The position numbers and the translations under genes are program-made. Of a DNA stretch of 43,016 nucleotides, positions 1-43,016 are shown piece after piece. Under the pieces are notes generated by a model. It made no database searches. It was not told the DNA's origin and saw only the letters and a program-made list of their open reading frames with translations. Every line of letters begins with the position of its first letter. Within the stretch, counting starts at the first letter, position 1. The DNA comes from a virus: IMG/VR virus record IMGVR_UViG_3300033143_000464, positions 1-43,016 of that record; one strand, written 5' to 3'.

Positions 1-1
1 A

Positions 2-898
2 GGTAGAAATACTGCGTTTGATATTACTACAGGTAGTTCAAATGTATTATTGGGTTATTTTGCGGGTAATCATATAACTACATCAACTAGAAATATTGCT
101 ATGGGTTATCAATCGTTATTTGGAGATGCCACTCTGAAACTTACTGGTAATGATAATATTGGTATTGGGTATCGTACAGGATACAAATTAACAACTGGAT
201 ATAAAAATACTTTTATAGGTAGTAGTGCTGGTATAAACACAGTAGGAAATACCAATATAGCATTAGGTGCAGATTCCTTAATGGGAGCAGCGGCTTCAAC
301 CTTTACGAATGCTATAGGTATTGGTAGAAATACTGGATTAGCTTATGCTTCTGGAAATGGAAATATATTTATAGGTGATGCCGCTGGTACATCAAAAGTA
401 AGTGGAAATAACTGTCTAATTATTGGTACTGGTGCTCAAGCATCCACAACAACAATTGCCAATGAAATCACGTTAGGTGACAGCCTAATAGCCACACTAA
501 GATGCCAACAAACATCAATTACAGCACTATCTGATGAGAGAGATAAGACAAATATAAATGATCTTGGTGCTGGTATTGAATTCATTAACTCACTAAGACC
601 AGTAACATATCAATGGGATAAACGAGATTGGTATGATGATGGTATCAATGATGGTAGTAAGATTGATGATATTATTCAGAATGGATTTATTGCCCAAGAA
701 GTTAAGTCTTCAATTATTGCTCATGCTGGTGGGGAATTAGAAGATCTTATATTAAACAATAATCCAGATAGATTAGAATTCAAACAAGGTGACTTAATAC
801 CAGTTATGGTTACAGCTATACAAGAATTATCTACACAAGTTGGAGAATTGAAGGCCGAGATGCAGACACTTTTAGATGCACATAATAGTACTACATAA
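2..898 (+). CDS. Tail fibre, 3' part, with C-terminal S74 intramolecular chaperone (5' end outside window)
   Basis: The frame is open to the first base of the window, so the N-terminus is missing; the first in-frame TTG at 50 is not a convincing start. The visible part has about 150 residues of irregular repeats such as IGYRTG, IGSSAG, IGRNTG and IGDAAG, the head-type repeats of trimeric fibre shafts. A peptidase S74 (endosialidase-type) chaperone domain follows, with the signature SDERDK at nt 530-547 and then a LRPVTYQW motif. In the family, Ser and the Lys five residues later drive self-cleavage just before Ser, releasing the C-terminal chaperone after trimer folding; both residues are present. 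The last 40 residues look coiled coil. It lies directly upstream of the baseplate wedge genes. Sampled lines look more AT-rich than gp25 downstream, suggesting an exchanged fibre module. The S74 call is firm; the receptor is unknown. Confidence 0.88.
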   Translation, partial: GRNTAFDITTGSSNVLLGYFAGNHITTSTRNIAMGYQSLFGDATLKLTGNDNIGIGYRTGYKLTTGYKNTFIGSSAGINTVGNTNIALGADSLMGAAASTFTNAIGIGRNTGLAYASGNGNIFIGDAAGTSKVSGNNCLIIGTGAQASTTTIANEITLGDSLIATLRCQQTSITALSDERDKTNINDLGAGIEFINSLRPVTYQWDKRDWYDDGINDGSKIDDIIQNGFIAQEVKSSIIAHAGGELEDLILNNNPDRLEFKQGDLIPVMVTAIQELSTQVGELKAEMQTLLDAHNSTT

Positions 899-906
899 AT
901 AACGGT

Positions 907-1332
907 ATGAGTAATATAATCAGCACACAATCATCCGGGAAATACAACGAGAAGTCTACCTATGTGGACATCGATGTTGACCTAAAGAAACACCCTGTTA
1001 CCGATGATGTGGTAATAGTCAAAGATGATTATGCTATCAAACAGGCAGTAGAAAATATTGTAATGTTTGAGTATAACGAGGCTCCATTTCATCCGGAAAG
1101 AGGCACAGACCTCAAGCGTGTGTTGTTTGAGCCGATTGATATTGCTACAACAATGTACATCAAAGATGCCATCACCAATTCATTGAAGGCATACGAACCA
1201 AGGATAGACCTATTAGAGGTCGTAGTGGTTCCTGATGAAGATAATCAGAGATATGGTATTGATATTGTTTTTGTTATTAAGGGTCGAGAGTATGATTCGA
1301 CAATCAGTTTTGTTTTAAGCAGAATAATATAG
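907..1332 (+). CDS. gp25: Baseplate wedge protein, T4 gp25-like
   Basis: A 141-aa protein of the gp25/GpW lysozyme-like family (T4 gp25 is about 132 aa). It has the family core: a FEYNEAPFHPERGTDL segment (residues about 54-69), LFEP, and the conserved EPRIDLLEV motif (about 98-106). In T4, gp25 joins the sheath initiator region and the wedge at the inner baseplate. An N-terminal stretch of about 30 polar residues precedes the core. It is followed after 8 bases by gp6, the usual neighbour in T4-like phages. No clear Shine-Dalgarno precedes the ATG at 907. The family assignment is strong. Confidence 0.92.
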   Translation: MSNIISTQSSGKYNEKSTYVDIDVDLKKHPVTDDVVIVKDDYAIKQAVENIVMFEYNEAPFHPERGTDLKRVLFEPIDIATTMYIKDAITNSLKAYEPRIDLLEVVVVPDEDNQRYGIDIVFVIKGREYDSTISFVLSRII

Positions 1333-1340
1333 GTTAATAT

Positions 1341-3107
1341 ATGCCTGAAAAGATTTCATTAGACTTTGACGACATTAAATCGTCAATCAAGACATACCTA
1401 CAAGGTCAAGACGAACTGACCGACTATGAGTTTGAAGGTTCAGCAATGAACATTCTTCTTGATGCAATGGCGTATGTAACTCACTATAACGCACTGACCG
1501 CTAACATGGCAATGTCAGAGAGTTTCTTATCAACAGCACAACAAAGAAAGAACATTATTTCCCGTTCACAGGGTCTTGGATATGTTCCATCTACAATAAC
1601 CGCAGCGACTGTTGAAGTTGATATGTCGGTTACATCACAAGGTAGTCAAACTTCTGTAACTGTTCCAAAAGGAACAAAGTTCACAAGTCTTCTCGACAAT
1701 GAAACGTTTACATTTATAACAATGGACGAATTCTTCCTAACTGGTGATGCTGGAGGAACACTAACTGGTACGGCAACTCTGTTCCAAGGTGTTACTGGAT
1801 ATCAAACATGGACACATACAGCATCATCTAGCGACATCTTCAAAATTAATCAAGGTGATGTTGATAGTAAACATCTCACTATTAATGTTACAGACGAATT
1901 CGGTATCACCGAATGGACAAGCCAAACTAATATCATTCTAACAGACAAAGATTCGCAAGTATTCTATCGACAAGAGGGTGATGATGGAAATGTTGAAGTC
2001 TATTTTGGTGATGATGTTATTAGTGCTGCAATCGCGAATGATGATGTTGTTCGTATCGACTATCTTGTTACAAGAGGACCAGCGGCCAATGGTTGTAGTG
2101 GTTTCGATTTAACAAACGGAATTACACATCTTAGTGAGACATATCTTAGATCTTCCTTCACAATAACAAATACCAACAGTGCCGGCGGCGGCGGACATCG
2201 GGAAGATGATGACCGTATCAAGATGTTAGCACCCAAAGTTTATAAGTCACAACAAAGAGCGGTTACGGTTGAAGACTACACAGCACTACTTTTAAACAAA
2301 TACTCATTCATCGATGCTATTAATGTATGGGGAGGCGAAGATAATACTCCTCCTCAATACGGAAAGGTGTTCATCTCAATCAAACCTAATTATGGTACCG
2401 AATTAACATTGACAACAAAGAGTCAAATCATCGAGGAGATTCTTAGCACAAATAGTATAATCGGAATCATACCTGAGATTGTTACTCCAGAATATGTATA
2501 CATCAACACAACCACAGAAGTTGAATACGACAAATACGACACAACACGTACAGAAGGAGAATTAATTACGGCTATTGATGCTGGAATTTCATCATTCTTC
2601 CAAGATATTGATAGTGTGTTTGAGTTGGCATTCTATTTCTCAAAATATGTTGCCTATATCGATGATGTTGATGTTGCGATTAAGAACAATGTAACATCTA
2701 TCACCCTATCAAAGAAGTTCACCACATATGACGGTGACAGTATTGCTCGTGTATTCGATTTCTCTGTTCCTATCAATAGTACCTGTTTCCGTAGTAGTAC
2801 TTGGGAAGACGGTTCAGGAGATGTATGGCAGTTAAAATCTTGTGATGAGGGAATTTGGATTCATCTATATAAGAATGATGTGAACATTAGTGGAGAGAAA
2901 GGTGTCGGCAATATTGACCCAGACAACGGAATAATCTACCTAAATAGTTTTGTGGCCAGTACATCTGGCAACCAAGAGATTGAGTTGTTCGTTTCACCAG
3001 TATCAAACAATGTGTATCTAACAGGAAACAATATGGTTCTTGAAGGTACAAAGACCATTACTGCTGTAGAACTTAATGTTAAACTTTACCTAGAGTCACA
3101 AAGTTAA
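1341..3107 (+). CDS. gp6: Baseplate wedge protein, T4 gp6-like
   Basis: A 588-aa protein (T4 gp6 is about 660 aa). The N-terminus has the typical wedge features: a DYEFEGSAMNILLDAMAY segment around residues 28-45, then MSESFL and a SQGLGYVPS motif, as in gp6/baseplate-J-type proteins. The middle contains a glycine-rich loop (AGGGGHREDDDRIKMLAPKVY, about 277-297) followed by AVTVEDYTALL, a signature shared by gp6 and phage P2 gpJ-like proteins. gp6 dimers connect neighbouring wedges into the baseplate ring. It sits between gp25 and another wedge gene with 8- and 3-base gaps, indicating co-translation. The C-terminal 130 residues are beta-rich and specific to this phage. Confidence 0.9.
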   Translation: MPEKISLDFDDIKSSIKTYLQGQDELTDYEFEGSAMNILLDAMAYVTHYNALTANMAMSESFLSTAQQRKNIISRSQGLGYVPSTITAATVEVDMSVTSQGSQTSVTVPKGTKFTSLLDNETFTFITMDEFFLTGDAGGTLTGTATLFQGVTGYQTWTHTASSSDIFKINQGDVDSKHLTINVTDEFGITEWTSQTNIILTDKDSQVFYRQEGDDGNVEVYFGDDVISAAIANDDVVRIDYLVTRGPAANGCSGFDLTNGITHLSETYLRSSFTITNTNSAGGGGHREDDDRIKMLAPKVYKSQQRAVTVEDYTALLLNKYSFIDAINVWGGEDNTPPQYGKVFISIKPNYGTELTLTTKSQIIEEILSTNSIIGIIPEIVTPEYVYINTTTEVEYDKYDTTRTEGELITAIDAGISSFFQDIDSVFELAFYFSKYVAYIDDVDVAIKNNVTSITLSKKFTTYDGDSIARVFDFSVPINSTCFRSSTWEDGSGDVWQLKSCDEGIWIHLYKNDVNISGEKGVGNIDPDNGIIYLNSFVASTSGNQEIELFVSPVSNNVYLTGNNMVLEGTKTITAVELNVKLYLESQS

Positions 3108-3110
3108 TAG

Positions 3111-5411
3111 ATGTCTATGAAGAGAAAAGATTTATCGGTTATCGTTGATAGGTGTATACCATCTAATCTCCGCGGAGAGAGCCCTCAATATGTCGCGCTC
3201 ATAGAGAACTACTTTGAATATCTTAGTAGAGCTATGGGCGAGGCTGACATTCCAAGCAATCTTCCTGACTATCTTGATATCGACAAGACAACACAGGAAT
3301 TCCTTGATGAGATAAAGGCCGAGGTTGCTGAGAATGTTCCAATCAATATCATTGCTGATGAGAAACTATTCTTAAAGAACATCCGCGACTTCTTTACAAA
3401 TAAGGGTAATGAGAACTCATATAAGTTCCTATTCAAGTCACTATTCGACAGAAAAGTAGATTTCTACTATCCAAAAGTTGATATACTTAGGTGCTCTGAT
3501 GGTAAATGGGTTCAACCATATTATATACACACAGACATATCCGACACCCTGTTACTCGCGGCGTACAAAGACAAGTTTATTACTGGAGACATATCCGAGG
3601 CTCGTGGTTATGTTGAGACATATACTACCGTCGGAGGTAATCCTGTATTTGCTGTTCTTAATAAAGTGGGAAACTTTATTGTTGGTGAAGACTTAACCAT
3701 AGAGAACCCAGATGGTGTCTACACAACTGTTCAAGTGTTTGATATCATTGATGACTTGCCAGGTAGTTGGACCAACCGTGATGGTTTCCTTTCTTCTGAC
3801 AAGAAACTACAAGACAACAACTACTACCAAGATTTCTCGTATGTACTTGGGGCTGAAATGTCAGCAAGAACATATAAAGGTGTTCTAAAAAGATTAATAC
3901 ACCCAGCTGGCATGAAACTGTTTGGCACATGGAAACGCGACTCGATTGAGAGATATTTCTTGGACTGTTACCAGTTTGAAAGAACTTGGGAAATAGAGTG
4001 GAATTATTATAGTGTTGATATGGATATCGAGGTCGCAGCGGAATTATATCTCCAAGACCACACAACCGATTATCGTTCGATGCGTCATACAAGTTATGTA
4101 GTGTTTGAAGATAACGTAGATGAAGATTTCTATACACAGACTGTTAGTATTAGCGATATTGAACATATGACCATCGATGATTTCGATACCGAGGACACAA
4201 CAGAAACGTTTATGCTGGTTAGAAGACCAATAATTGAACTTATATTGTTAATTACCGAAATCTTTGGTGATTTTGTTACAACAAATAATTCCACCCTTTA
4301 TGCACCTACACCAGCAACTCAGGATGGTTTTGGTTTAGGATGGGGAGATGGTGTTGAAATATCTAATACTATATTTTCGGTTTCATCAGCTTCTACGGAA
4401 GCTACGTTTATAGGTAGAGTAGATGTATTTGATAAAGAAACTCTAGCCCCGATTTTTGCATTGAATACCCCTAATCCGGTTGACTATGCAGGTTTCGGTG
4501 CAAGTGTCCATATTACAGATGACTATATTTTTGTTGGGTCGCCCGGCGAATGGGTAGATGGTACCATAGATTCTGCTGGTAGAGCATATGTATTTGATGC
4601 TGTTACAGGAGATTTAGTACACACATTAGAAGCGCCAGATGCACAAGAATGGGATTACTTTGGAATATCAGGAAGAATAGAATCAGGTAAAATATATGTA
4701 GGCGCGGCTTGGGAATCTGGTGGTGCTGGCGATCCTACTCCTTATGAGGGATGCATTTATGTATTTGATTTAATTACTGGTAATTATCTTAGTACCATAA
4801 GACCATCTGCTGGTAGTGGTAATGGTGACAGTTATGCTTATACTATGGATTCACATGATGGTACAATTATAGTCGGTTCACAGGGCTTATATGATGCTGT
4901 TGGTAAATCATATGTATATGATGCTGCAACAGGAAATGAACTACACGTACTTAATTTACCTGCGCCAATTTTTGGAGATGTTGGGTTTGGATCAAATGTT
5001 GCTATCTATGGTGACTATTGTTGTGTGGCTGAAGTAGCTGACAATACTGCTACTGGTACTGGTGCTGTATATGTATTTGATCTGACTACTGGAAACTTCA
5101 TGCACAGATTAACAGCTTCTAATGCTAATACTAGTTACTCATTTGGTACTAGTATAGCATTACATGGTACTACACTGGCTGTTGGTGATCGTCCACAAAA
5201 GGCTGTATATGTGTTTGACATTATTACAGAAACAGAGACAAGAAATATTCTTTATAGTGATGTTGGTTATGAACTCAATGATAATTTCGGAACATCAGTT
5301 GATATACAAGGTGATACTTTGCTGGCAGCTGCTGATTTGGATGACTATATCGGCAATGTATACACAAATTCCGGTGCGGTTGAAGTATTCAAGGATCCTA
5401 ACGCATCTTAA
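3111..5411 (+). CDS. Baseplate-associated structural protein with C-terminal seven-bladed FG-GAP-type beta-propeller
   Basis: A 766-aa protein in the gp7 position of the T4 order. Residues 1-275 match a structural family common in T4-like environmental phages: PQYVALIENYFEYL near 25-38, LPDYLDIDKT, FFTNKGNENSYKFLFKSLF, then FYPK and SDGKWVQ near 130. About 400-766 holds seven repeats of the form FGxSVxI..(I/L)xVGS..G.(A/V)YVFD..TG, typical of FG-GAP/integrin-alpha-like propellers. The YVFD-TG strand is clear in several blades, and the last blade ends at the C-terminus. The propeller part samples more AT-rich than the N-terminal part, which suggests domain acquisition. The N-terminus probably anchors it to the baseplate and the propeller probably binds a ligand; both are inference. 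Sequence homology to T4 gp7 itself is not visible to me. Confidence 0.75.
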   Translation: MSMKRKDLSVIVDRCIPSNLRGESPQYVALIENYFEYLSRAMGEADIPSNLPDYLDIDKTTQEFLDEIKAEVAENVPINIIADEKLFLKNIRDFFTNKGNENSYKFLFKSLFDRKVDFYYPKVDILRCSDGKWVQPYYIHTDISDTLLLAAYKDKFITGDISEARGYVETYTTVGGNPVFAVLNKVGNFIVGEDLTIENPDGVYTTVQVFDIIDDLPGSWTNRDGFLSSDKKLQDNNYYQDFSYVLGAEMSARTYKGVLKRLIHPAGMKLFGTWKRDSIERYFLDCYQFERTWEIEWNYYSVDMDIEVAAELYLQDHTTDYRSMRHTSYVVFEDNVDEDFYTQTVSISDIEHMTIDDFDTEDTTETFMLVRRPIIELILLITEIFGDFVTTNNSTLYAPTPATQDGFGLGWGDGVEISNTIFSVSSASTEATFIGRVDVFDKETLAPIFALNTPNPVDYAGFGASVHITDDYIFVGSPGEWVDGTIDSAGRAYVFDAVTGDLVHTLEAPDAQEWDYFGISGRIESGKIYVGAAWESGGAGDPTPYEGCIYVFDLITGNYLSTIRPSAGSGNGDSYAYTMDSHDGTIIVGSQGLYDAVGKSYVYDAATGNELHVLNLPAPIFGDVGFGSNVAIYGDYCCVAEVADNTATGTGAVYVFDLTTGNFMHRLTASNANTSYSFGTSIALHGTTLAVGDRPQKAVYVFDIITETETRNILYSDVGYELNDNFGTSVDIQGDTLLAAADLDDYIGNVYTNSGAVEVFKDPNAS

Positions 5412-5415
5412 CAGC

Positions 5416-5466
5416 ATAAATACATATAATACAACTGTTTGTTAACAGTGATAAATAACATAAATA
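5416..5466 (+). promoter_or_regulatory. Cluster of three late-promoter-like ATAAATA motifs
   Basis: ATAAATA occurs at 5416-5422, 5451-5457 and 5460-5466, in the 80-base gap before the gp8 gene. T4-type late promoters have a TATAAATA box read by the gp55 sigma factor, with no -35 element. The second copy lies 41 bases before the ATG at 5492, matching the spacing of other copies in this window. A 6-bp hairpin (ACTGTT/AACAGT, 5434-5449) sits between copies one and two. Confidence 0.6.
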
Positions 5467-5491
5467 TTAAAAATAGTTTTAGGAAACAATT

Positions 5492-6424
5492 ATGTCATCA
5501 ATAGTACATTCAGATTTAAGAGTACAAGGCGCAACAAACTTCATTAGACAGTTTGGTTTCAATACAACAACCCTGCCGACTGTGAAAAATCAGGTGTATA
5601 TCGCGATTGGTAAATCAACCGAATGGACTGATGATACAATCGCTGACCCAACGGTTGGTTCATACGATGAAGAATATGATACAGTAGACGGTATGTGGGA
5701 TGAAATTCTCGGCCTACACCTTGTAGACAAAGCTGATTTCTCACACGTTGTACGCAGAATTAACTGGGAAACCGGTGTAACATATCCTATCTATGATACC
5801 TCTATGATACCTGCTAATCTTGACTCACTTGATTACTATGCGTATGTAGAGACAACAGGAGAAGTTTGGGAATGTACGACTTCTACTGGCGCTAGCACAG
5901 ATTCACCAAACAAAACAAGTACCGGCGGAACATATGTATTCGCAGAATTAACTGGTGGTGTATTCACTGCTAACGACGGCAACGTATGGAAATATCTATA
6001 CACTATTGCACCTGTTGACCAAGATAAGTTCCTTGCGACTGCTTGGATTCCTGTAAATTGGAACGAATCATCTGATTTTGAAGAAGACAACAACTACGGA
6101 ATCGATGCGATTGACCCTAGTGACCCTCTATATGTCGACCATGAATACAACATTAGAAAACTTCGTTCACGTTTCGTTATGGTTCGTGCATTGCTTGAAG
6201 ACACAGACCTTGATTTCGACTATTCATACAGAAAGGTGGCTATCATAAGTAATCCATTAGCAGATGATGGTTCTACAAGATTAACCACATCGGATATTGT
6301 GCAAGCTGATATTGCAGCCAATGTAACTGTTCCTTCTGGCGACTTATTATATATTGAACACAGAGTTCCTATATATAGAGTATCAGGACAGAATGAGCTT
6401 GTTAGACTTGTACTAGAATACTAA
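5492..6424 (+). CDS. gp8: Baseplate wedge protein, T4 gp8-like
   Basis: A 310-aa protein (T4 gp8 is 334 aa). It shows the gp8 features: an N-terminal Phe/Gly-rich segment (NFIRQFGF), a YIAIGKSTEW strand, an HVVRRINWETG motif, and the conserved NDGNVWKYLYTI motif near residues 161-172. The C-terminus has LLYIEHRVPIYR and ends ELVRLVLEY, as in the family. gp8 is a dimeric two-beta-barrel component of the outer wedge. AGGA at 5481-5484 precedes the ATG, and the gene has its own late-promoter-like cluster. A 13-base gap separates it from the next gene. Confidence 0.88.
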   Translation: MSSIVHSDLRVQGATNFIRQFGFNTTTLPTVKNQVYIAIGKSTEWTDDTIADPTVGSYDEEYDTVDGMWDEILGLHLVDKADFSHVVRRINWETGVTYPIYDTSMIPANLDSLDYYAYVETTGEVWECTTSTGASTDSPNKTSTGGTYVFAELTGGVFTANDGNVWKYLYTIAPVDQDKFLATAWIPVNWNESSDFEEDNNYGIDAIDPSDPLYVDHEYNIRKLRSRFVMVRALLEDTDLDFDYSYRKVAIISNPLADDGSTRLTTSDIVQADIAANVTVPSGDLLYIEHRVPIYRVSGQNELVRLVLEY

Positions 6425-6437
6425 AAAGAGATAAAAT

Positions 6438-9400
6438 ATGGCCATAGACCTAAATACTTCGCCTTACTTTGACGATTTTGATGAAACAAAGAATTACCTA
6501 AGAATTCTTTTCAATCCTAGTCGTGCTGTACAGGCTAGAGAACTTACACAGGTTCAAACAATCCTTCAAGGACAGATTCGCCATTTCAGCAAGCACATAT
6601 TTGCTGATGGTACTCCGATTCTGGGTTCCAAGATCAGTGTTAATGATAAAAGAACATATATTAGTGTTACTGGTGATACCGTTAACGACCTTATTGATAA
6701 TCTTGTTGACTCTGACCCTGCTCTAACAGGTGTTTATATCGCGGATGAGTCAGACGTTACAAATAAGGCATATATCGATTCTATTGATACTGTAAATGGT
6801 CGTATCTACTATACCACCCATAGTGGTTCTGTCGATGTTGCTGCGGTGTTTAGCGCATATACTTCTACCGATGTACTAATTCCTGACACAAGTATGGTTG
6901 TTGATACAAAACACAACTATATTACAGCAAATATCACCGATGGTCTTGTGTATCTTGGTGGTTCGTTTGTTATAGTTAGTGAGAATGAAGCTGACGTTAA
7001 CCTTGACGATACAACAGGAAAATACTACATTGGTTACAGATTCACCGATTCTCTTGTAGAATCTGATGATGATTCAACCCTTCTCGACCCCGCTTCTGGT
7101 TCATATAACTACAATGCGCCTGGTGCTGATAGATATAAAGGAGAGTGTGTCCTAACGTCATACCTAGACGGAGGTTCAGTACCCGAAGACTTCTACATGA
7201 TTTCCATTTATGAGAATGGAGAGACAATCACAGCGGTTAACAACGTACAATATAGTGACATTCTCGACCTTCTTGCACGTAGAACATACGACCAGTCTGG
7301 AGACTACTCTGTTAACCCTATTGATATGGAACTCAAGTTCATTGAGACTCCTACCGTCGATGAAGAAAAACAACTAGAAATTAAACTCGGTACAGGTAAA
7401 GCCTATGTACGAGGTTACGAAATTGACAAAAGAATTTCTGAAACACTTTATATTGACAAAGCAAGAACAACAGAAGATATAATCAATGAACAGATTTATG
7501 CTGAATATGGCGTTTATATTGACCTTGTACTTAATGGCATTGTGCCTGATTGTATCGGTGCGTTCAATATCGGACAACGCGAAGAAGTAAAACTTTGGTC
7601 AGATGTTTCTGGCGGCGGTACCGAGATTACAACCACCCGTATTGTGGCTATTACTCCTTATGTTGATACTCTACGTATTTGGTTAGAGTGGTCACCATCT
7701 ATTGCATCATTCCTTAAATCTACAAGTTCTATTACCGGTGTTACAAGTTCAGCGGTAGCGAATGTTGATGTGTTTGATACTGATAATCAACCAGAGAATC
7801 ATGGTCTTGCTTTTTCATTTGAACGTGAACAAGTAAAGGAAATCGACAATACATCATTTGACTATACTGTTCTTACACAATATAGTCTAACTGGTACCGA
7901 TGTCTGGACGCAAAACATCTCACAATCTAATCGTGTGTTCGCTTCGAGTACAAGTACAGAGGTAGTATTGTTTGATGGTGCTGGTGGTTATGTTGACCCA
8001 TCTAACTACACAGTAGATAATTCTGCACAAACCACAATCACAATTACTGGTACAGGTGGTACACTTGTTCCTGGCACACCACAAACTATCAACGTTGTTG
8101 TTAAAGAAGACATCACTGGTGGTATACCAAGAGTTAAAACACTTACATCAACATCAACAAATACAATTGCTGTTGATAGTGTTATTCTTCCAAATGATGA
8201 CTTCTATAGAGTTACCACTGTTACAAACACAACCGATTCTCTTGATGTACCACTTACCGATATAATTATTACCGACGGCGCAACAGATGTTATGTACGGC
8301 AAGACTACAGTTAGTGGTCTTAATGCTGCGAAAAATTATACAATTGACTACGAATACTTTGCTCATAGTGAAGGTTCTATCAAAGGTGATGCGTATACAG
8401 TTGATTCATATGTAGGCGCGACCGAAGGTTCTGACCTGTATCGTTATATGCCTACATATATTAGTAACGATTCAAGAGTACATGTTTCTAACAGAAACGT
8501 TGTCGATTTCAGAAGAACAGAAGGCGAACTTGCTGGTAGTGTATCAGTTGTAGAACCAAGAACAAACATTACATGTTCATATACCCAATATCTGTCAAGA
8601 CTAGACAAAGTGTATCTCGACTCTCAAGGAAACTATGGCGTATCTACTGGTATACCAAGTAATAATCCTGAGACGCCTAAGGATATTCCTGGCACAATGT
8701 CAATGTATATCATTGATATTCCTTCATATACACTTGAACCAAATGCTGTAGAAGTTACCGATATCGACAAGAAGACATTCACAATGGATGATATTCGTGA
8801 TATCGTAAAACGTGTTGAGAACCTTGAATACTACACATCATTGAATATGCTTGAAAAAGCTGCATCCGAGATGAACATTCTTGATGAACTTGGAAATTCA
8901 AGATTCAAAAATGGTATCCTTGTTGACAACTTCACATCACATGACGTATCTAATGTAATACACCCAGACTATGTTGCCTCTCTTGATTTTGAGGATGGTA
9001 CTCTTCGTGGTTCATTTACAATGAACAATGTTGATATCAATGTTGACTATGCTGAAACAGAAGGTGCTCGTACAACAGAGAAATACTTCCTTGATGCAAG
9101 TAGAAACCTTATCGATTATGATGGTGGTTCGAATACACCTACAGGTATCGCTAAAGGCGTAACTACTTGGCATCTATCACACACAACAGATATTGCGATT
9201 AGTGCTAGTGCTGCTTCTGGTGTAACCAACGTTAACCCATTCAATGTATTCCACTTTGAAGGTTCTCTTGATATAGTTCCTAAAACTGATAACTGGGTAT
9301 CTACATATTACTTACCTACAATTCAAACAGGTTCTGGTTCACGATTGGCTGGTGCAAAACGTACCGAGTCATTGAATCGTAATATCGAACCAATATGGAA

Positions 9401-11726
9401 CGCATGGAGAAATTCAATCGTTGGTAAAAGCACCCGCATGGAGAACATTCCTGGTAATAGCGATTGGTCGAACCCACTTACACGAAAGAATAGAGATAAT
9501 GTTGATAAAATGTTGGTCTCTCCCGAGGGACGTAAAGAATTAGGACTATCAGCTAGACCGTTTACACCAAGAGAAACCACTAGTGTAACAACCACAGTGA
9601 CCGGTAGTCAACGCAGAGGTTGGTTAACAACAGGTCGTACAACTACAGAACGTAGAGTTTCGGATAGATTGGTTAGTCGTGATGCGTTTTACTTTATGCG
9701 TTCACGTAATGTAACTTTCTCTGCTGAAGGATTAGTACCTAACTATAAACACAAGTTGTTCTTCGATGGTATTGATATCTCAACAAGTTTAACAACTGTT
9801 TCTGATGGAACAGTTGGAGACAACGTTAAAACAGACGCGACTGGTGCTTGTACTGGTACATTTAATATACCGGCTAACAAGTTCAAAGCAGGCACACCTG
9901 TTGTTGTAAAACTTGTTGACTATGATAATACAGGCGCAGACAGTGTTTCTTCTTCTGAAACAGAATATGAAGCAAACGGAACTCTAAATACAACACAAAG
10001 AACCGTTACGACTGTTACGACTGTTACACCATCCCGATGGATATCAACTTGGGCAGGACGTACTAATTGGAGTGACCCTGTTGCCCAAACGTTCCTTGTT
10101 GAAGATGGTCAAGGCATTTATCTTGATAAGATTGATCTGTTCTTCCAAACAAAATCAACAAAGAATATTCCAGTTTCGATAATGATAGTTGAAAATGAAA
10201 ACGGTATTCCAACACAGAATATGGTACCGTTCTCACAAGTTACAGTTAACCCGAGCGATATTACCGTTTCTGATGATGGACAAACTTCAACAGAGTTTGT
10301 CTTTGGTGACCCTGTATATCTACAACCAAGCGTAGAGTATTCATTCATTGTTATGTCTAACAGTAATGAGTACACAATGTTTGTTGGTGAGATTGGTAAA
10401 CAAGACATCTTCACAAACGAAGTGATTATGAAACAACCATACGCTGGTGTTATGTTAATCTCTCAGAATGGTTCTACTTGGACTCCTGACCAAACAAAGG
10501 ATGTCAAGTTCGATATTCATAAGTGTGTGTTCGAGAACCCTGCTGGATTCTCTGAATTGGATGATTCCACTTGGGCAAACTTTGATTTAGTCAATGATGC
10601 TTCGTACTATGATGAGATAAACGGAGATTCTGTTGCATGGACAACCGATAAAGATTTAGTGTTGATGAATCTTAATATCGAAGACCTAGAACATCCTAAA
10701 ACAGGAATTGTTTATGACTACGCATTACCAGGAAATAACGGCACGTTACTGAACAAAGAGAACACATCTCTTGATACAGTTGAGACCCTTTCAACTACTG
10801 GTGGAGACTTGACAATTACCTCCAAGATGTCTACAACCGATGTTAATATCTCTCCTGTTATTAATGATGAGAGAACTAGTGCAATCACTGTGGATAACAC
10901 ATCACAAAATCCTATAGGTAATATTGCTGAAACATCTGTATACATCACAGAGGCCACAAAGTTAACAACATCATCCGATGATTTGAAGGTTATATTCGAC
11001 GCTGTTGTTCCTTTCAATAGTGAAATTGATGTGTACTACAAGACCAGTGAGTATGTTCCAAAATATGTTGACTTGATACCTGCTTCACTATCTATTGGTG
11101 CAATTGATGATGTTCTTGTGAACAACACTTGTAACATTCAATACTACGATACAACAACTGTTGCTGGTTCAACAGGTAATATCGTTAAAGGTAGTGTATT
11201 TGTTACCAGAATTGATGATGATACTGGACTTGAGAAGATGTACATTTCAAATGCTACTGACTTCCAAGAATTCGACCCAACTGTAGTTCCTGCAAACAAT
11301 GTGATATTTGTTACAGAGGAAGTTATTTCTACTATATATGAGTTTGATTCTAGTGGCGGTCATTCAATTGGTGATTATGTACAATACGATTCTGAGATTT
11401 ATAAGTCTAAGATTGGTTCAAACACAAATACACCAACATCAGACCAAACAGATGATAACTGGACACACATCATATCTGTAGTTGTTGACCCAACAAACGG
11501 CATAACAGAAGATGATAGAACAGAATGGCGTCCAATGAAACAAACAAACGTTGTTGCTGATAATGTTAATACATACGAAAACTTTGTTGAGTATACATAC
11601 GACCCTAAGGAATATCCTGATGAAGACTTCTCGGAGTTCTCTGTTAAGATTGTATTGAAGGTTGATACAACCACAAGATATAAAGTTCCTCAAGTTAAGA
11701 ACTTCCGCGCTATAGCGACAATGTAG
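6438..11726 (+). CDS. Giant DUF4815-type virion structural protein (baseplate/fibre)
   Basis: A 1762-aa protein and the longest gene here. The N-terminus (MAIDLNTSPYFDDFDETKNY, then NPSRAVQARELTQVQTILQGQI) is the DUF4815 signature found in large structural proteins of marine T4-like phages. Around residue 1080 is a second conserved block, FMRSRNVTFSAEGLVPN followed by FFDG. Around 1210-1320 comes WSDPVAQTFLVE, NPSDITVSDDG and SNSNEYTMFVGE, a module seen in gp10-like or fibre-connecting baseplate proteins. Between and after these are long beta-rich stretches. Its position just after gp8 is that of T4 gp9/gp10, so a role linking the wedge to fibres is likely (inference). The frame is uninterrupted and there is no sign of decay. 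Confidence 0.78.
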   Translation: MAIDLNTSPYFDDFDETKNYLRILFNPSRAVQARELTQVQTILQGQIRHFSKHIFADGTPILGSKISVNDKRTYISVTGDTVNDLIDNLVDSDPALTGVYIADESDVTNKAYIDSIDTVNGRIYYTTHSGSVDVAAVFSAYTSTDVLIPDTSMVVDTKHNYITANITDGLVYLGGSFVIVSENEADVNLDDTTGKYYIGYRFTDSLVESDDDSTLLDPASGSYNYNAPGADRYKGECVLTSYLDGGSVPEDFYMISIYENGETITAVNNVQYSDILDLLARRTYDQSGDYSVNPIDMELKFIETPTVDEEKQLEIKLGTGKAYVRGYEIDKRISETLYIDKARTTEDIINEQIYAEYGVYIDLVLNGIVPDCIGAFNIGQREEVKLWSDVSGGGTEITTTRIVAITPYVDTLRIWLEWSPSIASFLKSTSSITGVTSSAVANVDVFDTDNQPENHGLAFSFEREQVKEIDNTSFDYTVLTQYSLTGTDVWTQNISQSNRVFASSTSTEVVLFDGAGGYVDPSNYTVDNSAQTTITITGTGGTLVPGTPQTINVVVKEDITGGIPRVKTLTSTSTNTIAVDSVILPNDDFYRVTTVTNTTDSLDVPLTDIIITDGATDVMYGKTTVSGLNAAKNYTIDYEYFAHSEGSIKGDAYTVDSYVGATEGSDLYRYMPTYISNDSRVHVSNRNVVDFRRTEGELAGSVSVVEPRTNITCSYTQYLSRLDKVYLDSQGNYGVSTGIPSNNPETPKDIPGTMSMYIIDIPSYTLEPNAVEVTDIDKKTFTMDDIRDIVKRVENLEYYTSLNMLEKAASEMNILDELGNSRFKNGILVDNFTSHDVSNVIHPDYVASLDFEDGTLRGSFTMNNVDINVDYAETEGARTTEKYFLDASRNLIDYDGGSNTPTGIAKGVTTWHLSHTTDIAISASAASGVTNVNPFNVFHFEGSLDIVPKTDNWVSTYYLPTIQTGSGSRLAGAKRTESLNRNIEPIWNAWRNSIVGKSTRMENIPGNSDWSNPLTRKNRDNVDKMLVSPEGRKELGLSARPFTPRETTSVTTTVTGSQRRGWLTTGRTTTERRVSDRLVSRDAFYFMRSRNVTFSAEGLVPNYKHKLFFDGIDISTSLTTVSDGTVGDNVKTDATGACTGTFNIPANKFKAGTPVVVKLVDYDNTGADSVSSSETEYEANGTLNTTQRTVTTVTTVTPSRWISTWAGRTNWSDPVAQTFLVEDGQGIYLDKIDLFFQTKSTKNIPVSIMIVENENGIPTQNMVPFSQVTVNPSDITVSDDGQTSTEFVFGDPVYLQPSVEYSFIVMSNSNEYTMFVGEIGKQDIFTNEVIMKQPYAGVMLISQNGSTWTPDQTKDVKFDIHKCVFENPAGFSELDDSTWANFDLVNDASYYDEINGDSVAWTTDKDLVLMNLNIEDLEHPKTGIVYDYALPGNNGTLLNKENTSLDTVETLSTTGGDLTITSKMSTTDVNISPVINDERTSAITVDNTSQNPIGNIAETSVYITEATKLTTSSDDLKVIFDAVVPFNSEIDVYYKTSEYVPKYVDLIPASLSIGAIDDVLVNNTCNIQYYDTTTVAGSTGNIVKGSVFVTRIDDDTGLEKMYISNATDFQEFDPTVVPANNVIFVTEEVISTIYEFDSSGGHSIGDYVQYDSEIYKSKIGSNTNTPTSDQTDDNWTHIISVVVDPTNGITEDDRTEWRPMKQTNVVADNVNTYENFVEYTYDPKEYPDEDFSEFSVKIVLKVDTTTRYKVPQVKNFRAIATM

Positions 11727-11737
11727 GAGAGATATAG

Positions 11738-11977
11738 ATGCCACAACCAGAAAGAAAAGGTAATGCTGTTGTTTTTGATAACAGCGGTAATATCACCGCA
11801 GCTAAAATGCGAAAGATGGCCGTTAAAAAGCAAAAAGATTTGTATCGTAGAGTAGAAACGTTGGAAATCGACCGCGAGTTAATGATGGAGTTGATAAATA
11901 CCATGAAAGAAGAACTCGCTGCTTTGAAACCGAAAAGGGTTGTCAAGAAACGAGCGAAGTCATCAGATACAAAATAG
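11738..11977 (+). CDS. Small basic coiled-coil protein of unknown function
   Basis: A 79-aa protein with AGGAGA 8-13 bases before its ATG. Residues 25-65 form a charged amphipathic helix with leucine/methionine heptad spacing (LYRRVETLEIDRELMMELI), followed by a strongly basic tail (KPKRVVKKRAK). It lies between the giant structural protein and the first short fibre protein. A trimerisation or fibre-attachment role is possible but unsupported. A reading frame on the opposite strand over the same bases has no ribosome site and disagrees with the orientation of every neighbour. Confidence 0.7.
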   Translation: MPQPERKGNAVVFDNSGNITAAKMRKMAVKKQKDLYRRVETLEIDRELMMELINTMKEELAALKPKRVVKKRAKSSDTK

Positions 11978-11985
11978 GATAATAT

Positions 11986-12546
11986 ATGGCAATTCCATCA
12001 TTGGTAGCAGCATTAGATTCGTTTAGAGTATGGCGCGAAGCCACTAATACCGTAATCTCTAATATGCTTGATAAGACTTTGAACTTATCAGATGTTCCAG
12101 ATGCGGCCGCAGCAAGGGTTAATCTTGGACTAGAACTTGGAGTTGATATTCCAGTTTATCTACAGAATAATTGGTCAGGTACAGCTGCACCAGGAGCAAC
12201 AGATGATTCGGACGCTGGATACGATATAGGTTCTGCTTGGATTGACACATCAGCTGAGGGACAGAATGAAGTATGGCGTTGTATCAATGCTACTATTGGT
12301 TCAGCGGTCTGGGTGAACACTTCACTAGAACTTGATGACCTTGGTTCAATAGCAACACAAGATGCAAACGCGGTGGCCATCACAGGTGGTTCAGTCACAG
12401 GCATCACTGATTTAGCAGTTGCTGATGGTGGTACTGGTGCATCCGATATAGCAACAGCAAGAACAAATTTAGACGTACATTCTAAAGCAGAGTCATTGGC
12501 AGAAGCCGAAGATTTGGCAATAGCAATGGCAATAGCATTAGGATAA
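11986..12546 (+). CDS. Short tail-fibre-type structural protein
   Basis: A 186-aa protein. Residues 29-50 contain the phage fibre repeat LNLSDVPDAAAARVNLGL, and residues about 138-165 contain ITDLAVADGGTGASDIATARTNL with the repeat signature GGTGA..AR.NL; both are typical of trimeric tail fibres and attachment segments. Between them is a compact beta segment with conserved aromatic positions (DIGSAWIDTSAEGQNEVWRC) resembling small carbohydrate-binding-type folds. The C-terminus is a short alanine-rich helix. It opens the adhesion region. The specific role and receptor are unknown. Confidence 0.72.
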   Translation: MAIPSLVAALDSFRVWREATNTVISNMLDKTLNLSDVPDAAAARVNLGLELGVDIPVYLQNNWSGTAAPGATDDSDAGYDIGSAWIDTSAEGQNEVWRCINATIGSAVWVNTSLELDDLGSIATQDANAVAITGGSVTGITDLAVADGGTGASDIATARTNLDVHSKAESLAEAEDLAIAMAIALG

Positions 12547-12559
12547 GAGGTAATTAAAC

Positions 12560-12877
12560 GTGGCAAGTACATTCACAAATGCGGTATTAAAAGTAACAAC
12601 AGCTGATACACCGGCAACATTATATACAGCTAGTGGTGTGAAAGGAATTGTTAATGCTCTTAACATTTCCAACACAACATCTAGTTCAATCAAGGTGTCA
12701 ATCACTGTTGTTCAAAGCGCAACAACATATTCACTTGGTACCAACATTCCAATTTCGGCCGAGGCATCGTTGATCTGGGATAAACCAATTAACTTGAATG
12801 ATGCCGATTTTATTCAAATATCTTGTAATACTGCTGATTCAGTAGATGCCTTTGCGAGTGTACTGGAGATTAGCTAA
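12560..12877 (+). CDS. Small beta-sandwich virion protein, unknown function
   Basis: A 105-aa protein starting with GTG at 12560, chosen because AGAGG lies 9 bases upstream and no in-frame ATG is nearer. The pattern LYTASGVKGIVNALNISNT..SIKVSITVV is an alternating-strand sequence like small phage decoration or fibre-base proteins that form one beta-sandwich. Its stop overlaps the next start by one base (TAATG), so it is probably co-translated with the collar-domain protein. No catalytic motif is visible. Confidence 0.65.
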   Translation: MASTFTNAVLKVTTADTPATLYTASGVKGIVNALNISNTTSSSIKVSITVVQSATTYSLGTNIPISAEASLIWDKPINLNDADFIQISCNTADSVDAFASVLEIS

Positions 12878-13617
12878 TGCCTTATATTGGTAGAGTTAGA
12901 CCAACAGAATCTACACAGGAAATTGATTTATACAATTTTGATGGTACTGGTTCTCAGACAGATTTCACATTAACTTCTAGTGTTCCTAATGATAAGGACG
13001 CTGTTGTTACAAAGAATGGTGTTGTTCAACATACAGACGCATACTCTATTTCAGGACTAACACTTAGTTTTGTGTTAGCGCCAGAATCTGGTGACGCAAT
13101 CGAAGTTCGTATTGTCGTTGGTATCATTTCTGCTGGTTATGTTCCGTTAGACCAAACAATTCTACCGAATCACTTGGCACCATCAACAAAGAATACTGCA
13201 CCTACAGGCGCAGTTGGTGGTTTTGCTATGGGCGTTGCTCCTGATGGATGGATTAAATGTAACGGAGCAACAGACTTATCAACTACTGTATATGCTGATT
13301 TGTTTGCATCGGTAGGATATACATTCGGAGGTTCTGGCGGATCATTCGGTGTTCCTGACCTACGAGGCGAATTCATGCGTGGACTAGATGATGGTAGAGG
13401 CGTTGATAGTGGTCGTGCTTTAGGTGATGGAAGTCAAGCTGATGATAATAAATCACACACACATACATTTGACGGTGTACCAGATTTGGGCGGTGAATGG
13501 CGCCTTACTCCAATGATTCAAACTGGTCATTATTATGGTCAAGATACTACCGATTCTAGTGGTGGAACCGAAACCAGACCTCGTAACGTAGCAGTTCTTT
13601 ACTGTATTAAATACTAA
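12877..13617 (+). CDS. Tail-collar-domain fibre protein with N-terminal adaptor domain
   Basis: A 246-aa protein. Residues 1-100 form a beta-rich adaptor (FDGTGSQTDFTL, NGVVQHTDAYSISG, ESGDAIEVRIVVG, then ILPNHLAP) that is repeated in the protein starting at 15559. From about residue 110 it is a phage tail collar domain (PF07484 type): PDGWIKCNGATDLSTTVYADLF, GGSGGSFGVPDLRGEFMRG, then SHTHTF with paired histidines, ending ETRPRNV..LYCIKY. In T4 gp12 such domains form the receptor-binding head and bind metal through histidines. The next gene is a second collar protein. It is likely a short fibre or tip. Confidence 0.83.
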   Translation: MPYIGRVRPTESTQEIDLYNFDGTGSQTDFTLTSSVPNDKDAVVTKNGVVQHTDAYSISGLTLSFVLAPESGDAIEVRIVVGIISAGYVPLDQTILPNHLAPSTKNTAPTGAVGGFAMGVAPDGWIKCNGATDLSTTVYADLFASVGYTFGGSGGSFGVPDLRGEFMRGLDDGRGVDSGRALGDGSQADDNKSHTHTFDGVPDLGGEWRLTPMIQTGHYYGQDTTDSSGGTETRPRNVAVLYCIKY

Positions 13618-13627
13618 GGAATAAGAA

Positions 13628-14113
13628 ATGGCATTAACAAAAGCTCCAGCTAGTATGATTTCCGGTGGTGTAACTGTGCCTACCGGCACTATTGCGGCAT
13701 TTTCGGATTCTGTTTTACCTGATGGATATATAAAGTGTAACGGTTCTATTACACTATCAACTACAACCTATGCCGATTTGTTTGCTGTGATAGGATATAC
13801 ATATGGCGGCAGCGGATCTGAATTTGGAGTGCCTGATTTCAGAGGTGAATTTATTCGCGGATTAGATGATGGTCGTGGTGTTGACTCTGGTCGAGTTTTA
13901 GGAGATGGTTCACAGGCTGATGCATACGGTTCTCATAATCATCACCAAGGTATAAGCACAAATAAGGCTGGTTTATATAGTTATACAACATTGTCTGGTA
14001 CAGATGCTGCAAACGGTACCGAAAGTTATACACGGTATAACTACACAAGTACAGAAGGTGAGACCGAAACTCGTCCTCGTAACGTAACTATGCTCTACTG
14101 TATTAAATACTAA
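13628..14113 (+). CDS. Second tail-collar-domain protein (paralogue, without adaptor)
   Basis: A 161-aa protein with AAGGA upstream. It is nearly all collar domain: PTGTIAAFSDSVLPDGYIKCNG, YADLFAVIGYTYGGSG, FGVPDFRGEFIRGLDDGRG, GSHNHH and the same C-terminus, ETRPRNV..LYCIKY. It is strongly similar to the C-terminal half of the preceding protein, but its loop between the histidine motif and the C-terminus differs completely (NKAGLYSYTTLSGTDAANG). Variation confined to that loop is what is expected of a receptor-contacting surface. Lacking an adaptor, it may hetero-oligomerise with another fibre or be an alternative tip. Confidence 0.83.
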   Translation: MALTKAPASMISGGVTVPTGTIAAFSDSVLPDGYIKCNGSITLSTTTYADLFAVIGYTYGGSGSEFGVPDFRGEFIRGLDDGRGVDSGRVLGDGSQADAYGSHNHHQGISTNKAGLYSYTTLSGTDAANGTESYTRYNYTSTEGETETRPRNVTMLYCIKY

Positions 14114-14119
14114 TAAATA
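14113..14119 (+). promoter_or_regulatory. Late-promoter-like motif ATAAATA
   Basis: TAATAAATAC overlaps the stop of the second collar gene and lies 37 bases before the ATG at 14150, the usual spacing for this motif in the window. It resembles the T4 late promoter box. Confidence 0.6.
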
Positions 14120-14149
14120 CACAAAAGAATACTTAATCAGGAAATATCA

Positions 14150-14725
14150 ATGCAAATTTATAATTACGACCCAATCACTACCGAATACGTTGGTACAAGC
14201 ACAGCGGACGAAAGTCCACTTGAACCTGGTATATTCTTAATCCCTGCTAATGCTACCGAAATCCAAGCACCAACAACAGAAGTAGGCGAATCTGCACTAT
14301 TCGATGGTTCTAACTGGAATGTCGTAGAAGACAATCGTGGTACTGTATATTGGGAAGGTCTTGGTAATACTGCTGTTCAATCGACAATGAGTGACTTCGG
14401 TGCTCTACCTGATGGTGCAGTAACAACACAACCAGAACCAACAGAAGAAGAACGAGTTGCAACTAAGGTTGATGAAATCACAAAAGATGTTCAATCTCAC
14501 CTAGACACAACTGCTCAGACAAGTGGATATGACAATATTATGTCAGCATGTTCATATGCTAGTGTTGTTAACCCATATCAATCAGAAGGTGAACAGTTCC
14601 TTGTATGGAGAGCTGATGTGTGGACAACCGCTACAACACTTCTAAACGATTGGGAAGCAGGCGGTACAGAGCCAACAGATTCAGCAGAAGTTGTTGCGGC
14701 GTTACCTATATTAACACTAGTTTAA
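14150..14725 (+). CDS. Tail fibre assembly/chaperone-like protein 1
   Basis: A 191-aa protein. The N-terminal half reads like phage fibre-assembly (Tfa-type) proteins: a Tyr/Asp-rich start, then ALFDGSNWNVVEDNRGTVYWE at about 68-88. Residues about 112-178 form a helical domain: VQSHLDTTAQTSGYDNIMSACSYA, then FLVWRADVWTTATTLLNDWEAG and a Pro-rich end. That domain is repeated in the protein at 15073 and matches helical chaperone-type domains found beside fibre tips in many phages. It follows two collar-type fibres and precedes a tip-like protein, the usual place for a fibre chaperone. Its partner fibre is not identifiable from sequence. Confidence 0.7.
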   Translation: MQIYNYDPITTEYVGTSTADESPLEPGIFLIPANATEIQAPTTEVGESALFDGSNWNVVEDNRGTVYWEGLGNTAVQSTMSDFGALPDGAVTTQPEPTEEERVATKVDEITKDVQSHLDTTAQTSGYDNIMSACSYASVVNPYQSEGEQFLVWRADVWTTATTLLNDWEAGGTEPTDSAEVVAALPILTLV

Positions 14726-14738
14726 AGGTTAAACTAAT

Positions 14739-15071
14739 ATGACTCAAATAAAGTCAAGTAATATTTCAACAGAGGCACAAAATGACATTGCTGGATTAGT
14801 TGATGTTTCTGCGTCAATCGCTGGATTGTCAGCTGGTGATATCGGAACATACTGTTTTGCACGGTCTACTTCTGATTGCGCCTTTGGCGCAACACGAACA
14901 GGAAGTTCTTTATACCCAACTTCCGCCTTTACGGGTTTAGCCGGCAACTTTGGCACCGGAACATCATCTGCTGGCACAGCGTTAACAGGCACATGGCAAG
15001 CAATGGCGCATTATGACTACAATTTCGACGATTCACATAGAGGCGTTGCTCTTTGGTTAAGGATTTCTTAA
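14739..15071 (+). CDS. Fibre-tip (adhesin)-like domain protein
   Basis: A 110-aa protein. After a short N-terminus (AQNDIAGLVDVSASIAGL) it shows the GDIGTYCFARSTS motif, then GSSLYPTSAF, and a C-terminal GTWQAMAHYDY segment ending VALWLRIS. This pattern (GxIGTY...GSxL...GTWxxM...L) is typical of the last domain of phage fibres that carries the receptor-recognising loops, with few aromatic and glycine anchors and hypervariable stretches between. Here it is an independent gene flanked by two related chaperone-like genes. It is probably a separable tip, by analogy with T4-like phages that carry a free tip adhesin. Confidence 0.65.
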   Translation: MTQIKSSNISTEAQNDIAGLVDVSASIAGLSAGDIGTYCFARSTSDCAFGATRTGSSLYPTSAFTGLAGNFGTGTSSAGTALTGTWQAMAHYDYNFDDSHRGVALWLRIS

Positions 15072-15072
15072 A

Positions 15073-15549
15073 ATGATTAAAGTAACAGACTACAAAAACC
15101 CAATATACTCAGCGGAAGGCACAAATCAAATTGATTTGGAAATTTTAACCGATGTATATGGTTGGATTCCTACTACAATCTTATTAGATAATGATGACAA
15201 AGAACCACACACATTACAAATAAAAGAGTGGTTGGTTGATAATGTAGGTTCAATTGAACCTTATATAGCACCTACCATTACAACCGAACAAAAAATATCA
15301 ACGATTAGTAGTGCCGTACAGGTTCATATAGATACAGAAGCTCGGTCAAAAGGATATGATAATATAAATTCTATCGCTAAATATATGGGATATACAAACG
15401 ACTTTCAAACAGAATGTGAAACTCTTGGTGCGTGGACAGCATCTTGTTGGTCAACGTGTCACGTTATACTCTCTAATTGGGAAGCAGGCAACATTACAGA
15501 ACCAACGGCCGATGAAGTGATTGCTCAACTACCAACTATTGTTTACTAA
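15073..15549 (+). CDS. Tail fibre assembly/chaperone-like protein 2
   Basis: A 158-aa protein. Its C-terminal domain (VQVHIDTEARSKGYDNI, FQTECETLGAWTASCWSTC, VILSNWEAGN..EPTADEV) is a paralogue of that in the protein at 14150; the VxxHxDTxAxxxGYDNI and NWEAG positions are shared. The N-terminal half differs completely (TDYKNPIYSAEGTNQIDLE...), which would suit recognition of another fibre. It starts two bases after the tip-like gene's stop, with AAGGA at 15058-15062 inside that gene. Paired chaperones around a tip suggest two fibre/chaperone sets or a recent duplication. Confidence 0.68.
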   Translation: MIKVTDYKNPIYSAEGTNQIDLEILTDVYGWIPTTILLDNDDKEPHTLQIKEWLVDNVGSIEPYIAPTITTEQKISTISSAVQVHIDTEARSKGYDNINSIAKYMGYTNDFQTECETLGAWTASCWSTCHVILSNWEAGNITEPTADEVIAQLPTIVY

Positions 15550-15558
15550 GGAAACAAA

Positions 15559-16896
15559 ATGGCATATATAGGTACACAACCTCATCTAGCATCATTCGAA
15601 CGCGACTCTTTCAATGGAGATGGAGCGACTGTTCTCTTTACATTGTCGAGATATGCTGGAGATGAACAAGCTATTGAAATTAACATTTCTGGTATAACAC
15701 AACATACAAATACATACACTGTAACAGGAGACCAACTGACATTCAGCGAGGCTCCGCCAGAAGGCACAGATAATATTGAAATCTCGTTTCTTGCTCTCGA
15801 AAGTGAGATAGGCGTTCCTGCTCCTGGAGTTGTTGACAACGAACACTTGGCGCCGACACTCGAAACACGTTTGACAGACATCGAATCTGATATTACAACA
15901 AATGAAACAAATATAATCGATTCTGACCGTTCGATGGTTAATTATATGACCTCAAATTGGACAGAGCGTACCCCAGCTGTTGCGAACTCTTGGGCAGGAT
16001 TATGTTGGGGTGGATATGGCGGTGAGAGTGTAGGAGAATTCGTTGCGGTTTCTTTTTCTGGTACACTCGATAGAGCGATGTACTCTATTGACGGTACTAC
16101 CTGGACTAGTGGCACTACCGAAACAGATAATGAATGGGTTGCTGTTTGTTGGGGTGCTGGTACATATGTAGCTGTTGGAAATACAGGTTCACTTGATAGA
16201 GCAATGACTTCTACAGACGGCGGTGCTAACTGGACCACACGAACAACACCAAACGATAATTCATGGCGAGAAGTGACCTACGGAAATTCATTATTCGTAG
16301 CGGTATCATCTACCGGAACAAATAACCAGGTTATGACTTCTACAGACGGTATTACATGGACATCTCAAACAACACCAGGATCATCGTCATGGGCCCGGAT
16401 TATTTGGGCAGAAGAGCTAAGTTTGTTTATTGCAGGCGCCTCTAGCGGAGATAATATTATTATGACTTCTCCGGACGGTATTACATGGACCGAACAAACG
16501 ACACCAGATTACCATATCGCAACAGGAGTAGCGTGGAGCGCCGAGTTGAATCTTCTTGTAGCGGTTGGAAATGGAGCTTTGCAAAGTAAGGTCATGACTT
16601 CTCCGGATGGAATAAACTGGACTCATGTTATAACAGATGATATTGCATGGTATACTATCGTATGGTCTCCAGAATTAAAATCTTTTGTATCAAACATATC
16701 ACCTGTTCTAGGCGGTTTCCGAAATAGAGCGGTCGCGGCTTCTCCTGACGGAGTTAATTGGACATATAAATATGATTTCAATTTCGAAGCTGCGGAGTCA
16801 TGGCCAGATCTAGCTTGGAGTCCTGTTGTTGGAAGATTTGTTGCTTTAAGTTCTGCTGATTTGATGTCTTCATCATTTAGTTATCAGGGTTCATAA
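15559..16896 (+). CDS. Fibre protein with adaptor, coiled coil and seven-bladed Asp-box beta-propeller
   Basis: A 445-aa protein. Residues 1-100 form the same beta adaptor as the collar protein at 12877 (FNGDGATVLFTL, GITQHTNTYTVTGDQLTFSEAPPEG, then VVDNEHLAP). Residues 101-130 are a coiled coil. From 131 on are seven repeats: six Asp boxes S-x-D-G-x-x-W-T (first at about 176) and a seventh blade without its own Asp box, which is probably completed by the N-terminal strand SNWTERTP at 132-139 (velcro closure). Asp-box propellers occur in sialidases and carbohydrate-binding or scaffold proteins. I see no sialidase Arg triad, so binding rather than hydrolysis is more likely. Its stop overlaps the next ATG by one base. 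Confidence 0.78.
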   Translation: MAYIGTQPHLASFERDSFNGDGATVLFTLSRYAGDEQAIEINISGITQHTNTYTVTGDQLTFSEAPPEGTDNIEISFLALESEIGVPAPGVVDNEHLAPTLETRLTDIESDITTNETNIIDSDRSMVNYMTSNWTERTPAVANSWAGLCWGGYGGESVGEFVAVSFSGTLDRAMYSIDGTTWTSGTTETDNEWVAVCWGAGTYVAVGNTGSLDRAMTSTDGGANWTTRTTPNDNSWREVTYGNSLFVAVSSTGTNNQVMTSTDGITWTSQTTPGSSSWARIIWAEELSLFIAGASSGDNIIMTSPDGITWTEQTTPDYHIATGVAWSAELNLLVAVGNGALQSKVMTSPDGINWTHVITDDIAWYTIVWSPELKSFVSNISPVLGGFRNRAVAASPDGVNWTYKYDFNFEAAESWPDLAWSPVVGRFVALSSADLMSSSFSYQGS

Positions 16897-17261
16897 TGTC
16901 ACAATTCACTACACCACTAATACTTGAACACCTTCCAAATGAAAGATGGATGGTCAGTGAATCTTTCGAATATCATGTAGGAAAGTTTCCAAGTCTTGAT
17001 ATAATCGTAGTACCAAAAATGTTTATCACAGATATAACATCGGTACCTCGTTTCTTGTGGTCATTACTACCTCCACACGGTGAATACGGCAAGGCTGCTG
17101 TTATTCACGATTTCCTCTATAGAGAAGGAAAACGTTCAAGAAAAGAATGTGACAAGATTTTCTTGGAAGGTATGGAAGTACTTGGGGTAAATACTACCAA
17201 AAGAAAACTTATATACTTGGCCGTTAGAATATTCGGTAAACTAGCCTATAAAGGCGCATAA
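16896..17261 (+). CDS. DUF1353 family protein
   Basis: A 121-aa protein with the full DUF1353 signature: FITDITSVPRFLWSLLPPHGEYGKAAVIHDFLYR (residues about 43-76, quoted here as two conserved halves, FITDITSVPRFLW and AAVIHDFLYR), followed by SRKECDKIFLEGM and a C-terminal YLAVRIFGKLAYKGA. The family is common in phages next to tail or lysis genes; its biochemical role is not established. The conserved His-Asp suggests metal binding or hydrolysis, which is inference. It ends the fibre region. Confidence 0.85.
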   Translation: MSQFTTPLILEHLPNERWMVSESFEYHVGKFPSLDIIVVPKMFITDITSVPRFLWSLLPPHGEYGKAAVIHDFLYREGKRSRKECDKIFLEGMEVLGVNTTKRKLIYLAVRIFGKLAYKGA

Positions 17262-17264
17262 ATA
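17258..17264 (+). promoter_or_regulatory. Late-promoter-like motif ATAAATA
   Basis: CATAAATAAC overlaps the stop of the DUF1353 gene and lies 43 bases before the ATG at 17301, matching the T4 late box and the spacing of other copies. Confidence 0.6.
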
Positions 17265-17300
17265 ACAGCACATAAACACATTATCGTTAGGAGATATATT

Positions 17301-17657
17301 ATGAAAGTAGTTGATATTGTTAATTCAGCTCAGGTTGTACAACAACTTTTAGGTTCAAAGATGAAAATCGGAGCTGCCTATAAAATCAAGAAAAACGCTG
17401 AAGAGATTCAAATCATCGTGAAAGCATTTGAGGAGAAGAGAACAGAACTCCTTGAAAAGACTGGCACCTTGAACGAAGAAAAGAATGAATATGAGTTCAA
17501 AACTCCAAAAGATAGAACCAAGTTTGATAAAGGTATGAACGAACACCTGCAATCAGAAGTAGATATCGACATCAAAAAGGTTTCTGTAGAAGACCTTGGT
17601 GAGGTAGAGATTGCACCTGCTGCGCTGGAAGTTGTAGAGTTCATGATAGAATTGTAA
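17301..17657 (+). CDS. Small DUF1617-like phage protein
   Basis: A 118-aa protein with a strong AGGAGA before the ATG. It resembles the DUF1617 family: an N-terminal KIGAAYKIKKNAEEIQ segment, a long charged helix (FEEKRTELLEKTGTLNEEK), and a C-terminal two-strand/helix segment ending EVVEFMIEL. The family occurs in phage structural regions but has no proven role. It is transcribed alone: a late motif lies upstream and a strong terminator starts 34 bases after its stop, so it may be expressed at a level different from its neighbours. Confidence 0.65.
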   Translation: MKVVDIVNSAQVVQQLLGSKMKIGAAYKIKKNAEEIQIIVKAFEEKRTELLEKTGTLNEEKNEYEFKTPKDRTKFDKGMNEHLQSEVDIDIKKVSVEDLGEVEIAPAALEVVEFMIEL

Positions 17658-17690
17658 TTGTTGGTACGATAATAATAACAAACACCAGCC

Positions 17691-17719
17691 AAAAGGGAGT
17701 CTTCGTGACTCCCTTTTTT
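17691..17719 (+). terminator. Rho-independent terminator
   Basis: An 11-bp perfect stem (AAAAGGGAGTC 17691-17701 pairing with GACTCCCTTTT 17707-17717), loop TTCGT, and a run of six T (17714-17719). It ends the transcript of the 17301 gene and is followed ten bases later by a late-promoter-like motif. Confidence 0.92.
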
Positions 17720-17728
17720 GTGGTTCAG

Positions 17729-17735
17729 ATAAATA
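17729..17735 (+). promoter_or_regulatory. Late-promoter-like motif ATAAATA
   Basis: CAGATAAATACTT lies immediately after the terminator at 17691-17719 and 37 bases before the ATG at 17766. Its placement between a terminator and a gene supports promoter function. Confidence 0.65.
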
Positions 17736-17765
17736 CTTGTAAACCGCATAACATAGGATAAAACG

Positions 17766-18122
17766 ATGGGTGATTACTTAAATAATTTCAGACAGGGCGA
17801 TGATAAGGTCATTACGATACAATACCCTGTTGGAACTGATATTACAGGTTGGACATTCTGGTTTGTGATGAACGACAAACTAGACACAAAAACACCAACG
17901 GTACAAATATCCCACCTTGTTGGAGATAATGCGCTTGATGACGGCGTTAATGGACTAGTGTATATTACCATTCCTTCTGCAACTACAGGACTACTAAAAG
18001 ATGGTTCGTATTACTATTCTGTTAAAAGAGTAGATGATTCAGGTAATGTAAAAACTATCTTGCCTCCTATCGATGAATACAAAGACCAAGTTAAAGTTAT
18101 TCCTTCTCTAAAGATTATCTAA
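17766..18122 (+). CDS. Small Ig-like virion accessory protein
   Basis: A 118-aa protein. The sequence QGDDKVITIQYPVGTDITGW, then FWFVMNDKLDTKTP and LKDGSYYYSVKRVDDSGNVKT, has the strand pattern of the small Ig-like domains that begin phage baseplate or fibre proteins (BppU-N-like: a QGD start, an I-x-GW strand, and a late GxYYY strand). The next gene starts three bases after its stop. It heads a new transcription unit of accessory structural proteins. Function not recognised. Confidence 0.6.
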   Translation: MGDYLNNFRQGDDKVITIQYPVGTDITGWTFWFVMNDKLDTKTPTVQISHLVGDNALDDGVNGLVYITIPSATTGLLKDGSYYYSVKRVDDSGNVKTILPPIDEYKDQVKVIPSLKII

Positions 18123-18125
18123 TAG

Positions 18126-18737
18126 ATGGCCGATACTTACAATATTGTTGACGATGAGGATTCTGTCCAAGTCATAGAAGGCGGTACCGGATTAACGGTG
18201 ACCATCTCGGAAGACTCTATTGGTGTCTCCGAACCTACAGATAGTATCAATGTAGACAGCGTAGAAGATAGTGTCTCGGTCGTTGACTCCGATACGTCCC
18301 TGAGTGTTACGGATGGTGACGATGCAATCACACCAGAGTTCAATGAGATTCATCAAAATGTTACTCTCAATAACACATATAATGTTGTTAAATCTGCAAT
18401 TGTTGGTATTGCCGGTACCGATATAAATGCACACAGAATGGTTGCTGCTGATGATGGGTTTGTTGTTTATGCGGATAAAGATGACCCAGACCACATACAC
18501 ATTGTTGCTGGATTAACCGACACAGCATTTCTACAATCGGCTGATGTATTAGCAATAATGAACGGAGATATACAAGAAGTTACATGGACTTGGACTCTGA
18601 ACAAACCTATATTTCTAGGAAATAACGGATTCATGACACAAACGGTACCAACAACAGGATTCCTTTTACAAGTTGGATATCCAGTCACAACAGACAAAAT
18701 GATAGTGGATATCAAGACTCCTATCAACTTAGGATAA
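18126..18737 (+). CDS. Beta-rich virion protein with Asp-Ser-Val repeats
   Basis: A 203-aa protein. Residues 1-70 consist of short strand-like repeats with DSVxV/DSIxV units (DSVQVIE, DSIGVSE, DSINVDS, DSVSVVDS). From about 85 on a different domain begins: NTYNVVKSAIVGIAGTDINAHRMVAADDGFVVYAD, then WTWTLNKPIFLGNNGFMTQ and VGYPVTTDKMIVDI, a pattern I recall from small phage decoration or neck-fibre proteins. The middle of this domain is quoted only in part. It ends in a late-promoter-like motif for the following gene. Exact role unknown. Confidence 0.6.
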   Translation: MADTYNIVDDEDSVQVIEGGTGLTVTISEDSIGVSEPTDSINVDSVEDSVSVVDSDTSLSVTDGDDAITPEFNEIHQNVTLNNTYNVVKSAIVGIAGTDINAHRMVAADDGFVVYADKDDPDHIHIVAGLTDTAFLQSADVLAIMNGDIQEVTWTWTLNKPIFLGNNGFMTQTVPTTGFLLQVGYPVTTDKMIVDIKTPINLG

Positions 18738-18740
18738 ATA
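18734..18740 (+). promoter_or_regulatory. Late-promoter-like motif ATAAATA
   Basis: GGATAAATAAAC overlaps the stop at 18735-18737 and lies 43 bases before the ATG at 18777. Confidence 0.58.
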
Positions 18741-18776
18741 AACAATAGCACATACTAAAAACACCGAGGAACAATT

Positions 18777-19301
18777 ATGGCCGGCGAAAAATTCTTAAAA
18801 ATCGATCCTGCAACAGGCGGAATCGAAGAAAACATATCAACACAAACAGGCGGCGCAGGTAACGAAAACCTAATTCCGTCACTAGACGCGACTGGACGAT
18901 TTCCTAATACGATGATGCCTGTTGGTCTTGGTGATGATGTTCAGACTCTTGTAGCATTTGAAAATCTCAGTGCTGGCGACTTTGTTAATGTATACTACGA
19001 TGGTACTGCTGGTGCTGTTCGTGTACGTAAGGCTGATGCCGGCACAACAGGCAAAGAAGCAAACGGGTTTGTTCTTGCTTCTTATACAGCATTAGACTCA
19101 ACGGTTGTTTACTTCGAAGGCACAAATGACCAACTTTCTGGACTAGATAGTGGTAACGTTCACTTCCTATCAACTATCACAGCTGGAGGTGCAACACCAA
19201 CCGTACCTACCGGTTCTGGAGAGATAATTCAACGCCTTGGTCGTGCTACAACAGCAACTTCTATAGCGTTTGAGAATACGCAACCAATCAAGCTTGCATA
19301 A
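18777..19301 (+). CDS. Virion accessory protein of the capsid-decoration type
   Basis: A 174-aa protein with CGAGGA upstream. It matches a pattern frequent in phage structural regions: LDATGRFPNTMMPVGLGDD, then ENLSAGDFVNVYYDGTAGAV, VRKADAGTTGKEANGFVLAS, VYFEGTNDQLSGL, and a last strand GEIIQRLGRATTATSIAFE. The SAGDFVNV..V.KADA..GxEAxGFV core occurs in small trimeric beta-barrel proteins that sit on heads or fibres. The first 40 residues are a flexible linker. I infer a virion component; its exact place is not shown by the sequence. Confidence 0.65.
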   Translation: MAGEKFLKIDPATGGIEENISTQTGGAGNENLIPSLDATGRFPNTMMPVGLGDDVQTLVAFENLSAGDFVNVYYDGTAGAVRVRKADAGTTGKEANGFVLASYTALDSTVVYFEGTNDQLSGLDSGNVHFLSTITAGGATPTVPTGSGEIIQRLGRATTATSIAFENTQPIKLA

Positions 19302-19312
19302 AGTAGTTTAAT

Positions 19313-19627
19313 GTGGCTGAACATAGACCTGTTGTCATTATCGATGGTGAACTCCAACAAGTTCCTCTTGGAGATACCATTGAACAAACAACATACATAT
19401 CCGGAGATGAGTTAGGCGTGCCATATGCTTCTCAGACAGATTTTGTTGGTGACACAATAATCTATAAAGGTTGGGCGGATGTCGGAACATTGACCTCGGC
19501 CGGTACCTGGAGAATTCAAAAGATTGAATTCGTTGGTGTTGACGAGGATGTTGTTGTCACATGGGCAGATGGCGATAGCAATTTTGATAATATCTGGGAA
19601 TCCAGATTATTATACACATATAGTTAA
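19313..19627 (+). CDS. Small virion accessory protein
   Basis: A 104-aa protein read from GTG at 19313; an ATG two bases upstream is in another frame. No good ribosome site is visible, so expression may depend on the preceding gene. Motifs IIYKGWADVGTLTSAGTWRIQKIEF and WADGDSNFDNIWESRLLYTYS (each quoted by its core: YKGWA, WRIQKI, FDNIWESR) match a short family found singly or as a fibre N-terminal attachment domain in many phages. It probably forms a small beta domain. Role unknown. Confidence 0.62.
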   Translation: MAEHRPVVIIDGELQQVPLGDTIEQTTYISGDELGVPYASQTDFVGDTIIYKGWADVGTLTSAGTWRIQKIEFVGVDEDVVVTWADGDSNFDNIWESRLLYTYS

Positions 19628-19630
19628 ATA
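19624..19630 (+). promoter_or_regulatory. Weak late-promoter-like motif TTAAATA
   Basis: TTAAATA overlaps the stop of the 19313 gene, 32 bases before the ATG at 19656. It differs from ATAAATA at the first base and is close to the start; weak support. Confidence 0.35.
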
Positions 19631-19655
19631 AAGAATAATATAAGGTAATTAAATA

Positions 19656-20060
19656 ATGACTGTAATAGTATCAAGTTCGGTTACACAACCAGCTATCGTA
19701 ATGGACAAATTACATGTTGAGAGTTTCACACTCAAACAAGCAAAAGAAAATGATCCTAAACGAATTATCAGTATGGGTGTGTGTTTATATGGTTTCGACG
19801 AAAACGGCGACAAGGTATTTTCTAATGAGAATATCGGAGTCGAGGACAAAGACTTTGATGCCACTGTTGTTACTGATTATATCACTAACGGAGGAACACT
19901 AGAATCGTTCATGGTAGAATATGTAACAGCAAGGACAGCAATCAACACAGAATTCGCCGCAGGTAACATCAGTGATGCAGAATTAATGGCATACTTTGAA
20001 CTTGCTCTGGCCAGAATTGTAGAACTTCACGGCAAGACTTCTGTATCTGGTATTGAATAA
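19656..20060 (+). CDS. Unrecognised small virion-region protein
   Basis: A 134-aa protein. The first 55 residues look like beta strands (VIVSSSVTQPAIVMDKLHVESFTLK, given here by its ends VIVSSSV and LHVESFTLK), followed by helices in the C-terminal half (LESFMVEYVTARTAINTEFAAG, DAELMAYFELALARIVEL). No family recognised. It sits between two virion accessory proteins, with six bases to the next start, so it is probably part of the same structural set or a chaperone for it. Confidence 0.6.
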   Translation: MTVIVSSSVTQPAIVMDKLHVESFTLKQAKENDPKRIISMGVCLYGFDENGDKVFSNENIGVEDKDFDATVVTDYITNGGTLESFMVEYVTARTAINTEFAAGNISDAELMAYFELALARIVELHGKTSVSGIE

Positions 20061-20066
20061 TATATA

Positions 20067-21725
20067 ATGGCCCAAACTATTTCATATGATGGTTATGGTG
20101 TTGTTGCTAATGCCGACCGTGAAACAAATGATACCGGCGGTTCTGCTACTGGTGATTGGGGAGAACTAGGCGGCGGTACTATCGGATTCAACCCAGATGT
20201 ATACCTATTTGAGGGTGGAGCTGATGGTGCTGGTTCAATGGGTTCTAAATATGCATCAAAATCTGGTTACTCTTATGTAGATGGCATTACCGCGTTAGAC
20301 TTTACTACTGCCAGTGCTAATGCCGAAGATAATTTCTTATATTGTTTGGTAAATATCCAGTCTGCGGGCGCGTTTGCTCCGTTAGCTACAGACGGTTTAT
20401 CTGTTGCTATAGGTGATTCCACCGGTACAATGAATCATTACAAAATTGCTGGAAGTGATGATGCTAATGGTTGGTCAGGCGGATGGAAATGTTTTGTTAT
20501 TGATCCTCAAATAACTCCTTCTATAGATAATAGCGCAGTACTAACAGCAATTGATACAATAGGTATCTGGATTGATACTGATATTTCTGTACGTGCGGAC
20601 TCTATTTTCCAATCTATGATTATCTCAGCCAAAGGAATCAAGTTCACTGGTTCTCCTACTGTTTCAGGAGAAGGTTGGGACGAACTGGCCACATGGTGTA
20701 CCGACTATGCTAATAGGGCATTTAGTTTTATCGAAGTTCGTGGTTCTACATACTTCTTAAAGGGTGGTCTAACTGTAGGAGATGGTTCTATTTCTACAAC
20801 AATGTCGGCAGATGGTAATAGTATCGAGTACGAAGAAACGAGTTTCTGGTCAGGAAGTGCTTGGGTCTCTACTATGCCATCTACCTCCAATTATGTAAAT
20901 GTATTAGCTAACGCTTCTATCGATTGGACTAACGTTAGTATATCTGGATTCGTAGACAACAAACTTATATTAAATACTTCTGCTGGTACTGGTAGTAGTT
21001 TATCAGGTGGAAATGTAAAGTTACTTCAAACACTAACAACTAATACTAGTGACACTTTCGATGGAACAGTTTTCTCGGAAAGTGATGCTCTTACATTAAG
21101 TAATGCCTCTTATGATAACTGTACGTTCAGTGAATGTGCAACACAGACATTGGATGCAACTACCACATCATTCACAGGTAATATCTTCAAACCGGCAAGC
21201 GGTGTTACCGCTTTAGAGACTCCTTCGCTCGATTATTTCTCTGTCAATAATTTTATCTCTGCCGGCACAGGTCATGCTGTTGAACTAACCGCGACTGGCA
21301 CCTATGATTGGGATAGCATATGGTCTGGATACGGTTCAACAGGCACAACAGACGCTGTTGTTTATAACAATTCTGGAGGAGCAGTTACTATAAATGTTGT
21401 TGGTGGAGATACACCTACATATAGAAATGGTACAAGCGCGACAACTAGTGTTGTTACCGCGTTCACGCTCACACTAACAGATATTCCTTCCGGAGTTAAT
21501 GTCACAATTGTCAATAGTTCAACTAGAACAGAATTAAAGCACGTAGAATCTACCGGTGCTGATATTACATACGCTCATGGTGGTGGAGAAACGGTAGATA
21601 TTCTATTAAATTCGTTATCATATGATCCAAATCTATCAGACATTTATGATTTAACTCTGCCCAACGTTAGTAGTTCGATTAAATTTCAAATGATTTCTGA
21701 TACGAATTATAATAATCCAACATAA
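20067..21725 (+). CDS. Large beta-helix-like virion surface protein
   Basis: A 552-aa protein rich in Ser, Thr, Gly and Asn with low charge. Residues about 1-235 form a globular beta domain, the middle (about 235-440) has repeated short strands of the N-x-S/T-x-x-x-x-(C/I/L) type (LTLSNASYDNCTFSECATQ), consistent with a right-handed parallel beta-helix, and the C-terminal 130 residues form a beta-sandwich-like end (GVNVTIVNSSTRTELKHV). Such a layout is common in phage tailspike or surface proteins of unknown receptor. No catalytic motif recognised. It precedes a second large structural protein with its own late motif. Confidence 0.62.
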   Translation: MAQTISYDGYGVVANADRETNDTGGSATGDWGELGGGTIGFNPDVYLFEGGADGAGSMGSKYASKSGYSYVDGITALDFTTASANAEDNFLYCLVNIQSAGAFAPLATDGLSVAIGDSTGTMNHYKIAGSDDANGWSGGWKCFVIDPQITPSIDNSAVLTAIDTIGIWIDTDISVRADSIFQSMIISAKGIKFTGSPTVSGEGWDELATWCTDYANRAFSFIEVRGSTYFLKGGLTVGDGSISTTMSADGNSIEYEETSFWSGSAWVSTMPSTSNYVNVLANASIDWTNVSISGFVDNKLILNTSAGTGSSLSGGNVKLLQTLTTNTSDTFDGTVFSESDALTLSNASYDNCTFSECATQTLDATTTSFTGNIFKPASGVTALETPSLDYFSVNNFISAGTGHAVELTATGTYDWDSIWSGYGSTGTTDAVVYNNSGGAVTINVVGGDTPTYRNGTSATTSVVTAFTLTLTDIPSGVNVTIVNSSTRTELKHVESTGADITYAHGGGETVDILLNSLSYDPNLSDIYDLTLPNVSSSIKFQMISDTNYNNPT

Positions 21726-21735
21726 ATAATAAATA
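21722..21735 (+). promoter_or_regulatory. Tandem late-promoter-like motifs
   Basis: Two adjacent copies of ATAAATA (21722-21728 and 21729-21735) follow the stop of the previous gene; the second lies 46 bases before the ATG at 21775. Confidence 0.62.
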
Positions 21736-21774
21736 GTACAAACAATAACACATACTCACTAGGAGATTAGCCAA

Positions 21775-23763
21775 ATGGCAAAAATTACAGACCCAGACAA
21801 TCTTCAACTTGCTTTGAATACTGCTGCGACATCAGAAGAAGTTGAGATACAAACTGGCGCTAAAACTATCAAATTAACACTAGTTGGTGATTTGAATGAT
21901 ACTGCTCCTGGCAAAAGCTCAGGTGTAACAGCAAAAGCACTATATTCATTCTTAAAAGAAGAATGGTTAGGTGGTGCAATTTCAGAAAATGACGTTTCTG
22001 CTACACTACGTAGATTCAAATTCCCACTAAAAATGATTTTTGAAGGTTCGTTCATCTGGGTAAATGGTTGGAGTCCTGCTGACGCCCAAACGCGTGATTT
22101 AATCCGTGATGCTGGTTTCCAAGAAATAACTGCTGATGAGTATTCATGTTTGGTGTCACTTGGTGCGATTGATGCTCCTGCTGTAGACCAAGTTTACTAC
22201 ACAAACGTTGCTGGTTTCACAGAGACTCCTACAAACTATGATAAAACCGGAGAACTTAACGAGAACATTCAAATCGTTGGTGGTTCTGGTACAAATAGTT
22301 ATACAAAATCTTTCCTTCGTGAAGAAGCAAAATTATACGCAGAGTATTCACTACTTGCTGAACAGGGTCTATCTGTATTGGGTTTCCAAGCATACTCATT
22401 CCCATTATCAAACGGTACTGACTTAAAAATAACAACTCCTGTAACAACCTACTACGATGTAAATATCGATTCTGGTTCAACTGGTATTGCTGATGGCGTC
22501 TATGGTGATGATACGTATCCTATAGCCGCAGCAGCTGGCGCAAGGATGCGTGTTGACTTCCTAAAAGGTTCTGGTTTCACAACATACGCAGACGCAACAA
22601 CATATGTAATCGGTGATGTTGTATTCGACCCTGCTGTACAAGCAAACACTTCAACATTAGGTACATGGTGGTTCTGTGAAGCAACAACAGGCGATTCGTC
22701 TGGTGCCAATACAGGTGTCGATACTGGTAACACATGGACAGCTTACTTTGGTGCGGAACAAATAGGTGGTGAATGGTATGCGTTCAATCGTATTATCGAT
22801 TGTAATGGTTTAACAGACCGTCAAGCATATGCTTGGTCACAATTTATGTTGCGTCAATCGTCAGACATTAACGCAGATTGTACTAATATTACATCAGGAC
22901 AAGGTTCTTTTGGTAGTGTGAACGGTAACGTTGCTGCACTATTAGTTGAGTATGTTGGTGATACACTTAAACCTAGAGGCGGTGTTCTACTTCGTAACTT
23001 TGATACAAACTCAACAAACAGTATTATTCATAGACCTATCGATGTTGATATTGTTGTTGGATCTGATATCGGACTTGACTCAGAATTTGTACCACTAAGT
23101 ACAACAGACGTTTCATTCCCATTCGTTGCTGCTGGTAGCTTTAGTTTCTCTGATAACTTAGACGCAGAAGTAACCGATTCGGATTCTTTCTATACTGTTT
23201 ACTTCCAGTATATCACATCAACAACCGATTCAGATATTGAAATCACAGGCGCTTCTGGTGCGAACGCTACTATAGATTATAGTGCTGCGAGTGCTGGTGC
23301 TAAGACAACACTTAATGCTTTGACTACTGGTGATTATATTGATGCGTCTGGATTCACCGGAACAACAACCAATAATGGTTTATATGTTCTTACTGGTGAA
23401 CCTACCACCGATACAATTGCTGTTACCAAGTCTGATGGTGTTACTATTGTTGATGAACCTGTAGGAGATTCAGTAACTATACTTAAAAACCCATTTGAAT
23501 CTCCAAGTGCTGTTATCGTTAATGACGATACTGGTGGTACTCCAATCTCTGGCGACATCACAGCAACTTCACTTAACTGGGACTTTGATTACACAAACAA
23601 TGTTCAAGACGGTCGTACTGCTAACACAGATGCGCCTATCATTGTTGTTGCTCAATCTCTTAACACTGCTGAATGGATATCTGCAACACATACCATTACT
23701 AAAGCAACTGGTCAAACAATTGCTGTTAACTCTGGTGATGAACGTAACTACGCAAACGCATAA
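21775..23763 (+). CDS. Large virion structural protein, unknown function
   Basis: A 662-aa protein with a strong AGGAGA ribosome site. Residues 1-110 include KTIKLTLVGDLNDTAPGKSS, VTAKALYSFLKEEW, then LRRFKFPLKMIFEGSFIWVNGW; the latter portion is a conserved N-terminus I associate with structural proteins of environmental phages. The rest is beta-rich, with an aromatic segment (WWFCEATTGDSSGANTG) resembling a small carbohydrate-binding insertion near 301-317, and a C-terminal Ig-like region. Double late motifs upstream and a hairpin downstream suggest strong, separate expression. Its place in the particle is not deducible. Confidence 0.62.
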   Translation: MAKITDPDNLQLALNTAATSEEVEIQTGAKTIKLTLVGDLNDTAPGKSSGVTAKALYSFLKEEWLGGAISENDVSATLRRFKFPLKMIFEGSFIWVNGWSPADAQTRDLIRDAGFQEITADEYSCLVSLGAIDAPAVDQVYYTNVAGFTETPTNYDKTGELNENIQIVGGSGTNSYTKSFLREEAKLYAEYSLLAEQGLSVLGFQAYSFPLSNGTDLKITTPVTTYYDVNIDSGSTGIADGVYGDDTYPIAAAAGARMRVDFLKGSGFTTYADATTYVIGDVVFDPAVQANTSTLGTWWFCEATTGDSSGANTGVDTGNTWTAYFGAEQIGGEWYAFNRIIDCNGLTDRQAYAWSQFMLRQSSDINADCTNITSGQGSFGSVNGNVAALLVEYVGDTLKPRGGVLLRNFDTNSTNSIIHRPIDVDIVVGSDIGLDSEFVPLSTTDVSFPFVAAGSFSFSDNLDAEVTDSDSFYTVYFQYITSTTDSDIEITGASGANATIDYSAASAGAKTTLNALTTGDYIDASGFTGTTTNNGLYVLTGEPTTDTIAVTKSDGVTIVDEPVGDSVTILKNPFESPSAVIVNDDTGGTPISGDITATSLNWDFDYTNNVQDGRTANTDAPIIVVAQSLNTAEWISATHTITKATGQTIAVNSGDERNYANA

Positions 23764-23774
23764 TTTATATCGTA

Positions 23775-23781
23775 ATAAATA
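23775..23781 (+). promoter_or_regulatory. Late-promoter-like motif ATAAATA
   Basis: GTAATAAATAGTT lies 55 bases before the ATG at 23830, longer than the usual 37-46, because a hairpin (23792-23810) lies between the motif and the gene. Confidence 0.55.
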
Positions 23782-23791
23782 GTTATATCAT

Positions 23792-23810
23792 AGGGGGATT
23801 TATTCCCCCT
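23792..23810 (+). other. Hairpin: terminator without T-run, or 5' leader stem-loop
   Basis: A perfect 7-bp stem AGGGGGA (23792-23798) with TCCCCCT (23804-23810), loop TTTAT. No T-run follows, so it is a poor intrinsic terminator for the upstream gene. It begins 11 bases after the late motif at 23775-23781, so it would lie at the very 5' end of a transcript started there. Confidence 0.75.
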
Positions 23811-23829
23811 TATCATTAAGGAGATTAAT

Positions 23830-24291
23830 ATGAATAGAAGTGTTGAAGACCTAGATAATGAAGTGGAAGAATTAGAATTACACGATAAGTCTGAAAAAGA
23901 TATTGAAAAAATTGTCAGCGGTATGTCTAACGAAGCTCGGAATATTAGAGCAATGCGTAAACATATACGTTATCAATTATATAGATTAAAATCAGAAGCA
24001 GAAGGTAGAGCATCCAATGTTTCTGAGGAAGGATTTAAAGAAAAGTTTGAAGTACAACGAGGTTTTGATGGTTGGAAAATGTTTTCAATCAGTTGGGATG
24101 TTAAGTTAGATGATCCAGAAGTTGTTATTGCACGTAAATTATCCGAAATCGAAGAATGGGATGCTCTTATGGAATCTAAATTTCCTACCATAAAAAATGG
24201 TGTTGTGGTATATCCTGATATTAAAGTAAAAGAAAAGGTCGAAGCAGAAATAAAAGTTCAGAATAAGAACAAAGCTAAGAAGAGAAAATAA
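23830..24291 (+). CDS. Charged helical protein of unknown function
   Basis: A 153-aa protein with AAGGAGA upstream. The N-terminal 65 residues are highly charged and helical (DLDNEVEELELHDKSEKDIEK), the middle has one short beta/aromatic stretch (FDGWKMFSISWDVKL), and the C-terminus is a Lys-rich tail (NKNKAKKRK). No family recognised. A basic tail suggests nucleic-acid or acidic-protein contact. Its composition is more AT-rich than its neighbours. It lies three bases before the next start and is probably co-expressed with it. Confidence 0.6.
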   Translation: MNRSVEDLDNEVEELELHDKSEKDIEKIVSGMSNEARNIRAMRKHIRYQLYRLKSEAEGRASNVSEEGFKEKFEVQRGFDGWKMFSISWDVKLDDPEVVIARKLSEIEEWDALMESKFPTIKNGVVVYPDIKVKEKVEAEIKVQNKNKAKKRK

Positions 24292-24294
24292 TAG

Positions 24295-25917
24295 ATGAGT
24301 GAATTTTTCGTAAGAGTGCCGAACGACGGTGCTGGTAAAGCAATCAGGCACGAGGTCCAAATTGAGGTTGATTACGTCAATAAGACCGGCGAGTTTGTTA
24401 TAGATGAAACAGTTACATTTATTACTTCGCAGGTAACTGGAAAAATTCTATTAGACCATGTTGGTATTCAACATACCGAAAATCATCTTCATATTAAACT
24501 AACCCATGGTTCACCTACTGATATTCAAGAAGGTGAGAATATGCAGGTTAATGGTGTAACGATCGCGCAAGCTGGAACATCGACCATACCTTTCTATATA
24601 CCATCAACTATTGCTGTTGGTGGTAATAACCCAACCCATCTCCAATATATTGATAAGAAAGGTTCTTCATCAACAAGATTCGATGAAGGTTCTCCTAGAT
24701 TTGATTCGTTTGGTCGTATGCAGGTTTCCAATCCTACAACTATTGGTGACTATTCATTCAACTATGATGGGCGAAATGGACACTTCACTGACACAGCAAC
24801 TAGTTTTGCTACAGTAACACATGATCAAACAGTTGGTTGTATTATACTTACCAATACAACAGATAGTGGTGATCTTGCTAGCAGACGTACTGATGTACAT
24901 CACAAATATATTCCTGGCCAATCGCAGTTATTAGAAATGACGGTTGCTTGCGGTGATGCTGGCAAGGCAAACCAAGTAAGACGTTGGGGACTATTCACTG
25001 ATAATGATGGTCTATTCTTTAGACAGCATGGAGATATGGGTGATCTAGATTTAGTTATTAGGTCCTCTGTAACTGGTTCTGTTGTTGAGAATATTGTGCA
25101 TCAAGCAGAATGGAATACAGATAGACTTGATGGTTCAGGAGATGCATTTAATATTTCTGGATATCTATTAGATACAACTAAAGACAATATTTACTGGATT
25201 GATTATCAATGGTTGGGTGCTGGTAATGTTAGGTTCGGTGTTGAAATTGCTGGTGAACGTATTACATGCCACTCATGGAATAATTCTAACGTAAATAATG
25301 TATCATATATGCGTACTGGTTCACTACCTATATGTGTTGAACAAGAAAATACTGGTTCTGTTGGTTCAATTTCTGAACTGAGATGGTTCTGTGGAACTGT
25401 AAAATCAGAAGGTTCTTTTATGCCTCACATGGGTCAATTTAATATGGCTGGTGATGCTTTAAAAGCTGTTACTGCTGCTGGTGGTCGTGTACCATTAATG
25501 TCAATACGTCCTCGATTAAATTATCAAGGAAAGACAAATAAGATAATGATTCTGCCAAATCAATTCTCTGGTATGGCAGTTGATACGGCAACTAAAGCAT
25601 TAGATGGATATGTACGAGTAGAGTTATGGAAGAATGCTGTTCTAACAGATTCAACATGGTTGACTACAGTATCATCAAACTCCGGTGCAGAGATTGATAC
25701 AGGAGCAACAGCTTTATCTGGTGGTCGAAGAGTAGTATCGATGATGATGAAAGGAAACGATTTCCAATTAATGGGTGAATTATTTAACTATCTACATGAA
25801 AACCTAATCAATAAACAAGATGGCACACAACAGCATTATACTATTGCTGTTACTCCAATGACTGGTGTTGACTTGTCTATTGCCGGTTCATTATCTTGGA
25901 ATGAAGTGAGAGACTAA
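24295..25917 (+). CDS. Fibre-like virion protein with lectin-type beta-sandwich
   Basis: A 540-aa protein. Residues 1-120 form a beta domain with an HLHIKLTHGSPTDIQEGE segment. From about 120 the pattern DEGSPRFDSFGRMQVSNP, FNYDGRNGHFTDT, THDQTVGCIILTN, YIPGQSQLLEMTVACG, RRWGLFTDNDGLFFRQ and QWLGAGNVRFGVEIAGE occurs in order. This is a recurrent phage structural module, apparently a concanavalin-like sandwich, seen in many marine and enteric phages as a surface protein. The C-terminal 160 residues are another beta/alpha domain ending LSIAGSLSWNEVRD. The starts are close (three bases), so it forms an operon with the 23830 and 25921 genes. Confidence 0.68.
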   Translation: MSEFFVRVPNDGAGKAIRHEVQIEVDYVNKTGEFVIDETVTFITSQVTGKILLDHVGIQHTENHLHIKLTHGSPTDIQEGENMQVNGVTIAQAGTSTIPFYIPSTIAVGGNNPTHLQYIDKKGSSSTRFDEGSPRFDSFGRMQVSNPTTIGDYSFNYDGRNGHFTDTATSFATVTHDQTVGCIILTNTTDSGDLASRRTDVHHKYIPGQSQLLEMTVACGDAGKANQVRRWGLFTDNDGLFFRQHGDMGDLDLVIRSSVTGSVVENIVHQAEWNTDRLDGSGDAFNISGYLLDTTKDNIYWIDYQWLGAGNVRFGVEIAGERITCHSWNNSNVNNVSYMRTGSLPICVEQENTGSVGSISELRWFCGTVKSEGSFMPHMGQFNMAGDALKAVTAAGGRVPLMSIRPRLNYQGKTNKIMILPNQFSGMAVDTATKALDGYVRVELWKNAVLTDSTWLTTVSSNSGAEIDTGATALSGGRRVVSMMMKGNDFQLMGELFNYLHENLINKQDGTQQHYTIAVTPMTGVDLSIAGSLSWNEVRD

Positions 25918-25920
25918 TAA

Positions 25921-26586
25921 ATGTCATGGGCTTCATTATCATATGGACATTGGAGTTACTGGGATCTTCAACATAAGATAACAGTAGACTACATTACCAG
26001 ACTTATTTACGTCAATGATGGCGTGACTGAGTTTGATATAAAGATAGATTTATATTCAGACCTCAAAGAACTATGGTCATTAGACCCAACAGATTATAGA
26101 TATAATCGATTCAGGCCTCCGGTTCGTGTAATAGGTGGTGATGCTACGTCCGCTGGTCAGTTCGCTGGTGATATCTACTTCATGCAGAATGGTTGGAGGA
26201 TCGTATATGATCCAACCAAGACATCTGTAACTGGTGTACTATTCTCCGACGATTATGATACTCCTTGGTTATATAGTGGTGATATGTCGCCTGTATATCC
26301 TGCACAGGTATCATCACTTGTAACTGCTGTTCAACCTACTCTCGAAGGTCTGGAGATTCCAACTCCTACCGAGACCGCTGAAGCTGTTAGAACAGAACTT
26401 AATGTTGAGATGTTACATTTGTTAACACTATACAACGGACTAACTCCAGCACAACAAGACGCATTAACAAATATGCCTGATAGTGTTTGGGATAAACCAG
26501 TATCAGAGATGACAACAAGTGGTTCTATTGGTGAATGGGTTGCCAAGAAACTTCTATCTCTCAAGAAATACATTGGTCTAAAATAA
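25921..26586 (+). CDS. Virion-associated protein with conserved LYSDLKELW/NGWRI motifs
   Basis: A 221-aa protein. The N-terminal 130 residues match a family common next to fibre genes: IYVNDGVTEFDIKIDLYSDLKELW (core LYSDLKELW), RPPVRVIGGDATSAGQFAGD and YFMQNGWRIVYDP. The C-terminal part switches to Pro/Thr linkers and helices (LTLYNGLTPAQQDAL, VWDKPVSEM), a pattern that often ends in a small helical module after the fibre domain. No enzymatic motif. It is the last fibre-type gene before the lysis cassette. Function unknown. Confidence 0.65.
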   Translation: MSWASLSYGHWSYWDLQHKITVDYITRLIYVNDGVTEFDIKIDLYSDLKELWSLDPTDYRYNRFRPPVRVIGGDATSAGQFAGDIYFMQNGWRIVYDPTKTSVTGVLFSDDYDTPWLYSGDMSPVYPAQVSSLVTAVQPTLEGLEIPTPTETAEAVRTELNVEMLHLLTLYNGLTPAQQDALTNMPDSVWDKPVSEMTTSGSIGEWVAKKLLSLKKYIGLK

Positions 26587-26621
26587 CTAAATTCTACTAA
26601 ATAGTATATAAAGAGGTAGAT

Positions 26622-26906
26622 ATGTCGGAAGAAGAAAATCAAGAAAAAACACTAACTGCTTTCCAGAAGGCTGATGATTGGTGGGCGAAACATAATATAG
26701 GCACAAGGTTCGCTTTGATTACTATGATTGCTCTCTACGCCTCTCTAGTGTTTGCGTATCTCTTTAACAATGATATGACTAACATTGTACCCGTTATGGA
26801 AATCGTTGGTTGGATTTCATTCGCAGGATTCATATCCATTACACTTGGTGCTAACGGATTGGATAAGATCAAGGACATTATTTTAGCAATAAAGATGAAG
26901 AAATAA
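26622..26906 (+). CDS. Two-TM membrane protein, holin candidate
   Basis: A 94-aa protein with AAGAGG upstream. A charged N-terminus (residues 1-27) is followed by a first membrane segment (FALITMIALYASLVFAYLF, about 30-48), a short polar turn, and a second (PVMEIVGWISFAGFISITLG, about 57-76), then a basic tail ending KMKK. Size, two TM segments and a charged C-terminus fit a class II holin, and the next genes are spanin-like, which supports the call. No endolysin is seen in the window. A non-holin membrane role cannot be excluded. Confidence 0.55.
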   Translation: MSEEENQEKTLTAFQKADDWWAKHNIGTRFALITMIALYASLVFAYLFNNDMTNIVPVMEIVGWISFAGFISITLGANGLDKIKDIILAIKMKK

Positions 26907-26909
26907 ATT

Positions 26910-27410
26910 ATGATTGGATTTTTAGCATTTATACCGAAGATATTCACAGCCATAGGAAACGCTCTTGTATACGCATCAAAGCATCCTAAAGAAGCTGCTC
27001 TTGTCGTCCTACTTGTACTATTGTGGTTTAGTTACAACGGAAAAGAGGATATGAGAGAAACTATATCAGAACAAACGATTGATATAGCGGCATACAAAGA
27101 CGAAATAACGAATCTTGGTGGAATCACTGCCACGAAAGATGAGATTATCAAGGCCAGAGATGAAACTATCACAGACTTTAAAATTGTCATAGGCAAAATA
27201 AAGGTTGAACTTGGTGAACTAAAAGGAAAAGCTGACGACCAAAGAAAACGTATTGCTGATAGTAGCGCTGAAGCGGTTAGACTACAAAACGAATTGAATA
27301 AAGCGACCAGTGGTGTACTCTTTACAGATATACCTATTACAAGCGATTGTCCTGCAGCGGACACTGTAGATTGGGCATTAGAAACAATCCTTGAGGGAGT
27401 ACAGAAATGA
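26910..27410 (+). CDS. i-spanin-like (Rz-type) protein
   Basis: A 166-aa protein. The N-terminal 45 residues hold a membrane anchor (KEAALVVLLVLLWFSYNG, about 27-44, preceded by a further hydrophobic stretch). Residues about 48-133 are a long charged coiled coil (ATKDEIIKARDETITDFK, KGKADDQRKRIADSSAEA), followed by a short Cys-containing end. This is the layout of Rz-type i-spanins, which sit in the inner membrane and bridge the periplasm to an o-spanin. The lipoprotein gene at 27586 is the likely partner. It overlaps the following gene by four bases (ATGA). Confidence 0.75.
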   Translation: MIGFLAFIPKIFTAIGNALVYASKHPKEAALVVLLVLLWFSYNGKEDMRETISEQTIDIAAYKDEITNLGGITATKDEIIKARDETITDFKIVIGKIKVELGELKGKADDQRKRIADSSAEAVRLQNELNKATSGVLFTDIPITSDCPAADTVDWALETILEGVQK

Positions 27411-27589
27411 AAACAGTAAAAGAATTTATCGATGGTGATATGATAGTTGAATCTCTAAATACTAGTGGTGGTATGTCCGATTTGATTAAAGCACTTAGAA
27501 AAGAATTAATTTCCGGTAAGCAAATAACACTTATCGCAAAAGCTAACTCTAATACAAAGGTTAGTTGGAATATAAGTAAAGACATATGA
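27407..27589 (+). CDS. 60-aa protein inserted between the spanin genes
   Basis: A 60-aa protein whose ATG overlaps the i-spanin stop (ATGA) and whose stop overlaps the o-spanin ATG (ATGA), so all three are likely translationally coupled. No transmembrane segment or signal peptide. The start MKTVKEFIDGDMIVES resembles the T4 internal-protein leader MKTYQEFIAEA, with an IVE/S site after residue 15; the middle is one helix (DLIKALRKELISG), then two short strands. It may be a coupling spacer, a regulator of lysis, or a small capsid-internal protein. No family recognised. Confidence 0.55.
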   Translation: MKTVKEFIDGDMIVESLNTSGGMSDLIKALRKELISGKQITLIAKANSNTKVSWNISKDI

Positions 27590-27918
27590 AATATATATTA
27601 ACTATATTACTGGTACTGTCTGTCATCGGATGTACAGAGAAGATTGTCTATAAGGACAGAATCGTAACAAAAGAAACTATTGTAGAAGTTCCTATGATTG
27701 TTGCAGCGGAGTGTGAAGAACCTCCTGCATTTAATCCTGTTCCTACAATGATTCACTCTTTGACGATAGAAGATAAAGGAAATTATGAGAAAATTGTGAA
27801 AGCACTTCTTATTTCCAATCTTCAATCAGAACACGATGTTTCTGTCTGTAAAGGTCATTTAGACGCATACCGAAAAGAAAAGATAAATACCGATAATACT
27901 AAACCAGGACAAGATTAA
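27586..27918 (+). CDS. o-spanin-like (Rz1-type) lipoprotein
   Basis: A 110-aa protein. A lipoprotein signal peptide (MKYILTILLVLSVIGC) has a lipobox ending at Cys16, predicting lipid attachment and outer-membrane anchoring. The rest is soluble, Pro/Glu-containing (VPMIVAAECEEPPAFNPVP), with a C-terminal helix. Together with the i-spanin it would fuse inner and outer membranes at lysis; this implies a Gram-negative host. It is longer than lambda Rz1 (60 aa precursor), which is common in spanin pairs with separate genes. The stop overlaps the next start (TAATG). Confidence 0.78.
   Translation: MKYILTILLVLSVIGCTEKIVYKDRIVTKETIVEVPMIVAAECEEPPAFNPVPTMIHSLTIEDKGNYEKIVKALLISNLQSEHDVSVCKGHLDAYRKEKINTDNTKPGQD
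27883..27889 (+). promoter_or_regulatory. Late-promoter-like motif ATAAATA inside the o-spanin gene end
   Basis: AGATAAATACC lies 35 bases before the ATG at 27918, close to the usual spacing, although inside the 3' end of the o-spanin gene. Confidence 0.45.
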
Positions 27919-28598
27919 TGAAAACCACATTTAGAACAAAGAGTACGCCGATTGTTGCGAATGGTTCAACTACCAAAGACATCGGCGGTACAGCAAATGT
28001 CGCAACTAAACACACATTTCAAGTTGTTGCGGATAAAGGCACAACAGAACTAATCTCTGCTGGCGACTTTGCAGCAGATACCGGTTTCACGAAAGGAACA
28101 GGTTGGACTATTGCAGATGGCGTTGCTTCTTGTGATGGTACACAGACAGCAGATAGTCTATTGACACTAACCACTCCCGTTACAACAGTTGCTAGTACAG
28201 TATACCTAATTGAATTTGATGTTGTAACCATCACCGCAGGTAATGTCGCAGCACAGTTTGACGGCATAGAAGTTATTGCTGACCAGTCAGAAGCGGGAAC
28301 GTACAGGGTACTAGTGGCAGCTGCTGATACATCTGGTGAAGTTGATATCGTTGCTGATGACGAATTTGTTGGTTCTATTGATAATCTATCGCTGAGCGCT
28401 GTGGCAACAACTGGCGTAATTACCATATCAGGTAAAGTTGACAGACAAGACCCTGTCTGTACATACGCAGTAATGGGAACTATCGACCTATCATCAACAA
28501 CTGTACTATTCTGGGAAGGTTCTGTCGAATCATTTGAATTTGGTGCCGGGGCAACATTAGATGGTAGTATTACTGTAGTATCAACTTCAACTAGATAA
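27918..28598 (+). CDS. Virion protein with a CBM-like domain inserted in a small beta protein
   Basis: A 226-aa protein. Residues about 44-162 read like a carbohydrate-binding module of the CBM4/9 jelly-roll type: GDFAADTGFTKGTGWTIADG, then TLTTPVTTVASTVYLIEFDV, ITAGNVAAQFDGIEVIADQ and VGSIDNLSLSA. In order these are the N-x-DF..GW start, the YxIEFDV strand and the IDNLSL end. It is flanked by a separate small beta protein (residues 1-43 and 163-226, TGVITISGKVDRQDPV and LFWEGSVESFEF), as if inserted. It lies just before the neck genes. I infer a surface-exposed sugar-binding accessory protein; its attachment point is unknown. Confidence 0.6.
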   Translation: MKTTFRTKSTPIVANGSTTKDIGGTANVATKHTFQVVADKGTTELISAGDFAADTGFTKGTGWTIADGVASCDGTQTADSLLTLTTPVTTVASTVYLIEFDVVTITAGNVAAQFDGIEVIADQSEAGTYRVLVAAADTSGEVDIVADDEFVGSIDNLSLSAVATTGVITISGKVDRQDPVCTYAVMGTIDLSSTTVLFWEGSVESFEFGAGATLDGSITVVSTSTR

Positions 28599-28609
28599 GG
28601 TAACACAAT

Positions 28610-29788
28610 ATGCCTATCGAATCTGTCAATCAACTTAGAGATTACTGCCTAGAGAGACTTGGGTCTCCTGTAATCAATATCGAAGGAGATGATGCTCAAT
28701 GGAAGAGTAGAATCAATGACGCCATTCAATTCTTTGTTGAACGACATTATGATGGTGTGGAAGAAGTATTCTTCCGAAAGACTGTATTTCCAGAAGACGC
28801 TAAAAACGGATATGTAACAATCGATGGAGATATTGTTGCTGTTACAGAGTATTTCAAACGCGGCGAGACCGGTATGTCATCTGAAATTTGGGATGACGCT
28901 GAATGGAACTATATGGATGAGGTTAACCGACATGGTGGATTCTCTTCTAGTTCATACGGTCTTGTTGACTATTATCTAACAAGAACATATATAAGTCTAT
29001 TAAATGATTTATTTGGTTCATCACATCACGGTTACAATTTCAATAAAGGAACAAATAGATTCTATCCTAAAAGTTCGTTCACAAGTGTTGGTTCTTCTGA
29101 CCTTCTAGGAACTACGGAAGACTACGGTGACTGGACTTCTACGAACTCTACCATCAGTGTTAATGATGCTGAATGGATAAACGGAGAACTAACAGGAATG
29201 ACTCTTACAAGTGATGCATCTGGTGCATTTGACATCACACAGAGTAAAGTTACAGATCATTATGTTTCTGGTACATATACCTCTACCATAATCTTAAAGA
29301 AAGGAACATACACAGGTAATGTTGTATTAAAGATTCTTGACCGTGATGATTATGAATTGGGTAGAGAAATAATTACTCCTACTACCAAGTGGGACCAATA
29401 TTTTGTATCTGGTACTGCTGATGGATACAATATTAATGATTTGAAAGTTGTAATCGAATCCGAAACTGATGCTATTGGTGTCGGAGAGACAATTCTGTTC
29501 CATGGTATCACACTATACAAGAACTCATACATTGTTGTTAAAGGATATAAAGCTGTTTCGGAAGACGATACAGATATTCTTGACGACCCTTGGATGAAGA
29601 GATACGCTACAGCAATGATTAAACAACAATGGGGAAATAACACCAAGAAATATGACGGTGTACAACTACCTGGCGGCATCACAATGAAAGGTACAGAAAT
29701 CTATCAAGAGGCCACAGAAGAAATCGCTCTACTAGAGAGTGAATTTGCCCAACGTTATGAAATGCCTGATATGATCTATATAGGTTAA
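28610..29788 (+). CDS. gp13: Neck protein, T4 gp13-like, with inserted jelly-roll domain
   Basis: A 392-aa protein (T4 gp13 is about 309 aa). Residues 1-155 begin LRDYCLERLGSPVINIEGDD and DAIQFFVERHYDGVEE, and residues about 306-392 contain SYIVVKGYKAV, DPWMKRYATAMIKQQWGNN and VQLPGGITMKGTEIY; both are gp13 signatures. Between, about residues 156-305 (nt 29075-29525), is a beta domain with GTYTSTIILKKGTYTGNVVLK, TTKWDQYFVSGTADGYN and ETILFHGITLYKN, reading like a jelly-roll (CBM/galactose-binding type). These strings are quoted by their ends where longer. gp13 with gp14 seals the packed head for the tail. The insertion would make neck protrusions, probably host- or surface-interacting (inference). 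Confidence 0.85.
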   Translation: MPIESVNQLRDYCLERLGSPVINIEGDDAQWKSRINDAIQFFVERHYDGVEEVFFRKTVFPEDAKNGYVTIDGDIVAVTEYFKRGETGMSSEIWDDAEWNYMDEVNRHGGFSSSSYGLVDYYLTRTYISLLNDLFGSSHHGYNFNKGTNRFYPKSSFTSVGSSDLLGTTEDYGDWTSTNSTISVNDAEWINGELTGMTLTSDASGAFDITQSKVTDHYVSGTYTSTIILKKGTYTGNVVLKILDRDDYELGREIITPTTKWDQYFVSGTADGYNINDLKVVIESETDAIGVGETILFHGITLYKNSYIVVKGYKAVSEDDTDILDDPWMKRYATAMIKQQWGNNTKKYDGVQLPGGITMKGTEIYQEATEEIALLESEFAQRYEMPDMIYIG

Positions 29789-29792
29789 TACC

Positions 29793-30467
29793 ATGGCAAC
29801 CTCTAAGTATTTCAACCTCTACCAGTCTGGCCACACAGGCGAACAAGATATGTTGCATAACATGTCCAAAGAGTGTATCCAGATTAATGGCCTTGATTGT
29901 TACTATCTTCCTCGTACTCTTGTTAAAGAAGACTCCTTATTTGGAGAAGATGTACTATCAGAGTTTAATACAACCTACGAAATAGAAGCTTATGTGGAGT
30001 CATTTGATAATTATGAAGGCAGTGGTGATTTATTGGCATCGTTCGGACTTAATGTAACGGATGAACTTAATCTTACCGTTGCAACACGAAGATTCACCGA
30101 AGTAACATCAATGAAAAAACCTTTAGAGGGTGACCTTATATATTTTCCGCTAGGAAAAGCGTTGTTTGAAATTAAATTTGTGGAAGATGAACAGCCGTTC
30201 TATCCACTAGGAACTCTACCTTCATATTCTTTAAGATGTAAGTTATATGACCACAGTCATGAGACTATTACTCCACTATCTGCGGTAGACGGGTTACTTA
30301 CTACAGATGATGATATTAATGCGGCATATGATACACCAACATCGACAACAGATGGTACAACAGAACCAACAACTATCGATGACCCATATGCCAATAATGA
30401 TGAGATCGAGACAGAAGCTATAAATGTTATTGATTTCTCAGAATCCAACCCATTTGGAAGTTTTTAA
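29793..30467 (+). CDS. gp14: Neck protein, T4 gp14-like
   Basis: A 224-aa protein (T4 gp14 is 256 aa). The family motifs are clear: EQDMLHNMSKECIQINGLDC, YYLPRTLVKEDSLFGED, EIEAYVESFDNYEGSGD and FGLNVTDELNL. After about residue 165 it becomes a Thr/Asp-rich linker (TDGTTEPTTIDDPYAN) and ends FGSF. gp14 forms with gp13 the collar that closes the filled head. It follows gp13 by 4 bases and precedes gp15 by 3, as in T4. Confidence 0.9.
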   Translation: MATSKYFNLYQSGHTGEQDMLHNMSKECIQINGLDCYYLPRTLVKEDSLFGEDVLSEFNTTYEIEAYVESFDNYEGSGDLLASFGLNVTDELNLTVATRRFTEVTSMKKPLEGDLIYFPLGKALFEIKFVEDEQPFYPLGTLPSYSLRCKLYDHSHETITPLSAVDGLLTTDDDINAAYDTPTSTTDGTTEPTTIDDPYANNDEIETEAINVIDFSESNPFGSF

Positions 30468-30470
30468 TAA

Positions 30471-31256
30471 ATGTTTGATACAGGTACAGGTTCTACACAT
30501 TTCTACCATGGTTCAGCACGTAAGATTGTAGCTGCATTTGGTTCTATGTTCAACAAAGTTGTTGGAGCTAGATATGATAGCGATGGAAACATTGTGAAGA
30601 AATTCGCGGTGCCGATTGCTTACTCAGGACAACAACACTACATTAAGAAACTAAGACAAGACCTATCTGAAAATGCTGTTGCTATTGATACTGTGTTGCC
30701 TAGAATGTCGTTCTCCCTTGAGTCATTAATATACGACCCAACACGACAATTACATCCTGCAAGTTATATGAAGGTCAATGACCCTAACGACTACAGTATC
30801 TTACACAAGAGATGGAATCCAGTACCATATACATACTACTTTAATGTTGGTGTTTACTCAAAGAACATGGAAGACGGTCTACAACTAATTGAACAAATAG
30901 TTCCTTGGTTCTCTCCTTCTTTCAATATGCCAGTAATAATGGTTGATGATGTGACAATAGATGTTCCTGTTACACTTACAAATGTTACATTCGAAGATAA
31001 CGATATGGAAGGATTCACCGAAAACCGTATGTTAACTTGGAATATATCATTCGAAGCAAAAGGACTGTTCTTCAAACCTATCAATACTCCTACTGTTGTT
31101 GATACCGCTATCATTGATATGCATGATGATTCTGAGTTCTCAGAACCTGTAGAACTAGGAACAATAACAGAATTAGATCCTGTATACATTGTTACAGAAG
31201 ATAAATATAATATCGCTGACGATGACGGATACCTCATCGTAGCTACTGAAACTTAA
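30471..31256 (+). CDS. gp15: Tail completion and sheath stabiliser, T4 gp15-like
   Basis: A 261-aa protein (T4 gp15 is 272 aa). Typical order of motifs: FYHGSARKIVAAFGSMFN, VPIAYSGQQHYIKKLRQD, VLPRMSFSLESLIYDPTRQL, then WNPVPYTYYFNVGVYSKN and a C-terminal LTWNISFEAKGLFFKP. gp15 caps the tail, holding the last sheath ring and docking to the neck. The last 55 residues are an acidic extension not expected in T4 (HDDSEFSEPVELG). It completes a canonical 13-14-15 cluster. Confidence 0.92.
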   Translation: MFDTGTGSTHFYHGSARKIVAAFGSMFNKVVGARYDSDGNIVKKFAVPIAYSGQQHYIKKLRQDLSENAVAIDTVLPRMSFSLESLIYDPTRQLHPASYMKVNDPNDYSILHKRWNPVPYTYYFNVGVYSKNMEDGLQLIEQIVPWFSPSFNMPVIMVDDVTIDVPVTLTNVTFEDNDMEGFTENRMLTWNISFEAKGLFFKPINTPTVVDTAIIDMHDDSEFSEPVELGTITELDPVYIVTEDKYNIADDDGYLIVATET

Positions 31257-31266
31257 AGGTAATAAA

Positions 31267-31962
31267 ATGGCAATAAAGCGTATAAGAGATTTAGACGAAA
31301 ACACCACAGCTGATGATACAGACTTAGTTCTTACAGAAAGCGCGTCAGGCACCACATTAAAGACTAAGTTGATTAACCTTCTTAAGCGCGTATTCGCTTT
31401 CGAAGATGTATGGGAAGATTATGTTGTTGCTTTGGATGCATCAAACACACTTTCAGCTAATAACTCACCCACAATGGAAGAATTCAGAAGTGGTATATAC
31501 GCACTCAGATATCCTGTAGACATTAAAGAACATGAAGCATTCTTCACGTTTCACTTTCACCACGATATGAAACCTGATACAGATATGCATATTCACTGTC
31601 ACTTTACAACAAATGATGAATCTCCGACAGGAAATGTAAAATGGAATGTTGATTATATGTATGCTAGAGGGTATGAAGCTGATACGTTCCCTGCTCCTAC
31701 AACACTATCCGTTGTTGCACCTGTCGGCGCACAATATTCTCATCAAATCACCGATGATGAGGCTATGATTATTTCTGCCACAGCAAATGATTTGGAACCA
31801 GATGGTCTTCTTATGGGTAGAGTATACAGAAATACAGAAGACATTGAAGATACTTGTGATTCTGACACTTTCTTACTATATGTAGATATTCACTACGTTA
31901 AGAATCGCGTTGGAACAACAGAAAGAAATCGTCCATTCACTTCTGGTGGATTTGGTGCATAA
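31267..31962 (+). CDS. Fibre-like structural protein between gp15 and gp16
   Basis: A 231-aa protein with AAAGG upstream. The N-terminus (KRIRDLDENTTADDTDLVLTE) is a fibre-base attachment segment of the DL..T.ADDTDLxLxE type. The C-terminal 180 residues form a beta-sandwich with many histidines: HEAFFTFHFHHDMKPDTDMH, IHCHF, VKWNVDYMYARGYEADTF, and a last strand LLYVDIHYVKNRVGTTERN. I recall the pattern from virion proteins of environmental phages, function unknown. The His-rich face could bind metal. Its last base is the first base of the next start (ATAATG), so it is co-translated. Confidence 0.62.
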   Translation: MAIKRIRDLDENTTADDTDLVLTESASGTTLKTKLINLLKRVFAFEDVWEDYVVALDASNTLSANNSPTMEEFRSGIYALRYPVDIKEHEAFFTFHFHHDMKPDTDMHIHCHFTTNDESPTGNVKWNVDYMYARGYEADTFPAPTTLSVVAPVGAQYSHQITDDEAMIISATANDLEPDGLLMGRVYRNTEDIEDTCDSDTFLLYVDIHYVKNRVGTTERNRPFTSGGFGA

Positions 31963-32354
31963 TGCTTACATATAAACAACGTCTATCAGAACTCAAGGTC
32001 ACAAAGAACCAGTTGAATCAATTGGAGAAGACTTTGGATTCGTTGTTCAAAGAACTCAATATCGATATTGTGTTCACCAATCATTTCCTCGATAGAGTCA
32101 ATGATGAACGTAATGTTGAACAGATTAAGGTTCGTGAACTAAGAGACTTGTTCAGAAAAGAATTTGCCAAATATAAGAACGAATTCAAAGGAATGACACC
32201 AGGCCTACAGGCCATACTAAAAGACCTTGAGACAAATGTGAATGTGCCGTTTGTTATCAAATGGGACGAGAAGAATAAAGAACTTGACCTTATCGGAAAG
32301 ACTGTTATGAGAAAGAAAAATTTCAAGTCTAGCAACAAAGAATACAAAGTCTAG
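31962..32354 (+). CDS. Conserved phage protein with capsid-targeting-like N-terminus and HFLDRVN motif
   Basis: A 130-aa protein. It begins MLTYKQRLSE|L, which lines up residue for residue with the T4 internal-protein capsid-targeting sequence MKTYQEFIAE|A: L/I at 8 and E at 10 make a gp21-type site. The rest holds a conserved block, IDIVFTNHFLDRVNDERN, then EQIKVRELRDLFRKEF and NVPFVIKW. I recall this block in marine T4-like phages and it is loosely like small RelE/BrnT-type RNases (no proof). Its stop overlaps the GTG of the next gene. If both readings hold, it is a protein packed in the head and delivered into the cell. Confidence 0.62.
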   Translation: MLTYKQRLSELKVTKNQLNQLEKTLDSLFKELNIDIVFTNHFLDRVNDERNVEQIKVRELRDLFRKEFAKYKNEFKGMTPGLQAILKDLETNVNVPFVIKWDEKNKELDLIGKTVMRKKNFKSSNKEYKV

Positions 32355-33094
32355 TGTTATCGTTTAGAGAATTTAATGAAGATTTAACCTATGAGGATTG
32401 GGAACTCGCCCTATCCTATGTGGAGAGTGATTATCTTAATGAAGGACTACTTGATAACTTCAAGATTCCTGCGAAAATTGCTAAATTGTTCAATACAATA
32501 AAGAAAGAAATTGGCATCATCATTGATAAGTTCAAACTCAATATTAAAGATGCGGTTAATGCTTTTAAAGAAAGACACGTATTCGGTATATTGAAGGGAG
32601 TTGGATTCAGCTTTAAATCCCTATACAGACTATACTTGGATGCATATAATCTTATTGTGAAAGGTCTATTCAAGACATTTGAAGATATTCACAAGACTAA
32701 GATTTTTCAAAAGATTCAAAAAGGTACCATTAAGATTGATGAGGTATTGGCGAAATATCCTATACTAAAGAAACTTACTGGCCCTATTGTTGCCGGATTA
32801 TTACTATATATCTGGTTGAATATGTCCTTTATAGGCGACCTTGAGTATGATATGAACATTGTAAATATGTTCTCAGCATTACAAGGAAACTTCTCCGTTG
32901 AGGACCTATTCGGAAGTAAAGATGGATTGTTGTTGATTACACTATTCGGTAGTGGTATAACATTGGGTTTATCTGCGCCATGGCTCGGAAAAACTGTACT
33001 AAATATGGTACTGGCTCTTGTATATACAGGACTCAAATATTCAAAATCAGACAACAAATTGATAAATAGATTACACAGCTACATAAACAATTAA
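32354..33094 (+). CDS. Membrane-segment protein with capsid-targeting-like N-terminus
   Basis: A 246-aa protein with GTG start overlapping the upstream TAG by one base. It begins MLSFREFNEDL, similar to MKTYKEFLAEA of the next gene, and has a possible gp21 site LNE/G at residues 28-31. Residues about 60-130 are amphipathic helices (Lys/Phe-rich). There are membrane-type segments at about 140-160 (LTGPIVAGLLLYIWLNMSFI) and about 192-225 (LLLITLFGSGITLGLSA, then VLNMVLALVYTGL). An ejected membrane-inserting internal head protein is one explanation; an ordinary phage membrane protein is another. No family recognised. Confidence 0.6.
   Translation: MLSFREFNEDLTYEDWELALSYVESDYLNEGLLDNFKIPAKIAKLFNTIKKEIGIIIDKFKLNIKDAVNAFKERHVFGILKGVGFSFKSLYRLYLDAYNLIVKGLFKTFEDIHKTKIFQKIQKGTIKIDEVLAKYPILKKLTGPIVAGLLLYIWLNMSFIGDLEYDMNIVNMFSALQGNFSVEDLFGSKDGLLLITLFGSGITLGLSAPWLGKTVLNMVLALVYTGLKYSKSDNKLINRLHSYINN
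33062..33068 (+). promoter_or_regulatory. Late-promoter-like motif ATAAATA at the end of the upstream gene
   Basis: TTGATAAATAGATT lies 44 bases before the ATG at 33106, the same spacing as intergenic copies, though inside the 3' end of the 32354 gene. Confidence 0.5.
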
Positions 33095-33105
33095 AAGGTA
33101 TACAA

Positions 33106-33447
33106 ATGAAGACATATAAGGAATTCCTTGCGGAAGCAAAATTAGCAGAAGAACAATCTTACAAAGAGTTTTTCACAGCCGCACTAAAGAAGTTTGGTGT
33201 AACAGAGCCAGACCAACTGGAAGGTGACAAGAAGAAGGAATTCTTTGATTATGTGGATGCGAATTGGGAAGGCGAGAACGAAGTTGACGAAGCAGCTAAA
33301 TGTGACGATGACGAAGAACTGACCGAAGAAGACGATGACAAAGAAGAAAAGTCTGATGATGACGATGATGATTCGGAAGACAAAGAAGAAAAGTCTGATG
33401 ATGACGATTCAGAAGATGATGACGAAGAAAAAGAAGACAAAGAATAA
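33106..33447 (+). CDS. Acidic internal head-type protein with T4-like capsid-targeting sequence
   Basis: A 113-aa protein with AAAAGG upstream. MKTYKEFLAE|A is nearly identical to the T4 internal protein leader MKTYQEFIAE|A, which directs IPI-III into the prohead and is cut by gp21 after Glu10. Residues 11-60 are helical (EEQSYKEFFTAALKKFG), and from 63 on the chain is a nearly pure Asp/Glu/Ser/Lys tail with a 14-residue repeat (DKEEKSDDDDDDSE). A polyacidic tail could offset basic core proteins or mimic DNA. It is followed by a terminator, so it is the last gene of its unit. The leader similarity is strong; the role in the head is inferred. Confidence 0.75.
   Translation: MKTYKEFLAEAKLAEEQSYKEFFTAALKKFGVTEPDQLEGDKKKEFFDYVDANWEGENEVDEAAKCDDDEELTEEDDDKEEKSDDDDDDSEDKEEKSDDDDSEDDDEEKEDKE
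33337..33408 (+). repeat. Tandem 42-base repeat in the acidic gene
   Basis: A 30-base perfect direct repeat at 33337-33366 and 33379-33408, offset 42 bases (14 codons), encoding DKEEKSDDDD. Likely a slippage or duplication unit. Confidence 0.9.
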
Positions 33448-33457
33448 AACCTTTTAA

Positions 33458-33482
33458 TGAGGACCTTCGGGTCCTCAGTTTT
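33458..33482 (+). terminator. Rho-independent terminator
   Basis: An 8-bp perfect stem TGAGGACC (33458-33465) with GGTCCTCA (33470-33477), TTCG loop, then GTTTTG. It ends the 33106 gene transcript just before the small terminase gene. Confidence 0.85.
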
Positions 33483-33496
33483 GTTATGGTATTATA

Positions 33497-35522
<2,026 letters not shown>

Positions 35523-35523
35523 A

Positions 35524-35547
35524 TATAAATACAAGTTTTAATAAATA
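35524..35547 (+). promoter_or_regulatory. Two late-promoter-like motifs, one a perfect TATAAATA
   Basis: TATAAATA at 35524-35531 is an exact T4 late consensus box; a second ATAAATA is at 35541-35547, 48 bases before the sheath ATG at 35589. They drive the sheath/tube unit, whose end is the terminator at 37846-37871. Confidence 0.72.
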
Positions 35548-35588
35548 TATCTGTAAAGATTAATAATCAAGAATTTTAGGAGAAATAT

Positions 35589-37304
35589 ATGGGATTCAGT
35601 TTAAGCCCTTCTATCGATGTACAAGAGATAGACCTAACAACATCTGTACCTGCTGTTGCAACCTCTATCGGTGGCATTGTTGGGGACTTTGAGTGGGGTC
35701 CTGTTGACGAAAGACGTATTATCGCATCAGAAGATCAACTAGTAAAAGTGTTCGGATTGCCGAACAACACAAACGCGAAAGATTGGTGGTCAGCTGCTAA
35801 CTTCCTTGCGTACTCTGGTAACCTTAACGTTATTCGTTCTATTGATGCTGCTGCTATGAACGCATGTGCAAAATGGAACGCTGATGAGACAGTACCAACT
35901 ACACCACAACAAATAAAGAATCAAGACGCTTTTGAAGCTGCAACAATCACTGATGCTGCTGTTATCGCAAAGTATCCTGGTGTTTACGGAAACAAAGTTA
36001 CCGTTTCAATGATTGGTTTCGATGAAATTGCATACGAAGAGACTGCTGGTGATGTGTGGGACAATTGGAATTACAACAGTAGTTTCGAATATGCTCCTGA
36101 TACAGCGGGTGATATTTGGATTGTTGTAATGTATGATGGTGTTATCGTTGAAAAATACACAGTTAGTTCAAACGTTGATGCGCTTGACTATCTAGGAAAC
36201 ACTAACTATATTGAAACAGTAGTAAATCGTAAATCTGAATATATTTGGATTGATGCTTCTAATCTATTAGTTGATGCCCTTGCTGCAGACCTAACAACCG
36301 CTACGCCAGACTTAGTTCCGGATTTGTGGTATCTTGGTGACGTATTAAATGTTTTGATTGATGGATATATCAATACAGCTGTTGCTCATAACGGACACAA
36401 CTTTGTACTTACACAAGGTTTAGATGACGCTCCTGATGACGCTGCATTGCAACTGTCTTGGGACATTATGGCAAACCCAGAAGAATTTGATGTTAATCTT
36501 CTTATTACTGGTGCTGCTTCTGTAGCTGTTGCTCAATATGTAGTACAGAATGTTGCTGAAGTTCGTAAAGATTGTGTTGCTTTCTTCTCTCCACAAGAAA
36601 CAAACGTTGTTTCTGATGGTACTCCTGCGGTATCTATTGTTGGTGCTAAACCTGCGATTGCTACTACATACGGCGTTATGGACGGTAACTACAAGTATCA
36701 GTTTGACAAATACAATGATGTATATCGTTGGTTGCCACTGAACGGCGACATCGCTGGTCTATGTGCGCGAGTTGATGACACAAATGACCCATGGTGGTCA
36801 CCTGCTGGTTACAACCGTGGTCAAATCAAGAATGTTCAGAAGTTGGCTTTCCAACCTACTAAAGCACAAAGAGATGAACTATACAAGAACGGTATCAACA
36901 GTGTAATGACTACTAAAGGTGATGGTACTCTTCTTTATGGAGATAAGACATTCACAATTAAACCTAGTGCATTTGGTTATATCAATGTTCGTAGATTGTT
37001 CATTGTTATGGAAAAGGCGATTGCGACTGCTTCTAAGTACTCACTATTCGAATTCAATGATGCCTTCACACGTAATCGTTTCTACAATATGGTAGAACCT
37101 TTCCTACGTGACATCAAAGGTCGTAGAGGTGTATACGAATATGCCGTTGTTGTTGATGAACGTGTTAATACTCCAGAAGTTATTGACCGCGGTGAATTCC
37201 GTTGTGACATCTATATCAAACCTTCTCGTTCTATCCAGAACATTAGTTTGAGTTTCATTGCCACTAAGACTGGTGTTGATTTCGATGAAATTATTAACGC
37301 TTAA
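35589..37304 (+). CDS. gp18: Tail sheath protein, T4 gp18-like
   Basis: A 571-aa protein (T4 gp18 is 659 aa). The N-terminus (SPSIDVQEIDLTTSVPAVAT) is the sheath handshake strand region, and the C-terminal domain, the conserved core of contractile sheaths, contains LFEFNDAFTRNRFYNMVEPF, RDIKGRRGVYEYAVVVDE and RCDIYIKPSRSIQNISLSF (residues about 486-562). The length difference lies in the outer domains (about 95-360). AGGAGA precedes the start. It is followed by the tube gene within 16 bases. Confidence 0.95.
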   Translation: MGFSLSPSIDVQEIDLTTSVPAVATSIGGIVGDFEWGPVDERRIIASEDQLVKVFGLPNNTNAKDWWSAANFLAYSGNLNVIRSIDAAAMNACAKWNADETVPTTPQQIKNQDAFEAATITDAAVIAKYPGVYGNKVTVSMIGFDEIAYEETAGDVWDNWNYNSSFEYAPDTAGDIWIVVMYDGVIVEKYTVSSNVDALDYLGNTNYIETVVNRKSEYIWIDASNLLVDALAADLTTATPDLVPDLWYLGDVLNVLIDGYINTAVAHNGHNFVLTQGLDDAPDDAALQLSWDIMANPEEFDVNLLITGAASVAVAQYVVQNVAEVRKDCVAFFSPQETNVVSDGTPAVSIVGAKPAIATTYGVMDGNYKYQFDKYNDVYRWLPLNGDIAGLCARVDDTNDPWWSPAGYNRGQIKNVQKLAFQPTKAQRDELYKNGINSVMTTKGDGTLLYGDKTFTIKPSAFGYINVRRLFIVMEKAIATASKYSLFEFNDAFTRNRFYNMVEPFLRDIKGRRGVYEYAVVVDERVNTPEVIDRGEFRCDIYIKPSRSIQNISLSFIATKTGVDFDEIINA

Positions 37305-37320
37305 TTAGAGGATTATAAAA

Positions 37321-37821
37321 ATGAATGTAACAGATTTCAAAAGTAAATTCGCTTCTCTAGCGCGTCCTAACAGATTCAAAGTTTCCGGCTTCACCGCCGG
37401 AGGTCTTGGTGAAGACTTGTCGTTCATGTGTAAAGCTGCTAACTTACCAGCAGTTACTACAGGTGTTGTAGAAGTTCCATATAACGGTCGTGTTATTAAA
37501 GTTGCTGGCGACAGAACATATGAAGAATGGACAGTAACAATTATGGTTAACAAAGATTTTGTTACCCGTAAGGCATTTGAAGATTGGGCTAATAAAATCA
37601 ACGACCCAGAAACAAATGTTGGTGCTGGAAGTCATGCCGATTATAAGGCAGACGGTATGGTTGAACAACTTGACGCAACCGGACAAGTTCTCGCAGCATA
37701 CAATATTGTTGGCGCATGGCCATCACTTGTTTCAGAAGTTGAACTTTCTTGGGATTCAAACGATACCGTGTCTGAATTCACAGTGACCTTCTCATATGAT
37801 TACTGGACTCGTTCAGCATAA
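37321..37821 (+). CDS. gp19: Tail tube protein, T4 gp19-like
   Basis: A 166-aa protein (T4 gp19 is 163 aa). FASLARPNRFKVSGFTAGGL, FMCKAANLPAVTTGVVEVPY, EEWTVTIMVNKDFVTRKAFE and the final VELSWDSNDTVSEFTVTFSY are the usual order of strands in contractile tail tubes. It forms the inner tube that passes DNA. The strong terminator 24 bases after its stop closes the sheath/tube unit. Confidence 0.95.
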   Translation: MNVTDFKSKFASLARPNRFKVSGFTAGGLGEDLSFMCKAANLPAVTTGVVEVPYNGRVIKVAGDRTYEEWTVTIMVNKDFVTRKAFEDWANKINDPETNVGAGSHADYKADGMVEQLDATGQVLAAYNIVGAWPSLVSEVELSWDSNDTVSEFTVTFSYDYWTRSA

Positions 37822-37845
37822 TAAGAATCACTTTCAAGTGACCCA

Positions 37846-37871
37846 AAAAAAGGGACTTCGGTCCCTTTTTT
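37846..37871 (+). terminator. Rho-independent terminator
   Basis: An 11-bp perfect stem AAAAAAGGGAC (37846-37856) with GTCCCTTTTTT (37861-37871), TTCG loop and a terminal T-run. It separates the tail sheath/tube unit from the portal unit. Confidence 0.93.
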
Positions 37872-37879
37872 ATTGTTTG

Positions 37880-37886
37880 ATAAATA
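37880..37886 (+). promoter_or_regulatory. Late-promoter-like motif ATAAATA
   Basis: TTTGATAAATAAAGG follows the terminator by nine bases and lies 36 bases before the portal ATG at 37916, the same terminator-then-promoter layout as at 17691-17735. Confidence 0.68.
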
Positions 37887-37915
37887 AAGGACAATGATAA
37901 TATCAGGAAATCATA

Positions 37916-39541
37916 ATGGCACAAGTTAAATTATTCGGCTTAGAGTTCAATTTAAAGAAGTCTGAACAGATAAAACAAGAGAAGTCAGACGATAAGAATA
38001 CAAAGTCATTTGTTGAAAAACAAGATAATGACGGCGCTATTGTATTAGAGGATGGAATTAATAATTCATTCTTATATAGTTTTGATGAAACCTTCGCGTC
38101 AGAAAAACAACAAATTGAGAAATATCGTATGATGGCTCTTGATGTGGACGTTGATTGGGCCGTTGATGATATTGTAAATGAATCTTTCACATTTGATAGT
38201 GCTGAGAAGGTTGTAGAGGTAGACCTTACAAACACCGAACTCACAGAAAATATCAAAACAAAAATTACAGACGAATTTGACCATGTATTAAATCTCCTTG
38301 ATTTCAATAATAAAGGTGATGAGATTTTCAGACGTTGGTTTGTTGACGGACGTATCTTTACACACAAACTAGTCAATACAAAGAAGCCGGCAGAAGGTAT
38401 TAAACAGCTAAGATTTGTCGACCCAGTTAATATTAAGAAGGTTGTTGAACAAAACTTTGTTGAGGAAGAAGGTGTACGGGTATATAAGGAACCTACAATT
38501 TATTATGTGTATAAAAAACATAGTGAAAATGTAATAGGTGATACTATTCAAACCACAATGATTAAGGTACCTGAAAAGGCCATAACATATGTACACTCTG
38601 GTATCAAAGACCCAAAATCTGGTAGCGTTCTATCATACCTACACAGAGCAATCAAACCACTTAATCAACTCAACATGCTTGAAGATGCGACCGCTATCTA
38701 TAAGATTGCACGTGCTCCCAGTCGTAGAGTGTTCTATGTAGATATTGGTAACCTTCCAAAGTCACAAGCCGAGCAGTATATGCGCGGTATCATGAACAAC
38801 TACAAGAACAAGATGGTTTATGATTCATCAACAGGCGAGATGAAAGAACAAAGAAATCATATGTCTATGTTGGAAGACATTTGGTTGCCACGTAGAGAAG
38901 GTAGTCGTGGTACAGAGGTATCTACACTTGATGGTGCTAGTGGTTTCTCTGAGATGGATGAAGTAATATACTTCAAGAACAAACTATTCAGAGCTCTACA
39001 AATTCCTAAATCACGTATCGAAGAAGGCGCACAATTCAATGTTGGTCGTTCTAGTGAGATTTCCCGTGATGAGGTTAAGTTCAACAAATATGTAGGCAAA
39101 CTACGTAAGAAGTTCTCTGAGTTGCTTAGAGATATTTTGAAGACACAACTATTACTCAAAAAGGTTATCACCTATGATGACTGGCACGAAATTAAGAATA
39201 GTATAAACTTCGACTTCAATACAGATTCATACTTTGCCGAACTTAAAGAGACCGAGATACTAACCAGTAGATTAGAAGTACTTGCAGAGATAGATCAGTA
39301 CGTAGGAAAGTATTACAGTCTGCTTGATGTTAAGAGGGATGTATTGAAACAATCTGACGAACAAATAAAAGAAACCCAAGATCAGATAAATAAAGAAGAA
39401 GAAGAAGGTTTAATTGGCGACGGTGATGACGAAGATGGTGAAGATGAAGACACCGAAGATAAAGAAGCAGCACCAATGCCAGTACAGATTGTTGACCCAG
39501 ACGAACAAACAAAAGAAAAAGATGATAAAGAGGATTCATAA
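37916..39541 (+). CDS. gp20: Portal vertex protein, T4 gp20-like
   Basis: A 541-aa protein (T4 gp20 is 524 aa). Motifs in order: YRMMALDVDVDWAVDDIVNE near 63-82, LRFVDPVNIKKV, ITYVHSGIKDPKSG and SYLHRAIKPLNQLNMLEDAT in the middle, MLEDIWLPRREGSRG then EVSTLDGASG near 318-345, and RALQIPKSRIEEG. The final 50 residues are very acidic. The dodecameric portal starts prohead assembly, is the gp17 docking site and binds the neck. The stop overlaps the next ATG (TAATG). Confidence 0.95.
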   Translation: MAQVKLFGLEFNLKKSEQIKQEKSDDKNTKSFVEKQDNDGAIVLEDGINNSFLYSFDETFASEKQQIEKYRMMALDVDVDWAVDDIVNESFTFDSAEKVVEVDLTNTELTENIKTKITDEFDHVLNLLDFNNKGDEIFRRWFVDGRIFTHKLVNTKKPAEGIKQLRFVDPVNIKKVVEQNFVEEEGVRVYKEPTIYYVYKKHSENVIGDTIQTTMIKVPEKAITYVHSGIKDPKSGSVLSYLHRAIKPLNQLNMLEDATAIYKIARAPSRRVFYVDIGNLPKSQAEQYMRGIMNNYKNKMVYDSSTGEMKEQRNHMSMLEDIWLPRREGSRGTEVSTLDGASGFSEMDEVIYFKNKLFRALQIPKSRIEEGAQFNVGRSSEISRDEVKFNKYVGKLRKKFSELLRDILKTQLLLKKVITYDDWHEIKNSINFDFNTDSYFAELKETEILTSRLEVLAEIDQYVGKYYSLLDVKRDVLKQSDEQIKETQDQINKEEEEGLIGDGDDEDGEDEDTEDKEAAPMPVQIVDPDEQTKEKDDKEDS

Positions 39542-39711
39542 TGGAAAGTAAGTATAGTTTCGATTCAGCGTCAAAATTCAAAGATATTGTTAACGCTAGA
39601 TTGAGTAAAATAGCCCACAACAAGATTGGTGATTTTAAGAAATTGCTATCGAAAACAATTTTTACAGGTAAAAAAGATGATAAAGAAGTTAATTCAAGCG
39701 ATAGTGAATAA
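39541..39711 (+). CDS. Small 56-aa protein, possible prohead core component
   Basis: A short frame of 56 codons plus stop: ATG at 39541-39543 overlaps the portal stop by one base (TAATG), and the TAA is at 39709-39711. The peptide starts MESKYSFDSASKFKDIVNAR and ends KDDKEVNSSDSE: a helical N-terminus and a mixed-charge tail. In T4 the position after gp20 holds the prohead core genes 67 and 68. Translational coupling to the portal and a 35-base overlap with the next gene support it. Function inferred from position only. Confidence 0.6.
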   Translation: MESKYSFDSASKFKDIVNARLSKIAHNKIGDFKKLLSKTIFTGKKDDKEVNSSDSE

Positions 39712-40000
39712 GAATCATACTCAAATTAAGGAATGTGTTAATTCAATCCTTATGGAGAAGATTTCAAAAGCATTAAACGAAAAAGCAAAACAAATTCTTG
39801 TTCGTGGTGGCAAGCGTGTACGTAAATTCCAAAGAGTTAAAGGAAAACATGTAGACGCAAAAACTGGTGTTGAGAAAAGAATTACCGGTGCTCAAGCGAT
39901 GAAATTCAAAAAAGCTGGTATCAAGGCTGCTCGTAAAGGTAAAGGTAAACGTTCTATAGCGAAAGTTAAGAGAAAACGTTCAATGGCTAAGAAGTTTTAA
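39677..40000 (+). CDS. Prohead core-type protein: gp67-like N-terminus with basic tail
   Basis: A 107-aa protein if started at Met 39677, where AGGT lies 7 bases upstream; the frame is open from 39626, but that longer start lies inside the 56-aa gene and has no ribosome site. MIKKLIQAIVNKNHTQIKEC and the following LMEKISKALNEKAKQI match the spacing of the T4 gp67 N-terminus (LIEAI...ARKLF...KI). The rest is very basic (KRVRKFQRVKGKHVDAKTG, AARKGKGKRSIAKVKRKRS), unlike acidic T4 gp67. I recall similar basic proteins after portal genes in marine T4-like phages. It may bind acidic scaffold or DNA. Confidence 0.68.
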   Translation: MIKKLIQAIVNKNHTQIKECVNSILMEKISKALNEKAKQILVRGGKRVRKFQRVKGKHVDAKTGVEKRITGAQAMKFKKAGIKAARKGKGKRSIAKVKRKRSMAKKF

Positions 40001-40014
40001 AGGAAATGAATAAC

Positions 40015-40671
40015 ATGAGACTTATATCAGAAGAGTTAAGAGAAGGTCTAAAGGTAGACTCTGTACTTAACGAAGAAACAGGCAAGAAAGAACTATACAT
40101 TAAAGGTATCTTTCTTCAACAAGAACAAAAGAATCGTAACGGGCGTGTATATCCTGCTGCGGTAATGGAAGGCGCAGTTAAGTCTTACATTGATGAATAC
40201 GTTACAACAAAACGCGCAATTGGTGAACTAAATCATCCTACGTCACCAGTTGTTAACCCTGCAAACGCTTCACACCTTATCACAAACATTGTACAAGAAG
40301 GTAACAACTATATTGGTACCGCAAAGATTCTTGATACTCCTATGGGACAGATTGTTCGTGGTCTTGTAGAAGGTGGCGTCCAACTTGGTGTTTCATCAAG
40401 AGGTGTTGGTTCTCTTAAAGAAGAGAATGGCGTAAACGTTGTACAGAACGACTTCAAAATGTTCACTGTGGACGTAGTTGGTGACCCTAGTGCTACAGAT
40501 GCATGGGTTAACGGTATCTACGAAAGTGCAGAGTGGGTATGGGATAACGGCGCTTTAGTCGAACACGAAGTCCAACAAATTGTTGATATTATGGAACAAA
40601 GTCCAGTCGATAATACAGAGGCCCAAATTAAGGCCTTCTCTACTTTTATGAGCTTAATCAAAGCAAAATAA
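40015..40671 (+). CDS. gp21: Prohead maturation protease, T4 gp21-like
   Basis: A serine protease (218 aa; T4 gp21 is 212 aa) that processes the scaffold, core and capsid proteins in the prohead. Motifs: QQEQKNRNGRVYP, then GELNHPTSPVVNPANASH with the catalytic-type His (residue 74 from this start) and LGVSSRGVGSL with the nucleophile-type Ser (127/128). An in-frame ATG at 40006 abuts AGGAA (40001-40005), leaving no spacing, so Met at 40015 is the better start; 40006 would add three residues. In the family it is also cut by itself; a VLNE/E site follows near the N-terminus. Confidence 0.93.
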   Translation: MRLISEELREGLKVDSVLNEETGKKELYIKGIFLQQEQKNRNGRVYPAAVMEGAVKSYIDEYVTTKRAIGELNHPTSPVVNPANASHLITNIVQEGNNYIGTAKILDTPMGQIVRGLVEGGVQLGVSSRGVGSLKEENGVNVVQNDFKMFTVDVVGDPSATDAWVNGIYESAEWVWDNGALVEHEVQQIVDIMEQSPVDNTEAQIKAFSTFMSLIKAK

Positions 40672-40691
40672 AAATAGAGATTTTTAATTTA

Positions 40692-40698
40692 ATAAATA
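40692..40698 (+). promoter_or_regulatory. Late-promoter-like motif ATAAATA
   Basis: TTTAATAAATAATAC lies 60 bases before the scaffold ATG at 40752. The greater distance is taken up by a hairpin at 40703-40720. No strict motif precedes the capsid gene at 41728, so this one probably serves both. Confidence 0.62.
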
Positions 40699-40702
40699 AT
40701 AC

Positions 40703-40720
40703 TAAGTAATCAGTTACTTA
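40703..40720 (+). other. Stem-loop in the leader of the scaffold-capsid transcript
   Basis: A perfect 7-bp stem TAAGTAA (40703-40709) with TTACTTA (40714-40720), loop TCAG. It starts five bases after the late motif, so it would be at or near the 5' end of the mRNA. It may protect the transcript; not shown. Confidence 0.65.
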
Positions 40721-40751
40721 CGATTTTAACATGTTAGGAGTAATCTAAAAA

Positions 40752-41693
40752 ATGACGATGTACAAATGCCCTGACTGCGATAGTTCTACTATGGAACTCA
40801 AAGAGGACGTTCACGTTTGTCCTGAGTGCCAAAAGTCATTAACTCTTGACGAAGCCGTTGAGTTGTTTGACAAAGGCGAACTTATTGCAATCTCAGAAGA
40901 GCTAGATACAAAAGAAGAAATCAAAGATGTTGACCTTAAAGTCAATATCGCTGAAGATTTCAAATCTCTTGTAGATGGCGAAGAACTCTCAGAAGAGTTC
41001 CAAAAGAAAGCTGCGACAATCTTTGAATCTGTTGTTAACCAAAAGGTTGCAGAGATCAATGGTGTCTTTGAACAGAAACTTGAGAAAGCGCAAGCTGAAT
41101 CAGAAAAAACCCTTGAAGAAGCAAAAGTAGAATATCAATCAGAACTTGAAACTAAAGTTGATGATTATCTTGACTACGTTGTAACTGAGTGGATGGAAGC
41201 AAACGAACTCGCTATCGAGAACGGTGCTAGAACAGAAATTACAGAAGGTTTCATTGATGGTATGAAGGCTCTCTTTGCAGAAGCTTACATTGATGTACCA
41301 GAAGATCGTTTTGATGTTGTTGGCGACCTTGCAGAAAAAGTTGAGTCTCTTGAAAAAGAACTTGATAGCAAGATTGACGAAAGCATTGCAGCGAAGAAGA
41401 AATTGGAAGAGTCGTATTCAGTAATGGTCTTTAGCGAGATTGTTGAAGGTATGGCAGACACCGAAGTTGAGAAGTTTAAGGAGATTGCTGAAAGTGTCGC
41501 ATTTGACGACATCGAAAGTTATCAAGAGAAGCTGACGACTCTAAAGGAAAACTTTTTCAAGAAAGAAATCACAGAAGATGTGGAAATCCTTGAAGAAGTC
41601 ATTGTCGAGGATGACAAAATTGATGACGTTGACGATAAGAAAGACACAAGTACTTCTTACGAAGACGCAATCAGAGCGGCTCTCGCTAAATAA
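40752..41693 (+). CDS. gp22: Prohead scaffold protein, T4 gp22-like, with N-terminal zinc ribbon
   Basis: A 313-aa protein (T4 gp22 is 269 aa). Residues 65-200 match gp22: GEELSEEFQKKAATIFESVV, DDYLDYVVTEWMEANELAIE, TEITEGFIDGMKALFAEAYI and DVPEDRFDVV. Flanking parts are charged coiled coil. Residues 1-26 hold two CxxC pairs (Cys6/Cys9 and Cys23/Cys26, as CPDC and CPEC), a rubredoxin-type zinc ribbon that T4 gp22 lacks. gp22 forms the inner core that shapes the head and is destroyed by gp21. AGGAG at 40736-40740 supports the start at 40752 rather than the second Met at 40758. The zinc ribbon may help contact portal or capsid (inference). Confidence 0.93.
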   Translation: MTMYKCPDCDSSTMELKEDVHVCPECQKSLTLDEAVELFDKGELIAISEELDTKEEIKDVDLKVNIAEDFKSLVDGEELSEEFQKKAATIFESVVNQKVAEINGVFEQKLEKAQAESEKTLEEAKVEYQSELETKVDDYLDYVVTEWMEANELAIENGARTEITEGFIDGMKALFAEAYIDVPEDRFDVVGDLAEKVESLEKELDSKIDESIAAKKKLEESYSVMVFSEIVEGMADTEVEKFKEIAESVAFDDIESYQEKLTTLKENFFKKEITEDVEILEEVIVEDDKIDDVDDKKDTSTSYEDAIRAALAK

Positions 41694-41727
41694 CTTTTAT
41701 TTTAAAATAGCATAGGAAAATATAAAA

Positions 41728-43016
41728 ATGCAAAACACAATCTTAACAGAAGATGTGAAGAAGTCATGGGAGCCAATCCTTAACGAATCTTCACTACCTG
41801 AAATCAAAGACGCAACGGTTCGTAATACTGTTATGCGCCTTCTTGAAAACACAAAAGCGGAACTTAACGAAGCTGCAACTACTATTGCTGCTGACGGTAC
41901 TTCTACAAACGGTGCTGCTGACAACTATGACCCAGTTCTTATCAAACTGATTCGTAGAACTATGCCTTCTATCATTGCACATGATATTATCGGCGTACAA
42001 CCAATGTCAGGTCCTACTGGTCTTGTCTTCTCTATGGCGGCTGAGTATGTAGATGGCGGTGCTGAGGCATTCGGCGTTGACGCTCCTGTTGACCAAGGTA
42101 AGAACACTACCACCGAAGCTGAATTGCTTGGTGCAGATACAGAAATCACTGCTGCAAACAACGATGGTTCTGGTACTGCTGCACTTCCAGTAACACAAGT
42201 ATCTCCTTGGAAAGAAATGACCTTCAGCATCGAGAAAGCGCCAGTAGACGTTCAAACTCGCGCACTGAAAGGTACTTACACCCAAGAGCTTGCACAAGAC
42301 CTTAAAGCAATTCATGGTATTGATGCAGAAACAGAACTTGCTAACATCCTTGCTGGCGAACTTACTGCTGAAATCAATCGTGAGATGATTGCTCTTATCG
42401 ATAACCAAGCGATTATCACTCCTGTTACTGACTGGCGTGGTGGTGGAGCTGGTACTGCTCCTTTAGGTACTGAACTTATGACTGTTGGTGAATTCGACCT
42501 TGAAGCAGATACAGACGCTATCGGCGAGATTGACCAAATCAAGGCACTTATGTTGTTCTTGAACAATCAGTCTGCACGTATCGCTCGTGGTACTCGTAGA
42601 GGAATGGCGAACTGGATTATCACTTCTCCTTCTATCGCTGGTGCTCTTGAGACTGCTGGTAAAGTAGACGCGATTGCTAACTTCGGCGCAGTTTCAACTC
42701 CTGCTGATGTTGGTGTTACATATGCTGGTATCCTTAATGGCCGTTACAAGCTGTTCATCGACCCATATATGGCAACAGATATCGTTTACATGGGTTACAA
42801 AGGTGCTTCTGCATATGATGCTGGTGCATACTACAGTCCATATGTTCCAATGAGTCTTATGAAGGCAGTTGGTGAGAACGACTTCCAACCTCGTATCGGA
42901 TTCAAAACCCGTTATGGTCTTGCTGTTAACCCAATGGCAGTTGCGAAAGGTTCTCGTAACAACATCAGCATCTCTGATGCTACTAGTGCAGGTAATGTTG
43001 GCTATCACGCTAACCC
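41728..43016 (+). CDS. gp23: Major capsid protein, T4 gp23-like (3' end outside window)
   Basis: The frame opens at ATG 41728 (AGGA at 41714-41717) and runs off the window, giving 429 codons of an expected roughly 500. Motifs: WEPILNESSLPEIKD, LIRRTMPSIIAHDIIGVQPM and SGPTGLVFSM are typical gp23. A gp21-type site LNE/A follows residue 48, so the mature protein would begin AATTIAADG, close to where T4 gp23 is cut (after Glu65). Later parts (SLMKAVGENDFQPRIGFKTR, YGLAVNPMA) also match. It makes up most of the shell. It is co-transcribed with the scaffold. Confidence 0.95.
   Translation, partial: MQNTILTEDVKKSWEPILNESSLPEIKDATVRNTVMRLLENTKAELNEAATTIAADGTSTNGAADNYDPVLIKLIRRTMPSIIAHDIIGVQPMSGPTGLVFSMAAEYVDGGAEAFGVDAPVDQGKNTTTEAELLGADTEITAANNDGSGTAALPVTQVSPWKEMTFSIEKAPVDVQTRALKGTYTQELAQDLKAIHGIDAETELANILAGELTAEINREMIALIDNQAIITPVTDWRGGGAGTAPLGTELMTVGEFDLEADTDAIGEIDQIKALMLFLNNQSARIARGTRRGMANWIITSPSIAGALETAGKVDAIANFGAVSTPADVGVTYAGILNGRYKLFIDPYMATDIVYMGYKGASAYDAGAYYSPYVPMSLMKAVGENDFQPRIGFKTRYGLAVNPMAVAKGSRNNISISDATSAGNVGYHAN

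Follow-up and report, generated by a model that had tools for sequence, protein, structure and literature searches.

Predicted head-packaged, protease-trimmed proteins encoded beside the terminase genes of a T4-superfamily phage

Three consecutive genes in a 43,016-nucleotide stretch of viral DNA (IMG/VR record IMGVR_UViG_3300033143_000464; hereafter the window) encode proteins, P1, P2, and P3, whose first residues recall the capsid-targeting sequence (CTS) of the T4 internal proteins, and this raises the question of whether their products travel in the phage head. According to a review, targeting by the T4 CTS depends on residues 4 and 7, with Phe7 being important, and processing depends on Leu or Ile at position 8 and on Glu10; the T4 internal proteins are basic. 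In the accessible parts of the literature, accounts of the T4 head tag concern T-even phages, in which the cargo blocks restriction enzymes. T4-type CTS leaders with cargo like that described below were not found outside the T-even phages in the accessible parts of the literature searched, whose coverage stops short of most subscription journals and preprints; papers on SPN3US and eLife 2022 e79549 are among those that contain the term. The head-tag principle is known, and the cargo and its wider use are apparently new. Judged from sequence, P1, P2, and P3 are likely to be head-packaged, gp21-trimmed, and probably injected proteins of a T4-superfamily phage.

Gene layout of the locus

All three genes lie on the plus strand. 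P1 (31962..32354, 130 amino acids, pI 9.55) starts with ATG and the residues MLTYKQRLSEL, P2 (32354..33094, 246 amino acids) with GTG and MLSFREFNEDL, and P3 (33106..33447, 113 amino acids, pI 4.05) with ATG and MKTYKEFLAEA. The open reading frames exist and their N termini read exactly as quoted in the preliminary description, to which we add the correction that P2 initiates with GTG; this codon overlaps the P1 stop codon. The placement just before the terminase genes was also correct, since the genes for the small subunit (gp16; 33497..33928, plus strand; phrog_445, E 7.2e-21; Pfam DNA_Packaging, E 4.7e-9) and the large subunit (gp17; 33915..35522, plus strand; phrog_5989, E 1e-60; Terminase_6N, E 9.1e-22) come directly after P3. 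In T4, by comparison, the neighbors of ipII and ipIII are denV and e.

Further downstream on the same strand, the phage encodes the gp21-type prohead protease that had been reported for it (S77 family; 40006..40671; Peptidase_S77 PF03420, E 2.6e-44; phrog_207, E 9.5e-75), followed by a gp22-type scaffold or core protein (40752..41693; T4_CASP, E 1.7e-57), which by analogy to T4 is the presumed docking site of the leaders. The gp23 major capsid protein, assigned by homology (41728..43016), is incomplete at the window end and has a candidate propeptide site, LNE48/A; T4 gp23 loses 65 residues through a cut at LTE/A. The T4-type late promoter TATAAATA was not enriched in the window (3 observed versus 4.35 expected).

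We infer the following course of docking, cleavage, packaging, and ejection. A short N-terminal tag with an aromatic residue at position 4, and in P2 and P3 also at position 7, would dock each protein to the gp22 core during prohead assembly, and the gp21-type protease would then cut after LxE, that is, after Glu10 in P1 and P3 and after Glu30 in P2. After maturation, the proteins would stay alongside the DNA inside the head and would most likely accompany it into the host. There, P1 would act as a BECR/RegB-like endoribonuclease, P2 would be a basic helical protein, possibly associated with the membrane, and P3 a small acidic protein.

Leaders of P3, P1, and P2

The P3 leader MKTYKEFLAE (33106..33135, plus strand; predicted gp21 cut after E10) is closest to T4. 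It has Y4, F7, L8, and E10 at the exact T4 spacing, as proposed earlier, so that all four experimentally defined T4 determinants are present, and together with A11 it is identical to T4 IPII and IPIII at 9 of 11 positions. The preliminary description had attributed the start MKTYQEFIAEA to IPI, IPII, and IPIII alike; IPII and IPIII indeed begin in this way, but the IPI propeptide is only similar according to the review. P3 was the sole match of the window phage to a strict T4-like form.

For the P1 leader MLTYKQRLSE (31962..31991, plus strand; predicted gp21 cut after E10), the earlier claim of T4-type spacing stood with respect to L8-x-E10 and, with Y4, agrees with the T4 CTS, but R7 takes the place of the Phe that is important for targeting in T4. 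P1 therefore falls outside the strict T4-type form (aromatic residues at 4 and 7, L/I8, and E10), which P3 shows in full. Elsewhere among the tags of this phage, position 7 is occupied by F, Y, H, or L. We maintain, from its sequence, that the P1 leader probably works like a CTS, although it is not an exact member of that class.

P2 has F4 and F7 but lies outside the strict form as well, with N8 and D10, which are not processing residues; a cut at residue 10 is thus not expected. The alternative site suggested previously, LNE/G at residues 28 to 31, was found as L28-N-E30-G31 and gives a predicted propeptide of residues 1 to 30 (MLSFREF to LNE30; 32354..32443, plus strand). L28 was present in 21 of 21 aligned rows and E30, like L28xE30, in 20; both residues were invariant in the 20 rows that remain when phage NCTB is excluded. 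Most P2 homologues retain both the leader and L28xE30, and two of the 21 rows were without the M-x-x-aromatic start. The NCTB homologue has neither leader nor LxE30, and no S77 gene was detected in NCTB.

The tag might instead serve another destination within the virion or cell, such as the tail or membrane, with the likeness to T4 being convergent. P2 does contain one hydrophobic stretch, centered at residue 154, as might be expected for a membrane destination. The P3 tag, however, is almost the same as one shown to load T4 heads, and LxE is the gp21-type site known from T4 substrates, which makes another destination very improbable.

Leader statistics and co-occurrence with the S77 protease

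The resemblance to T4 could also be a chance result or could stem from the A-rich codons that tend to follow start codons, as MK[ST]F costs little to encode in an AT-rich window (39% GC). We counted the full CTS form on 12 of 817 protein families of the window phage and related phage contigs, with relatives of P1 to P3 removed, against an expectation of 0.04 (maximum 2 in 1,000) when each position was permuted across gene starts, a procedure that retains early-codon bias. This contradicts both chance and start-codon bias, and we rejected them as origins of the leaders. A further argument is the strong linkage of LxE at positions 8 to 10 to the aromatic residues: with relatives of P1 to P3 included, [ILVM]xE was present at 8 to 10 in 35 of 87 targeting-type starts versus 57 of 1,943 other genes. 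The probability that we still assign to chance or codon bias is minimal.

Within the window phage, sampled over the window and 42.8 kb of a contig that overlaps it, 12 of 215 candidate starts had targeting-type residues (aromatic at 4, aromatic or His at 7), as opposed to 7 of 887 start codons at internal positions (Fisher, 3.2e-5), and a relaxed full leader form was present in 7 of 215 versus 0 of 887 (9.9e-6), both forms having been broadened after inspection of the data. Five of the 12 targeting-type starts look incidental (26910 in the window and four in the extension).

At the DNA level, a strict pattern gave 15 sites in 9 of 29 records and none in the reversed control. It found no site in the S77-positive phages phiM12, Melnitz, and immuto and missed T4 ipI and Alt; the 10-residue leader pattern in T4 gave three sites, namely, ipII, ipIII, and 61.1. 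A looser pattern had 7 matches, spread over 4 of the 11 S77-positive records, and none in the 7 S77-negative ones, but its reversed control also gave 4 matches in these 18 records, which speaks for chance. S77 was found in 18 of the 29 records, and the 11 others include 10 IMG/VR contigs, possibly fragments. The P1 or P2 domain is leaderless in the few examined phages in which S77 was not detected, namely, NCTB and two records of Uetakevirus.

In the P1 family, 23 of 25 leaders of 8 to 25 amino acids contained [LI]xE, compared to 6.2 expected in shuffles (maximum 14, n = 5,000) and 5.2 in random gene N termini (maximum 13, n = 2,000). These leaders belong to at least three unrelated sequence types with LxE in common. 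Eight of 37 distinct leaders were without [LI]xE, four of them being practically no leader at all, and 14 of 88 family open reading frames were fusions with the domain far from the N terminus. The alignment rows of the P1 family and P2 are related, so the counts are not independent, and some search expressions were widened after data inspection. The leaderless copies occur in two Uetakevirus records (podophages), one of them a fragment; no S77 gene was detected in either, Kp4865-1 being one of the two. The expectation that the leader is conserved while the remainder varies was borne out, as leaders recur on unrelated proteins, LxE mostly persists in unrelated P1-family leaders, and the P2 leader is mostly kept.

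The P1 domain as a candidate RNase

The conserved domain of P1 (residues 13 to 126; 31998..32339, plus strand) matches phrog_23027 (E 9e-20) and phrog_14518 (E 1.6e-10). In homologues from 17 phage records, the match begins at residue 13 in 11 cases, at 11 in 2, and at 34 in 4. H41, R45, D48, R50, N51, E59, T114, R117, and K118 are invariant in a 39-row alignment with 37 to 57% identity to P1, and H41 and T114 are also kept in both Uetakevirus copies. No match above the curated cutoff of Pfam or NCBIfam was obtained for P1 or P2, and the best match of the P1 profile to PDB sequences had an E value of 0.28.

The AlphaFold2 model of P1 is weak (pLDDT 63.5; other four models, 45 to 51). Its best VIA-align match was T4 RegB (Z 6.4, rmsd 4.5, 122 residues aligned), with a Z score within the range of chance matches; the next were RelE/ParE toxins (Z 4.6 and below) mixed with ClpX-type ATPases, and the best Foldseek E value was 0.13. 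In this model H41 lies in a helix (40 to 46) and T114 just past a strand (107 to 113). According to PMC5512222, the usual BECR site consists of a His in an N-terminal helix and a Ser or Thr in a late strand, and H41 and T114 agree with this rule if placed by the weak model. An hhalign comparison with RegB (probability 1.2%) set H41 on RegB His48 and R65 on RegB His68, R65 being in a noninvariant column, so that only the His48 position is kept. P1 is not a member of the RegB family, as Pfam REGB_T4 (PF10715) was found in 1 of 41 members (E 0.0099). The 22 families matched by these members at E 0.1 included no model named PBECR, in a HMMER search whose filters drop weak matches.

We infer from these features that the P1 domain may be a BECR/RegB-like RNase. 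It is a serious possibility that P1 is packaged and yet no nuclease, being a BECR-shaped binding protein or inhibitor or having another fold altogether. The low model confidence, the indecisive Z score, and the missing His68 equivalent would fit this, as would T4 Ip1 to Ip3, which are inhibitors and no enzymes. Against it stand the invariant residues H41, R45, R50, N51, E59, T114, R117, and K118, which appear catalytic, the alignment of H41 with His48, the REGB_T4 match, and the many RelE/ParE-type toxins among the 50 VIA matches listed.

P2, P3, and a possible role in head assembly

The model of P2 is all-helical and poor (pLDDT 59.9), and its profile gave weak matches to PDB sequences, the best being a SigA-binding protein (E 0.0059). 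Mature P1 and mature P2 are both basic. Common descent of the two was considered and rejected, as their profiles have no significant similarity and the sole aligned stretch comprises the first 11 columns (probability 0.6%). P3 consists of the leader, a short mobile domain of the FFDYVDANW type (residues 17 to 62; 33154..33291, plus strand; phrog_28651, E 5.5e-6), and an acidic tail. This domain was found at 34 loci including that of the window phage, some with other CTS-like leaders.

If the leaders are genuine gp21-cut propeptides, the proteins could still be core or neck parts aiding head assembly, comparable to T4 gp67 and gp68 or to the head role of IPIII, rather than injected effectors. 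All three genes adjoin head genes, P3 is very acidic, T4 IPIII mutants have head assembly defects according to the review, and a P1-domain fusion and P2 lie 0.7 to 2.4 kb apart at six loci of distant phages, some of them near-duplicates. The nuclease-like conserved residues of P1 argue against such a role, as do the fusion of its domain to nucleotidyltransferase-like proteins (L079, by Pfam; phiM12, by eye), its leaderless form in podophages, and the kinase-type cargo of the second cassette described below. Accessory cargo also fits better with two genes of that cassette, c3 and c5, for which no relatives were found beyond two records with identical copies. We consider a purely structural role unlikely and favor injected cargo.

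Comparison with known systems

The proteins share with T4 IPI to IPIII a 10-residue N-terminal tag with aromatic residues at 4 and 7, L/I8, and E10, followed by unrelated proteins, and an S77 gene in the genome. They differ in that no sequence relatedness was found outside the tag, in the cargo, which includes a BECR-like domain and a Zeta-type kinase of the second cassette, in the apparent cut of P2 at residue 30, and in R7 of P1. T4 Alt is a head-delivered enzyme with a short propeptide whose start, MELITELFDE, resembles the third leader class of the P1 family, but as an ADP-ribosyltransferase it is of a different type, and no Alt homologue was noted among the ten window proteins scanned against families. 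RegB resembles P1 through the structural match and the alignment of the P1 HFxDR motif with His48; it is, however, an early-promoter gene product of another sequence family that starts with MTINTEVF and has no CTS. PBECR RNases, in the accessible descriptions, occur in large multidomain proteins, in MuF or portal proteins, and as solo phage forms, with no cleavable 10-residue tag. In phage P1, the first 30 residues of DarB suffice for loading a reporter into the capsid, according to PMC9024508; that assembly system is different and, per the same source, lacks a separate scaffold.

A second cassette in the same phage

The tagged set is larger than three genes. A contig whose sequence matches the window without a difference over 17,980 bases carries a cassette of eight further adjacent leader-bearing genes, with leaders including MKSFKQHLNE, MLKFKQYISE, MKTVKEFLAE, and MKTVKEFLSE, and P1 to P3 would form one larger set with them. 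The last gene, outside the window, belongs to the Zeta_toxin family (28.6 bits versus the Pfam gathering cutoff of 22.3; E 1.2e-6). The last two leaders named are resembled by the start of a possible fourth tagged gene in the window (MKTVKEFIDGDMIVES; 27407..27589, plus strand, 60 amino acids), which is without E10 and without an aromatic residue at position 4.

We tentatively propose, as a reading with a fair chance, short of even, of being right, that T4-superfamily phages far from T4 share a sequence-flexible head-loading code, a short S77-cut tag ending in LxE, that carries exchangeable effectors into the host with the DNA: BECR/RegB-like RNases, Zeta-type kinases, nucleotidyltransferases, nucleotidases, and unknown proteins. 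If so, searching genome sequences for the tag would be enough to catalogue the injected proteins of very many uncultured phages and would turn nameless genes of distant environmental phages into predicted injected proteins. The window phage would deliver about a dozen, including an RNase active before phage gene expression, and an RNase and kinases would be added to the cargo acting at the first moment of infection.

Two assignments in the cassette were not retained. The match of c5 to a PHROG "internal head protein" (E 2.3e-5) disappeared on removal of the 10-residue leader, and residues 1 to 30 by themselves gave none, so that shared cargo is not demonstrated; c3 as an ADP-ribosyltransferase was a reading by eye, supported by no tool, and is not claimed. 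On contig L191, TATAAATA occurs three times, a number also reached by 13 of 200 shuffles. One site (6572-6579) lies 95 bases upstream of the leading nucleotidase gene of the cassette (6675), and another (1029-1036) lies 31 bases upstream of another tagged gene (1068).

Leader-bearing genes next to the terminase genes

In the window, a single IMG/VR record of 43,016 bases, the plus strand carries a T4-type structural module. Here P1 (31962-32354, ATG start overlapping the stop of the preceding gene), P2 (32354-33094, GTG start inside the P1 stop) and P3 (33106-33447, ATG start) are followed by the genes for the small and large terminase subunits (starts at 33497 and 33915), gp21 (Peptidase_S77, E 2.6e-44), gp22 (40752-41693; T4_CASP, E 1.7e-57) and gp23, which is truncated by the 3' end of the window. 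The preliminary description had quoted the N-termini of three ORFs located before the terminase genes of a phage with a gp21 protease, and these N-termini, this position and the protease were all found as described.

According to passages of a review covering the work of L. Black (PMC9026906), T4 IPIII needs no more than its first ten residues for head loading; within the T4 leader, targeting depends chiefly on residues 4 and 7 and processing on 8 and 10, and Asp at residue 10 stops processing, not targeting. Both T4 IPII and IPIII start with MKTYQEFIAEA. P3 (MKTYKEFLAEA) satisfies all four positions, and P1 (MLTYKQRLSEL) shares Y4, L8 and E10 with T4 and deviates at R7; of the exact T4 spacing initially assigned to both proteins, L8-x-E10 was thus confirmed in each, with full agreement only in P3. 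P2 (MLSFREFNEDL) has F4 and F7 as in T4 and deviates at N8 and D10; targeting would therefore be expected, a cut at residue 10 not.

For P2, a possible LNE/G site at residues 28-31 had been suggested. In an alignment of 21 rows including the window, L28 was present in 21 and E30 in 20, but many rows are close relatives, so that the 20 rows with E30 are not 20 independent cases. The rest of the N-terminus was variable, and 19 of the 21 rows started with M-x-[SKN]-[FY] (hand count, one extra Met in locus L086 disregarded). The homologues may thus point to a cut site at L28xE30. The row lacking E30 and also the leader was phage NCTB (257,877 bases, circular), in whose record no S77 protease was found. 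Homologues of P2 occurred in one phage record and in 37 IMG/VR loci, a number that includes the locus of this phage itself. The protein is helical in a low-confidence model and basic past residue 30 (pI 9.66), with residue 154 at the centre of its single hydrophobic stretch. In six loci (L086, L113-L117), some of which are near-duplicates, P2 is accompanied by a P1-domain fusion at a distance of 0.7-2.4 kb. P3 ends in an acidic tail and contains a mobile domain of 45 residues present in 34 loci including its own, also behind other CTS-like leaders (MLSFIDFLTE in L124, MKSFKDFITE in L153, MLNYKNFMKE in L155).

The leader exceeds chance

A regular expression for the CTS matched 42 of 1801 distinct genes from the window and the related loci versus 2 of 13,268 internal start codons. 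Targeting-type residues were present at 87 of 4653 candidate starts versus 28 of 14,129 internal starts. Of these 87 candidate starts, 35 also had [ILVM]xE at residues 8-10, versus 57 of 1943 genes without targeting-type residues. As the loci had been retrieved with P1-P3 as queries, relatives of the three proteins (111 of 2083) were removed for a test on 817 families with one random member each. The full leader was found in 12 families, including two from the part of this phage beyond the window. Per-position permutation across genes, which preserves start-codon bias, yielded 0.04 on average (maximum 2 in 1000), and shuffling within each peptide yielded 0.01 (maximum 1 in 300). With a slightly different exclusion, targeting-type residues occurred at 39 of 3908 starts (17 full leaders) versus 24 of 10,106 internal starts (none full), and by family in 26 of 748, 12 with the full leader. 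Because of this excess over permuted or shuffled peptides and internal starts, we conclude that the CTS-type leader is a genuine and portable element.

A strict DNA pattern gave 15 sites in 9 of 29 whole records and none when reversed. In T4 it found ipII, ipIII and 61.1 and missed ipI and Alt, and there was no site in phiM12, Melnitz or immuto; the pattern is therefore specific, yet far from complete. A looser pattern gave 7 sites in 18 records, all in S77-positive ones (4 of 11 versus 0 of 7 S77-negative), and 4 when reversed.

Gene 61.1 (NC_000866, 18966-19130; 54 amino acids, annotated as hypothetical, start MKTFKEFIKED) was the only T4 site of the 10-residue leader pattern besides ipII and ipIII and is, judged by its sequence, a candidate for a further internal protein. 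Leader-like starts were also seen in uvsW.1, annotated as DNA helicase, of RB43 (NC_007023, 139565-139795, MKSFTEFVNE) and RB49 (NC_005066, 102832-103068, MISFKRFLVE). In P-SSM2 (NC_006883), the small gene PSSM2_115 (100269-100529) has a CTS-like leader and adjoins an annotated virion structural protein, and the cytidyltransferase PSSM2_194 (158143-159417) likewise has a CTS-like leader, which matches the leader pattern. In a Pfam scan of ten proteins from related phages, leaders of the regular-expression type were carried by Zeta_toxin and DUF6267 (both L077), NT5C (L055) and DUF5824 (L050) proteins; two CTP_transf_like proteins (L120, L079) had a leader-like start by eye only, and two leader-bearing proteins (L061, L042) had no Pfam match.

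A second cassette in the same phage

Over 17,980 bases, contig G001 (60,825 bases) matches window positions 25037-43016 without any difference, and it extends 42.8 kb beyond the window end. At 52,693-56,053 (7194-10554 of L191) it carries eight adjacent genes, each of which begins like a CTS: MSKTIQEYLNEA, MKSFKQHLNE, MLKFKQYISE, MKSFKTFNEA (from the second start codon in that ORF), MKTVKEFLAE, MKTVKEFLSE, MKSFKQYNEA and MHSFEEYITT. Five of them have [LI]xE with its Glu at residue 10 or 11, and three do not. A ninth tagged gene (MKTIKDLLTE) lies 6 kb upstream, and in the window the start of gene 27407 (MKTVKEFIDG) is similar to two leaders of the cassette. The cassette is preceded by a leaderless NT5C-type nucleotidase (L191, 6675-7166). 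In IMG/VR, genes c3 and c5 of the cassette were found in G001 and a single other record, with identical copies in the two and nowhere else, and c3 had no match in the phage collection. The last gene belongs to the Zeta_toxin family of kinases (28.6 bits, Pfam cut-off 22.3) and has relatives in 206 phage records. In the three inspected, all with an S77 protease, the N-termini were MKSFKQFTESTLTEA (Klebsiella phage P-KP2), MKKFSEFIKLEEK (Aeromonas phage 65) and MNFLNFSEQYDQYLEEA (Vibrio phage EniLVp02, within a longer annotated ORF).

P1 relatives and their leaders

A tblastn search with P1 returned 17 phage records, each below 60% identity, 15 from phages of Sinorhizobium, Methylophilales and Flavobacterium and two from Uetakevirus; of 100 related IMG/VR stretches 80 were retained. 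The conserved part starts mostly at residue 13, directly past the leader. In 14 of 88 P1-family ORFs in the loci, the domain belongs to a fusion and lies at a distance from the N-terminus. The others had 37 distinct leaders, 29 with [LI]xE. Among leaders of 8-25 residues, a range picked after viewing the list and with related leaders inside one type, [LI]xE was present in 23 of 25. Shuffled leaders gave an expectation of 6.2 (maximum 14 of 5000), and gene N-termini drawn at random gave 5.2 (maximum 13 of 2000). The leaders fall into mutually unrelated types, MK[ST][FY]xx[FH]LxE, MIKLxx[LI]LxE and M[RK][IL]xE, a variety resembling that of T4 head-protein starts (Alt MELITELFDE, gp24 MAKINELLRES, gp22 MLKEQLIAEA). 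Four distinct ORFs begin almost straight at the domain, which counts against the leader reading. Both Uetakevirus records hold a stand-alone leaderless copy with His and Thr kept; no S77 protease was found in either, although one is a 19-kb fragment whose lack of a match says little. In Flavobacterium phage immuto (L122), a P1-domain protein and its neighbours start with MKKSQLRQIIKEAL, MRLLELLREAKEA and MKKLIRIVEAGEK, perhaps another leader type ending in LxE or IxE.

Possible fold and function of P1

Pfam and NCBIfam searches gave no fitting name for P1. Invariant in 39 rows were H41, F42, R45, D48, R50, N51, E59, N94, P96, T114, M116, R117, K118 and others. The AF2 model was weak (pLDDT 63.5; other models 45-51) and placed H41 in helix 40-46 and T114 just past strand 107-113. 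As placed by this weak model, the two residues fit the usual site of BECR RNases described in PMC5512222, a His in the N-terminal helix and a Ser or Thr in a late strand. Foldseek with this model returned nothing significant (best E 0.13, ClpX and RelE-type toxins intermixed). VIA-align ranked T4 RegB first (Z 6.4, rmsd 4.5, 122 residues), a Z that can arise by chance, followed by ParE and RelE toxins, with Z 4.6 or lower, and by ClpX-type ATPases. Two side hints would agree with a likeness to RegB: one of 41 members matches Pfam REGB_T4 (E 0.0099), and hhalign, though insignificant (probability 1.2%), puts H41 on His48, one of the two catalytic histidines of RegB. The second, His68, has no invariant counterpart in P1 and is Arg in one RegB relative. 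On balance, we lean slightly towards a BECR fold for P1 and, with somewhat less confidence, towards RNase activity.

Beyond the sequence level, we infer all steps, the first three from T4 precedent: the leader would dock the protein to the core, gp21 would then cleave behind LxE, and the mature protein would remain with the DNA and be ejected with it; P1 would be expected to act on RNA as infection begins. T4 Ip1-Ip3 have only the leader in common and each inhibits different type IV restriction enzymes after injection, as stated in an excerpt of PMC12373910. The principle of the CTS, gp21 cutting and injected cargo is already known from T4. As far as searches of open-access literature show, the leader's reach into distant T4-type phages, the BECR-like cargo with interchangeable leaders retaining only LxE, and a dense tagged cassette in a single environmental phage are apparently new.

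Other observations on the structural module

The gp23 sequence contains a candidate propeptide site, LNE48/A; T4 gp23 loses 65 residues, with LTE/A at its site. The gp22-type scaffold (40752-41693) has an N-terminal four-cysteine zinc-ribbon-like stretch, CPDC...CPEC (Zn_ribbon_3, E 0.014, under the Pfam cut-off), which seems odd for a scaffold protein normally degraded by gp21. Between portal and gp21, a basic ORF (39626-40000, probable start ATG at 39677) matches the prohead family phrog_1064 weakly (E 0.052) and is perhaps a gp67/gp68 counterpart. In L188, the ORF immediately past gp23 (2077-2721, minus strand; MTMLTSIYTKTNYRKNLEIYWRQFYPEWSIPEGYHVHH) resembles an HNH homing endonuclease on visual inspection.
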